Positions 1 through 64,000 of a DNA stretch of 64,000 bases are shown here, one piece after another (position 1 is the first letter of the stretch; every line of letters starts with the position of its first letter). The DNA comes from Isoetes taiwanensis. Lineage: Eukaryota; Streptophyta; Lycopodiopsida; Isoetales; Isoetaceae. Under the pieces are notes generated by a model. That model worked only from the letters and a program-made list of their open reading frames with translations, made no database searches and had not been told where the DNA came from. Position numbers and translations under genes: made by a program. The stretch spans positions 434,001 to 498,000 of the forward strand of contig JAJEKV010000218.1 in the NCBI GenBank assembly GCA_021234155.1, in the 5' to 3' direction.

Positions 1-130
1 CTCGAAAACCCTTCCCGGGGGGTTTTTAATCGGGGTAGTAATCCGCTTGCTGCGTTTTTTGTATTGGGTCCCATAGACCGATTGGTCTCCGTGGACGATA
101 AAAGTACCTTCCTTCCTTCCTTCCTTCCTT
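1..130 (+). repeat. 3' end of a LINE, with a CCTT tail
   Basis: This is the 3' untranslated end of a non-LTR retrotransposon, cut by the window edge. It shares a block (CTCGAAAACCCTTC..., GGGTCCCATAG, GACGATAAAA) with the ends at about 37483-37616 and 52640-52745, which follow LINE coding remnants. It finishes in about six CCTT/TTCC units, and Helitron coding sequence resumes directly afterwards. That placement suggests the LINE inserted into the Helitron. The identification rests on the shared 3' block, since no LINE coding sequence is visible here. Confidence 0.75.
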
Positions 131-132
131 GG

Positions 133-3100
133 CAAACTCCATTGGAGGTGTGTACACTTTCAGAGTCAACGGTCGCATGTGTCACATGATGGGAACTTTG
201 CTACGATAGCCGGGACATCGGTCAGGTGTTTTGCACAAATTTATATCATGGACGGGGATGAGTTGCAGCTAGATCGTCATTACATCATTCGCTGGTGGTA
301 TACGCGACGTGATACAATGGCATGCCTTCAACGCATGATGGCGGATGTAAATCCTTTTGTTCATTATCTTCCTCTCGGCCCGGCGAGGTAATGCGAGCAA
401 ATCCGGTGATTGATATCGTCTTGGTTCAAGTGCAAACTGCGGGATTCACGTAGGCGACAATATAGTGCTCCATCCGCAAATGAGATAGCAATATTAATGC
501 CGGTTGACTCACGGCCCGAAGACAATCTCGGAGACATTGTGGTACATTCTAAAGAAGGAGGAATAAGGCATATTGGCGACCGCATTCATCATATGATGCT
601 CTCCACTTTGCACTACTCTTCCCCTATGGGCGATGGCTGGCATCTTGGGGATCAAACAAGTGAACAGATCAAAGGGAGTAACCATGTTGCAATTCTATAA
701 GTATCATCTACAGTGCAGGTGGCACATTATCACCATTGCATATTGCTGGGAGATTGTTCCATGAGTACATTTGTGACATGTTTGCTAAGATGTGGCAGTC
801 AAGATTGGGTTGGGTACAACTAAACCAAGCTCAACTACGTAGCGAATTGTATAGTGGTATTGTGGATTCCACTGGGCATGATGGTAATTCCATTGGGCGC
901 CGTGTCATTCTACCAGCAACATTTATTGGAAGCACACGTTACATGACTCAGCTCTACCAAGATGCGATGGCAATTGTTCGAGAGCTTGGCCGACCAGATT
1001 TGTTCATTACTATGATCGCCAACCCAAAGTGGCGAAATAATGAGGGAACTCATAAATGGCGGGACCCTTCCAGAGAGGCCTGATTTAGTAGCCCGTGTCT
1101 TCTACTTAAAGTTGAAGGAGCTGTTAGAGATTGTGTCACATCATGGCATATTTGGCCGCATTTCTGCTAGGATTCATGTCATTGAGTTCCAGAAGAGGGG
1201 TCTTCCTCATGTGCATCTCCTTAACATATTGTACCAGGAGGACAAGCCACTGACGGTCGAGGATATAGATAAAGTGATTTGTGCGGAGATTCCAGATAAA
1301 GAATCCAACCCCGAATTGTATGAGGTGGTCACACGGCAGATGATGCATGGCCCCTGTGACCCTACATATCCTAATGCTCCCTGTATGGTTGATGGGGTTT
1401 GCAGTAAAGGGTACCCAGAGCAATTTCTGGAGCAGACTATGATTAGCAACGGCTACCCACTCTACAGGCGTAGAAATGATGGAAGAACTGTCTATCGAGA
1501 TGGCATGAACATGGACAATAGATGGGTTGTACCCTACAATCCGTGGTTGTCGTGCTATTTTAGATGCCATATCAATGTTGAGATATGTGCCCATATTAAG
1601 GGAGTCAAATACTTATACAAGTACATTTACAAGGGTCTGAACCCAGTGTCCCGTACTTTGTTGTACCATGACTTTCCCAAGAGCTTTACTTGGAGCAAAG
1701 CGACATACAAATGGACAAAACGTGAACGTATTCAGGTTATGCCATCTGTCGGTAGAATGTACTTTGTGACTCCCTCACAGGGTGAACGATTCTATTTGCG
1801 GATGTTGCTAAGCAATGTACCTGGAGCTACGTCTTTTGAAGATCTGAGAACTGTTGACGGTCATTTGTGTGAGACGTTCAAGAATGCATGCATCAAGCGT
1901 ATGATTGTGAATGATAATGCAGAGTGGCTAGAATGCCTACGAGAAGCATCATCATGGGGTATGCCACGCCAATTGCGACACTTATTTGCTTCAATTCTGT
2001 TGGAATGTAACCCATTGTATCCACTTGATATTTGGAAGGAGTTAGAATATAGGATGGTTGAAGATTTCCTAGACCAGGTTGCTTATGATGCTTATTCCAA
2101 GACAGGTCACTTGAGTCAGTATGCTATTGACATGGCACTAATGGATGTGGAGGATCATATGCAATCGGTTGGAAGGAGCCTGGCAGAAATGGGCTTCAAC
2201 TTACCAGAAACTGTGCTAGACACAACCACACTATTCCAGGAGGAAATGATGTATGTGAGTATGGATAAAGTCCTATCTCGATTAGAAGTTGAACATTGAT
2301 GTGGTCGATTAATGCGATCTTTGTTCTCGACCATGTGATCGATAAGACTGGTGGTGGGGTCTTCTTCGTGAATGGCCCTGGTGGAACCGGGAAAACATAT
2401 CTATATAACACTCTCCTAGGGTATGTACGTGCAAGGGGTTGGATTGCTCTGGCAGTTGCCTCTTCTGGTATTGCGTCGGTGTTACTGCAAGGTGGTCGAA
2501 CGGCTCATTCGCGTTTCAAGATACCCATAGGGGCACATGAAGCATCTACTTGCAACATTCCAAGGCAGTCGGAATTGGCAAAACTCATTCGAGCATGTCG
2601 GTTGATTGTATGGGATGAGGCACCAATGATGCACAAATGGATATTTGAGGCAGTGGATAGAACATTGAGAGATGTGATGGGCAATGAGCGCAGACCGGAT
2701 TTGGTGGGATTCCAATACTATTGGGAGGGATTTCGACAAATACTACCCGTGGTTCCTAAAGGTTCGCTACAAGACAAATTGTAGAAGCTTCTCTAAAGCG
2801 TTCAGATATCCGGGATAGTGTGAGAGAATATAACCGACAATCAACATGCTGGCGTCATGAATGCATTGGGCTTAGATGCACTTGAACAACAAGCATTTGC
2901 TGACTACTTACTAAGTATAGGAGATGGCCGAGAACCAACCTTTCCGGAGAAGGGTGTTGATATGGTGCATCTGCCACAGGATATATGCCTTGGCTCAGAT
3001 GATGTGGATGATTTAATTCAGGACATATTTCCTGATATCCAACAGAACTGGAAAGAAGTGATTTTCTGGACACATCGTGCTATACTATCGCCTTTGAACC

Positions 3101-3323
3101 ATTTTGTCGATGAGATCAATAAGAAGGTGGCGTCTCTCATCCCCGGAGAGACGACGACATTTTAGTAGTCTTGATCGAATCATAGACACAGATGGCCAGC
3201 AAACAGGTCTATATCCCATTGAGTTTCTTAATGCACAAACTCCAAGTGGTGTACCGCCCCACGAGCTAAACCTAAAGGTGGGAATGATTGTAATGTTGTT
3301 GAGGTCTACATCGTTCAAGAAGG
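133..3323 (+). pseudogene. Helitron Rep/Pif1 helicase, N-terminal part (frameshifted)
   Basis: This is the rolling-circle transposition protein of the Helitron. The order visible is a Helitron-like N domain (about 133-1080, split over frames), then Rep (open frame 1040-2299) with the HUH-type string QKRGLPHVHLL near residue 55. The tyrosine motif KYLYKYIYKG follows near residue 190. The Pif1 helicase begins in 2296-2784 with Walker A GPGGTGKT (codons at 2374-2397) and Walker B WDEAPM (about 2620). Further helicase sequence runs through 2857-3165 and 3104-3319, including PSGVPPHELNLKVGMIVMLL. Frame changes near 400, 1080, 2290, 2770 and 3160 make this copy non-coding as a whole. It stops at the Tn-A insertion, and the reading resumes after 11786. 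Confidence 0.9.
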
Positions 3324-3393
3324 AACAAGATTGCGTATTAAACGGGAGCAAATCATTGAAACGAGAGCAAAAGGAATATTCCTCAAAGATTCC
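3324..3393. repeat. Tn-A left terminus: TIR and subterminal box
   Basis: The left 25 bases (3324-3348) start AACAAGATTGC and end AAACGGGAG, mirroring the right end. The subterminal box AAAGATTCC (3385-3393) is the complement of GGAATCTTT, which also occurs near the right end and near both ends of Tn-B. A small palindrome GGAATATTCC lies just outside this box. Confidence 0.85.
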
Positions 3394-3703
3394 CTTTTTT
3401 TTTACAAAAAAGGGGGTAAAACGAGGTTAAAAAAAAAAAAGATGCATGAAATTCTATTTTGACCCCCCCCAAATGACTAATTTTTTTTTGCAACGAAAGA
3501 ATTGACTTTTTTAAAGTGTCACTTTTCTTAGCAAATAGAATGTTCTTCAAGTATGTTTAAAGAGAGAAACTCTAATTTCAGAGGATAAAATATTTAACAA
3601 AAAATTGAAGTAAGTCTGTAACTGAAACTGTAGTATTCTCAAAATTTGAAGATAGAATCTTCATATTCACATGCAAAATTTACAGTCTTTTTCTAAGACT
3701 CAG

Positions 3704-6700
3704 TTATGTGCAAAAGTGTGAGGAGATGATGAGAGGGATCGGGGCGTCTTCATATTCATTTATGCCATCGTCATCACCTTCACTTCTTTCACTGTCATCC
3801 GAGGAAGTGCTTGAGTTATCTTCCTCATCACTATCAACAGACGGTGAAGCATTGTCACCACCTTCTTCATCATCTTCTTCGTAATTACAAGCTTTTTTAA
3901 GCAAATTGATAGTCTTCTGGCGTAGACGATTGTCAGATTTCAATTTAAAATCATAGCACAAAATAGTCACGTCATTAAGGTTTAGCTCGTCCCTACAACC
4001 CACCTTCTTGGACTTTCTCCCTTTTCCTTGGCTTCTCATTTCTAACTCATATCTACCTTCAAAAGCATTTTCTGAGCGTGTTGCAAGCCAATGAATCTTG
4101 AGTTTAGTGACTAAGCCTTCCTCCTTGACTGTGTCAAGCACTTTTGCTATCCAGAACGGTCGACCTTTGTCATCCTCCTCAGTCGGAAGAGCAATTAGCA
4201 TACCTTTGGTAATTTCTGTGATATTACCTTGAGGCTCATTCCTGCGTCTTGGTCCGAGGTACATGACTCGGTCCTCCTCGTCTTCTACTGCAGGTGCAAA
4301 TGTAGCACTGCTTGGACCTGCTTTGGTCTGGGGTTGATGGAAGGTGTTAGGCCATTGAAATGGTTCTTGCAACTGTCTTAGAGCTATATGTTGTACAACA
4401 ATTTTCTGTTCGAGAAAGAAATTACTCCACCACATCCGATCTTCTTCTAAGAAGTACTTAAAGCCTGAGGAAATTCCATTTTCAATGGCTTTTAAGGATG
4501 ACTCTGGGGTACTTTTCTTCTGCTTGGACTCCTTAGGATTTTTGAGAGGAAGTTGTTCAGCACGCTCTATGAAGGAAGTGTCTGGAATGTATTTAAGGAA
4601 GCGTAATCCCTCTGGTGGACTCCAGTCCTTAGTTGTGGTATACTTCTTCCCAGAAGAAGCTTTGGCCATCCTTCAAGTAGAACTTGATATGATGCTGAAA
4701 GGTGAGATCATTCAACTTGTTCACAGCTTGTTCTCTGTTTGAACGTTGAGAGAAAACAAACTCTCTAAAATCAGCAGTCTCTTTAAGAAGGTCGACCCTT
4801 TGGAGTAGGAGTGTAAGAATCTTCAATAATTGAACTAAAGAAGGAAGACGAAAGCCTTCTTCCTTCTAAAAGGCGCCACGAGAAAATCTGCTGAACATTT
4901 GGTCAATCTGATCATGAGTGTGGCCTACAAGTAAGAAACCAAGCTTCACTTTTCTAAAGATCCCTAGCTCCACTAACATGGCACAGTACGCAAAGAGTGT
5001 TTGATTCTTGTTCTCCCTTGTAGTATTGTCAAGTTGCAGATAAAGCACTGGTGGTAATTGCTCTTGCTTTCTTACAGGACCTTGTTAAGAATTGTAATTG
5101 TGAGGTTCGGGTCACCATGCAAGTTTGGATACGTCAAAAATACTTTGCACTTTAGACTTCCTTTGAAGACCATAGCTCCTACAAGGTGGACCTTAACAAA
5201 ACATTCCTCTCGCACATCCTTAGGAATGTTCAAGAAATGTGGTAGAGTTGTTTTTTTTTGGTCCATTCCATCAATCACAATAGACATGTATTGCAGAGTG
5301 GACGTTCAAGAGCTTTTTTTCTATGCTTGGCAAGCTTTCTTCTCTCTGCTGCTTGTTGTTCACGATGTCTGGCAAGGTTACATTTGCACAATATCAGAGA
5401 AGAAATCAGGTCAAAACATTTTCTCTCGAAACAAGTGAGAGATTGGAGAACATGAGCTTACTTCTTTTCGACCTCTGTCTTTTGCGGTTTTCGTTGACTC
5501 TTTAATTCTCGCACACCTCGAGCAAGCGGACATTCTATGTTTTCTAGGAATTTTCACAAGGCGAATTCACTTTTCCATCACGGTGAAGTGTGAGTAAGAG
5601 ATGTCTTTGAAGCTGAGTGCAAGTCTCTTTGTACTCATTAAAACATCTTTTTGGTGATGTTATCGGTTAAATGATACATGTTTTGTTAGGTAGCTTTCTC
5701 ACATGTTTCTCTAAAATATTTCTCCATCCATGACCACGGAAGCAAGGGCATGCATGGTTACAACTCTTCTTGGTCCACAATGATCATCGATTGCTGGATT
5801 TTTTTGTCCGATCTTTTGTGTATTCTAGACATTACGGTGGACCCTAAGCGGTGGACAACCATAAAGCATTTCGGCAAACTTCTTGGACGGTTAATGTAGT
5901 GCAAGAAGGTGTTGCGGTCTGGTCTTACATGATAAGCTAAGTAGGCATTCAGTGCGCCAATGTCATGGAACTCAGTAGTTGTCTCTAGCGCCGCCGTAAT
6001 TTAGCCATATTAAATCTGTTGATGCAACCCAATGAGCAGCATTTAGTTCTCAAAAGTCTCCTCATTTTGTGTTCATCCATAAGATTTCTTCTTCTTCTTG
6101 AGGAGCAGCGCCCTCAAACCAAAATCCACCTTGAATTTCTTTGAAGATTGGCTTGAGAACATGTAATCTCTTTGTTCCTCGTTGGTGTCTTCATCTTCTG
6201 ATGAAACTTCTACTCTGGGGGTGACTTCCTCTGTCCTGAGTGGTGTGCTTGTAGAGGAAAACAGACCACGTGAAGTTGTTCGAGGAATAGGCGGGAGTGC
6301 GGTGTTAAAGGATGGTGATGGCCCATAAGAGGTTGTGGCATCATTTGTTCTTGTACCATCTTGAAAAGGAGTTCTTGCAAACATCTCCTTTAGAAGCGGA
6401 CTGGAATTTCGCAAATCCATGTGTCACAACCGTTGTTGTGTGAAGAGGAGTGCATCTTTGAGCGCCGTCCTCATTTGTAGTGAAGTCCTGGTGAGAGAAA
6501 TTGTCTTTGAATCTCACGGTCTTACGTGTTTTCTCGTGTTCCTTGTATGTTTGCAACGAGGGGGCTTAAACTACAAAAGGGGGGGTAGCTTGTTCTTGAG
6601 CACCCTTTGTTGTGGAGCTTCTGTAGGTCCCGGGGATGGAACAAAGGGTGGTGGCAACCCGTTCGAACCGGTGGTGATTCTTTGGAAGGAGATGCCGCAG

Positions 6701-6923
6701 GCCGCTTTCTCTGAGGACTTGGTGACGGTTGGAAGGGTGGTGGAAGTCTGTTTTGTGCTGGACTCGGTGTGTCTTCGAGAAGCAACAACGATGAAGCAGA
6801 GGTAGGAGTCGGAGAATGCCGGTCTTCACTAGAAATGACGTTGTTCCCAAGCGTGTCCTCAGAACCAGACGAGCTTGAGACAACAAAAGGTGGTGGAAGC
6901 TTGTTCACGAAGCGGTTCGTCAT
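3704..6923 (-). pseudogene. Tn-A transposase (DUF7869-like), frameshifted
   Basis: The likely N-terminus is MTNRF at 6923, followed by Pro/Ser-rich low-complexity sequence (6923-6522 and 6420-6073). A decayed Cys-containing region around 5770-5500 is homologous to Tn-B (CNHACPC, then RKHRMSAC). The catalytic-type core follows: IDGMDQKKTTLPHF with a VHLVGAMVF stretch (5287-5072), then LQLDNTTRENKNQTLFAYC and FLLVGHTHDQIDQMFSRFS (5048-4866). I recognise these as the DUF7869 pattern, probably an RNase-H-like DDE fold. A long C-terminal frame (4669-3704) holds the string GRPFWIAKVLD...LKIHWLATR, which looks tudor or chromo-like, and an acidic tail. Stops and frame changes between segments may partly be introns. 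No intact reading frame spans the gene. Confidence 0.72.
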
Positions 6924-7305
6924 CTTGACAAGCGCAAAATAGTAAAGAGATTTGAGAAACTTTTACAGAATGCGAGCTTTTCTTATTCGAATACACGCCC
7001 ACGTAGTACAAGTAGAAGTTCGATTACTAATCAAGTGAAAGTCAAAATAAAAGCTATTCTCGGAATACACAAGAGTAGGATAGTAAAAGCTGAGCGTATT
7101 CGGATCACATAGAAAAAGAGCAAGGCGAAAATGATACCTTTAAAAGGAAATTTCGGGCGCTTTGATTGCGTATTCAGTCTCTCGAGCTCAAAGTCGCCGG
7201 CGCCCCACATACGATTATTATATTCAGAGACTGTATTCCGATTCACATAGAGAAACCATGGACAGGTCAGTGAGAAAGTACAACATTACAATCATTTGCA
7301 TGTCG

Positions 7306-7640
7306 TTTCTTGTTCGGAATACACTTTTCGCTGAGTCTGGCGAAAGTGTATTCGAATACTCTACCGCCGAGTGGAGGCGAAGTGTATTCGGAATACACTT
7401 TAGCCTTAGATGCTGGCCAAAGTGTATTCGGAGGGCTTTTCGCTGGAAGTGGAGGCAAAGTGTATTCCGAATACACTTTCGCCTCCACTCGAGGCGAAAG
7501 TGTATTCCGGAATACACTTTAAGCCTCCCTTTCGGAAAGTGTATTCGAATACACTCTTTGTACTCCAAGGCTTAAAGTGTATTCCGAACACCCGCCTCCA
7601 CTTTCGAAAAAGCTTAAAGTGTATTCCGAATACACTTTTC
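7306..7640. repeat. Tn-A intergenic palindrome array (nine sites)
   Basis: Nine sites built from the half-sites GTGTATTC and GAATACAC are centred near 7316, 7353, 7390, 7430, 7468, 7508, 7546, 7585 and 7627, so spacing is about 37-42 bp. The centre varies (TTCGAA, TTCCGAA, TTCCGGAA), and the 7430 site keeps only one half. Spacers repeat CGCCTCCACT in both orientations. The array lies between the divergent transposase and ParB-methyltransferase genes. Weaker half-sites extend over 6980-7250. The short frames that read through the array are repeat artefacts. Confidence 0.93.
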
Positions 7641-7881
7641 GTGTTTTTTAGGTTTTAGAAGTTACTTTTCCTTCCGTTTTTTAGTTAATTTAGGCATTCT
7701 TGCTGCATTTTTTAGCTTGTTTAGACCACTTTTTTTGCCAAGATTGCTGAGTGCTTTTTTGACATTTTTGTCCTCTTTTTGCCCTCTTTTTTCCCTTTTT
7801 GTAAGCCATTTTGTATTCTGGAATAGTTCTTTGCCACTGTTTTTTCTAACAAGGTCGTGTTTACACACAATTTGCCTGAAC

Positions 7882-10800
7882 ATGGCGACGGGCAGCAAGA
7901 AAGAAACAAAGAAGCCTCTTAAAATCGTACAGAAACCGCACCCACAGAGAAGGGTTGAGGAGTCGGATGCGCCCGCTATTTACGAAAACTTCCAAACTCA
8001 ATGGTTTTTTACAAGGGGTACTTCTGGAAAGTACAAACACCACGACTTTTCTCGCATGTCTGGTTTGGAGCCACGGAACCAAAAGGTGCGATGTGGGGAA
8101 TTTGCGCATGGGCACCATCCCGTAAAGCGGAGTGAGGTAGTTTGGGGCCGGTAAGGGAGGGAGATTGTCTTTTCGGACATCTCAAGGCTTTATTCATGTT
8201 GATGAATCCTACCTTAGACTTGTGAAGGTAAATCCACATCCTCTTTATAAGTATGTTTCTCACTACATTGAACAAGAGGTCGCTCTTCGCCATCATTAAT
8301 TACGTTCAAGCACAACGGCGAGGACTTCCCCCTACGAGTGAGAGAACAAGGGGAAGAGGAAGATCCGGGGAATCCATCGGGGAGTCCATCACGCGATCAT
8401 GAGCCCATCCGTGAGTACATCAGGTTGGAAGAGCAACCACCTCCACCACCAAAGAAAGAAGCGAGAGGCAAACCATAGGCTGCTAAAGAGCCTAAGAAAA
8501 GAAAACGGCTATCATTGAAGCAGAAGATGCTCCCGAGGATGCACACAAGAAGAAGAAGGGGAAAGGCAAAGCACCGGGCGTTGCCATCAAAGAAAAAAAA
8601 GTTGATAAAACAGCAGAGAAAATGGAAGAAATAAACCTGCACAAATTTGTGCAAGGTGTCATTTATTTGCCGGTCCACGACTATGAAGCTTCCTCCAAAA
8701 ATGAAGCTGGAGAACGACCAACTGCGCAGTTCGAAAGATATATGCAGACCACCTAAGGAACCTCAAGGACGAATCGGAGCAATCCCAATGCACATGTAGC
8801 TCCAATTGTTGTTCTTGTTGATAGAGAGCGATGCACAACTCTGCAGAGAGTCACGATAGAGAAAATGCGGACACATATCGCATTATGTTTTGGGTGGGAA
8901 CCACGACTTTAAGGCAAGGAGGCAACTATACAAGGAAAAAAAGAATCCTAGGTACTTTGCATTTCTCAGGCTTTGTCCTCATCGTGGTTTGACCGACGAG
9001 GAAGCTAAAATCGTTGCCAACACTCTGGCCCGACAACGAGTACAAGTTAAAAATGAGCTTTGTCGACAAAATCAGATTCATGCACAGAGAATATGTTATC
9101 TTCAAGGAAAAATATGGAGAGGATCTCAAAAAGCCACAGTACTCCCTTGAACTTAAAGAAGCTTGTGCCATTGAGTGTTGCCTTAAATATGACGAGGCGA
9201 ACAAACGGGCATCACTCATTGGTCATGACAATTGGTTTCAGCTAGCGTTCAGGGATGGCCGGGTAAGGTTACAAGCGTATCCCAGAATAAGATTTGGTGT
9301 GCAACTAGCTTCTAAGTTTTTTAATTTGTTTGCAGATCTGGGAGCTTCAGAACGAAATATTTAATATGTTTGAGCGCGGTGAGCTAAAAAGTAAGGGAAA
9401 GGTGTCGGAGAAGAAGAAAGGCAGCGACGTTCCAAAGAAGGAAATGACCATCACATGCGGAGGGAGATGGGGTTCAGCGACCACGAGAATTACTAGAACA
9501 CTTACGCAAAAGGTGGTGGACAAGGAGTTCACACTTTCGAAGAAATGTCGAAGGAGTTGCACAAGTAAGCATACAATCATTGCCGCCTTTTCACTTGTAG
9601 AATTACGTCCGGATAACGGCAATTTAGTGGTCCGGAAATGCTTTCGCACCCTCATTTGGAGCGAGTGTATTCCGAATACGTTCTCTCTTCTTGTAGTGTA
9701 AAAGTGTATTCCAGAATACACTTTTACTCCTTTGAGTCAGCGAAAACGTATTCTGGAATACACACTCTAACTTGTTGCGTTGTAGAAGTGTATTCCAGAA
9801 TACACTTTCGCTTCTTCTTTTGATTAAAGTGTATTCGGAATACATACGCGCAACAAGAAAAATATTGATTACGGCGCTTGTATTCTAGAATAACTTTGGG
9901 TGGCGGGGAAGATAGTTTACTTCGCGTTTTTCTCTTTCCAACTGCTAAAAAGGTTGTGTTTTTCTTTCTAGCCAAAAAAATGTTATCACCTGCCAGACAT
10001 GTCTGATGGAGCAACTCAACGTGGAGACGTGGGAGAGGTGCAAGGAGCTTTATCCCATAGCTACATCCGACGAAGCGTATGCTTCAAGACGCACCAAATT
10101 TTGAAGGATGGATGCTTGTACCGACTAAACACGTCATACTTTACTTGTCTGTCTCAATCTCCCCTTTGTTTGCAGAACAAGAAGAAAAAATAAGGACTGC
10201 CGGAAGGTTTTATGCACCTTGTCGACCGGCACACGAAGAAAGAACACCGGCGAGAGAGGAGAACTCTAGATGTGGAGCCTACGATTATGAAAAGTTTAAT
10301 TTATTTGACCAAAATAATTTGTTTTCCATCATTCACGGGACTGCGCACTAATTTGGTTGGGACGGTAAAGCCACAAGATTTCCTGCCGGTGATTGCGGAC
10401 CTTCCTTATGGCTTTAAACTAAGGGCGGCCGATTCTGACGACCCGGCCTTTTAAATTTTTGAGTTTAACGCTTTTCGTCGGCGACATCAAACAAGTCTAG
10501 CAACGCCAAGCAGCGGCGTCTTGTCGTGTTTCACTCGAGCATGCAATCGGCCTTGTGGAGTCCACGTTTAAAACTCGCCCGGATCCCGATTGCAAATTTG
10601 GTTATGAGAATTTGGTTTGGTGAGTACTTTATTACGGAATACGTTGGGCTTGTTTCTTCTTTTTTTGTTTTAGTTTTCTATTCGAATATAATTGCCTTTC
10701 ACTTGTTCTCTTTGTTTGTTTCTTGTTACTGTTTTCGTTAGTGACACTACTCATTTCTCTGGTACAAAACAAATATAAACTACCACCATGGGCGAGATTC

Positions 10801-11406
10801 TTTGAGTAAGGTTGAATACCTCCATGTTGCTTCTTGGAGTTTCGATGGAAAACGCACCATGGAGCATTTTAACTGGCAAAGACATGCGGAATTTTTCTAA
10901 TGTGTTGGAATTTCCAGTTGTGCTTCAAAAGCTCTGAGGACCCTAGTGCACAAGGTAGAATTGTTAATCACTACGAAGCCTCAAAAGCTAATCAACCATC
11001 TCCTAGACATGTTTTCACGTCCGAGGAGATTGGGTGCTTGATGCCTTCTCGGCTCACGGTACAACAATAGCTTGTGCACTTAGGAAGGGCCGAATTGTGT
11101 AGCGATGGACATTGATAAAGAAGGCTGTGCAATTCATCAAGATGAGGCTGGCGGCCTTGCCTACCCTACCCGGATGAGCACCAAGAGTTAGGGGCCAAAT
11201 CCTCATCCGATTTTTGCCAAGTGACCTCTTTCTTCGAGATCTGACCTCCATTCACTAGCTCTTTAGAGGATGAAGCTACTTTTGCAGAGCTGAAAGAAGT
11301 GGCACTAGCTACCATTCCCGAAGACTTTGCACAAGTAGACAAGGGTAAGGCACAAGAAAAGGATCGATCAGAGAATGGGCATGTGAGAATCAAGCAAAAA
11401 GCATGA
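7882..11406 (+). pseudogene. Tn-A ParB/Srx-like plus DNA methyltransferase gene, decayed
   Basis: The ATG at 7882 opens MATGSKKETKK..., which aligns with the Tn-B gene. Homologous blocks follow in order. A basic, Lys-rich linker lies at 8340-8640. The ParB/sulfiredoxin-like segment (about 8780-9270) has VAPIVVLVDRERC, VLGGNHDFKA and LTDEEAKIVA, then YVIFKEKYGED and IECCLKYDEA. An exon with IWELQNEIFNMFERGELK (about 9335) and the exon KNVITCQTCLMEQL (about 9975) follow. Methyltransferase motif IV appears as ADLPYGFK (10395-10418). Motif I appears as GDWVLDAFSAHGTT (11025-11066), altered from the DAFSGSGTT of Tn-B. Donors such as the GTAAGG after FRDGR match Tn-B splice positions. Stops and frameshifts break several exons. 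The acceptor substrate cannot be told from sequence. Confidence 0.68.
9665..9893. repeat. Tn-A intronic palindrome array (six sites)
   Basis: Six further sites of the Tn-A palindrome are centred near 9673, 9712, 9754, 9796, 9837 and 9886, spaced about 40-50 bp. They have centres such as TTCCAGAA, TTCTGGAA and TTCTAGAA. The array sits between the exon ending ...EEMSKELHK and the exon beginning KNVITCQ, so it is intronic by comparison with Tn-B. Tn-B has an eight-site array in an intron of the same gene. Confidence 0.9.
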
Positions 11407-11732
11407 TGAAGACTTTGATTTGGACCTTTAGTCCGTCTTTTCCAAAAACATTATCTATCGACCACCATGTGATGTTACAAATTGTATCATTGAAACACTC
11501 TTCATTATATAATAATTATTTTATTCACTACATTCTGGTGTTTTCAAGATAGTACTTTTTGAGAATACAAAAGCATGTCTAAATTCTTCCCTTTTCAAGT
11601 GTTGGTTTTGGCAAATTCCAAGTTATTTTACACTAGGGGGCCAAAAATGAGGTAAAAAAAAATTAAGCCTATTGGAATTCCCAATTAGAAGGAAAAAAGT
11701 GTCATTTTCTAGATCAGGCTGTTTTTTTCAAG

Positions 11733-11786
11733 GGAATCTTTGAAACGGGAGTGCTGCAACACTCCCGTTTAATTTGCAATCGTGTT
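11733..11786. repeat. Tn-A right terminus: TIR, hairpin and subterminal box
   Basis: The subterminal box GGAATCTTTGAAACGGGAG (11733-11751) leads into a perfect hairpin. Its arms are AAACGGGAGTG (11743-11753) and CACTCCCGTTT (11760-11770), with a 6-base loop. The last 25 bases (11762-11786) are the inverted repeat of the left end. Tn-B has the same layout at its right end with a different hairpin sequence. Confidence 0.88.
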
Positions 11787-12194
11787 AAGGGCCTATGCAA
11801 TGGAACACGGTTGATTATACGAAAGCTGGGAAGACGTGTTATTGAGGCAGAGATAGTAACTGGGACACACGTTGGTGATAGTGTGCTGCTATCGCGCATT
11901 CCAATTGTGCCTACCGATTCAGGTTTGCCATTTCAGTTTGAAAGGGTGCAATTCCCTCTGCGGCCGGCCTTTGCCATGACCATAAACAAGTCCCAGGGCC
12001 AGACAATGCATAAGGTGGGGATATATCTTCCAAAGCCTGTCTTTACGCATGGACAATTGTATGTGGCATTCTCAAGGGTACAAAATCGACAAGGAATTAG
12101 GGTTGCTATTAAAGACCCACCATCCATGCCTCAAGAAGACGCCAATACAGTTTCAAGGTTCACAAGGAACGTGGTTTACACGGATGCTTTGTGA
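11787..12194 (+). pseudogene. Helitron Pif1 helicase, C-terminal part
   Basis: This is the remainder of the helicase split by Tn-A. It begins GLCNGTRLIIRKLGRR and includes the conserved helicase strings FAMTINKSQGQT and LYVAFSRV. It stops at TGA 12192-12194. The segment is open throughout and directly continues the frame that ends at 3319 if Tn-A and one AAGG are removed. It is listed as a pseudogene because the upstream gene is frameshifted and interrupted. Confidence 0.93.
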
Positions 12195-13147
12195 TCCGCG
12201 TAAGTGTCATGTTCTCGACTAACGTTGTGATGTCCATATATTGCATGTATATGTGTTTTTTTTTCAAAGGTTCTCATGCTTCTTGGATGTTTTTTGATCT
12301 TCTGAATGTGTGCAGATCATGAAGCCCTACACACCTTTTATACCTCGGGAACTTGGAAATCCTAAGCCAAGGGCGATAGTTCATGTACATCGTAGGGATG
12401 GTGAGTGTAAGATTTGTTAGTTCCAACAATAACAATTGCTTATATGCTCCTTAATTAAGGAGTTATTTTTTTCTGAAATGATATCTTATTGTTGTAGGGA
12501 GTTATGCGATAGTTGATAACACGCTTACCGGGCGTGTGGTCGTGTTGAGTCAAAAAAGTTTCCCTCCAAGTATACATGCGGGGGAACTTGCTTCACGCCA
12601 GAGGCATCACACACATTGGTGTTTGTGATGGGAGACGGTTCAAGGCTTGGGCATCGATTCCACATGACGCAGCTTGGTGATTACTGAGCTTCACGAGTTC
12701 CTAACAAAGCATAACATTGTTGTTGGTACACCTGAGTCGCGCGTGTGGGACATCGTATCAGAGCATGTTTACACGTTCATGTTTGCCACCATAGGCACGA
12801 CGGGAGGAGCTTCTATACCTATCAACCATGAATCGAAGCTTCATATCGAGCCGACGGATGTTCCTAGAGTTCTCTGGGACAGGTTCTTCGTGATGTGGAT
12901 CCACTGAGATTGACGGGCATAACCTCATTTTGCACTAAAAGTATTTTGTATTTGCGTATAGAACCAGTATATTTGTTTAACATTTTGTTTGTACTTCATA
13001 TTATGTGTACACTTTAAAAGGTAAAGTTTGTTCCGTATCTATATTTGTCTATTTCCACCTACACGTATATTGCCTTCGATGCATTGTGCGCATTCACGAC
13101 ACAACCACAACTAACGCACATAAATGCCCACATACGTCCACGACTAA
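12195..13147 (+). other. Helitron 3' region with unrecognised short reading frames
   Basis: Between the helicase stop and the Helitron 3' hairpin there is no gene I recognise. An open stretch at 12674-12907 (77 codons, ending FFVMWIH) and another near 12600-12690 look coding-like and could be captured exons, but I cannot assign a family. 12910-13140 is AT-rich. Repeated ACGCACATAAATGCCCAC-like words occur just before the terminus. Confidence 0.4.
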
Positions 13148-13177
13148 TGCCCGGCATCGCCGGGCACACGTTTCTAT
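13148..13177 (+). repeat. Helitron 3' terminal hairpin
   Basis: The hairpin TGCCCGGC-ATC-GCCGGGCA (13148-13166) is followed by ACACGTTTCTAT. The same layout, stem of 8, loop of 3 and then about 10 bases to CTAG, recurs at 37908-37937, 46888-46916 and 55371-55400. Here the last four bases are CTAT rather than CTAG. Confidence 0.8.
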
Positions 13178-14030
13178 GTATTATATATTCTAATATTTGC
13201 TTGATTTTATTAAATAAGTGATTATTTTCTTTGTAATGTCAATATATAAATTGTTATTTCAAGTATATTTGTTGTTGTAATGCTATATTTTGTTGATGTT
13301 AAGTTCAAGCAAATAGGTCTTTCCCTTGCCTTGTTTAACGCAAAACGTGAAAAGATAACAATATATACAACATACACTACAGTTTTTTAAATGCAAAAAA
13401 TGGAATTAAAAACCCTAAATACACTGAAAATAATGCTTATGTGGCGCGATTTTGGAATAGACATAATCCCAAAATAAATGAATAATGGTTGAGGTTAGTT
13501 ATAAAAAAGTAAAATGGCATAAAAGACGCTTGGTAAAAAAGGCTCACCCTTTAATCTTTTGCCTGTGTGAACGCGGTCTTTAGATTAGTTCTAAAAAGAA
13601 AAAGGGGAAATAAGAGGTCCTTGGTAAAAAGGGCACATCCATCAGCCTTTTGCCTCTTTGGAGTAAAATATGCTCATGGCAATAAGGAGTAGAGCTTATG
13701 TTGCAACATAACAATACATAGTTCAGTTGAAAATCATGAGCAATTAAAGAGAGAGCATCATTTACATGTTTCAATCTATGCCCAGCATTGACTAGTGTAT
13801 CTAGAATATGGAGGCTGAAATGCGTGGTGAAGTATGTTATTTGAAAACATAAAGAATTGTGTTGAAGGAAAAACGGGTAGAGGGTAGAACGTGACAATAC
13901 TACTATTTATTATATGTTAAGCTTTCTTGTACAATGTAAGTAGAAAATGTCAACAAAATATCTTATGTAGAGGTCTTTGACAAAGTCAAACTACAGTCAA
14001 AATATGTAAGTTTTGACTTTTCACCTTTTG
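13178..14030. other. AT-rich spacer with one tandem duplication
   Basis: No gene is visible. Two diverged copies of an approximately 80-90-bp unit lie at about 13494-13574 and 13584-13663. Both contain CTTGGTAAAAA, a GGC.CA motif and CTTTTGCCT. The rest is simple AT-rich sequence upstream of the kinase exons. Confidence 0.6.
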
Positions 14031-14161
14031 CCATAAGAAATTGACGCCAGAAGACGTATTTTTTGCTCAGAATTTGTTTCAGAGGGCAAAGGTTCGCATG
14101 GAAGGTTGGAGTGAGAACTTACAAATCTTGAATCGAAATGTACAACGTGGAATGGCGGTTG

Positions 14162-16595
14162 GGACGATCTGAAGCAATTCTGCAGCTGGAACAGGTGAAA
14201 ATGCAAATAAGTTCAAGAACTGTAGTTTTTGGAGTGTAAGTCGTATCGTAGTCCCTAGTTGATATTTCGATGTTTAATATTGCAGGAGATGGTGATTTTA
14301 CGTCAGTACCAGCACAAAAATATTGTAAAATATTTGGGGACGGAAAGAGTAAGTTGCTGATATAACCTGGAGGGTCTTTGTTATGGAGGCTCTTTGTTAT
14401 GATAAATGATTGGTGCTAGAAGAATAAGATGCCTTATTTGATCTGTCTCCTTAGTCATCAACGCCTGCTATAAAAATAGGTTAATGACATATTCGATATG
14501 CCTTTTAGAAATTCCACTCTGGCTTTCCAGGGTTTTTAGAAATGTCCCGCATATATTATACACGATAGTTTTTGGTGGTTTTGATGTTCCTGTGTTTCTA
14601 ATTATATACAATTGCTAGCTTGCTTTATCCTTGCAAAACTACCACGAGTCAAGGGTAAATACATTTTCCCCTGTCCATTTCTCCCAATCTAAAGTGGGAA
14701 GATAGTTATTAATATTATATTTTGGAATGCTGCTTCACCTCATTCCTGCCTTTTAATTCCTAGTCAATTTTGTTGTCATTGACATACAATGGTCTCTGCG
14801 TTTGTTTCCCAATTGCTTGTTTTTCTAAATACTTCTCACTGTCATCTATTGCTATCGTTATCTTCTTTCTTCTTGCTAACATTGAAACTGATGCAGTATC
14901 TAGGGTTTGGATAAGTGTTTAACAATAATTTCTTTGCTGTATTCTGTCAACTCTGTAAAAGAAAATTCATGCTTTTTCAGAAAGATGGCAACTTTTACAT
15001 TTTTTTGGAGTTGATGACCCAAGGATCTCTTGCTTCATTATACGAGACCACTCCTTTTTTTGAAAGGCAAATACGGAAGTACACGAGACAGATACTTGAA
15101 GGCCTCAAGTACTTGCACGACCACCAAATCTTTCACAGGTTCCTATACTTTTGGACCTCTTTGTCAAATTTTGTGATCCGTTTATGGAAGTCAGAAATCA
15201 GTCAGGTATTGAAAGGAGCTAACTTAATATTCTCTTTCTTAACGGCATTTTGTCAGGGATATAAAATGTGCCAATATTCTTGTTGGCGCAAGCGGAGATG
15301 TCAAACTTGCTGATTTTGGAATGGCCAAACAGGTGTGAGTTTTTCACAAGTGAATGATGGACTTTGTTGATTTTGCCATTTACGATTTAATGGTTCATTT
15401 CTTGTATACGTAGCTAGGTAACAACATAAATGGCTTGAAGATGTTGCTTCTATAAGTCGTTCCTTTTTTGCTGTCACAGTTAAGTTTGGCAAATGAAGAC
15501 CTCTCTCCTAAGGGAACCCCATACTGGATGGCGCCGGAGGTAACTTATTTTCTGCAGTAATAGGAAATCCTGTTATAGCCTTGGAATGGGGAAATTTGCC
15601 ATTATGAGACTCATGGCTCATGCTTTCAGGTCACCAATCCAAAAAAAACGCCTGCTGGTCTACCTGCAGACATTTGGAGTTTAGGATGTACTGTTCTAGA
15701 AATGTTCACCCGCAAACATCCGTTTGGTGATTTGTCACTGGTAAAGGCTTCTCTATTAACCTTAATGTCTCTGCCTGCAGTAAGGAGGGAGTCTAATTTT
15801 AATTGCTCTATCTATTGATTAAGGAGTAGATAACGCCCTGGGCCGAGGGTGTTACTGAAAAAAAAATTTGAGGGCCATCAAAATGGCGAGGGTGTGCGCG
15901 TAGCGCACGCCCGAGCCATTTTGATGGCCCGAAAATTTTTTTTGAAGTAACACCCGAGGGCCAGGGCGTTATCGCCCTTAACACACTGCCCCGAGAGTTT
16001 TGGGCCATCCGATCATTATCAAAATTGATCTGGATCCGTCCATTTCATAACATCCTAGGGTGTTATGGAGTAGCAGTGTGTTATAGCTCCAGTAACACAC
16101 TGATCAAGATTGATCTGAACCGTTGGATCACTATAAACTTGAGGGGCAGTGTGTTAAGAATCCATACTTACGGTCTATTGCAGGTTATAAGGCCTCACTC
16201 ATATTCCTTGTTGGCATTGTGGGAAATTTTTTTCATCCCTCTTCATAGTTATCAACCTACTTGTTCACATGCTGCCGTAACGCTTCAAACTATTTAATGA
16301 AAGCACGCACTTTTCAATTGCATAAGTGAAGTCCATTGGAAAGCCCCTTTTATTTTTAATTGGAATTTGCATGAAATGCTAAGGCCTTCTTGTCACTGAC
16401 GCATGGATGATTGTGGGTTTTCAGGAACAAGCAACTTATAAGATTGGAAAGGGGGAAGCGCCACCTCTAGATGCTGATTTGCCTGATGATGCCAAAGATT
16501 TCCTAGCACGGTGTTTGCAGCCAGATCCATCAAAACGACATACTGCAGCAATGCTGCTTGAGCACCCGTTTGTAAATTTGTCATGTCCCAAATGA
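14162..16595 (+). CDS. MEKK1-type MAP kinase kinase kinase, partial kinase domain in several exons
   Basis: This is a serine/threonine kinase domain of the plant MEKK (MAPKKK) group, which phosphorylates MAPK kinases. Exons with good splice sites are: end of one at 14194 (..ILQLEQ), 14286-14348 (EMVILRQYQHKNIVKYLGTER), 14981-15138 (KDGNFYIFLELMTQGSLASL... to FH), 15257-15332 (DIKCANILVGASGDVKLADFG), 15480-15539 (to GTPYWMAPE), 15630-15740 (DIWSLGCTVLEMF) and 16425-16595 (to stop). HRD, DFG and APE motifs are intact, as is the domain end DPSKRHTAAMLLEHPFV. The glycine-rich loop and the ATP-binding lysine are not found upstream. The gene is therefore 5'-truncated, or its first exons are too diverged or distant to see. 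The stop lies soon after the kinase domain. Confidence 0.8.
15829..15973. repeat. 145-bp fold-back element in a kinase intron
   Basis: This is almost one continuous hairpin. GATAACGCCCTGG at the start pairs with CCAGGGCGTTATC at the end. Internal blocks GGGTGTTACT, GGGCCATCAAAATGGC and GGGTGTGCGCG pair around a centre near 15901. The structure resembles a fold-back MITE and lies inside the intron 15741-16424. GC-rich arms contrast with the AT-rich intron. Confidence 0.9.
15977..16158. repeat. 182-bp MITE with CTTAACACACTGCCCC ends
   Basis: CTTAACACACTGCCCC at the left (15977-15992) is repeated inverted at the right (16143-16158). Subterminal segments ATCAAAATTGATCTGGATCCG and a similar word near 16100-16125 are also inverted. 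TGTGTTA words occur internally. It sits three bases after the 145-bp fold-back, so the two may be parts of one composite element. No clear target duplication was found. Confidence 0.8.
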
Positions 16596-17539
16596 TTTGG
16601 CTACAACCATAGAGAACCTCAAATGTCTTGGCCACAACAGTAGAGAACCTCAAATATCTTGGCAGGAAGCTCGAGGTCCATACTATACTATGGATGTTAT
16701 AAGCTATGTTATAAGTTTCTTTTGAGATTTTAATTTTATTATCAAACTAATAGCATTGCTTAGCTTTTCGTCAGGTAAAAGGCATAGGCATGATGATCTA
16801 TATCTAATACTAAAGGAGTTTTAGGATAGTCTGTGCAGCATCATGTCCCTTCATTTTTTTAAATTGTTTTCATCCCTTGGATTTACCGTTTTTCATGCCC
16901 TTATACTGCCTGGGCTTCGAGAACTTTGCCGGATCATTTTTACTTGTAGCATGAGCTCTCTGCGGCTTGCTTCTCCTATTTGTCGCCTCCATTTTGACAA
17001 ATCTGACCCATTTCACGCCGAATTGGCATAGTAAGATCGAGCTATTTCTCCAATCCGGAAGGTGGTCCTCCCAAGTGGGCAGCCCTCTGTTCTCGATCTT
17101 GCTAGCTCTTGACGCCCTTTTTAACATGCTTTGTAATTTCGTGCATACAGCCACTACATTCAGTTCCTTGTCTACGTGCCTTAGCCTCTACTTCCTTAGC
17201 CTCAGCTGCCGCTGCTACAACTAAGAGCAATACGGACCAGATTATTAGAGACATTGTTGGGCTCAAAAAGTCTGTTGGGAGGTGAGTTACTTATAGGTTT
17301 TTTGCCTTTGTCAAAAGGTAGATATAATCTTTTGCTTCCTGTGGCCTTCTAACCGAGATAGATGCCTGCCTTGAAGGACGTGAGCAAATATGGAATGGAA
17401 GACGGTATTTTTCCAGGATTTTTCTAGATGGGTTTGGCTTCTTTTGCCCTAAGCTCTCCACTTTCTTCAGCTTCGAGAAGTCTTGGGTATGTTCCTCTTA
17501 CTTCTTTGGGTGTAAATTCTATAGTGGTGATCAAAAAAA
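16596..17539. other. Region downstream of the kinase, no gene recognised
   Basis: Short open frames here show no recognisable domain. A segment at about 17425-17490 (CTTCTTTTGCCCTAAGCTCT and following) is repeated at 43020-43070, so it belongs to a dispersed repeat. From about 17600, GCCATAGCCATA words begin, leading into element C. Confidence 0.5.
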
Positions 17540-17708
17540 CGCGACAGCACCCAGCACTTAAAGCACTTAGATCCTGTCAGCCTTGTGTCACGCATTTAAT
17601 GCTGGCAATTCCCGCGCCATAACCGTACGCCATAGCCATAAGCCATAGCTTTTACTCGAACTTTCTCGCGCCATAGCCATAGCCGAAAGCCAAATTCTTT
17701 GCATCAGA

Positions 17709-19448
17709 ATGGGCGAAGCAGTGACAGTAGAAGATTTTGTGGAAATGCATGGATTGTCGGATGATAGACTAATTCCGGCTGAAGAAAAAAATCACCACTG
17801 AAGATTGGCTATCAGTTTGGAGAGAGGAGATAAATTCCAGACACAGTATAAAAATCTCGCTGGTACAGTCACATCTGAAAGAAGAATTACAATCATTGAT
17901 AAAAAAGCTTTATCAGAGTGAGGGATTATGCAATAATGAGGTCAAAAAACAGATAGCCTATGCTTTTGCATGGAAAATTGCATATCTGCACAAAGAAATC
18001 CTGAAAAGTACAAGGTAAACTGGGCTGCTGCTGGAGCCCAAATTATGAAATACAGGAGGTGTAGGAAGCCTGAGCAATTGGAACCAAAAAGTAATACAGA
18101 GAAGAAGATGGTAGAAGCTGAAGAGGAAAAGAAGTTGGCAGTAGAATCTTTTATTTTGAACACAAAAATTTTACAGAATGTAGAACTGATCAAGAATGAG
18201 ATCACCAGAATTTCTAGTGAGAGAGAAGCTTGTGCATTGGAGTTGAATGACATCCTTGTCACATTGGCAGCAGAGGATCTCTCAAATCAGGCTTTAAGTG
18301 GCAATGTGGCAGTAGCAAACAATAATATTGAGCAAATGAAAAAGGAATTAGAACTCAAAAAGTCTTTGCAGGTAACTCCAGAGTTAGAGAAAGACATTGC
18401 TGAGCTTGAAACAAGTATTATGCTTGAGACCTATGCAGCAAAAAAAATGGCAAGTTATAGGAAGATCAATCCAAACACAACATCAAGAAAGGATGAATTG
18501 CAAGGTGAACTTCACATGAAGGATGCTAACCTCTCAATACTGAGATCAAACCTCAAAAACTTGGAAGAACTGAAAGGTATGTAATTTTCACCAATTAGAG
18601 TCAATGCAGTTAGTAGAGACTTACCTGTGCTATTTGAGGACGCTTGTGCTGCATGTGGATTAGCATTCTCCAGCAATTACAGGTTATCAGTAAAACTAAA
18701 ATGTGATCATGAGTATCACTTAATGTGCACAGCTTTGTTGGCTAAAGGTAAATGCATTGTTTGCACTTCATCTATCAGTTCTGCTGTATTTTTAGAGCTT
18801 GATATGATAGTGCCTGTGGACGAGACAATGCTTGAAAATACAGGATCACCTTCCATTGTACATGATAGGAGATCAACTCTTGGAAATCTTGCTCTGCTAC
18901 CCTCAACTTCAAGATCTCCTTATAAGATTGGAGCAAATAATGTTATATTAACAGATGATGAGGGTGAAGCTGCTACAGAAAACCTTGGGAAGGTTGTTGA
19001 GGGAAAAGCAAATTCAGAGTCACATCAAGAGAGTGATACAGAGATGGAAGTGGTGAAGGAACATTCGAAGAAAAGGAAAATTTCACCCAAATCAAAAGTG
19101 CAGGTTCCAAAGAAACAGAAAAGCAAAGATAAAGCAAGCAGGAAAGGAGAAGCACCTAAGAGGACTTATCCATTCAGAAGCAAGAAGAATCTGAAAGATG
19201 CAGTAGAGGCTGATGAGAATACAAGTTTAGAGTTGCATCAAACAACAGATGAAGCACTTGTAGCACTTAATAATGCTTCTACTTGGGAAAGCATCATCAC
19301 GACAGGTCAATCTGCTGCCACTGCTGCTGTTGAAGTAGAAGATCAGGCTCCAACTCCAAAAGAAGGTATTCTATTTCAAGCTATACTTCATGCTCTGAAT
19401 GACAAAAATGAATCTGTCTCGATCAAGAGTCTGTTACATGAAAATTAG
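17709..19448 (+). pseudogene. Coiled-coil RING-H2 protein of element C, with nonsense and frameshift
   Basis: The gene likely starts at ATG 17709 (MGEAVTVEDFVEMHGL). It shifts frame near an A-run at about 17785 and again near 18000. A charged, helical stretch (18060-18580, rich in Glu, Lys and Leu) is a probable coiled coil. A TAA at 18582-18584 lies in the same frame as the continuation. The following RING-H2 pattern (about 18645-18770) reads CAAC, then KCDHEYHLMC, then CIVC, giving the C-x2-C...C-x-H-x2-H-x2-C...C-x2-C order. A Lys/Ser-rich nuclear-type tail follows (SKKRKISPKSK, KKQKSKDK). A RING would suggest ubiquitin or SUMO ligase activity, but substrate and role are unknown. It ends at TAG 19446-19448. 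Confidence 0.6.
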
Positions 19449-19577
19449 CTGGCCTTGATTCCATGCAGGGACAATTGGAGATAATTCCATATCAATGAAA
19501 GGAAGTGTTGTAGCCATTAAAAGGTATTTGAGTGTTCATTGTAGCCATTTGAGTGTTATTAATCAAAAAAATTTAAA

Positions 19578-20783
19578 TTGCTTTGCAATGGTTGTTTGAA
19601 TTTGTTTTGTTCTAATGTAGGTCTGCACGAAATTCAAACAAATTTGATAATGAAAAAGATATCAAACATCATCAATAAAGTGAAGAAAAGGAGAGCAGAA
19701 ACAAAAGTGAAGCCAATTACTCTTGAATTTACAATTGAGACTCAAGCACTTGACAAATCAACATCAGAAGTTGAGCCACCTTTAGTTCCAAAAACTATAC
19801 TTGAGGCAACTATAGTTCAATAACCATTAGCTCCAAAAACTATAGTTCAACCAACTATAGTTGAGTCTTCTTTTGTGGGAGATAATATAGTTGAGGCAAA
19901 TATAGTTCAGCCAACAATGGTTCAACATTGTGTTGATACAGGGATGGTTCAGCCAACATGGTTCAGCCAACATGGTTCAACAAGTGAAGAATTTGGTAAA
20001 GCAGCACATAGCAGAAATATCATGGTGAGTAGAAAGCTATTGATTATGGACCTCAATGGTGTTTTGGTTAAAACATATTCAAAGTCTGAAAAACTTGAAA
20101 TACCTGGCCCACACATTATAGAGTATACAAAAAACAAGATAGTTTTATTCAGGCCTGGTGTTACAGAATTTTTAAACAAGGTAAGCATTTACTATGACTT
20201 GGCTATATGGTCATCTATGACTGCTTTCAATACAAAGGAAGTGTTACAGAAGTTGTGTCCATTACTTATACGCAGGTTTGTTTTTATTTGGGGACAAGAG
20301 TTTTGTGACAAAATGCCTTTTACGTTACCTGGACATGTTGACAAACCAGTGTTCATGAAACCTTTGGAAAAGGTGTACTGCCAGTTTCCTCAATATAGTG
20401 AAAGATGTATTTTGGTTGATGACTCAGTTTATAAGACATTCTTGTCTCCACCTTATACAACTGTTATTGCAGCAAGCATGAGGATTGAAGAATTTAAGTC
20501 AAGTTTAAGTTTGCTAGTGGATTCCATATTTCCATTGTTGTATCAACTTGCAATGGATGATAACTGGAAGACATTATTGAAGAGAGCACAATATGTGGAT
20601 TTCTTTGACATGGAGGCCGTGGACATTCTTGAGAGGTTGGATGCAGCAATGTTAACAGTTCCTCAGCAGGTTTCTTTTGATCTCTATTACTCTACATTTG
20701 TGAAGTGGCTGACTGAACAGGCAGATAGCAAGTTCATCAACAACTCTGCCGTGCAACACCTGAAACAATTTGTAAATAGTTAG
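19578..20783 (+). pseudogene. FCP1/CTD-phosphatase-like HAD protein of element C, one in-frame stop
   Basis: The HAD-fold core starts at about 20035: KLLIMDLNGVLVKTY (motif I), LAIWSSMTAFN (motif II), KPLEKV, then CILVDDSVYKTF (DD motif). This order fits FCP1/SCP-like CTD phosphatases. Motif I reads D-L-N-G, so the second Asp, the usual general acid, is Asn. I recall plant HAD relatives with the same DLNG variant, so the gene may be a captured plant gene. Ahead of the domain lies a degenerate repeat of about 12 residues (PKTIVQPTIVE and similar). A TAA at 19821-19823 interrupts this repeat in frame. A plausible acceptor ...TAATGTAG lies just before 19621. Catalytic activity is doubtful. Confidence 0.65.
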
Positions 20784-21644
20784 GTGAAACAAATTGTAAA
20801 TAGTCAACTGACAGCCCCTGGCCATTTTTGTTGTTCATGTAGGCTGGCCAATTTTGTATACATTTTGATATATACTTTGGATCTGGATATACTTATTAAG
20901 TTATCAATGAATATTTTTATCTTCTTTGCACAATTGCTGCTCCTAAACTGTTATCAACTTGAAGGCAGGCTGCTCATTATTTGTTGGCATGTCTGCTCAT
21001 CCATACTATACAGGTTGTCTTTCACCAAAGTCATGTCAAATTTGCAAAGCCTAACGAGGTGGCTGTACACTGTGGCCAGTGGTTTGTCTAAAAGAAGTTG
21101 AAAACTTAATTCTCCTTCCAATTGTTTGTAATAGTAGCCAGAAAGTATGACCTCACCAATTCCAAAAACATTGCCCCAGCCATCTTCATAATCATCTAGT
21201 AATGTGTTCTTTGTCTCAATACATTTCAGAACATAAAAGTCTACACTCTCAGCATTGTCTTCTTCTGCATTTACTGCAAAATTGTCCCCTACTTCTACAT
21301 TAGAACTGGTCAGATCATGGTCACCATCATCTTCACTATCAGTCTCCTCGTCTTCAGACTCAACCTCATTGTCAGGAATTTCCTGCACTTCTGCTTTTTT
21401 TGGGACCAACTCGTTTGTCTCCCAACCTCCTATACGAGATTTAGTGCTACAGGAGTCCCATTTCCCTTGCTGGCAAGACATGCAAAAACATGACAAAGGT
21501 CTATGTGCAAGCTTCAAAGGATTTTCTCTATCAAAAGGCCTGATGCAATGAATTTTAGTTGTCCCTTTGAGAGTCTGAGCATCATACCTTTCTGATCTAT
21601 CTATATTATCAATTTCCCAAAAGTACCTGCAGGCAACAATTAAT

Positions 21645-21880
21645 CAAGTGCTGTAAGTGCTTAACTGCTGTAAGTACTGTAAGTGTTGTACAGATAAGTA
21701 AACATTCCAATAACAAAAAAAAAAGAAGTTCAAAATGTTATATTTGTACATAAATGGCCTTCAATATGTACAAAACTAGTAAACTATCACCAAACATACA
21801 TAAAAATCATGCACAATAATTATTATAAAATACAGGTCTAGGTGCTTCAAGTGCTTCAAGTGCTACAAGTGCAGTACTTA
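21645..21880. repeat. AAGTGC word clusters in a transposase intron
   Basis: 21645-21690 and 21845-21875 hold runs such as AAGTGCTGTAAGTGC and CTTCAAGTGCTACAAGTGC, roughly nine copies of AAGTGC or one-base variants at 9-10-base steps. Similar words occur at 17555-17570 and 23335-23400 near the presumed element ends. Confidence 0.7.
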
Positions 21881-22807
21881 CCTGTGTATATCGGAATCAG
21901 ATGAGCTATTGGTAAAGAATTCATTTAAAAATTGAACGACATCTGCAGCACACTGGAGTTTTCTCCAATTATACTTCAGTTGTTCCTTTGTGAGAAAACT
22001 TTCTACCACTGCTCCTTGGCCATCATGCTCACCTTTTCCATGCGAGCTGGCAAAGAAATTCCAAATAATCTCCTTCATAAGATCTCTGTACCATCTACCC
22101 AAGAAATAGAATGGTCTTGAAGACTTAAATTGAGATGAACAACCATCTGACCATACGTAATGCTTGGAATATTGAATACCATTTACCTCCAACCAAGTGG
22201 CATGTTTTAAGAGGCAATGCTGTACAAATTCAGTGCCAAGAGATAGAAGTGACACTCTTTTATAATTTCTCTGTTATCATCTTTTTGCTTCATATCTTTT
22301 CTTTTCTTCTTGATGTCATTGCCATCCACCTCTTGTTTCCTTCCAAACCTGTAAGTGATATGAACTAAAATGGATACCTGGTCAGTGTGCCAATGACATT
22401 TCTGCAAAGTCAATTGCAGAAACTATTGTGTCTTCTCCAAAACTTGCCAAACATTGTCTGAATTGTTTTGCTTGCCAATGAGCCTTGTAGTTGTGTGGCA
22501 CAAATGCTGCCATTGTTTTTCTTGCATGTTCCTGAAATTCAAAAGGGGTACTAGTCTTGTAGGCCAATCTTGTAACTTTAGTTGGTTTCTTCTTAGGGTT
22601 TCTCTTAGAAACAGCTTCTTGCTGCAAGTAGTAGAATCAACAAATTAGTATAAATTATGACGTGATCCTTCTAACACAAACTCAACACTAACTTTTTCAA
22701 AAACTTTCCAATCCACCAGGTGTTCTAATGATTTACTTGTTTCCCTTGGACACTTTGGAATCCTGTATAAAGTGGATTAGAGAAAGTACTGTAAGAGAAT
22801 ATTGAAG

Positions 22808-22903
22808 CTAGATATCATAGAAATGAAAAGTTAAACAATATATGAGATATGTTATCTAGATATCATAGAAATGAAAAGTTAAACAATATATATGAGCTAT
22901 GTT
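22808..22903. repeat. Tandem duplication, two 48-bp copies
   Basis: CTAGATATCATAGAAATGAA and the following bases occur at 22808 and again at 22856, nearly identical, inside an intron of the element C transposase gene. Confidence 0.9.
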
Positions 22904-23450
22904 AATAACTTACCTCTTGAGACCACATTTCTTGCAGGTCTGCATCAATTATTAATTGCCTGCATGACAAAATCAAGGTGCATGTGGTACTGGCAGCAGC
23001 AAGTCTTTCTTTCTTGCAATCTCCTAATATAGCTGGGTTTAAGCTTCTCAAAAGTTTGCTGGCATATATTGATCTCAGGATACTCTTTCCTGAATTGAAG
23101 ATAAAACTGCAACTGATCATAACACAGATTCAGCAACAATATCATGCAAAATACAGAAAAAAAAGAGGCAGAATGTGCTTACTTGTGTCACCTCCAGCAA
23201 ATGAATAGGATGGTCAATCTTTTCACCTGTTTCCTTGCAGACGGGCGTCTATAAGGGGGAAAACCATTGCTTATTTTCATTTCAGACAAGCTGTCTGTAA
23301 GGTGGCAGAGGTTGCACTAGAGGCTGCGCTTGATTTATGCACTTGAACACTTTCAGACAGGTGTCTGTAAGGTGAAATAGCCTGCACTTGCTTCTTGCAC
23401 TTGGAAGCCTGCGTCTGCTTCTGACACGTTTATAGGGTGGCACCCTATTC

Positions 23451-24400
23451 ATGGCAACTCCAGTGATAGAAGAGCCGGACGAGCCCTGCGTCCCTTCATC
23501 CAACCCCACAGATATGCATGTGGATGGTGCTGATACACAGTCCCCTCTACCTAGCGCAGACATGGCAGCAAAACTTCTACTGGGAGAGTACATAGATGCC
23601 ATCACCAATCGCAGCCAGATGACACCGGCAAAATTGGCCAGTGCACACCGAAAAAAAGAGAAGCGGGCAAAGTCTCGTGCAACAAGCATAGCTCGGCGGG
23701 CATATGACAGATACTCTAGCCTAGCGGCAAGAGTCAGATCCGTGCTTCACCACCACCGCACGGTGTAGTTGAGGAGCACCGGAAAGCGAGTTCAAGCAAT
23801 GGCAGAGGGCAACAGAGTTCGAATTGCTTGCTTGGCAGAGGAAATGCGGTGCCTCCGCGACCCAAATTGCTCAAGAGGCAAACCGGTTAAAAAAACGGCG
23901 TGTTTCCAAAGATGGAGACCGCGATACAAAGACTTGGAAGATGGCCTTCACCTAGTGCACTCGAAGGCGTAAGGATAAGAAGAGTCTTGTTGACATGCAG
24001 GGCCGCATAGATTCCTTGTAATAACCGCCATGGAAACCATGACACGGGACAAGCAACGCGGTTGAGCAGGAGACAATGGTAACTATCTCCGCCGATCGAG
24101 AGGTCGAGGAGGCTGCACCGTGATGGGAAAAGTCCGTGTCGCTTTTGAAGAGAGACCCACAATTGAGAGCCCTTCAAAGTAGGGTCGAGACACAAGAAGT
24201 GGCCCCATCCGCAATGAACCCTATGCGGACTCTCGCTTGCGAACCGGAGCATAGCTCCGCGGCTCAAGATTGGAAGATGTGAGCCGAGAGCAGCCATTCT
24301 TTGAATAAGGCAAGGGCCTCAACGCAGACGCCATGAGCAATTGCAACGGTGCATGCGTGAATTGACAAGGCAAAGAACAATTTCAGAGGAGCTAAGCTCC
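23451..24400 (+). pseudogene. LINE ORF1-like region
   Basis: The ATG at 23451 opens MATPVIEEPDEPCVPSS, with a basic helical stretch (HRKKEKRAKSRATSIARRAY). After TAG at 23766 the similarity to coding sequence continues in the same frame (23769-23972: QAMAEGNRVRIACLAEEMRC) and then decays. No zinc knuckle or RRM is seen. Position ahead of the endonuclease gives the ORF1 assignment; the sequence itself does not show the function. Confidence 0.5.
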
Positions 24401-25152
24401 CGGCCGCGGGAAGGAGAGTCCACTATACCCGCCACTGCTAGCCCCACCCCAAGAGTCGCAAGGTCTGCACCCCCAACCCGCCCATGCCACCCCGTCCCAA
24501 CGTGAGCCCCGGCCTATGCCCCCCCGACAGAAACAACTCTGTTGTCTTGCGGGCGTGATTGACCCAACAAATGAGAGCTCCGTGAGCCGAGGGCGGAGAA
24601 GCCACAATGTGGTGGTACATTGGCCCGATAGAAGAGGCGGGAGGACCTCCTCATTAAGGCTCCAAATGTTGATTCTTGCTCGAATGACATTCCCCATGCC
24701 GATAGAACATTATTAGGGCGAGGCGCCATGGCGTCCGACCCGCACCGCCCACGGGTGGTCACGTTCACGCGACGAGATGCGCCAAGTGAAAGCAGCCATC
24801 TGCGCCGTGGTAGGCGGCTAAAGGAACCGCTTCAGTATGTTGGCGAGACTGACCCCGCCCAACAAGAAGACCGCAGTAACGAAGTTGGCCAAAGTTAAAA
24901 GCATTCCAGACATGCGGAGGAGCCTGCGGGGACTAATTGGGGGCAAGATGCAAATTTTCGTGCCGAATCGCCGCCACGTAATCTTGCTAACCCTCCAACA
25001 GACCTCGGCGTGCCATTTGCCGCCTGCTTTCTGCCGCACACCCTGCTCAAGTTGCCTCATCTTCTATTGCTCGCACATCTCAAAGCCGCTTCCACGCCAC
25101 CCCCCTTCTGCTGCCGCCAGAGAATCCCCCTGGCCTCGCCAACAAATAGGAA

Positions 25153-26323
25153 TTGTGCCTCCGCGATGGTCTCCCCGAATTGTCGGGGCTTCCCATGGCG
25201 AAGGGAGATAGTCTCAACTTCGATTTGCCGCAGACATGGATCTCATCTTCCTCAAGGAAACATGGGAGCATGCGGGGACCACGGGATACCCGACTTGCGG
25301 GGATCTGGGCACAAATCTTCAATGATTGCACAGGAAAGCGGGGGTATGGGGGGGTTGCCTGCTACTACCGAACAACCTTGGCACAATCAATCTCCTTGTT
25401 CAAGGCGGATAAGCACAAGAATTTTGTGGGTGCGGCGTGCAAACTGCGAAGTAGTGAGACCCTCTTTGTGGCGACTGCTACTTTCCACATGCGTAAAGCA
25501 ACTTCTATTACACCCCTTTCGGATGTGAATAGGCTGGACCCCTATGTCGATCTATATGATGACATACAAGAAAGATAAACAGGTTGGGCGTGTCATACTC
25601 CTTGGAGACTTCAATGCGCGCGACCGGGGTAGAACAACCCATGAGATTTGATCCCTTGATCGATGATATATTGCGGTTGCATCTGCGAGAAGGAGCTTGG
25701 CCCACGGACATCGATGACAATCAGGTCACAGCGCTATGGTCGACGATTGCTTTTGCTCTGCAAAGTATATTTGACCTCGGTAACTGCAATGGGGGCACGG
25801 TGGCCTTCCACCCTTAAGAGCACTTGTAGGCGGAAAACCGGGGGGCAGATCTAGTGTGGTGGACTATGTCTTTGGTGCACGAAAGGGGATATGCATGCCG
25901 TCAAGCACTTTCGGTGGGAACAACTAATAGGGATGAAGAGATCGACTCGGACCACTTACCACTTTACTTGAAGTTGGCTTGGCGGGTTGTGCGAACCCGG
26001 TGCAACAACTCCTCGCATGCCTCACATTGCGATTGGATTATGAACATGCGAGGGGCTTATGCCCGGATGCTTATAGATGACACCGCGTAAATTTTGCAAT
26101 ATCCTACACTAGAGCAACAGCAGCCGGGCGACCGATGTGCTTAGGACTCCAGGGCGAGAGAGGTGCTTTGGGATAAGCAGCCCAACGACGAACCTCCGGA
26201 ACACAACCTTCCCACGTAATCAATGGTTTGATGTAGAGTGCAAGGAACACAAACGCCTGGCTCTGCCAAGTCACGACCACCTTTTCGCCCACATGCGGGA
26301 CTCGGACGATAAACAAAGTTTAA
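25153..26323 (+). pseudogene. LINE ORF2 endonuclease domain (frameshifted)
   Basis: This is the AP-endonuclease (EEP family) part of LINE ORF2, which nicks target DNA for target-primed reverse transcription. Visible motifs are a GKRGYGGVACYYR segment (about 25330-25375), VILLGDFNARD (25592-25624) with the catalytic Asp/Asn, SSVVDYVFGAR (25850-25882) and SDHLPLYLKL (about 25947). The reading frame changes near 25580, 25640 and 25830. Sequence then continues toward the RT but is cut by Tn-B at 26323. 24400-25150 is decayed ORF1/ORF2 sequence without a clear frame. Confidence 0.78.
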
Positions 26324-26379
26324 AATGAACGCACTTATTTCTTTGGAAACGACTTCAAAAGGAATCTTTGAAAGATTCC
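26324..26379. repeat. Tn-B left terminus
   Basis: The 17-base TIR (26324-26340) is followed by the subterminal box GGAATCTTTGAAAGATTCC (26361-26379), itself a near-perfect palindrome. The GGAATCTTT core is shared with both Tn-A ends and the Tn-B right end. Confidence 0.88.
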
Positions 26380-26699
26380 TAAAAATTCCTTAAAAAGTCC
26401 ATTTTAAGATTTTTTTTTTGTGACAGTGTGACAATTTAGTTAATTTAGGTACCTTTTTGAGGGGTTGATTGAACATAACTTCCGTGCAAAAATTTCAAAT
26501 AGCAATTTTATCCTCCTATTTTAGAACAAAAATAGTTACTTATGTAAAGTGTAGCAAAAAGGGCAATAAAAAAAAATAGCAAGAGTAGTAGAGTGACAAA
26601 GAAGTGATATATTCAAGGTTGTGAAAATTGTACAAAATTATGAACAAAATTGTCAAAAATATAGGACATTTTGAATGACAATCATCATCTGCACTTTAC

Positions 26700-29529
26700 A
26701 TTCTTTACATGTTCGAGTCATCGGACAAACTTACATTTTGCAGCAAGATCGGGATGCATCTCATCCTCGACTCATTTATTCCCCGATCACTTGAGCCTTC
26801 ATCCTCGACTTCACTCTCAAAACTAGATGTACTTTCGAGCGATCTTCTTCCTCAATCGTCTACAAGTGAGTCTTCATCATCATCTTTTTGGCCACCTTTT
26901 TGGCTTGTTTGTCTAATCCACATGCCGACCTTATTAAAGTTTGAGTGACCATCGTAACTTATTAGCGCATCAAAGAACAAAGTCATATGCAAGAACCTTT
27001 ACTTGATTAGATCTATGACGGCCGATTGCTTGCTTTGGACTTAGCTCTCTTTCCCACTCCTGTTTTACCATCTCCAAAGTATAACTCCCCTTTGAAAGCA
27101 TTGGCGGATTCGTTTCTCATCCGGTGCACTTTTAATTGAGTGGGAATTCCATCCTCTCTTGTTAATTCCAGTACTTTAGCTAGCCAAAATGGCCTCCCAG
27201 ATTCATCATTATCATTTTGGGACAGCTATGAGCATTCCTTTTCGAATCTACGAGTGAACCGGATACTCAAGCAACTTGTTGTCTTTGTGCATCAGGGGCG
27301 GTGTACATGACTCTGTCATCTTCATCCGAAGCTAGCCAATATCTCTACATGTTCCTCTTGATTCTCAACTTGCACGGGGAGAGTTTGCCTAGATGGCCAG
27401 TTGAATATGGCGGTCTTCGACCTTGTAATGAAGCTTGCAACATGTCACGTTCTTAGAAAAAAATTGAGGCCACCATAAAGCATCTCGCCTCCCCAAAGTG
27501 GTTAGAGCGGGATCAATACTTGTCTCAATATAATCCAATGATTTGTTTGAGTCAATTGCTCTTCCCTCCTTTTTACTCTTTGTGATTTCTTTCAAGCTTT
27601 TTAGAGGCATTTTCTGCAGAGAGCATGGAACTAGTATTGGGGATGGTGCGAATGAATTGAATACCTGGCCCGATGGCCCTTTGCAAGGATGTGGCATATT
27701 TCTTTCCTTGTAAGATGGCCTTGCCATCTACAAGTGAAATTTTGATCCGATCTTTGAAATGTAATGTTTCTCAAGGGCTCAATAGCACAGTGACCCAGTT
27801 GATCTCTCCGAAAAATCCATTCTTTGAAATCATAAGTTTCTTCCAATAACTCGATGTCTGGACGAGGATTGTAGGAATCTTGGATAACCTCAATCATTGC
27901 TGGTAGGCTGAGAGCTTTTTTTCGAGCAAGACGTTTAGAGAACCTCTTGAACATCGATCAATTTGATCGTGTGTATGACCAACAAGCAGGAAACCAATCT
28001 TCACCTTCTTGAAGATTTGTTTCTCTACTAGCATAGCACAGTAAGCAAACAACGCCTGATTCTTATTTTCCCTTGTCGTGTTGTCTCAGAACCGGTTGTT
28101 CTAGATTGGAAAGAAGCTTATTCAATATTGTGATAGTGAGATTTGGATCAGCATGAATGTTTGGATAATTCAAAAATGCCTTGCAAGATAGTTTTCCATT
28201 AAATACCATAGCACCAACAACATGCGGATGTATGAAATCTTCTTCAAGAAACATCCTTAGGCACATTGACAAAATGTGGTAGGGTGGTCTTCTTTCGGTC
28301 CATTCAACCGATATGTAGTTGAGTGGTTGTTCCAGTGCTTTCTTCCTATGTTTTGTCAATTTTCTCCTTTCCAAAAATTGTTGTTCTCTGTGCTTGTTCA
28401 GTTTCTCCTTCAATGCATCTGAAATGAAAATATGTTTAGGAAAGAACCTACTTTTAGTTAGAACTAGGCAAGAACACGCCCGGAAGCTTTATTGTTAGTG
28501 TGAAGTGTCCTTGCATTTTGTCTCCGAAGCTTTTAATTGAGCATGTAGCACAAACAGACATCCGGTGCTTTCTAGGAATGGACACGAGAAAACTCTTTTT
28601 CCAGAGAACATGAAAGTAAGAGTAGCGGACAAAAGCATTCTCCAGCCTCAACACACATCTCCTTATAATTATCGTAGACTTCTTGTTTCGTGAAATTGTC
28701 ACTCAAGTGGTACATGGGGCTGTTAGGGAGATTCTCGCAAGACTCCTTAAAGAAACCTTCCATCCAGGAAACACATTGAAGGGCATGAATTCTGGATATA
28801 CCTCCTGAATGGCAGTAGTCATTAATGCCTGGATTCTTGTCAAGCCTTTTTCTTCAGGCGGTCAAGTCGTCACACGCCTAAAGCATGAATCAATTTGAAG
28901 GCCGTTTGGCGCACTGGCGTGGCCACCGGTATGTAAGTAAACTTCTCACCACAATCGGCCTAATATTGAAGGCTAAGTAGCCCCTTTGGTCTAGCGAGTC
29001 ATTGAACTGTGAACTATCACGAATCAACCTCAACTCCTTTAGTCCAATCTTAAGCAAACAACGCGTTGAGAACAACAATGCTTTGTATGTGTTGCCCGCA
29101 AGTGAGCCTCGGTCCATGAGTTTCTTTCTTCTAACAGTTGTACATGCTTTCTTGTGTAAATTACGCTTTAAGATTCTTACTTGCAGGGGCTTTGAATTCG
29201 AACATGGAGTCTTGTGGCCCGGTAGATCCTCGCCTCGAGACATCAACATGAGGTGTTTCTTCGATGCGAGAGATCAACATGAGGTGTACTTGTAGATCTT
29301 TGAGAGGTTTGATGTGGGCAAGTCACGGGGGAGGTGCTTTCCCTCTCTCACGGGAAAAAGTAATCGAGGTTGGTGACGAAGTTGACCAGCTCCTGAAGTG
29401 TCGTAGAACACAGTAGTTGCGTGTCGCTGACTGCTCCCACTTGTTGTAGTACCATTTAGCGAAATGGATGGAGTTGGCGTAATTTGCCTCCGGGGAGGGA
29501 GGCTCTGCAGTTCTTTTCTCTCGAGCCAT
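26700..29529 (-). pseudogene. Tn-B transposase (DUF7869-like), frameshifted
   Basis: The likely start is MAREKRTAEPPSPEANY at 29529. A Cys-containing region at 28763-28540 (SWMEGFFKESCENLPNSPMY, RKHRMSVCATC) matches Tn-A. The core has MDRKKTTLPHFVNVPKD just after an in-frame stop (about 28310), VVGAMVFNGKLSCKAFLNYP (about 28200), an ENKNQALFAYCAMLVE segment (about 28060) and FLLVGHTHDQID (about 27980). Then come TYDFKEWIFRRDQ and the C-terminal DALWWPQFF segment (27727-27389), which aligns with DRMWWSNFF of Tn-A. The tudor-like C-terminus is decayed (about 27250-26950). Stops and shifts interrupt the core, so the copy looks inactive. Confidence 0.72.
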
Positions 29530-29553
29530 ACTCAGAAAGTTAGCATCACACTC

Positions 29554-29722
29554 GTATAAATTTATACCTACGAAGAAACGACGGTATAAATTTATACTGA
29601 GAGATGGTATACATTTATACGAAAGGGAAACTCTTGGCGGCAGACAGTATAAATTTATACGGAGATGGTATAAATTTATACAGAGGAGGGCAACATAGAA
29701 CAGAAACGGTATAAATTTATAC
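29554..29722. repeat. Tn-B palindrome array upstream of the transposase (six sites)
   Basis: Six copies of GTATAAATTTATAC or one-base variants are centred near 29560, 29590, 29613, 29653, 29674 and 29715. They lie directly upstream of the transposase start on the minus strand, in its promoter or 5' UTR. Spacing (21-41 bp) is less regular than in the next array. Confidence 0.93.
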
Positions 29723-29978
29723 AAAAACTCACAGACACTTGTATTGGAAACTTTATGGAGAAACGCTATACGAAACGGCACTTAGCAGGGGTACTTAAGC
29801 CCGGCCCCAATTCTATTTTCTATATATAGCACACCGAGTCGGCGCCAAGGGTCCGCCTTTATATACCCCTTCTTATTTGCTCAGGAGCGTCTATACGCTA
29901 GTCCATACGGGTCATGGCCACGTAAGTCTACTTCCGCATCGCTTTTAGTTTCTCTTTGTTTTAATCTGTTAGAGTGGT

Positions 29979-30252
29979 AGCTCGAGCGGTATAAATTTAT
30001 ACCGAGATGGCTCTGGATCGGTATAAATTTATACGCCCCGTGCTCGAGCGGTATAAATTTATACCGCTCTAGAACACGAGCGGTATAAATTTATACCGTT
30101 CAAGAACACTTGCGGTATAAATTTATACCGAATGTGTTCTGGAACGGTATAAATTTATACCGCTCGAGCACGGGGCGTATAAATTTATACCGATCCAGAG
30201 CCATCTCGGTATAAATTTATACCGCTCGAGCTCGGGGCGTATAAATTTATAC
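29979..30252. repeat. Tn-B main palindrome array: nine phased sites in a larger inverted repeat
   Basis: Nine copies of CGGTATAAATTTATACCG (some lacking one flanking base) have centres at 29995, 30027, 30057, 30089, 30121, 30153, 30183, 30215 and 30245. Every step is 30 or 32 bp, about three helical turns. Sites 1-3 with their spacers (29979-30066) and sites 6-8 with theirs (30145-30232) form perfect 88-bp inverted arms around a 78-bp middle. Position is between the two divergent genes. Confidence 0.96.
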
Positions 30253-31961
30253 CGTTTCAAAATTGTTTCGGAATCTTGGTGTCTAGTGCTTAAAGAATGG
30301 ACCCGAACCTTAATATTTTAGTAATATTGTTGTGTTTTAAGCTTAAATAAGAAAAAAAAAGTGTTAATTAATTGTGGATTTTATGCCCTTTTAGCCTCTG
30401 TTTTTACTGTTTTTGTGTGTCAAAAAGTGAAAAAAAAAACATTTCTTACTGAAAAAATGGTTTTAACATAACAGTTCGGCCCAAGGATAAAATTTGTGCA
30501 CAAAGGCCAATCTTCAAAGGTTGCACCAATAGAGCCACAGACGTACGAACTAAAAGACCAGACATGGTACGTACACAGGGGCGCAAGAGAGAGCAAACCA
30601 ACTGACGCGTACCTGTACTTGTGCCATCAGTCAGGGAAGGGCAAGTACAAGGCCGTTGATTATTATCCTGCCGGCGAAATTATAAACATGTCGGCTACAG
30701 AAAACGAAGATGAACTTTTAATGAAGTGCATGCATGACAATGGGGAAGTCTTCTATGTTCTTAATAGTAAAATGCTTAGATTAAGCATGTGCAAGCCCAA
30801 AGACGTATCTGAAAATTACAAGGGCGGCTATGTAAGTTATTCTTAGTGGCTTTACGTATAAATTTATACCGTCATCCTCCTAACTTAACCCTGCATTACA
30901 GGATATAGTGGACATTTTGATGTCAGTGGTGCTTTGCGATGAAAAGGTGTTGGTCAAAGGTCTGTGGTACCCCACTACTATCGAAGAGGAAGAAAATGAT
31001 GAGGAAGTAGAAGAAGAAGAGGAAGAGGAGGAAATAGTAATACCAAAGGGAAAGGGTAGGAAGCATTCCCTGGTAGTAGATACACAGCCTCCCACCAAAA
31101 AAAAGACTAGAACCACAAAGGCATTGACTATAGAGGAGTCAGCAGAAGCTCTTCAGAAGGCTCCGGGTGCAGATATTGTTGTGAAGCCCGTAGACAAGTC
31201 AAGTGCTATTCTAAAACGGGTTAATGACACTAAACTGCTTAAGCAAACAATTTCCTTGACAATGAGCACTATTAAGAGGCCGCCTAAAAATGAAGATGGG
31301 GTCAGAGTTCTTCAGGTACGAAAGCTGTGCGCGGCCATGTGGCTATACTCAAGCAAAGAATGAGAAGGAATCCTCATGCCCATGTGTCGCCACTAGTTGT
31401 AATGGTTGACAGGAGTCAGTGCAACCAACTAAAAGATTATAAAAAGGCTAACTTTGAGGATTACACATATTTTGTACTTGGAGGCACACATAGTTACAAA
31501 GCAAGGAAGGAACTTTCAAAAGAAGAATCCCGTAACGAAGTTTGGAAGAGCGTAGAAGCACATATCTACGTTGGAGTCACAGACGAGGAAGCAAAGGTCA
31601 TTGCCGTGAGTCATAATCTCGACAATGACTTCAGACTAAAAATGAGTCTTATAGACAAGATCCGCTTCATGCACCGGGAATACGTAGAGTTCAAGCAAGT
31701 GCATGGGGAGGACTTCAAAAAACAAAAGAACAAGCTCCAAGAACTTCGAGAAGCTTGTATCATAGAGTGCTGCCTCAGCTACGATTCAGATAAGAAGCCC
31801 ATAATGGCTGTGAAGCAGTACGACAATTACTTCCAGCTTTCTTTCAGAGATGGTCAAGTAAGTAAAAGCTTTAATTTAGTTCTCTATAGTATGCTTAGCA
31901 TAGCTGAGTTTGTATATTAACATCGAACTTTGTAAATGCGTACCAAGGAAGACCAGCCATG

Positions 31962-32192
31962 GTATAAATTTATACCGTGCCTGGTCACAGTATAAATTTA
32001 TACCGCGTGACCGCATAAGATGCAAAGATAAATTTATCATCGTCACCGTGCACCGGTATAAATTTATACCGTACCTGGTGACTTCGTGATAAATTTATAC
32101 TGGTGATCCGCACTGCAGATAAATTTATAAAGAGGCCCGGTGACGGTATAAATTTATACCGGTAGCTCCGGTCACCGGTGATAAATTTATAC
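31962..32192. repeat. Tn-B intronic palindrome array (eight sites)
   Basis: Eight sites of the GTATAAATTTATAC type are centred near 31968, 31996, 32032, 32062, 32093, 32123, 32152 and 32185. Some halves are reduced to GATAAATTTAT. They lie in the intron between the exon ending FRDGQ and the exon starting VWDLQERIF. Spacing is about 28-36 bp. Spacers contain GGTGAC/GTCACC words in both orientations. Confidence 0.93.
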
Positions 32193-33265
32193 CGGGTCGG
32201 TATTCCTTGTGCAATAATATAGTAGACTTCACAACAAAGCTTTGTTGTTATTCGCCATTCAACACTAAAATACTTGTGTTCGATCGTCAACAGGTGTGGG
32301 ATCTTCAAGAAAGAATATTTTGTATGTTCGAAGATGGTGAGCTGAAAGAACAATCTATGTCTGCCGGAAAAAAACCAAAAAAAGGTGGTGAGGCAAAACA
32401 AAAAAACATGAGCATTGTACCCTGGACGCAGCTACAGGGTTTGAAAAGCAAAGAAATTTTTGTAAGACTTCTAGAAAAAGTTGTGGCCAAAGAATTCACT
32501 CTCGACGAAATGGCCAAAGATTATGTCGTGTTCTTTTTTTCCTAATTTTGTCTGATCACATTTTTCCCTCTGCAGTCAGAAAGACATTGTCACCTGCCAG
32601 GCAGAATTAATGAAGCAACTAAACCTGGAGGACTGGGAGGAGTGCAAGGCTTTATATCCAACCTCTACTACAGATACTATTATCAAAGAGCACTTATTTG
32701 TTAACTTCAAGTTTCGGGTAAGTTGTGCGAGAAAATACTTTTTGTTTTCGTGCCTTTGTCTCTGTTTTTCTTGCGTAGAATAAGAAGAAAGGCCTACCAA
32801 CGGGATTTTTAAACCCGGGTCAGTGAGGGGCCAAGGAGGAGAGGCGTAGACCGAAAGCAATTGAGCAAGGAAAGCAAGTCAAAGACTAGCGCTTTTGACA
32901 CTACTTACGAGAGATTTACTACATTTGGTCGACGCCCAGTCAGGTGGTTGTTCGGGGATCGCACGCAGGTCGGGACTCTTTTAAACAAAAAAACTTTACG
33001 CTATGCATTGCGATATTCCTTATGGCTTCAAAATCAAGGATAGCACTTTTGACGCGAGGAGGCTTTTACTCACGTGCAAGTCCGTTCTTTCTTGGATGGC
33101 CTAAAAGAAGTCACGACATCGAAAAACCGGAGGGTCATCATTTTTCATTCGACCTGCAGACGATGTCGGTGCTAAAGCCATTGGGAGTCGCGTCATGTCG
33201 CGGGCTTCAAAACCGCATATGGTAAGCTTTGAATTTCTTGCTTTTCTATTTACTTTAACACCACG

Positions 33266-33337
33266 GTATAAATTTATACCACAGTCGCCTCGTGGTATAA
33301 ATTTATACAGCAAGGCAATGGTGGTATAAATTTATAC
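33266..33337. repeat. Tn-B three-site palindrome cluster in an intron
   Basis: Three copies of GGTATAAATTTATACC are centred near 33272, 33301 and 33330, 29 bp apart, in the intron between the motif IV and motif I exons. Single copies also occur in the first intron (centre 30862) and over the stop codon (centre 34088). Confidence 0.93.
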
Positions 33338-34089
33338 CGCCACACCACTTAACTAACTTATTTTGTTCGTTTTCTTTCTGCCAATGTTTAATTGCTTTTT
33401 TGTTTGGCAGGCTAAAAACAAATGTCAAAGGACATGGTGGTGGTCCGCGCTTAGTAAGCTGCTTTGAACATTTCCATATTGGTTTTACAAATACGGACGC
33501 CAAAAACCATGGTTCATTTCAACACGCAGAATGAAAAGACTCCACCCTGCAACGCCTTTCAGTTTCCGGCTGTTCTACAAAAATTGAGAGACCCACAACG
33601 ACAAGGAGCTGTGGTATCTCATTATCAGAAGCCACAACGGCTAATTAATAATTTAATTCAGTGGTTTTCTCGCCCAGGAGACTGGATTCTAGATGCATTT
33701 TCAGGCTCAGGCACCACAGCAGTTTGCGCCCTTAAGCAAGGGCGCAATGTTGTCTCCGTCGACATAGACCAGGACAAAATAAGTTTCATCAGGACCAGGA
33801 TAAGCTCTTGTGAATCCTTTCCTGATGAAAACGAGGAACTGGGAGCAAAAAACGGTGCTGGCGATGTGAAAGGCACATATACAGAAATCCAGCCTCCACT
33901 TACGGGAAGAAGAGATGAGGAGGTGGAGTTTGTCGATCTGGAGCCTGTGGTGCCTGAGCCAGAGAAACAGCCTGTACCTGTACCATTGGAATCAGAAGGG
34001 GGCGTCTCTGCTATTAAAACCTCGCAAGAGACAGATCCTAAGGGGTACGAGAGTCCTGTGGACTGGGAAGAGCCACCTCCCGTATAAAT

Positions 34090-35200
34090 TTATACAGACA
34101 GTATTTTAAATTAACTTTCATTGTAATCTATGTGCTAAGAATTTCAATATATTTTGATGAATATTTTTCAACTGAAAACTTTGTCTCTTTAACAATGCTT
34201 AATTAGAACAATTCTTTTTTTGATTTATGATTTCACACTCTTTCTCTTTTCTATGTTTGATTTTCTTAGTACTTATATTAAGCTTGCAAAAAGACAAACT
34301 ATATTTCCTTCTATTTTCAACAACAAATACTTACCTTATTTTTTTTAACTGAACCATTGGATTACAAATCCATTAGATTCGCAAATTTAAGCAATGAATA
34401 CGTCTACATGCATAAATACATGTAGAGCGTACAGCTTCAACGCAGAGCTTCAATCTGATGACAGATCAACGCAGCAACCAAACCGCTGAACATTTAAGGT
34501 GCAAGAACGGAATCTAATAAGAAGCAAGAAATCGAAATCCAGAAGCAAGAATCCGTAGCAAGAAATCAAATCCGTGAGGCAAGAATCGAAATGGGCCGGG
34601 ATTTGAACCCCGACGAATCCAAACCACTTGTGCACAAACAAATTTGTAAAGTGAACGAAGAATCGAAATGGGGCGGGAATTGAACCCCCGACAAATCCAA
34701 ACCATCAGGCATCCTAGGCGAGCCCACCCGCATCGAAAGCGCTTTTACGAGCCTACCAGAATCGCTCCTCCCCGCTTGCGTGCTCCAAGTAGCTCCAAGC
34801 GGTTCTTCAAAGACAACTCTATGCCTTCATAGTGCGGAATCTTCTTCATCTCCTTCGCCATATTTGCCCAGCCCCGGCTCGAGTTTGAGATAAGAACAAG
34901 CGGAATTAGGAACACCCTAATTTCGCCCTCTAAACGGCCTTTCCTAAAAAACCATCTTCCAAAAAAATAAACCCCCAAAACCATTGAAAACCACCCCACA
35001 TAAAATCTTTTGCGAACCTTATGAGTTTTTAAATTTAATGTCTCTCTCCTCAAAACAAGTTTTTTTTTTTTTGCCCTTTTTTAAAAATGAAAAGGCTTCA
35101 AAAATGTTGCTTTTTTTGGGGTATTTCGAATGCTATTTGCTCAACAATCTATTTTGCTCCCTATTTTGTCCATTTTTTTCAAGTTTCCAATTTTTATAAA
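34090..35200. other. Tn-B right flank, noncoding
   Basis: No gene is visible. 34100-34440 is AT-rich. At 34591-34623 and 34671-34704 two related segments, in complement, carry GGGGTTCAAATCCCGGCCC and GGGGGTTCAATTCCCGCCCC. These resemble a tRNA T-arm (Pol III B box) and are 80 bp apart. No complete tRNA cloverleaf was found. 34750-35160 holds decayed open frames without recognisable domains. Confidence 0.5.
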
Positions 35201-35241
35201 GGAATCTTTCAAACGCACTTCTTAAATAAGTGCGTTTCATT
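35201..35241. repeat. Tn-B right terminus with hairpin
   Basis: GGAATCTTTCAAACGCAC (35201-35218) leads into the hairpin AAACGCACTT (35211-35220) / AAGTGCGTTT (35228-35237) with a 7-base loop. The terminal 18 bases invert the left TIR. The layout matches the right end of Tn-A, while the hairpin sequence is different. Confidence 0.9.
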
Positions 35242-35245
35242 TTAA

Positions 35246-37455
35246 ACCTTGTTAGTACCGCATCTTCCTTAAAGCTAAGAAAGCCAGCTACATTGCAGCG
35301 CATCAAAGGGAAATGTTTTACCTCCTGGAACGTCACCCCGGGACCTTCCGGCGAAGGGTTCTTAGAAAGCCGCGATGTGAGCCCACGTGGAATATCACTT
35401 CCGAAAGTGGAGGCAATACTTTGCAACTACTATACGACCCTCGGGGTGCACATGCAAAGATTACCCTTGCAAGAAGGCCAGTCTTTGGAAATCACAGATT
35501 CGGACGTGGAACAAGGCTTACAACAGATTGCCAATGGGAAAGCCCCGGACTTGGATGGTATGCGCGTAATTGCTTAAGTGGGCGTGGGCCGCCCATAATA
35601 CCGAAGTGCGACCGCCTTGTTCAACAAGGCATTACAGAAGGTTTCCCCAATCGCGCAGTGGACCAATAGCGTAGTTGTTCCCATCTATAAGGCGGTGACC
35701 CACACCGCCTGTACCCACCACCGAACAATCATGGTCGGTTCGGTGTTTGCAAAACCGCTTGTTGGGATTCTCAAGCAGCAGTTGACGAGCTGGGCAGAGG
35801 CAGTAGAGGTGCGGGCCCTCACCCAGGCTGGATTCAGATCCCGACACTACGATTGACCACATCTTCACGCTATTAACTCGATTGAAGATAGCAGGAACCG
35901 CCCGGGGATCTATATTGTTGCTTTGTGGATTTTTGCGAAGGCGTTTGACACCGCGTGCCTCGGGAAAAACTATGGGCAAGCCGCGCAAACCGGGGGTTTC
36001 GTAGATTTGCGAATGCAGGTCAAAGCTATATGAAAGATGCTTGGGTCGGTTGCGTTGACACAAACCAACCATTTGGTAGTAGTATCGGGTTCGCCGGGGA
36101 TGCCCCTCTCCCCAACATTGTTTGGGCTTTACATTGATCAATTGGAGAGCTGGCTTGCCGATAATGGGGCGATGGAGCTCACCTTCTCCATCGATCATCG
36201 GCGGATTAGTTAATATATGCTTTGATGATGTGGACCTCCTAGCTTACACACCAGCGGACATGCAACGACATCTCGATGCCCGGACACATCTCCCGCCAAG
36301 CGACCGATATGCGGCGTCAACCCGCCAAGACTAAGGTGGTTTTCATATCATCTTCACGTCGGTAGGGGGTCCCTCCTTCGCCATCGAGAGGCTTTAATGT
36401 GGAAGTTGCATCCACATACAAATGTTTGGGAGTGGTTTTTTTTTACTACTATAACCGATGGGATACATCCATGGGCTACGAAAGTGATAAGTAGCCGGAA
36501 GGCACTATATGCAATGCAAAACAATAGTCATAGAGCGGAGTTGTATGATTGGGCCCATCGGTCCACACCTATTCAAGGTCTTAGTGGAGCCCTGTCCTTT
36601 TTATACGGGGTGGAAGTATGGGGCCCAAAGAGTATCACTTGCTACTTGGAATGACTTGGAGCAGTCCGAGAAAGCCTTCTTAGTCACGAGCACTAGGGGT
36701 AAAGTCCACAGTCCCATATCAAATTCTAAAGCAGAGACAGATTCTTGCCTCTTCGGAGGGCTGCCCTTGATCGTCACATTGTCTATTTTCAGAAGGTGGT
36801 CAATATGGACGATGCTCGTCTCCCTAAACTAGCTTATATCATGGCAATGGGGCCGCAGCGCCTCAAGGCCTCCTGGAGGGAAAAGAGAGCTCAATGGTTG
36901 GCTAGATGGAATGTGCATGAGCACAGGTGCATACATGTGCAAACAGAGGCAGATCGCCATAGCTTGAGGCAATATCTTGATGCTTGCTTCCTCAGCAAGC
37001 TTTGGGATGCCAATGCCCTTGAACATGTCAAGACCGCACACTACCAGCGCCACATAAATCCCACATTGGAACGAGGCCCTCAATGCTACCTGCGTACCCA
37101 GTTGCCCATGAAAAGGCGCAAACTCATCGCCTTCGCACAGGGGCACATCATCTTCGAATTGAGACGGGCAGATGGATTGGTGAGCCACGCCAGGACAGGC
37201 TCTGTTAATGCTGCCAAATGGGAGTCATTGAGGATGAATCTCATACCCTTCAAAGTTGCCCAAAGATATGATCAAATTCGACAGCGCTTATGCCGAAGTT
37301 GGTCGCCCGCCACCGTTACATGTGACATTGAGCACAGCATCCGTACGGGTGCTGAGATCATACCTTCAGGAGGTTATAGACATGCAAGATCAGTTATGTC
37401 CTCGGGCACACACTTGACATGTATAAATACATTGATGTATACTTGTACAGTTTGA
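35246..37455 (+). pseudogene. LINE ORF2 reverse transcriptase and C-terminal part (frameshifted)
   Basis: This continues the LINE interrupted by Tn-B. RT strings are NGKAPDLDGMRV (about 35535), HHRTIMVGSVFAKPLVGIL (about 35720), TQAGFRSRHYD (about 35825), FAKAFDTA (about 35935) and FGSSIGFAGDAPLPNIV near 36075, where QGCPLSPTLF is expected. The catalytic box is degraded to CFDDVDLLAY (about 36218). The thumb and C-terminal region is well preserved in 36745-37455 (DRHIVYFQKVVNMDD, MAMGPQRLKASWREKRAQWL). The last part contains spaced Cys/His. Several frame changes exist, so this copy is inactive. Confidence 0.85.
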
Positions 37456-37482
37456 CAACATTCTTATTACTGCCGTTTTTCC

Positions 37483-37616
37483 CTCGAAAACCCTTCGGGG
37501 CGGGGGTTTTTTAACCCGGACAGTAATAAGTTTGCTGCGCTCCTTATGGGTCCCATAGGCCGATTGGCCTCAGTGAACGATAAAAAATCATTCTCATTCT
37601 CATTCTCATTCTCACT
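37483..37616 (+). repeat. LINE 3' end with CATTCT tail
   Basis: The block CTCGAAAACCCTTC..., GGGTCCCATAGGCCGATTGG and ACGATAAAAA matches the LINE ends at 1-130 and 52640-52745. It finishes in about four CATTCT units (37590-37615), a different tail unit from the CCTT tail at 107-130. Confidence 0.88.
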
Positions 37617-37862
37617 AACATGTTTTCTCACATGTTTTTTATATGGTGAGATCCTAGTATTCTCATCCCAAAAATTCTTTATCTTACCTATCGCTTCATC
37701 TGAAAGTGCATCAGACCTTTTTCTCCTCTGAAACGTTGATCAGGGACCTGCTTCAAATTCTGCATACACACGTCTCTGAAATGCTGCTGCCACAGTTCTT
37801 GGAATAGATAGAAGCCTTGCTATTGCTGATTGATTCACTCCATTTGTTGAAGATGCAGCCAT
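37616..37862 (-). pseudogene. Transposase N-terminal fragment (element C type)
   Basis: On the minus strand, MAASSTNGVNQSAIARLLSI starts at 37862 and reads to a stop near 37742. The adjacent frame continues RRKRSDALSDEAIGKIKNFW. This resembles the N-terminus of the transposase type whose core lies at 20954-23150, a region I could not locate in element C itself. The fragment is cut on the left by the LINE tail. The Helitron 3' end lies just beyond it, at 37908. Confidence 0.45.
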
Positions 37863-37907
37863 TTGCAGTGTATTCCTTTTTTGAAGAACATCAGTATTTC
37901 TATCATA

Positions 37908-37937
37908 CTAGAAACGTGTGCCCCGCGATGCCGGGCA
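37908..37937 (-). repeat. Helitron 3' terminus, minus strand
   Basis: On the minus strand the hairpin TGCCCGGC-ATCG-CGGGGCA (37937-37919) is followed by CACGTTTCTAG and then T, fitting the Helitron CTRR|T end. The body would extend toward higher coordinates. Its TC end was not located. Confidence 0.75.
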
Positions 37938-40900
37938 TTAGTTATAGATGTGTGATTTAGTCTAATGATGCAGATTTATTTTTAAGAAAATCAAATGGTG
38001 TATCTAAAATAATCAAACGGGATGAAATACCTACGACTTGCGATGTTTGCGAAGAAACAAAACATACCTTCCATATCCTCTATAAACCTCTTTCACTCAT
38101 CTGTGATCGCAGCTATGGCCCTAAATATGTATGGACCTCCCTCCAAAGTGAAGTTGCAAGTTGTTCGGGAATTGAAATACTTCCCATTCATATCAGAGCG
38201 TCCCTTGATGTTTTATATCTTGGGATTCTCTTGTTACTTGATAAGTTATGATATTCTATCTAGAGACACAAACACTAAACCCGAATTGAAAACCAAAGCT
38301 GCTAAGGCTTAATTCTAAATCTATAGTGTTATGACATGTTACATCCTCTAAGTTCTTTAGAATTCATGATAAAACAAATCCTCGTAACCTAAACCTATAA
38401 ATCCTAAAAGTTAAGGGCTATCCATAACCTTAAATGTGGGATCAATAAGTTTGACATGTAATCTAGAAAATAGAAAAACCAAAGTGATTCGAGTTGCCAC
38501 TTCCATTAACATCTTTCAAAACAAAGTCCATTGTGGATGAATGATTGGTAGCATGTTGACATATGTGGTCATGTTATATAACTGCGCATTTATTTTCTAA
38601 CTCAATTGTCCATCTCAGTAACATACATTCCCTTTTAAATCCAGGCTATACAAAGAGAATTCGGACCAATAATAATATCACATGGTTTTGAATATTAGGT
38701 TATCTAACAATAACATTAGTTTTGAACATTCCCATGAATAGGCATAAAGAAGCTAACCAACAAAACTCTTGCTAGTAATTATTCGACCAGATATTGCAAG
38801 GAATTAACTTTCTAATAAAATTGTTGAGTGTTGATATTGACTTTATATATAGGGTAAAACAAAGTTGAAATTGTCATGTTGATAAATCTACTTAGAGCTT
38901 CCATGTTGCATAGTTAGTTGCTTTCTCCATAACATAGCAAGCAATGAAGGCGGCAACTTAAGTGCAAAATCTAGACATTTTCTTATTTTAAAAAAAAGAG
39001 ATACCCTTGGATATCTAAGAGAGACATAATCCAAAAGATAAAAGTTTCTTGGACATTCCTCGACATAGCATTTACTTTCACATGCCAAATTAAAATATAC
39101 CTAGCCAAGGAACATATAAACTTGAAGCTTGTGAATGCCAAATGAGAATATTAGTAGAGTTGCATTCCAACTGATGTCAGAAATAAATGCTTCTCAACCT
39201 TAGAGAAATCCTCTACGAACAATAATCTCCTCACTGGAATCAACCATTCCACTTCTCTTGGATTAAACTCATGTGTGACCATCGATGTCAAAAGGCCTTC
39301 CATTTCCATTTCTATTGGAGTAGCACATTATTCTATAGAAACAAAATGTTTATTTTCAATTATGTGACTTGCTTTTTAACATGTAGCTAAACAATGTCAA
39401 TTTGGCTATGCGCTTGCTAAAGCTACCTGCAAGTTATATAGATGCAATGAGAAATGCACACAAATTAATCAATTCAAACCCATTATCTTACATAGGCAAA
39501 ATGAATGCAATTCGGCCCAAATCAAAATGCAATAGGTAAAACTTCAAAAAAGAAATGCACGCACATATAAAATGTTGCATCAGAATGTCTCTTTTGCACG
39601 CAAGCACTTGGCACCATGTTTTAGGCCGAAGCTTGGTGTATGGCAGTTCACACGTCTAATTGATCCTGAAAAAAGCTATTGCATATGAAGCATTCGGGAG
39701 AAAATGATACTACGGCCATTTGGCTGCCTTGATTATGCAGCGTGATTAAGCAAAATCTTAATCAAGATGGTTAAGAGACTGATGAACCTTTTTATAAGCA
39801 TCCTATCAACCTCAATGTCCACATTGCTAGATTGTAGTAAACTTGAAAGTATAAATTTATTTGCATTCCATACTCAACGGAAATAAATTGCTCGCATGTG
39901 TTATCCAATTTGGCCCTCTGGTATGAACATCTTACTTATGTGGATGATGCTTTCAAGCAGCCGTGGTCGTAAAGACTATCCCTGGAAGGTACGCAGATTT
40001 GCAAAAAATGTGAGCTATGTATACAGAAAGGTTCCATGTTGATCTGCCCGTCCATTTGCGTCTTTACCTCTTAAGAATATCAAATGATGTTAGTCATGGA
40101 ACTACAACAGCATGCTACATTTCTAGATACAAAAGTTCAAATCTTCACTTCATCCCACAACATAAGTTACCTATAAATGTTCAAGCAATGACAGACGTTG
40201 CCTTACCATAATCTGCTACAAATGTTTATTCAGCTAACTAACTTCATCACAGGCTCATAATTGTAATACGAAGACACGTTCATTACCCTGATCACCAAGT
40301 AACATCTTCCATTACTGCATTATTGTGTTATTCATAAGGCATCAACTGCACCACAACTAAGTTACGCTTGGAAGCACATGTATGAACCAAAGCAAGTTTG
40401 ACACAGATCTTACAAACTCATATGGTGGTAATCCGACTCGTTAAGCTAGTTCTTATTGAACATCAGCTTGAAATTAAGATAGGAATTAACTGACTCTGTA
40501 TTTGTAGGATGCTCCTAACTACCAAAGTTCATGGAAAACCTTTATATTTAGCTTAGCGCTATCTATCAGATAATGACTACCATACCTGGAATGGTCCTTT
40601 GCATTGAAGAAAGAAAAAAGGTTCTCTATGATCATTTCAAATGTTTGCGTAGATTTTGCTCTCTCTCCAGCAATGTCATTTGAACATCATTATATGTTAA
40701 AAGAGAAAATACGAAATATCATATATGACTGGTCATCCTTATAATGTCTACTGTATCCGAAATTGAATAAGCATTATAAAGCTAAGACGAAGTTGGGAGT
40801 AAACTTAGTTTTAGAAAAAGCAAGAGAAAATCACACGTCTAGCAGTGCATCTAGAATGCATGACAACGAAATCTTCATTTTAAAGCATAGTAACATCACA

Positions 40901-41002
40901 AACCAGTTGTGCCTGCTGTAACGCACCTGTTGTTGCTTGCAAAGTCTGCAAAATGCAGATCAAGAAAATAAAAGTAGTATGTTGAAGTTTCTTTGTCTGT
41001 AA
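37938..41002. other. Gene-poor AT-rich region, probably Helitron interior
   Basis: No recognisable gene. An open stretch around 37960-38290 has a CDVCEETKHTFH-like string in one frame and a 96-codon frame (38022-38312) in another. It could be a captured gene fragment, but I cannot identify it. The remainder shows no repeats or domains that I can support. Confidence 0.45.
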
Positions 41003-41370
41003 GAAAAGTAAGTTCAGGCCGATTTTAAAAAGGAAAACATTAAACCCAAACGAATCTGCTCACTTGTATTTTAGCAAGACTTAAAACAGAAGCAAAGATC
41101 TAAAATAGACTTATCTTCCAAGATGGCTCTGAAATCAACAGAAACACAACTCCAGAAGCTTGAATCCTGAGCAAGTTCTTTGCCTGCATGAAAAGTAATT
41201 TCAGGCCGATTTTATAAGAGTAACTTAAACCAAAACACAAAATAATGCTGCTCACTTGTATCTGTTCATTTGAACATGCTCACAACATAAAACTTGCCTT
41301 CCAAAATCGGCTCCAGAAGCAACGAAAGCACCTCTAGAAGCTTTGAATCCTAAGCAAAAAATGCTATAAT
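41003..41370. repeat. Tandem repeat, two diverged copies of about 187 bp
   Basis: GAAAAGTAA.TTCAGGCCGATTTTA starts at 41003 and again at 41190. Later shared words are TGCTCACTTGTAT, CTTCCAA.AT.GGCTC, CCAGAAG and TTGAATCCT. Nothing coding is evident. Confidence 0.8.
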
Positions 41371-42940
41371 TCATTAGCAAGATCCAGCCAAGATGAGGTG
41401 CCCAATGGTGTGTTCTACCTGGTGTTTTACAGATGCCTTTTAAAAACCCTGTCCTTTCTAAAACACTCCTTAAGCAAGAAAAGAACATGGAAGATTATCC
41501 AGAAACAAAACTATAATCGTTATTTCAGGAAGAGCCCAATGGAGGAGCCGAATGCGGTCTTGTACTCACTCAGGCCATGTGTATGACTTCAAGCTTATAA
41601 GCTAATCCACTCTAAACAGTCTGTCGAGATCAACTCCTCTGCTTCAAGCAAACTTAGGTACTTCTAATACCCAAATAGGCAAAACAAATAGATAAGAGAC
41701 GATCAAAGTAGATCATACGAAGTAAATTAATGTGGAAAGTAAATTAAAGTGAAGCTATTAGCTCTGGAAACTCAAATTCTTAAATTCGAAAAGGCTGAGG
41801 GGCTTAGCAGAAAAAGATGTTGCATCCGGCCAGAACTTTGATGATGTCTTCTCAGTAGACATCTTGATAGCAGATTGTTTGAACTTTGTCGCTCTTACTA
41901 AAACTGTCCCGCAAGGGAGAGGGCTATGGCGGATGCACCCCGTTCTTCTAAAAGCAAGGCTTGAGAAGTTGAGGATACAAAATATCCCCACGATTCAAAA
42001 AATGAATTCCTTCCTTCCTTCCTTCTGAACACAAAATGAAGCGCAGAGAGGAATAATGAAAGAGATCGATTCAAACTGGAATGAATGCTGCCAGCATGCG
42101 TCCCGCAAGAGGAGTCGCAAGCGTGAAGGGAACGCCGCATGCGGCGTAACATATGGCGTTCCCGGAACGCAACCCAACACTATCACAAAATAAAGAAGAA
42201 GATTTTTGAGCTTGAAAAATCTCTTTCACATTCAAAATTAAATCCCTCATAAGGGCATTTTCTTTTCGATCTGCTACATCAACATCGAGTGGAAGATGTT
42301 TAATCTTCTTGAAGGATCTCGATGCTAACTTCCCTTTGTCCACATTCGAGGCAAAAGTATTTGTAATTTCATTGAAATAGTCTTCCAAATTCTTCAACAA
42401 TTCCTGTAATCTTCTTTCACTCAAAACACCACAATCTTTGGTATTGGAAGGAGGATTGTTTTCCTTCTCTCTCTTCTCTTCCTTTCTCGGGATTTTCTTC
42501 TATTTTCAGCTTGAATTTGCAAGAAAATCCTTCTTCTAGTTGAATCGATGCTTTCAGGGGAGCTTTCCATTGAAATTCACGAGACAGATTTCACGACTTG
42601 AATTACAATTCCAAATTGAGAATTCAATTGAAACAATACAAAATTTGTTCGAATTGTATGAATTGGTATTGCAATTCTCTAATTGCAATTCCGAATTCTG
42701 ATTTCTCCCGACAACCACTAAAGGAAACTCCATCCCCGCCAACGGAGTTCCCGCGTCTTTGGAGATCCTAGTCACTGATCCCTGCCATTCCGGAATTGCA
42801 TATACTATTCTTGGTGCATGCTAATTCTGTTTTAATTCGGTTGGACGTCACACGTCCAGGAGGTACTAAGCAGTTTCATCACATAAAGCACATGTCCGGA
42901 TAGTGCTTTCTGTACACCACTATAGAATTTACACCCCTTT
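41371..42940. other. Noncoding region with one unassigned open frame
   Basis: A minus-strand open frame at 42424-42071 (117 codons, MSERRLQELLKNLEDYFNEI...) is helical and charged, but I do not recognise it. A TTCC run is at 42009-42027. 42580-42740 is full of GAATTG/CAATTC words in both orientations, a simple low-complexity patch that produces spurious frames. Confidence 0.4.
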
Positions 42941-43166
42941 CATCTTGGAGCTCTGATGCCTTGCCATATTTCTATATTTCTTGGAATTTAGGGTATATCT
43001 TCTCCCAACATCGGGAAGGGCTTCTTTTGCCCTAAGCTCTCCACTCTCTTCACTTCGAGAAGTCTTGCTGTTCCTGTTACTTCTTTCATCTTGGAGCTCT
43101 GATGCCTTGCCATATTTCTATATTTCTTGGAGTTTAGGGTATATCTTCTCCCAACATCGGGAAGAA
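42941..43166. repeat. Duplicated 80-bp segment of a dispersed repeat
   Basis: CATCTTGGAGCTCTGATGCC and about 60 further bases occur at 42941 and 43087 (146 bp apart). The stretch between them (CTTCTTTTGCCCTAAGCTCT) also occurs at about 17435. This marks a dispersed repeat family in the window. Confidence 0.85.
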
Positions 43167-43169
43167 CTG

Positions 43170-46100
43170 AGCTCCTGATTTTTTACTGGAAGCCACTGGT
43201 GAAATCCATCTTCCCTAGACAAAAAAGGCAAGTGGGATGTCATCTTTTTCTTTTGGCTCGTACTAAGAAATTCGGGACCTGGATTGCATGCGAGTAATGG
43301 GCATCAAATTTTCAAAATAGTTTTAAGCTTCCCTCCACTATAGTACAAAATTTAAGCAGTGAATCTATGTTTCATTCATCATATCCAATCTTGCAAGAGC
43401 AGATGCTATTTCCTTAGCATATTACAGACCAGTTGCAAGTTACTTCACAACCTCTCATAAAGACACGATAAAAGACTTTTAGGTTTTACAGATTCAAAAG
43501 ATGTTATTCATCATTCAATATAATAACTGTTTGCATAGAGCAAGCAAGATTTAGCATTGATCTTCTATGAAAGACAAGAACATAATGTGGATTTTTATCA
43601 ATAGATTCGTGGATGGAGGTAGTATTTTCAAAATACTCAAGGATTGATCTTCGTTGTGGACAACAATGATCATAATCATGTAGTTGAAGCAAAAGATGAG
43701 TTACATCGAATGCTTAATGAGGCAAGTTTTACCAATTGTTTGAAACTTTTATAGTTTTGTTCATGTATTGTCATAATCAGCCTTGTCTATCCCAAGCAAC
43801 TTTGATTTCAAATATGTAGTTCGGCATCATAACCTTTGCCTTGACCACTTTATTCATAAAATCTAGCTTAAGCAAGTATCATCTGGAATTTCTGGGCATT
43901 TGCAAGCACACATTTTTACTTCTGGAAGTTCAGCAAAACATATTGGGCTCAAGAAACTCTGGTGATAAACTGGTAAGGAATCCGTGGTTCCATTACCTGA
44001 GACAGGTCTCAAAGTTGGTGGCAACAACCTTGCTTCGGGTAAACATGACCGCAGGTCTCATTCTAGCAAAGCTGGATCTAGGCTGGACTGTTCTTATGAT
44101 TGGACTGTTTTGATAACATGCAACCCAATGAAGCAGATGACATTGCATTTGTTGGTGTTCTTATATCACTTGGTCATGCAAGGGGAGGCAGAACCAGTTA
44201 CACCGTGCCTCAGACTCTAAAATCGTTTTTACTGTGCTTCATAGCCTTAAAGGTCTTTGGATCCCACAGCCTTTCTACCAGCATCTCATCATTGTCATAT
44301 TGGGGTGATATGCCACTTTTTAAGATTAGAGACTCTGATTACATGCGTAACTATGCCTTTGACTTCTTATTTTATCACTCTGGAAAATGCGTTGCTTAAA
44401 CATCAAATTTCAGAAAAACGTGCACATCTATAGACACCATTTTGGCACTCGTTCTATGTTGTTTACATGAATCTGAAGATGTTGAACACAGGAATAAATC
44501 AATTTCTCATTACTTTGCAATTATTCAAGTGCATATTTGTAGATCTAGGGCCTTTATATATGCTGATGACCTTTCCCATTGGAAGAGTTCTTGGATGGTT
44601 AAAGATTCGGAATCTGTGCTGCAAGACAATTAGTGGCAGATGGAATAAAATATGTTAACCATTATAGAAAGGGAAGGGGATTTATGCTGCAGCTGCTCTC
44701 CTTAAATTAACGAACTTTTGGATCACACTCAATACAAGCTTGAAGAAAGCAATCATGTAGCCCATTCTCTCCACAAAAAAAACTGCCTCTTTTCTCGGTA
44801 GAATCTTTTGTCGGCAAAGTAGCATCTATTGTAATATATACCTTTGCCAAATTCAGTATTATCTGCAAAATTTTCCCAAGATATTCGTGTCTGCTATATG
44901 ACTGACAGCGGTGCTCATTCCAGGTTTTTAGCTTTATCTGTGGGTCATTAAATTTGGGTCCATTATTCTAAAGCACCTTTCAAATACACTCTCTGAGGAT
45001 GTGATTTAATCTGTACGATAACTTACTAGCATCCATACTGGATGTTTCAAGTTGTTGCCAAAAGACAATTTGGACAATTGGATAGCCAAGCTTAACTTGT
45101 TCATGTTTTTTATTGTTAGAATTAGGCATGACTTTTTCGATTGGAGACATTGGGATTTTACCTCAGGCATTAAAATCTGGCACTTTGCTCCTTCAACAAA
45201 TGATAGCCAGTGGGTATTAGTTTGAAGTGGCCCATGTTTTTCTTAATTTTCTCTTATAGAGTTGTATTCTACTCATCATAATTTAAGAATGTAACTGTTT
45301 TTTGCTCATTCTGCTTACCTTTTTGTGCCTTGGCTTATATCTTGTTCTTGATGAGGTCCCCAAATTCCAACATGGTATTAGAGCCCAAGAAGAAGAAAGA
45401 TCCAATCATCATGACCTTCGAAATTAGTGTAGTGCAATAGCATTGGGGATGTCTACCATGTGTGCATAAATGCAGTGCTGTCTAATGGGTGAAAATTATT
45501 CAGGAAAATGATGCAAAGATGGCTCTTATCAGATGCAAAAGCTTTCCAGGACAATCCTTTTGCAGCGGTCTGCACACCATTTTTCACAAGAAATAAAGAT
45601 AACATTTAAAAGCTATCATTTGCCACTTTTTGCCAAGATATAAGGCAAAATGACACCCGATCATTAACTCTCCTTTTTCCCTAGAACTTAAAGTCCTGAT
45701 GCTATGTATTTGCTGAATAATCCATGCTTGAACTAGAAAAAAATCTATTCTGAATCTAAAGGGTAAGCTTTGCTTTGCTTTTTAATTTGTTGTTGAACAG
45801 CTAAGCTAGGGCTTGAATAGGACAATTTTCTCTACTGTTGTGGTACAACATTTAACCTCCAGAAGTTTCTCTTTTCATGATTGCATCATTTGATCTGGCT
45901 GAATACCTCATAGAAATTTCACTATGATCTTCGAAAAATAGCAGTTTGTGTGTTTGGCACAAGCCAGTCTACTGCCACATATCTAAGTTCAATACAGGAG
46001 AAATTCCTACTTATATTATCTGGCAAAAGGACATGAAAGTAAAAAATTTGAGATTCCTGTAACAACACCATGGATATTATTGTTTATGCACATCCAATAG

Positions 46101-46424
46101 TATTTGAATTATACCCTTCGTTCCTTATAATACATTTCATCTTGCAGTTATTGTTAATTCTTAGAAGGCATGCCCAGTGTGACTCAAATGTGGATCTGAT
46201 TGTTAAGTTGGTTGCATCACTTATTGTACAGGTACTTATTGGAAGCTTGATACACTTATTGTACCTTTGGAATTCTTTATTTGAGTTAAGTGATGGCCGA
46301 ATTGCCAATGCAAAATTAAATTTAAGAACATTGAAGGTGTTATTTGAAATGCCATGGTGAAATAGCAAAAATAGAAAAGCATTATCATAGATGATAATAA
46401 ATAATAACACCTTACAAAATACTT
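43170..46424. other. Gene-poor region, probably Helitron interior
   Basis: Short open frames at 43841-44660 show no domain I recognise. The rest is AT-rich sequence. It leads into the minisatellite and Helitron 3' end at 46425-46916. Confidence 0.45.
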
Positions 46425-46530
46425 TGCATGCATAAGCAACATCTGAAGTCGCATATATTTTACTGCATGCATAAGCAACATCTGAAGTCGTATATTTTTT
46501 ACTGCATGCATAAGCAACATCTGAAGTCTT
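46425..46530. repeat. Minisatellite, three copies of a 39-bp unit
   Basis: TGCATGCATAAGCAACATCT and the following bases start at 46425, 46464 and 46503, exactly 39 bp apart. The array lies about 360 bp before a Helitron 3' terminus. The repeat creates the open frame with LLMHAVK repeats on the minus strand, which is not a gene. Confidence 0.92.
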
Positions 46531-46887
46531 ATTTGATTATGTACAAAGCTTACACAAACTAAAGTGGTACAAAAATACTAATGGACTAAATTATTGCCCA
46601 AAGCTACGTGAGAGCAAACAACCCTTGCTATATGAGAGCAAATAACCTTGACATTTTTAATGCTGGGTCAACTCCAATATTATAATTTTTTGCATTTAAA
46701 AGGACATTTAAAATGCACAAGCTTGAAATCATGTCATATCAGCATAAAGTCACCTAGGCCACAAGGTTACATAGGAAATTGTTTCTCCTTATGCCATTAC
46801 GCTTGGTAAGGGCTTGAAGAGTTTGTCGTGGTCTGTAATGATTCGCTTTTATCATTGTGACCATAACATTTACACATGCCCAACTTA

Positions 46888-46916
46888 TGCCCAGCAATGC
46901 TGGGCACCGTTACTAG
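46888..46916 (+). repeat. Helitron 3' terminus, plus strand
   Basis: The hairpin TGCCCAGC-AAT-GCTGGGCA (46888-46906) is followed by CCGTTACTAG and then T. The form is canonical for plant Helitron 3' ends. The body extends leftwards. Its 5' TC end was not located. Confidence 0.82.
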
Positions 46917-46942
46917 TACTAGTTAGTTGAATTGAAGCGAGC

Positions 46943-49390
46943 TTAAAAAAAATAGTGCATACCAAGTTCTTGGCGCTGCTTGGACAACTCCAACATGGAG
47001 CCTCCAATGGGAACCCCTCCCTCTGGATAACCAATCAAGGTGGATAACATGTGGAACATGCGATCATTCACGTTGCGTTGCAGAATCTGCACCTTCAAAA
47101 TTCGCCATTGCTTTTCTGTCAAGTTTGTGGTGTCGCAATGCGAGTGAGAGAACATCCTAGCACGCTTCTGCCATTTGCCATCCCAATGTCCTCCAAGTAT
47201 CCAGTTGTGGCGCAGATAACTACATGCAATCACTTTTCCGTGAGTTGTATTTTCAGTAACTGTGGTCAACCATACATGGGTTACCTCATAACACTCTCAT
47301 TATCCTTGTAACTCTCCATAAGCTCGTGTAGATGGTCGAGATAGTCCCATTTGCTGGTGCAAGTCATCATGAGAGAAAGGCGAGAGTAGATGTCTTTCTT
47401 TCTTGCTTGACCTGGAACCTGCAAGGGGATAGCGATTAACGACTTCGAGGTGATGCTATATGTACACGTAATGGAGGAATTACCTTCGGTAGCATATACT
47501 TTAGCCACACCCGTTTCGTATGGAACCAACACGCAAGAATCGAACATGCGATCTGCAGACAAGACATTACGCGATATGATATGCATTACATAATAACTCC
47601 CATAAAGGATTCACCTGTGTCTCCCCTAGCCAGCAATGCGGGTTCTCGAGAATGACATCATCTAACGCCGCCGTTTCGTTGATTATCGAGGTCTATCGTA
47701 ATAGCCCTAGGTTTAACGCTGCCCATGCGGGCAAAGATCGCACGCTAGGGGCCACTCCCAATGCCAATCTCTCATGGTGCTCCCGGGGACAATGGTGCAC
47801 ATCATGTAGAAAATGTGCACCGATACCATTGAGATTAGGGACATGCGACATATAGTGGACAACCATACATATTAGTTCTGAACGTGGAATCCATGGTCCA
47901 ACCACCATTTGGACTGTACTTTATAGCTTGTTCCAGCATCCATTTGTCCTGGATGCCAACAATCCAAGGCTGCCTGGTCGGGTCATCATGGTCGGGTGCA
48001 TAGGGTTGGTGGTATATGACCTTTCCTGATCTAACCCAAGCATCCATCCCACTCTCTACGGCATCCCAATCTGGCCCGAGTAATGCTCCTGCAACACAAT
48101 AGGCGTGGTAACCCAAAAAACAAAAAAAACTTATTTCATTCCTTCCATATTGGATAAGTGTACATACCTTTTATACGTAAGTGGTAACCAATGTGCCATA
48201 TGTCCTCATGGGCCACCTTGAAGCGATAAGTGGCTCTCTCCACTGGTGTGGTGGTGCGACACAACTCCTTTCCTCTCTCCAACATATTACTCCACACATC
48301 TTGGAAATCTCTCGTGTCCAACAGCATGTTGGCAGTCACCTCTGCAACAGAGGGATGCAAGGGCCGGGACCACTCGTCATCTTCAGACCACGGGTTGTGT
48401 CCATCATGCCCAACACGAATGTGTATTGTGGCAGAACTATATGTACTCGGATTGCTCGGTATCACTGTGCGAAGATGAAACCCGCATCTTATCTTGAAAC
48501 TCCTTCTTGTCTGTCTTCCCTGACACAGACCACGCCTCCGTGCACTTCCCCCTCGATGACAGATGTAATCAACACATATCATATCATTCATCCAATCCCT
48601 AGTATGGCGTCGAATCAACCTGACCCTGTGATCTATTAATAACTCCTCCACTCGACTTTCCAAGGAGTGATATGGCACTATCTTCTCGTAATTGAATAAC
48701 TCTTGTCTCCTCGTAGGCTTCGTCGGACGGGAACTGCACCCACATACTTCTATGCATTGCCTCACATAATCTTCTGGAATGCCATGAAACTTGGCTCCAA
48801 TCTGCCATACCTTCTTGATGTTATCTAGGGTAGGACATATAGGCAAGTGGCGTAGACCACCTTCGACATGAGCTCTGAAAATGATTTGCTTCCACATCCA
48901 CGATGGTGGGATGTAGAGCCATTTGCCAAAGGGCAAGCGCAAGAGAAGACGAGATTCTGTATGGACTTGCAACTTCTCCTGGAAGCTCGATCACCTCGTT
49001 ATGATTTGTGTATCTCGTGGCTTTTGTGTTTGGCGAACATACCCCGCAGGAAAATTAGGATCTGCTTGAAGGACATCTTGAACAGAGGGATGGACGGAAT
49101 TTTGGACACAATGCACCATCAGATAATATGAAGCTTCGTTAAAAATGTAGCCCTCAGCAGAGGCGATAACAGGAATAGGAGGAAACCGTTGAATGTAACA
49201 TTCCTCTTCCAAGGGATCATACTCCACATTTGGTCTTGCATTGTCTTCATCTTGTAAATCCTCAAAACTTGCAGCATTGTCAATATTTTCAAAAGCAAAA
49301 TCACTTACAGTTTCGTCCGAATCATATAGTGATGAATCGGTAGAAGCATCCTCCTCGCATTCTTCAAATGCGTCAAGCTCCGGATCCATA
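46943..49390 (-). pseudogene. Element D transposase, MULE-like
   Basis: Read on the minus strand, MDPELDAFEECEED starts near 49390 with an acidic region. After an in-frame TGA near 48976, a long frame (48972-48136) carries GGLRHLPICPTLDNIKKVWQ and then IGAKFHGIPEDYVRQCIEVC, plus several Cys. An intron (donor GTATGT near 48167, acceptor near 48089) leads to GALLGPDWDAV and GGWTMDSTFRTNMYGCPLY (about 47860). In that string the Asp of MDSTF is the probable first catalytic residue. A frameshift follows (VPNLNGIGAHFLHDV). C-terminal parts (47586-47281 and 47269-46943) include CSYLRHNWILGGHWDGKWQ and SHCDTTNLTEKQWR. The order resembles MULE-type proteins, without certainty. Element ends were not found. 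Confidence 0.6.
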
Positions 49391-49392
49391 AG

Positions 49393-49490
49393 GAGATGCA
49401 ATGGCGGAGAGCAAAGCGCAAGAAGCGCCCTTAAAATTTTTGAGATGCAATGGCGGAGAGCAAAGCGCAAGAAGAGCCCTTAAATTTTTT
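49393..49490. repeat. Tandem duplication, two 49-bp copies
   Basis: GAGATGCAATGGCGGAGAGC and the following bases occur at 49393 and 49442, just upstream of the element D start codon. Confidence 0.92.
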
Positions 49491-49501
49491 TTGGTGAAAC
49501 G

Positions 49502-49980
49502 TGGAAACCCTTCCTATTTTCCCCCATTTGTGGAAACCCTTCCTATTTTCCCATGGGTTTGGAAAATAGGAAGGGTTTCCATTTGAATTAAAATTTAAAT
49601 TCTTGAGTGTCGTGCATATTTATGAGCGTGCATGAGCGTGCACCATTAATGGCGGCGTCCGTGTTAGGCGGCGTGCGCCTTAAAAAAAAAATAAAAAAAA
49701 TGGAAACCCTTCCCATTTTCCGAGGAAACCCTTCCGATTTTCAAATTAAAAACCCTTCCAATTTTCCATTAAAATCAGGAAGGGTTTCCATGGAAACCCT
49801 TCCTATTTTCCATGGAAACCCTTCCTATTTTTCAAAGTTCCATGGAAACCCTTCCTATTTTCCAAAGATGGAAAATAGGAAGGGTTTCCATGGAAAATAG
49901 GAAGGGACCCTTCCCGATGGAAACCCTTCCTATTTTCCATGGAAAATTGGAAGGGTTTCCATAGAAAATAGGAAGGTTTC
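49502..49980. repeat. Array of about fifteen 20-bp repeats in both orientations, upstream of element D transposase
   Basis: The unit GGAAACCCTTCCTATTTTCC and its complement occur about fifteen times between 49502 and 49980, with variants at the central bases. Opposed copies form hairpins, for example 49532-49580, 49775-49812 and 49843-49890. The unit itself is not a palindrome. It sits directly 5' of the element D transposase. The open frames crossing it are repeat artefacts. Confidence 0.95.
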
Positions 49981-49985
49981 CATGG

Positions 49986-50300
49986 GAGCCCAACCCAAAT
50001 AGGGAGTACTTAGAACCATCGGTTAGAAGAGGTCTGCTTGGCTGACACTCTAACGTTTGAGTCTGCGGCTGCATTAGTGAATTAGAAAAAGAGGGCAAAA
50101 AAAAAAAGGGGCGCACATCTGTCACTACATCTGTAGTCCCAACCTCCTTCCAGCTGTGGCGTGGCATGGTTGCTGGAAAACGATGGTCAGGGAATCTGAT
50201 TTAGGTTGCCTAATCCGTTTGATGTATCTTGCCTAAGTTTTCTGGTTTGTGGATCATGGAATGTAGAGGACACGCTGCCTTGGGGTTTCTCCTCTACAAG
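49986..50300. other. Spacer between element D array and PPR remnant
   Basis: Nothing recognisable. It may contain the unlocated right end of element D. Confidence 0.4.
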
Positions 50301-51760
50301 CAAGCCATGGTGGGTAATATAAGCCTTCAAGCTCATGGTACAATGCTGATCTCAGGTATTAAGTGTGACAACTGTACATAGCTTGCAATTTTGGAAGCAT
50401 GCACCATCACAACATCAGGTCTTAGATGTGCATCAGCCTTAGATATAAATATCCATGAACCAATGATTAAAATGATCTGGACTTGAACAATGTTATGAGA
50501 AATGCAATAATTGACATAGTGAAAGCTTGGAAGAGGCATGTATTTTATTCAATGGCTTACCTTACAAGGATCTGATTTCATGAAATATGATCATTTCTGG
50601 CTGTGTCCAACATGATGAAAGAATGCTTGCATTAAAATTTTTCGCTGAGAAGCATTGTGCAGGAAAGATTCCTTAAATAGAGTCACTTCTCAGGCAGTTT
50701 GAAAGTGTATTACAATTAAACCTCTAATGCTAGGCAAGAGTATCCATGATAAGATAATTAAAAATGAGCTTCAGTTGGATATTCAACGAGCTTCAGTTGG
50801 AACTTTGCTTTGAGACTCAGCTTATTGATATGTATACTGAGTGTGAGAGCCTGAAGAAGGCATCTATGTATATTAAGTGTGGGCTCTGATGCTAACAAGC
50901 TATGTCCAGCATGGTGAAATGCAACTTGCCTTAGAATTTTTTGGGAATATGCAGCATGAGAACACAAGACCAAATAAGGTTTCATTTTCTAGTTTACTAA
51001 AAGTTGCAACATACATGACTTATTCCTGGGTAGATGCATACACGAACAGGCCATTCAAAGTGGATGCAAACATGATATTAGTTTCTTGGCTAGCATGCTT
51101 GCCAACATGTTGCAAAATGTGGGAACTTGTAGGAGGTCTGCAAAGATTTCAATAGTCTATAAAGCATAGACGTGGTCTTACCACAATGATCACTGGCTAT
51201 GCTCACTTTGGTGAAGGTACTTTTGCCCTAAATTGCTTAAAGATATGCAGCATGAGGGTAGCATGTTCAAGACATGTGTCAGCACTGGGCTATCAAAGAG
51301 GGAAGGTGAATCCATTAAGTCATAAAAGATGGGCTTCAGCCTCATATTGTTTTGCAGAATCCGTTGATTGATTTGTATAGTACATGTGGGAAATTGGAAG
51401 AGGCATGCAGAGTCTTTGAAGAATTTATCATGTGTCCATCATGATGAAGGAATGCTTGCATTAAAAGTTTTCGCTAAGATGCAACGTGCAGGAAAGATTC
51501 CTTAATAGAATCACTTTTCAGGCATCCTGAAAGTATGTATTAATGCTTAATGCTAGGCAAGAGTATCCATGTTGAGATTATAATAAATGGGCTAGTTGGA
51601 TTAAAAACAAGATTCAGTGGATAAAAAACAAGCCACGGTTGGATACTTTGCTTGAGACTCAGCTTATTGATATGTATACTAAGCGTGAGAGCTTGAGGAC
51701 GACATCTCTGTATACTAAGTATGGGCTCTGATGCTGCTTTTCCGATTCAGGTATTTCCAC
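50300..51760 (+). pseudogene. Decayed PPR protein gene
   Basis: Broken frames carry pentatricopeptide signatures of the plant PLS type: DLIS-NMIISGCVQHDERMLA (about 50570), ETQLIDMYTECESLKKA (about 50815), LMLTSYVQHGEMQLALEFFG with RPNKVSFSSLLKV (about 50885-51010), and TMITGYAHFGEGTFALNCL (about 51180-51240). Segments of about 300 bp at 50590-50890 and 51440-51735 are similar, reflecting repeat units or duplication. Plant PPR proteins act in organelle RNA editing and processing. Stops in every frame show this copy is dead. Confidence 0.75.
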
Positions 51761-52289
51761 ATCCACAATGGTAAATCCAGAATAGCACTTTTAAACCCAA
51801 AAAATGAGGTAGCACGTCTCCTTTAATTTTACCGAACGTTCCATCTTTTTTACGCGTCTTTCTGTCTTTTTTACGCGTCTTTCCGTCTTTTTTAGACTTT
51901 TATTAAGGTTGACCACTGCTTACTTGATACGTGGCAGTTGGATAGCCGTCCTTTACGTTGAGGCAAAACCTCTCTGGACTTGATTTCGAAGGGAAACCCT
52001 GCCGACCCGCTCCTCCAGAATCAAGCCCGGAGAGGCTTTCTCTTATCCTTAAAAAAAAAGTGATAGCAGCAACAAAAAAGAGCCAAAAAGGACGGAATTT
52101 TGAATCGATTTATCTTGGTCATTGGATTTGGTGAGCCATTAAGGAACCCGAATCAAAGTGGGACCCTCCCTTAACAAGTTTGACTTAAACTGGTATTTGA
52201 TTTAGTTCGATGGCTGGGCAAGGAGGGGCGAATATTCCAATAAGATTGTAAGTATTCCATTATTATTAAGAAGTATAGACTCATTGCAT
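51761..52289. other. Noncoding spacer with small repeats
   Basis: CGTCTTTCTGTCTTTTTTACG words repeat near 51855-51900. AAACCTCTCTGGACTTGATTT (about 51966) is roughly inverted at about 52018 (AATCAAGCCCGGAGAGGCTTT), a possible small fold-back. No gene is seen. Confidence 0.45.
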
Positions 52290-52745
52290 CCATTCCTGCG
52301 TCCATTCACACAGATGTTCACCGTCTTTGCATTGAGACGGGTAGATAGATCCGAGAAGCACGAGAGGAGAGGCTATACGAGTGTTGCCAGCTGGGAGTTA
52401 TTGATGACGAATGCCACACTCTTCAACGCTGTCCAGCGTTAAAACCTATTAGGGTGCGTTATGATGGGTTGGTTCTGCCTGACTAGCCACTTCATGTGAT
52501 AATACACACAGCTTCAGTGGGGATACTAGGATCATATCTCCAGGAAGTGATGGATATGCACACCGTATTGGTCCTCCAATACTTCATTGATATGTATCAT
52601 TGTACAGTTTGTCAGCAGACTTATGACTGCTAAGGTTTCTCGCTCGAAAGCCCTTCGGAACGAGGTTTTTTAATCCTAGGCAATAATACATCTATTGCAC
52701 TCTCTCTTTGTTTGGGTCCTGTAGGCCTATCTATGGACGATAAAA
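52290..52745 (+). repeat. 5'-truncated LINE copy, 3' end
   Basis: The remnant has a LINE C-terminal piece with a Cys/His pattern (LGVIDDECHTLQRCPALKP, about 52410-52460). After it comes the shared 3' block (CTCGAAAGCCCTTCGGAACG, GGGTCCTGTAGGCC, GGACGATAAAA). It belongs to the same family as the LINE at 23.3-37.6 kb. Confidence 0.8.
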
Positions 52746-55370
52746 ACAATTTCAAATCTTTTCGTATTCATATTGACTGATTTGAGAAGACTATATCGTT
52801 ATTTAGAGAAGTATCTCGGCAATGATATGGTGGAACATTATCTGTATCATTCTCTTATCATTATGATTCTTGTGGGAATAAGCCTTGCTTATCTTACTTG
52901 CCACTATATTTTCATGTCAAGGGAGCCAACATGACAGGGTCATTACATGCAAAGACAAAATAAATATTAAAGACAAAATAAATATTTTCAATTCAGGCTT
53001 GAAGTACAACCTTCAACCAAGGTTCTCCACCTGAAATTTTAAGTTCTCCTCCATTTATTGATATCATTATGGAAAAGACCATTCATCCACCATAGTGAAA
53101 TTAAATGAGAGGGGTTCTAAATGACTAATTAGCCGACTAGGTTTGTCAGAAATATAAACATCAACAAATAAAGAGCTTCCAATAAAAGCACTTCAGTTAC
53201 AAAGGATGGCGCTAGAGACTTTGATAAGAACTCATTGGGGGAAGTTGTGACAGTTTGTAACGATGGAAATTGCTCTACAAAGAAATATCTTTGGGTTGTC
53301 TATGGTGGGAGTGGGTATATGCTAGCATATACCCACTCCCACCATGTAACCTCTCAATTAATTATGTCTTGCTTAAGATATTTTTCGATGTTCTAACCAG
53401 TATTTTGGGCATTTCAACCGAAGGATCAAATATTAAAGGAACAACCCTCCGTGCATTATCATCCTGGTTGAAATGCTTTATTGATAAATTTTGGAAGTGA
53501 TATGTATTGTAACTGAAGCGCTTAAGAAACCCCGACTAGATTAGAATGTATTTAGTGTACATGCAACAATAATGTTGTGTAGTCGTGATCCTGGTATAAA
53601 CAAACATTGAATTTGTGGAGGTTTAAGGGGTCTATATAGGTGGAAAATCACATCTATGAAGATGACTTTAGGTAATTGTATAAGAGTAGAGCTACTCAGA
53701 ATGATGCCTATCTATATATCCTAGATACTTTGATGCAAATTTCAGAAGGTAAAAGTTATATATTTCTGTTGCATGGGTTTCATAAAGTTGTTTTTGGCAT
53801 CCAACTAAGGTAATTTAGTCATATTTAGATTTGGTTTGATATCTAAATCAGGGGTTTCTGGTTCATAAATCTAAGGGTTTCTTGCCATACGCAGTGTTTC
53901 ATGTAACTTTTGTTTTGGACATCATATCTATTTCTTAAATTTGGCTTTTCCGATATGCCGAAAACTTTTTAGATTTTGTTTTCAGGTTAGTTTTTAAAGG
54001 TCTAGAAGATTTTAGTTGTCGATCAAAAATTGGGTTTGTAGCTTTTTCTATGATTTCCAAATTCTAGATTTTGGGGTTGCCTTATCTATTCCGAGCCTTT
54101 AGCAGATGCCTTTATCCCTTCTTGCAGCTGTCGACGCATGCATATTGGCCAATTGGATTGGCATGCATCTTCTCTACTTCAGCATTTTCTTGCATTCCAA
54201 AATAGATTAGAGATTCGATTTGCTCTCTTCTTAGCTGTGGAGCATAAGTTTTGGCATCCAAAAATTGTCTTTCGCCCTAACTCTAACCTTATAGTATGAT
54301 TTCAGAAGAGGAGTTTTGCCTGCCTTTCCTTTTTTCTTGTTTTGGAGCATGGCTTCTTTGTTCGCAGGAGCAATGGTTTTTGTTCAATCGGTAGAGAAGA
54401 TAAGATTTAGAGCTTCATCTGGGTTGATGTTGGAGCAAAGATTTATGGCCGCTCTTATTGCTACCGAGGTCATTGTTGCATACTTGCTTTGGTGAGCTTA
54501 GATTGGTTGATTGACGATTATTTGAATGCTCTTTTAGCAGGGTTGCCTAACCCCAGGTGCACAATTTCGTGCAATTCTAGCATATACATGTGTACGCCAT
54601 GTGTATACTATGTGTACGCCACATGCAAAATTCTCTTCTTTCAGCATCGCCTCTGGCCTTCAGTGCAAGTAATTGCTTCTGCCATTTTTCCTCTTGCTCT
54701 TCAATTTCGGCAAAGTATCCTTGATAAGCCATTTTTTGGAGCTTTCTCAACACGAATCTGCATTCTAACTTGGACTTTTAAAAGATCTTGGGAGTGCAAG
54801 GACTGGAACTATTGCATGAAATATGGCTTTCATATGTGGTTGTGAGGCTTGCAGGGAAAACTACACAGATAAGCAAACTAACACCTAGTTCATAAATTTC
54901 TTGATTTCGTTTTGGCATCGATTTTAGCCGAACATTTATCTTGACAAAGAATTACTTCAATGGGTATTGAGTTTCGAAAGCTAGCATAATACGTGCCTGA
55001 TTTTGTCAAATTTAGAGCTCAATGTCTTCTTCATGCACTCTCTGGTTGAGCCTTAGGGCAATAACACATCCATAAGTAAAGAAGCAATATTACCCAATAT
55101 TACTTATAGCTATCACCATCTAAATCGACTCCAACTATAACAAGCTCCAAATAAAAGCTTGATTCAAGTAAGGAAGCAATACCACCTCAATGCTACTTCT
55201 AAACCTCAAAGTTTAAGAGAACGTGAAGAGAGAGAACCATGTGCAAGAACCACTATAAATTAGCTAATAGTATACTTTTTGGGGTATCTAATCAATAGCA
55301 AATCTGATCAATATGACCTAATAAGGAAGCTCATCATAAGACCTTTCCAACACTTCAAATTTCACCAAAA
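52746..55370. other. Gene-poor region
   Basis: No gene is recognised. A short frame at 54349-54495 (MASLFAGAMVFVQSVEKIRF... to YLLW) ends at a good splice-donor string (TTTG|GTGAGC) and could be an exon of an unknown gene. A frame at 53270-53500 runs through a palindrome. Otherwise AT-rich sequence. Confidence 0.4.
53302..53345. repeat. Perfect 44-bp palindrome
   Basis: ATGGTGGGAGTGGGTATATG with the next two bases CT is followed directly by its exact complement, with no spacer (centre TGCT|AGCA). Both 22-base arms match at every position. It can form a cruciform, or it may be the remnant of a fold-back insertion or a palindromic duplication. No neighbouring repeat explains it. Confidence 0.97.
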
Positions 55371-55400
55371 CTAGTATTGGGTGCCGGGCCTTGCCAGGCA
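55371..55400 (-). repeat. Helitron 3' terminus, minus strand
   Basis: On the minus strand the hairpin TGCCTGGC-AAG-GCCCGGCA (55400-55382) is followed by CCCAATACTAG and T. The body would lie at higher coordinates (55400 onward). No coding part of it is recognised before the LINE remnant at 55745. Confidence 0.78.
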
Positions 55401-55744
55401 TAAATACGATTATAGTGTAGGTAGCCATATTGTAAACACATTATTAAAATTTGGAGGAATAAAAATAAGAGAAGGGAGATGATTTTAGCTTATATCATAT
55501 GAAAATTAGTGTACTCCATGCTTGACAAATGTTTATAAGAGCATGAGGGGAATGAGTGCAACTTTGAATTTGTGCTAATGAAGCTTCATCTTGAGAATGT
55601 GGTCGCAAAAAATCAATATTCATCGTCCAAATACATTTTATAAGAGTAATGATTCTACTCAGGGGCCCTACATTAGGATATTTAAGGACTCAATATTAAG
55701 AATTAGCATTGATATCCATATATTTCAACTTTTTACAATCCATC

Positions 55745-57130
55745 CTTCGAGACCAGTATCAGGGTCCGCCAGGGATGCCCTCTCTCTCTCACACACTGTT
55801 TGGCATGTACATTGATTAGTTGGAGAGATGTGGAGCTCAACTTCTACACCAGATAACCAGGCAGCTGATCTATGCTGATGATGTGCTCCTGGCTCACACT
55901 CAGGCGGACATCAATGCCATCTCGATGCCCTGGACATATTTTGCCAGGCGACTGACATGTACGTCAACTTAGCTAAGACCAAGGTGGTCCTCATATCGTC
56001 TGCACGCCCGGGGGGTTCACCTAGATTATGGGGTATGAAACATGTGAGTGCACCAAATGGGTTTTTTTATTGCCTCTCTGGTACCGTATACATAAGAATA
56101 ATATAAGGTTTTTATAGTTTGAATGCCATACAGATACCAGAGGGGGTATGGTGGTGCAAATATTTGATTCGTATTCATACTGTAAGGGTCCATCATTTTT
56201 GGTGGGCTTCTACTGTTAGGGATTCTGTGATAATATGATATGACTATGATAATATATAATATATATAAAATAATAGAGACATCGTATATGTATAGAAGGG
56301 ATTGTCAAGTAAAAGTGTTTTGGGCAAGTAATTATACGATATGGGCTATATTCTTTTACAAATAATGTAGTCGTATACAAAGGGTTTTTCATATGGAACT
56401 GTCGTATACAATGGGTTTTTTGGCAACCTAAGGAACGCACATGGCATATATACCTATAATAGAGGTGAATCCCCCGGGTCTGCACGCCAACCAAGAGCCC
56501 CAATCCTCACTTATCATGGTCAAACTATCAAAGTGGTATCCACTTACAAATATTTGGGGGTGGAACTGGAACAATTCCATCCGGTTACGAGCCGCAGCAG
56601 GTTAGAAGGCATTCTATGAAAATGCAGAACAATAGCCACAATGCGTAGCTATATGATTGGACCCACTAGTCATACCTTTTTGAGGTACTAGTGGAACATG
56701 TGCTTTTATATGGGGTCGAGGTCTGGGGCCCGATTGTTTTCCCTCGCCAATTGGAATGACTTGGAACAGGTGCAGAAAGCTTTCTTGGCACGGGCCCTGG
56801 GGGTAAAGTCCACAGTTCCATACCAGATACTGTTGCAGGAGATAGGCTTCTTGCCTCTCTAGAGGGAAGCCCTTGATAGACACATTATCTACTTCCAGAA
56901 GGTGGTCAGTATGGGTGATACTCGCCTCTCTAATCTCGCTTACACTGTGGCAATGGGGCCTCAGCGCCTAAAGACCCGCTAGCAGGAAAAGAGAGTTCAG
57001 TGGCTGGACAGATGGAATGTGTAGGAGCACAGGTGCATCCAAGTGCAAATGGAGGCAGACTGCCACAACCTCAGACAATACCTTGATACAGCTTTATCAT
57101 CAAGCTATTTTGTAGGATGAGTTAGCAAGT
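55745..57130 (+). pseudogene. LINE ORF2 remnant, interrupted by a MITE
   Basis: The RT pieces are VRQGCPLSLTLFGMYID (about 55765) and LIYADDVLLAHTQADINA (about 55868), with an intact YADD box. After the MITE (56007-56478) the sequence resumes with YKYLGVELEQF (about 56548), NWNDLEQVQKAFLARALGVK (about 56750) and DRHIIYFQKVVSMGDTRL (about 56876). It is the same family as the LINE at 23.3-37.6 kb. Frameshifts, stops and loss of both ends make it inactive. Confidence 0.85.
56007..56478. mobile_element. 472-bp MITE with 8-bp target duplication
   Basis: The termini CCCGGGGGGTTCACC and (complement) CCCGGGGGATTCACC match at 14 of 15 bases, and similarity continues through ATTAT. TCTGCACG is directly repeated at 55999-56006 and 56479-56486. 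The interior is AT-rich and noncoding. An 8-bp duplication suggests hAT-like or another 8-bp-duplicating transposase; the ends do not show the usual hAT CAGGG. Confidence 0.92.
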
Positions 57131-57307
57131 TTGCAAGAGCGAACCCACTAGTATGCTTGAATGGGATTTGTGCATAACGGCAAAAAACATTTGCCATGAA
57201 AGCTAGAAAAAGAGGATCATACTAACTTGTAGGGATGACATGAAGAGATAAGAGCAGACGTCTCAGCTATGGTAGTTATCTTATTTCCTCTTCTTAAAGA
57301 TAAAGTA

Positions 57308-57436
57308 TAATAGAATAGAATAGAATAGAATAGAATAGAATAGAATAGAATAGAATAGAATAGAATAGAATAGAATAGAATAGAATAGAATAGAATAGAA
57401 TAGAATAGAATAGAATAGAATAGAATAGAATAGAAT
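57308..57436. repeat. (TAGAA)n microsatellite, tail of the minus-strand LINE
   Basis: About 25 copies of TAGAA on the plus strand equal a (TTCTA)n tail following the 3' end of the LINE that reads leftward from about 63 kb. The LFYSI repeats in a minus-strand frame here are an artefact of this tract. Confidence 0.97.
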
Positions 57437-60400
57437 ATACATTAACGTCCCTCAGGCCGTGAGGCCCCCGGACTTGTGTAGCATCCTGCGAGCTCCCAAA
57501 GGGTGCTGCCAGCAAACAGACGCATAGGTTTTATGTAGCCATCTAGCGGGCTTCTCTTGTTCTTTATATTACCCGCATCGTGCTTATAGCTGGCTTCTTG
57601 GCCATACACAAATGCATCGCTATAAACAGTTTTGAACTGTACTTTTTGGGCTTCTCTGATCCGCCTCATCCGTGCTTTTCAGATTATTAGCCCTCTCTCT
57701 TTGTGCACCCCCCGGTGTCTTATTATCATTTCTTTTATAGCTTTCGCTACATCTGTGAGTGTCTCTTCTTTGTCCATCAGTGCTGGGAGTGGGAGATCCC
57801 ACCTGACCTTGTTAAATTTGGACCTTATGTCGGTGTAAACCGGGCACTCTTTTACCATGTGCTCTTCGTCTTCTATTTTTCCTGAGTCACATACTCGGCA
57901 TATTCGCTCTCCGCTTCTATCTATTTTCCTCCATCTATCTTTTTCTCAACCGGAGGTCGTGGCTTCCCATCCTGAATGTGGCCAGCGTTCCCCTGTTACT
58001 TTTATTCAACATGCTGCTTTTGTATGTGATATGCCCTATCTGTCCCCCTGGATTGAAGGTTTCCAATAGCCAGTTTGCCTTAGGTCCTGTGTGCCGTGCC
58101 AGCCAGTTCCTCATTGCTCTGCCTGTCCATTCTTCGTCCCATCCGTCCGCTTGTATAATCTGGCTTAGTTGCATCCCCATACTTGCCGTCTATTTAAGCC
58201 AAATCGTTAAACCATCCCCCTTTTGTTGTTATGTCTTTGTTGTTGATTCATCTATCGCTAGTGACTACGGGGCTTTTGTCCTCTTTCCCATAGCTATTGT
58301 CTTTTATTAGATACCTAATTGTTCTCCCGTGCCCTCACTTCCATTGGCTTTTCCCCCGCCTCATATAAGATTGTTGCTAATGATGTACCTGTCTTCACCT
58401 TGAAATTCTGTCCGTGCCATTGCCTCAAGATACCTTCTTGTTTTTCCCATTTTTCTTCTCTCGACAGGCCTGGTCCCCATGTTCTCATCAGGTATAACCG
58501 TGTTGATGCTACTATTGTGCTAAATAGGTATGCTTTGATTTCCCAATTGGTGATCTTGTTGTTGTTGCAATAATTCATCATGATGTAATAATTGCCTATT
58601 GCTGCTTGGAACTGTATCCATCCTTTTTGACCATTTCCCCCCTCCATGTGTGTCATATCCCAGATATCTGTACCCTGTGGCTTCTTCTAGTACCTCCCCC
58701 TTGTATCTAAATGGCCTGTGCTTTATCTTTGTACCGAAGGTCACTATTTTTGTTTTTCCCAGGTTGACTGTCAGTCCTGTCTCCTCACAAAATTCCTCTA
58801 GTATCTCTAGCATTCTGTGCATCCCTTTGGCTTTGGTTGCCATCATACCTAAATCATCTGCATATAGCATTATTGGGACTTTTGTTTTCCCTATCATTGG
58901 TGCTTCACTGTCTCCCCGTCTTTCCTTGACAAACTCCTGTAGGGCATCTATGTATATCCCAAACAGTGTGGGTGATAGTGGACATCCTTGCTTTACTCTT
59001 GTGTCGCATTCTATGGCTTCTCCTCCCCCATCTGTTTTGGCATATACCTTTTGGTATAGCCTTGCGATTGATCCTACTAACTCTTCTGGTGCTCTTAGTC
59101 CTATTAGTCTAAGTAGAAGCTTATCCCTAGGCACTGTGTCGAAGGCTTTTTTAAAGTCCACGAAGCAACATATGATCTTCTTGTTACTCTCCCTTGTCTG
59201 CTCTATCATTATCCTTAGGGTTACCAAATGGTCCGTAGTCGAATACTACTGGTGAAAACCCGCTCGGCCTTGTGCTCGAAGCTTCCCCGCCTTGCATTTT
59301 CACTTTTTTTGATCCGTTTTTCGAACCATTTCGCGAATACTGAACTGACCATAATAGTCCTGTAATTGCTCGGTTCTTCCTTGTTTCCTCCTTTGTGAAG
59401 CGGGATTACCTTGTTAAACTGCCATCCTTCCGGAAGACCCGAATGTACTACCTCATTGAATATTTCTGTTATGATCCCTATTATCTCTGTTCCTACGCAT
59501 TTCAGCATCTCCGCTGTTAGCCCATATAGATCCGGAGCTTTATTGTTTGCCATTTTGTTTAGCGCCCATGTCACTTCTTCCTTGGAGAAGGGGGGTTTGT
59601 GTCTACCTTCTGGGTCCATGATTGGTGCAGCTCCTGTTTTGTACAGCCGTTCTAGGTATCTTGTCCAGTCTATTTCTGTTTCCGTTCTTCTCCCCTCCTC
59701 CCCTGCTGTTGTATCCGCTTTTGTTTTTGAGCCTTTTTTCATATTGTTCCAGAATACCTTAGGTCTCCTTTTCAGATCTTCGGCCAATCCCCATTGATGG
59801 TTCTTCAGGTCCTGAGCTTTCTTTCTTTTCAGTATTTTCACATATTTGCTGCGTTCCTCTTGGTATGCCTCAGTTCCTTTTGCCTGTTTGACTTTCCTTC
59901 GTTGTTCCATGCACCCTTCGTCAAACCATACTGACCTTCGAAATGCTATAGCCCTCCTTCCCCTTTCTCTTCTCCCGAACGCCACTCTAGCTGCTTCTTC
60001 CAAGATGTCATTCATGTCATTCCCTTTGTCCTTCATTCCCTCTCCCCATTCCTTTGCTTTTATTTCCATTTTTACCGTTTTTATGAATGTTCCCACTATG
60101 TTCTCTCTGAATTTAATTGCTATTTTGGCCTGTTTGCCTATTCCTTGCTCCTCATCTGTTCTTCCCCTTGCCACATTCATTTTGAGCAATATGGGTCTGT
60201 GTCCCTCCCTCCTTCCTAGCGGCCATTCCCCTAATTCCATCTTTCCGATTTCCTTTATTGCTTCCTCATTTGCTATCACATAGTCTACTATACTGCTCCC
60301 GTGGGCGTTTGTGCTTGTGAACTGGCCTGAATCTTCCCATCTTCTTAGGCCATTGCATATAATTGTATCTGTCGCTGTACATACCTCCATCAGTGTTTCT

Positions 60401-60960
60401 CCTCTCGCTGTCAACTCCATTTCGTCTACCGTGTCCCGCTGCCATTCCTCCCCTCTTCCAACCTGTGTCCACTGCCCACTCTCGTTGTCTACCCCTGCTT
60501 TATGTGATTGTTCCCGTCCCGTCCTTGCGTTAATATCCCCTACTATGATCAGCATTCCCTTATCCCTATGTCGCATGGCAACCTCTCCCATGCTTAATAG
60601 TTCCAGTTTATCACATTGGGGCGGATAGTATACTATTAGCAAATATAGATTTCTGTAATCAAGCAACACAACATTTATAAGCATGTATCGTTTATTAATG
60701 TCATTTTCCAAAATACATGCTTTTTACGATCATGCTGCTATTCCTAATGTAGCGAGGCTAGCCCCCGCGCTTCCTCTTCCTATTTTGTAGTTCTTTTCCC
60801 TCCAACGGGTGAACAAAGTGTAGCTTTGGTTCATCCGTAACCTCTTTGTCTTTGTGTTCCCATGTCTCTACCGGGCATATGATATCCGGTCTCGCTTCGT
60901 TTAGGCGTTCTCCATCATCCCAAGGATATCCATTGCAATTCGATTACCGGTCGTTACTTC
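57437..60960 (-). pseudogene. LINE ORF2: AP endonuclease and reverse transcriptase (frameshifted)
   Basis: Endonuclease strings are RPDIICPVETWEHKD (about 60890), LIIVGDINARTGREQSH (about 60540), GSSIVDYVIAN (about 60290) and EGHRPILLKMN (about 60200). The RT follows: NKAPDLYGLTAEMLKCVG (about 59545), NYRTIMVSSVFAKWFEKR (about 59350), CFVDFKKAFDTVPRDKLLLR (about 59160), VKQGCPLSPTLFGIYIDALQ (about 58990), MLYADDLGMM (about 58855) and GYRYLGYD (about 58670). The catalytic YADD is intact. Frames change near 59227, 58600 and 58315, and stops occur near 60750. The C-terminal part (58180-57442) contains a WLARHTGP segment and spaced residues typical of a LINE tail domain. Better preserved than the other LINEs here, but not an intact frame. 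Confidence 0.88.
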
Positions 60961-61166
60961 TTCCTTCCTTTACGCACCCCCTGCCTCCCCGCTTGCTATT
61001 CTATCGCGTGTCCTTTCCTTTAGTTTGCCCTCTCGTTTTTTTGCTCCCACGATCCCCACTCTCTCCCTTGTCAGCTTTATGTTCTGATCTAGGTCCCTTC
61101 CGACCTCTTTTCCGCTTCCCCATCCTAGCTGTGTCTATGTTAGAATCTTGGGTCTTTGTTTCCGGT

Positions 61167-61965
61167 CTATTCCCCGGATGGTGTTATTTCCCTCATCATT
61201 TTCTTAGCTGTCCTCCTGTCCTCTCCTTTGCCTCCGTTTCTTGGTTTCCCATCTCCCCTCGGGTCCTGTGGGTCCATCCCCTCTTTCTGCGTTGTCGATT
61301 CTTGCGGTGTATTCTCCCTGCCTCTTTTGAGGTATAGTTTCCCATTCTTTACCCCACACTTTGTACTCCGCTCGGCTTCAGTTCTCGACTTCATGAGTTC
61401 TCTGTGTAATCCCTGTCTCTGCATGGGTGTTAGGGCCTCTTGTACTTTGAGTCCATTCCTGAGTTTGAACCCTGCGTGAATGATTCTTTCCTTGGCTGCC
61501 GGGTCCCTCATAGTCACATTTATATGTCTCACTCTCCCTCTCAAGCTCACGCGGCTGCTTTCACTATCACATTCTGTGTTCTCAAAAAGCGTTCTCCATG
61601 ATTTCTGCGCGGTGACGAAGCGTGTCTTCGTAGGGCCTCTCGGCTACTCCTATCAACCTTACATCATGTTTTATCCTTTCCTGTTCTTTGAACTCCACTA
61701 TGTGCGGTTTAATCCTATCAAAACTCTGCCACGCATCTAGATCTATTTGTTGCTTTTCTAATATCACCAACCTTTGTATGATTTCGCCTTTTCTTTCTCC
61801 ACCTCTTCCATCCTCTTTCAATTTCCACCTCTGTATCTTCCACCACCGCACCGTTCTTCCACTTTCCCTATAAACTTCTTTGTTACATTTGCCTTTGCGC
61901 TCGCCGATTATTGTTGAGCTTCCATCCTCGGGATACGGCTTCCATTGCACATCCATCTGTGCCAA
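61167..61965 (-). pseudogene. LINE ORF1-like protein
   Basis: Two frames, 61965-61582 and 61550-61167, together give a charged protein (MAQMDVQWKPYPEDGSS..., then INVTMRDPAAKERIIHAGFK and LHRELMKSRTEAE). The second part has the look of the C-terminal domain of L1-type ORF1 (nucleic-acid binding), judged by eye. It precedes ORF2 as expected. The shift between frames near 61570 suggests decay. Confidence 0.6.
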
Positions 61966-62382
61966 GAAGTCTTGCGGATCTGTTTGAGTTCTTCCCTGCT
62001 TGCACCCCCTGCTCCTGATTGGCCAGCCATTCTTCCTTCTGTTGTTGTGGTTATACCGCTTCGCCGAATTCCTTTCCCGCCGCTCGCTCTCTTCTGTGTG
62101 TTCCTGTATCCTAATTCTCTTCCGCGGGCTTACTATATCGTGTTTCCTTATGTATCCGTTTGGGCTTTTCCCCCCATATCCTTTCAGTTTTGAATTTCAA
62201 ATTTCAAATTATCCCATCCAAGATACGCCTATTGAATGTTTGTGTCCGCTCTTTACTCTCGGCGTTTGTTGGCTGGCCCCCAGATCTGTATTCAATTCCC
62301 TGGGTTCCGTGATTTCTGATATCATATGAGCTATCTTGTTTTCGTTTGTTCCTTTTGGCAGTGGGTTTTCTGTGACTTTGGT

Positions 62383-62620
62383 GCACCAGCCGGAGGATTG
62401 GATCCTCACTGTCCTGGTGTACGGTCGGGGAGTTGCCTCCCACTATCCCGTACTTGGCAACCTCTGTCTTTCCACTTCCATTTTCGTTTCCATTTTAAGG
62501 GCTGGGTAAGTTGGTGTCTGTTGCTTAGTAGTCGGCACCAGCCGGCGGGCTAATTTCCCACGCTGTCCTGGTGTATGGCGGAGACATCCGTCTCTCTGTC
62601 CCATACCTTAGCCTTCCACA
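62383..62620 (-). repeat. 5' UTR tandem repeat of the LINE, two copies 152 bp apart
   Basis: GCACCAGCCGG...CTGTCCTGGTGTA.GG followed by CCC.TA.C occurs at about 62383 and 62535. Repeated units in a LINE 5' UTR often act as promoter monomers; that role is inferred here. Confidence 0.75.
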
Positions 62621-62990
62621 CTTTGCACCATCTACTCCTAGACCCCTTATATATCTGATGTCTGTTCGTCCATCCTTTGTTGTTGTTGCATCTCCTGGAT
62701 TAAGGGAGGTTGGCGTACCCTCCCAGCTTTCGTACATGTCGCTACGTCGTGTATAATACATTTACCCGCTTTGCCGTATTATTTTCTTTTTTATGTTTTG
62801 CCCCTATGTGGGTCCCTACCCGTGGGCCTGTTGCCCCATTATATATACGCCCTTCCTTACTTTCGGTTGTATTTCTGCCATCCTGCTATGTGTATCTTCT
62901 CAAGATCCTATACCTGTATTTACTCGTGTACGGGTGTCAGGTACTAGGTCTTAAGTATATCCCATTTTTGTCCCCTACCACCGTCGTTGC

Positions 62991-64000
62991 ATAGAAATGT
63001 TACCATATGTCTAATTCTGACATCTCGTTGGTCGTCCAATTTGTGCCTGTTACTGGAATGAAGTCGTAAGCTGAATAACTGCCTAGTTTGCTGTCAAGCC
63101 CGCCAGTCCTATATTTGATGATGTTGACATGCGTAGCTGACCTCTAGGTATCCTATCCTATATCCCCATGTGTCACCCGTCATGGTTTCATATAGTCACC
63201 CCGAGAAGTATCATCTGGTTATATTATATTGGGCTACAGAATATATATAAGGGGTATGTCGTTTTCATTTCAGAGAGTTAATGAACGTTACCAAGGCAGC
63301 ACTACTATGCAAACATTCGAAGCCATACTTACTGCATAATTCTACATTCTATTCACAAAAAAGTTGTTTCTCTCATTTATATTTCCTGGCTACATTTACA
63401 TTCGCCTTTCCTGGCTTTTACAACCATTCCTATCCAAAATCCAAAATCGAGAATCGATTTTTATCACACCAGAATTGTATCCCTTCTGATCGAGATTATC
63501 TGCACTGAGCTTGCTTACAGTCAAAAGCTGGAACATATTATATATCCTTGGCGGCCTCTCGAATGCTATTGTCGTTGCTGGCTCTAAATAATCTGATCAT
63601 AGAGTTATCTTAAACGGAAAACAGGACAGAACAGAACAGAATAGATTAAAACAAAAACAAAAAGAAAAAGATAGGACCGAAAAGCCCTGGCATGCATCTC
63701 TTTTTTCTTGGAAAGACTAATTTTTTGGTTTCTTTTCAGAGGACGGTTCCCCGATCTTCTTAACCTTTTCCAGATTTCTCCCTATATACGCCCGGCACAG
63801 AAAATCAACGGGGTTCTTTTCACAGCAGTAGATACAGACCTTCCCGAAATCACATACCAAAAGATTGTGTTGGAAATTCGAGGACCTCTGTATAGCAGCA
63901 TGGACCTGTAATCTGTTGAAGCACTGCATGGTTCGATCCAGGTCTTGGCGTCTCACTGTGTCGTTCTTGTCGCCCAATACTCCGAGAACTTCCAACAATC
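62991..64000. other. Right edge, one unassigned open frame
   Basis: 62991-63716 shows no recognisable gene; a TATATATAAGG string occurs near 63242. On the minus strand, 63998-63717 is open (93 codons) and holds VCDFGKVCIYCCEKNPVDFL with clustered Cys, possibly part of a zinc-binding exon that continues beyond the window. I do not recognise it. Confidence 0.35.

Follow-up and report, generated by a model that had tools for sequence, protein, structure and literature searches.

Tn-B, in a 64,000-nucleotide stretch of Isoetes taiwanensis DNA (contig JAJEKV010000218.1, the window), is a terminal-inverted-repeat transposon that carries 28 short palindromes and two divergent genes. One gene encodes a ParB-like/DNA methyltransferase fusion (ParB-MTase) and the second, on the left side, encodes DUF7869, a transposase-like protein. 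Relatives of the element carry palindromes of a form specific to their lineage. From these sequences we infer that the fusion protein probably binds the palindrome arrays of its own element and methylates DNA there, which would tag the element and keep it expressible. Feature positions are given in Table 1.

Table 1. Features of Tn-B and of the sister element Tn-A (window positions)
Feature	Position	Strand	Remarks
Tn-A, sister element, other lineage, identical two-gene layout	3324..11786	+	inserted in helicase-like gene
Tn-A palindromes, promoter array	7315..7640		TGTATTC-N0..2-GAATACA type
Tn-A palindromes, intron array after ParB region	9662..9890		motif scan
Tn-B, complete transposon	26312..35253	+	~8.9 kb including internal insertion at ~34335-35018
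Tn-B left terminal inverted repeat	26312..26341	+	93-97% identity over 30-32 bp to right ends, 5 relatives
DUF7869 transposase-like gene of Tn-B, decayed	27066..29528	-	runs away from ParB-MTase gene; tblastn pieces 28902-27066
6 palindromes, shared divergent promoter region	29552..29724		motif scan
Intron-containing ParB-like/DNA methyltransferase gene, decayed	29914..34087	+	start read by eye
9 palindromes, intron 1	29987..30254		array itself a nested inverted repeat
N-terminal exon, fast-evolving	30481..30831	+	~20-29% identity to other lineages
Single palindrome, intron 2	30854..30871		conserved across copies
Exon: acidic/basic linker and ParB-like core	30902..31857	+	tblastn extent and remote-homology evidence
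8 palindromes, intron after ParB exon	31960..32194		4 weaker (at least 3 mismatches)
Two small exons (E4, E5) after ParB-like exon	32294..32711	+	tblastn
Methyltransferase exon with motif IV (DIPYG)	32779..33222	+	sequence reading, tblastn
3 palindromes, intron between methyltransferase exons	33264..33339		motif scan
Methyltransferase exon with motif I (FSGSGTT)	33406..34087	+	PF01555 on 33458-34087; tblastn extent
Last palindrome	34080..34097		overlaps TAA stop of methyltransferase open reading frame
Tn-B right terminal inverted repeat	35224..35253	-	relatives' termini

Structure of the Tn-B element

The right terminus of Tn-B is the common stop point of five relatives, and its inverted counterpart is present at the left in the window. 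A first-pass annotation had bounded the element at 29529-34100. These bounds were dropped because homology continues on both sides, and the element spans 26312-35253. A 4-bp target-site duplication (AAGG, ATTG or TGTT) is found in three of the four two-ended elements. The fourth is Tn-B, where the flanking 4 bp are unequal (GATA/AGTA) and the window copy thus has no clean duplication. Tn-A is flanked by AAGG on both sides, and a reading frame runs on across the empty site.

The DUF7869 profile (PF25273) was matched at 2e-53 by a query assembled from the relatives' pieces. The first methionine of the Tn-B gene, read off the sequence, is at 29528. No literature was found under the name DUF7869. 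A Pfam scan of the element pieces gave only DUF7869, PF01555 and PF01170 (methyltransferase-fold) above the cut-off.

The ParB-like/methyltransferase gene

The window copy of the gene is decayed, and many relatives display longer open frames. The profile evidence clearly assigns the end of the Tn-B gene to the N6/N4 DNA methyltransferases (beta-class) of bacterial type: PF01555 matches the 3′ end at 1.9e-15 (57.9 bits, cut-off 26.7), which bears out the methyltransferase that had been read there from the letters alone. The genome has 1443 PF01555 candidates, of which at least 150 exceed the cut-off (150/150 of those scored). In the B relatives the catalytic residues are kept and DIPYG (motif IV) precedes FSGSGTT (motif I); in an A copy the first of these is the variant DLPYG. 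The pN/pS ratio across 30 B copies is 0.034, a value that is biased low because the copies were picked as best protein matches, and it is not the main evidence.

The middle exon appears to encode a distant relative of ParB. For its earlier description as ParB/sulfiredoxin-like the profile searches gave a mixed picture: no Pfam match, but weak PHROG matches and a profile-profile match over 74 columns. Pfam and NCBIfam scans of the region returned no ParB and no PF02195 entry, and the best Pfam entries have unrelated names and are below the cut-off. Across the genome PF02195 (ParB_N) gave no match at E 0.001 (two candidates scored); 10 of 14 control genomes were positive. With PHROG, the lineage B query matches a ParB-like family weakly (E 0.0019), and the top match of lineage A (0.00085) is a family of unknown function.

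All 11 plasmid records matched are annotated as ParB family protein, each at E 0.8-9 only. Alignment by hhalign with four of these 11 gave 85.7% and P 5.5e-6 over 74 columns (query 61-138), a P that is optimistic because the four were selected from weak matches; the reversed control gave 0.1% and 30 shuffled controls at most 2.1%. A fifth candidate, a phage ParB (L058), was omitted from the alignment. Seven of 13 weak records from the phage search are annotated as ParB-like nuclease domain, and the best E in that search (0.09) belongs to a Sulfolobus virus stretch with no named gene. In viral contigs none of 110 pattern stretches was confirmed. The top PDB entries (E 0.28 and 0.08) are unrelated enzymes or chaperones, and sulfiredoxin-1 appears in the profile search of PDB at only E 2.7.

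The canonical CTP-binding box of ParB is GERRxRA. The equivalent in lineages A-D is GG[NT]H[ST][FY]KA, in which the canonical arginines are not conserved. A helix-turn-helix resemblance to plasmid ParB was noted by eye, outside the segment matched by hhalign.

Palindrome arrays in Tn-B

At up to 3 mismatches, CGGTATAAATTTATACCG has 25 matches in the window, all at 29552-34097, and none in 100 shuffles. With the weaker copies there are 28 palindromes inside the element, which agrees with the earlier count of about 28. All had been placed in noncoding sequence; this holds for the 27 of 28 that are in the apparent divergent promoter or in introns, and the remaining one, with its core at 34082-34095, overlaps a stop codon.

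A role of the DUF7869 transposase as binder, at accessory transposition sites or in regulation of both genes, is unlikely. The promoter palindromes do sit between the DUF7869 and ParB-MTase genes, and the DUF7869 gene diverges together with the sites; the longer copies that were read contain it (Tn-A, Tn-B, three B copies, one A copy, and C, D and E). However, the palindromes are not close to the ends of Tn-B: the left 3.2 kb has none, the last is 1.16 kb from the right end (~0.47 kb without the insertion), and the terminal repeats lack them. They also fill the introns of the other gene.

A second alternative is that the ParB-like protein uses the palindromes as operators to control the transposase promoter as well as its own, with methylation serving something else. 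The region between the two genes holds arrays in A, B, C and D, and the symmetry of the palindromes is of the dimer type. A simple operator, however, would not need the many sites in later introns or the one at the stop codon, and the fused methyltransferase would be left unexplained; this explanation is given little weight.

Palindromes in Tn-A and in lineages A-E

TATAAATTTATA is found in all 36 B loci fetched (33 distinct copies, including that of the window), and the full A site in none of them. Conversely, all 18 A loci have TATTC-GAATA sites and none has the B site. Beside the ParB-MTase gene of lineage C the B form is relaxed; the sites there are mixed, with one exact B core per locus, and because the two C loci hardly differ in site layout, independent contrasts are few. 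In lineages D and E, TATGCGCGCATA forms are found beside the ParB-MTase gene. Absence of palindromes from relatives with the same protein would have spoken against the first-pass annotation; they occur in every fetched A and B locus matching the ParB region and in C, D and E.

The palindromes of all lineages share the frame TAT-N6-ATA. Three forms are clearly distinct over the five lineages: A, B/C and D/E. Part of the shuffle controls for the lineage-palindrome counts moved two-base blocks and were not exact dinucleotide shuffles. Exact palindromes number in the thousands across the genome.

A loose initial screen listed 9901 DUF7869 candidates. Among loci drawn from the DUF7869 list, 9 of 10 have a lineage palindrome. 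The tenth (L074) is uninformative because a long reverse-transcriptase-like open reading frame interrupts it, with no ParB match in 6.8 kb. An intact element lacking the ParB-MTase gene, which would be a negative control, was not found among the loci examined.

The B site includes TATAAA on both strands and is found in promoter position, and the first-pass annotation had offered promoter elements as an alternative. A reading as TATA-box-like promoter or enhancer elements for host factors fails because the A and D/E palindromes lack TATAAA; moreover, neither the lineage specificity of the sites nor the intron arrays would be explained by host factors, and there is next to no likelihood that this reading is correct.

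Conservation and spacing of sites

The single site of intron 2 shows 7 changed cells of 448 (1.6%), seven-fold fewer than the remaining intron (169/1504, 11.2%); one copy (L011) was left out of these counts because its intron did not align. The conservation of the site is 0.984, compared with 0.995 for the splice donor. Outside the matched coding exons are 553 of 554 B sites.

Array copy number differs from one copy to the next, and the arrays are built as nested inverted repeats, as would be expected if short tandem or inverted repeats had expanded passively and had no function. However, the intron 2 site is almost as conserved as a splice donor, one frame recurs over the lineages and coding exons are avoided, and passive expansion is very improbable as the explanation.

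The pitch is 28-32 bp between B sites, mostly 41-43 bp between A sites and 30-31 bp between D sites. These values are near whole helical turns, although the 28 bp seen in B does not correspond to complete turns. Hairpins formed by the transcript, with a role in splicing or in making small RNAs, would agree with the presence of sites in transcribed introns and with the long inverted repeat of the intron 1 array. Loopless, perfect, even palindromes are however typical of DNA-dimer sites and make poor hairpins, and with the regular pitch this reading can hardly be upheld.

Proposed mechanism

Binding by the ParB-MTase fusion is the favored explanation. The elements are terminal-inverted-repeat DNA transposons with two divergent genes, one for the DUF7869 transposase-like protein and one for a fusion protein in which a ParB-like core and a beta-class DNA methyltransferase follow a variable N-terminal domain. 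As a dimer, this protein most likely binds the palindrome arrays that its own element has in the introns and in the promoter shared by the two genes. Once it occupies the arrays densely, the protein probably methylates adenine (or N4-cytosine) within them and close by. This methylation would tag the element and preserve its expressibility, i.e. have an anti-silencing effect.

A more specific form of this proposal is put forward tentatively. The system may be a eukaryotic counterpart of ParB-parS self-marking, in which each lineage has an “address” palindrome whose TAT/ATA frame is constant and whose six-base core can change. The address would be read by the lineage's own ParB-methyltransferase, with adenine or N4-cytosine methylation placed on that lineage alone, and host silencing would be escaped.

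Comparison with known systems

Bacterial ParB-parS systems have short palindromic sites in clusters. The Isoetes elements are similar in having a ParB-like core and clustered short palindromes, but differ in the remote homology, the altered nucleotide-box residues, the fusion to a methyltransferase, the dense arrays and the location in a nuclear transposon.

The occurrence of ParB-MTase genes in algal transposons, and the idea of self-binding, are already in print. Sola1-1_Ec32 of the brown alga Ectocarpus is described, in the portion of the article consulted, as a 21.5 kb DNA transposon, with one Sola-1 family listed; on the strand opposite the transposase it has an accessory gene for a ParB-like domain and an N4/N6 DNA methyltransferase, and its authors suggest that proteins of this kind may attach to their own transposon and modify it epigenetically (PMC12477816). 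Similar proteins in green and red algal transposons are cited there as refs 50 and 51, the latter being the Bostrychia genome, and no mention of target-site arrays for Sola1-1_Ec32 was found in that portion (PMC12477816). The likeness lies in a DNA transposon with an opposite-strand gene for ParB-like and methyltransferase domains; in contrast to the 21.5 kb algal element, the Isoetes elements of the window are ~8.5-9 kb, with thousands of genomic palindromes and a lineage-specific site. Ref 50, on algal transposon ParB-MTase proteins, is probably Iyer 2011. The target-site duplication of Sola1 is 4 bp, which fits three of the four two-ended elements; the transposase here is known as a DUF7869 profile match. 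Sola2 likewise has a 4-bp duplication (PMC3627910).

The comparison with VANC and the VANDAL elements of Arabidopsis, made in the first-pass annotation, is apt as to manner of working and not as family membership. In the text consulted, VANC is a transposon-encoded protein that causes loss of DNA methylation, and the arrayed copies of the VANC21 motif YAGTATTAY share one orientation (PMC5735166). Dense arrays of a short motif in the element's own noncoding parts (introns, upstream), with a motif that varies between related elements, are common to both systems as so described. The Isoetes sites are palindromes, however, and the protein has its own methyltransferase instead of causing methylation loss. 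Pfam scans gave no domain common to VANC and the Isoetes element proteins, and neither a MULE transposase nor a VANC protein was found in the scanned element pieces.

The lineage-specific sites appear to be new. Candidate sites matched to lineage make the suggestion of self-binding testable by site swap. If the mechanism is true, the VANC principle would have arisen a second time and independently, in a plant and with a methylation writer in place of methylation loss, and naturally matched DNA readers and sites would be at hand for targeted DNA methylation.

The assignment of the window to a plant, made from the letters alone, agrees with 28 genome matches to the LOB family, which is known as a plant-specific family.

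Structure of Tn-B and Tn-A

Tn-B, one of two sister terminal-inverted-repeat transposons in the window, is larger than the interval 29529..34100 assigned to it by the first-pass annotation, as alignment with six relatives extends homology past both limits. The right ends of five relatives share one terminus, which recurs inverted at 26312 and thus sets the bounds of the element. The left part of Tn-B is a minus-strand gene, and a query pieced together from relatives matches DUF7869 (2e-53). The product is probably a transposase, because the gene lies in a terminal-inverted-repeat element and appears DDE-like by eye. Parts of an insertion in Tn-B look tRNA-derived by eye (SINE-like); ARAGORN found no tRNA gene in it.

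Tn-A is flanked by AAGG on either side and splits a helicase-like frame (682-3323 and 11787-12194) that reads through once one copy of the 4-bp duplication is removed. We take this gene to be a PIF1-like helicase, as in Helitrons. Two further copies display 4-bp duplications (ATTG and TGTT); none is found at Tn-B itself.

The 18-mer CGGTATAAATTTATACCG has 25 matches in the window at up to 3 mismatches, all within 29552-34097, and 0 in 100 shuffles. With weaker copies included there are 28 sites inside Tn-B, the number first proposed; 27 read as noncoding as had been claimed of all, but one, the last, overlaps the final exon at its stop codon. The intron-1 array (29979-30254) forms a nested inverted repeat (256 bp at 93%), as do some other arrays of lineages A and B. 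The Tn-A palindrome is unlike that of Tn-B and reads TGTATTC-N0..2-GAATACA. Its strict form, GTGTATTCYRGAATACAC, has 8 matches at up to 4 mismatches in the whole window versus 0.8 in shuffles, and five of the eight fall inside the two Tn-A arrays.

Transposons of the window, lineage sites and loci sampled from the DUF7869 list
Feature	Position or loci	Site	Remark
Tn-A	3324-11786		same two divergent genes as Tn-B
Tn-B	26312-35253		right terminus common to five relatives, with inverted copy
Insertion in Tn-B	34335-35018		~690 bp, missing from five relatives
A site		TATTCCGGAATA	TAT-N6-ATA, centre variable
B site		TATAAATTTATA	TAT-N6-ATA
C site		TATRAATTYATA	TAT-N6-ATA
D and E site		TATGCGCGCATA	TAT-N6-ATA
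Loci with A palindrome	L071		one
Loci with B palindrome	L073, L075, L076, L079		four
Loci of new lineage C	L069, L070		two
Locus of lineage D	L072		one
Locus of D-related lineage E	L080, with L081		one

Palindrome type and transposon lineage

The palindrome type tracks the transposon lineage. When palindromes were sought in relatives matching the ParB region, the B site was found at all 36 B loci (33 distinct copies, the window's included), drawn from the best protein matches to the B ParB exon plus three more from the same list; the full A site is at none of them, a single A half-site occurring at one. Conversely, the A site is present at 18 of 18 A loci and the B site at none. These comprise the best 12 of the Tn-A fragment list and six lower-identity or methyltransferase-list loci; the added six keep the A palindrome at ~78-92% identity to the reference ParB region in their best stretches. 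Ten loci were also sampled from the DUF7869 list, the first three checked by eye as lying away from known ParB matches. A lineage palindrome is present at nine of these and absent only from L074, an interrupted locus.

In the ParB region lineage C shares 65% identity with B and 56% with A. It carries a loosened version of the B site, GGTATRAATTYATACC, with six per locus at up to 2 mismatches (at most 0.02 in shuffles), one of them an exact B core. The site layout is identical at both C loci, which are thus two copies of one arrangement. For lineage D, exons for ParB (43-50% identity) and for the methyltransferase were identified, along with 12 sites at up to 4 mismatches versus 0.0 in shuffles. 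The ParB sequences of lineages E and D are 57% identical; E sites resemble those of D with more variation, exact TATGCGCGCATA occurring twice.

In the 1.66 Gb genome exact palindromes number 4415 (B), 2585 (A), 213 (D) and 13 (C), with 0 in each reversed-pattern control. Two of the 13 (C1037 and C1059) lie 4.4-4.6 kb from methyltransferase matches. Protein and family searches of the genome scored 150 candidates each. With the B ParB exon as query there were at least 151 matches from 2990 candidates, and 150 were scored of 1956 (Tn-A fragment), 1443 (methyltransferase family) and 9901 (DUF7869); the candidate totals come from a coarse initial screen, and some candidates appear in more than one list.

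Common frame and conservation of the sites

All lineage sites share the frame TAT-N6-ATA, and those of the five lineages fall into three clearly distinct forms, i.e. A, B with C, and D with E. Neighbouring sites in B arrays are most often 28, 30 or 32 bp apart; the usual spacing is 41-43 bp for A sites, and D sites are spaced at 30-31 bp. This pitch is about 3 or 4 helical turns, loosely so for B. A sites occupy the promoter and the intron after E4 (the first of two small exons following the ParB-like exon). In B, sites occur in the promoter, in four introns and at the stop codon. The D sites are found in the promoter and the ParB/E4 intron, past the methyltransferase, and between exons of the transposase gene. 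Since positions differ between lineages, the arrays appear to have been acquired independently while the frame persisted.

Intron 2 of lineage B has one palindrome only, so its upkeep is not explained by array homogenisation. Its 14-bp core shows 7 changes in 448 cells versus 169 in 1504 for the remaining intron (32 of 33 copies, L011 failing to align), the cells being non-independent and the copies selected by protein similarity. Mean column identity is 0.984 in the core versus 0.892 elsewhere; the splice donor has 0.995, and the best other 14-bp stretch, which contains the acceptor, 0.960. The core is exact in 28 of 32 copies. This pattern suggests selection on the palindrome.

The ParB-like methyltransferase

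The methyltransferase part of the gene proposed at first is well supported: positions 33458-34087 score 1.9e-15 against the profile of the N6/N4 DNA methylase family. Tn-B relatives display motif IV (DIPYG) followed by motif I (FSGSGTT), the order of beta-class DNA methyltransferases. The ParB part has a mixed outcome, with no call in Pfam searches and support from remote profiles. PHROG ParB-like families match the lineage B region at 0.0019 and 0.014 and the A region at 0.0091, the best row for A being a family of unknown function. A search with the A region matched 11 plasmid records at E up to 10, every one annotated as ParB family protein, although none is significant singly and several are close kin. 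Profile comparison with four of these 11 proteins gives 85.7% (P 5.5e-6, 74 columns), a P value that is optimistic because the four were picked from weak matches; the reversed control gives 0.1% and 30 shuffled controls at most 2.1%. With moderate confidence, the exon product is predicted to be a remote ParB relative. The arginines of the ParB nucleotide box are missing from the transposon proteins. The N-terminal exon is the fastest-evolving (~20-29% identity between lineages), and specificity could instead reside there.

Candidate binder and possible role

The sites are twofold symmetric, thus a binder would be a dimer. As sites are lineage-specific, each lineage should have its own binder. 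A host factor is therefore less likely, and the two element-encoded proteins remain as candidates. The ParB-methyltransferase is favoured as the putative binder over the transposase because sites avoid the element ends and fill its own promoter and introns.

Neither this type of protein nor the idea of self-binding is new. In the available text of the Ectocarpus paper (PMC12477816), the Sola1 element has a ParB-like and methyltransferase gene opposite its transposase, similar algal proteins are cited, and self-binding and self-modification are proposed. The literature searched, with the Bostrychia and Iyer papers outside it, gave no target-site arrays for such proteins.

Bound to its sites, the ParB-methyltransferase would mark its own element by methylation, and the mark would let the element escape silencing. 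This role is inferred from likeness to the VANC proteins of Arabidopsis VANDAL transposons, whose motif arrays, in the descriptions available, also lie in noncoding parts and differ between related elements, and from reports of adenine methylation, which in the available text accompanies permissive chromatin in other eukaryotes (PMC12695648).

Other features of the window

Decayed LINE-like reverse transcriptase open reading frames, judged by eye, are at 35254-37455 and 58315-62196. Minus-strand open reading frames at 20954-22273 resemble another transposase by eye and have no Pfam match. Four TTTCCATGGAAA palindromes, with short repeats related to them, make up the core of an array at 49700-49985, and a perfect AATAG pentamer repeat of 25.8 copies is at 57309-57437.
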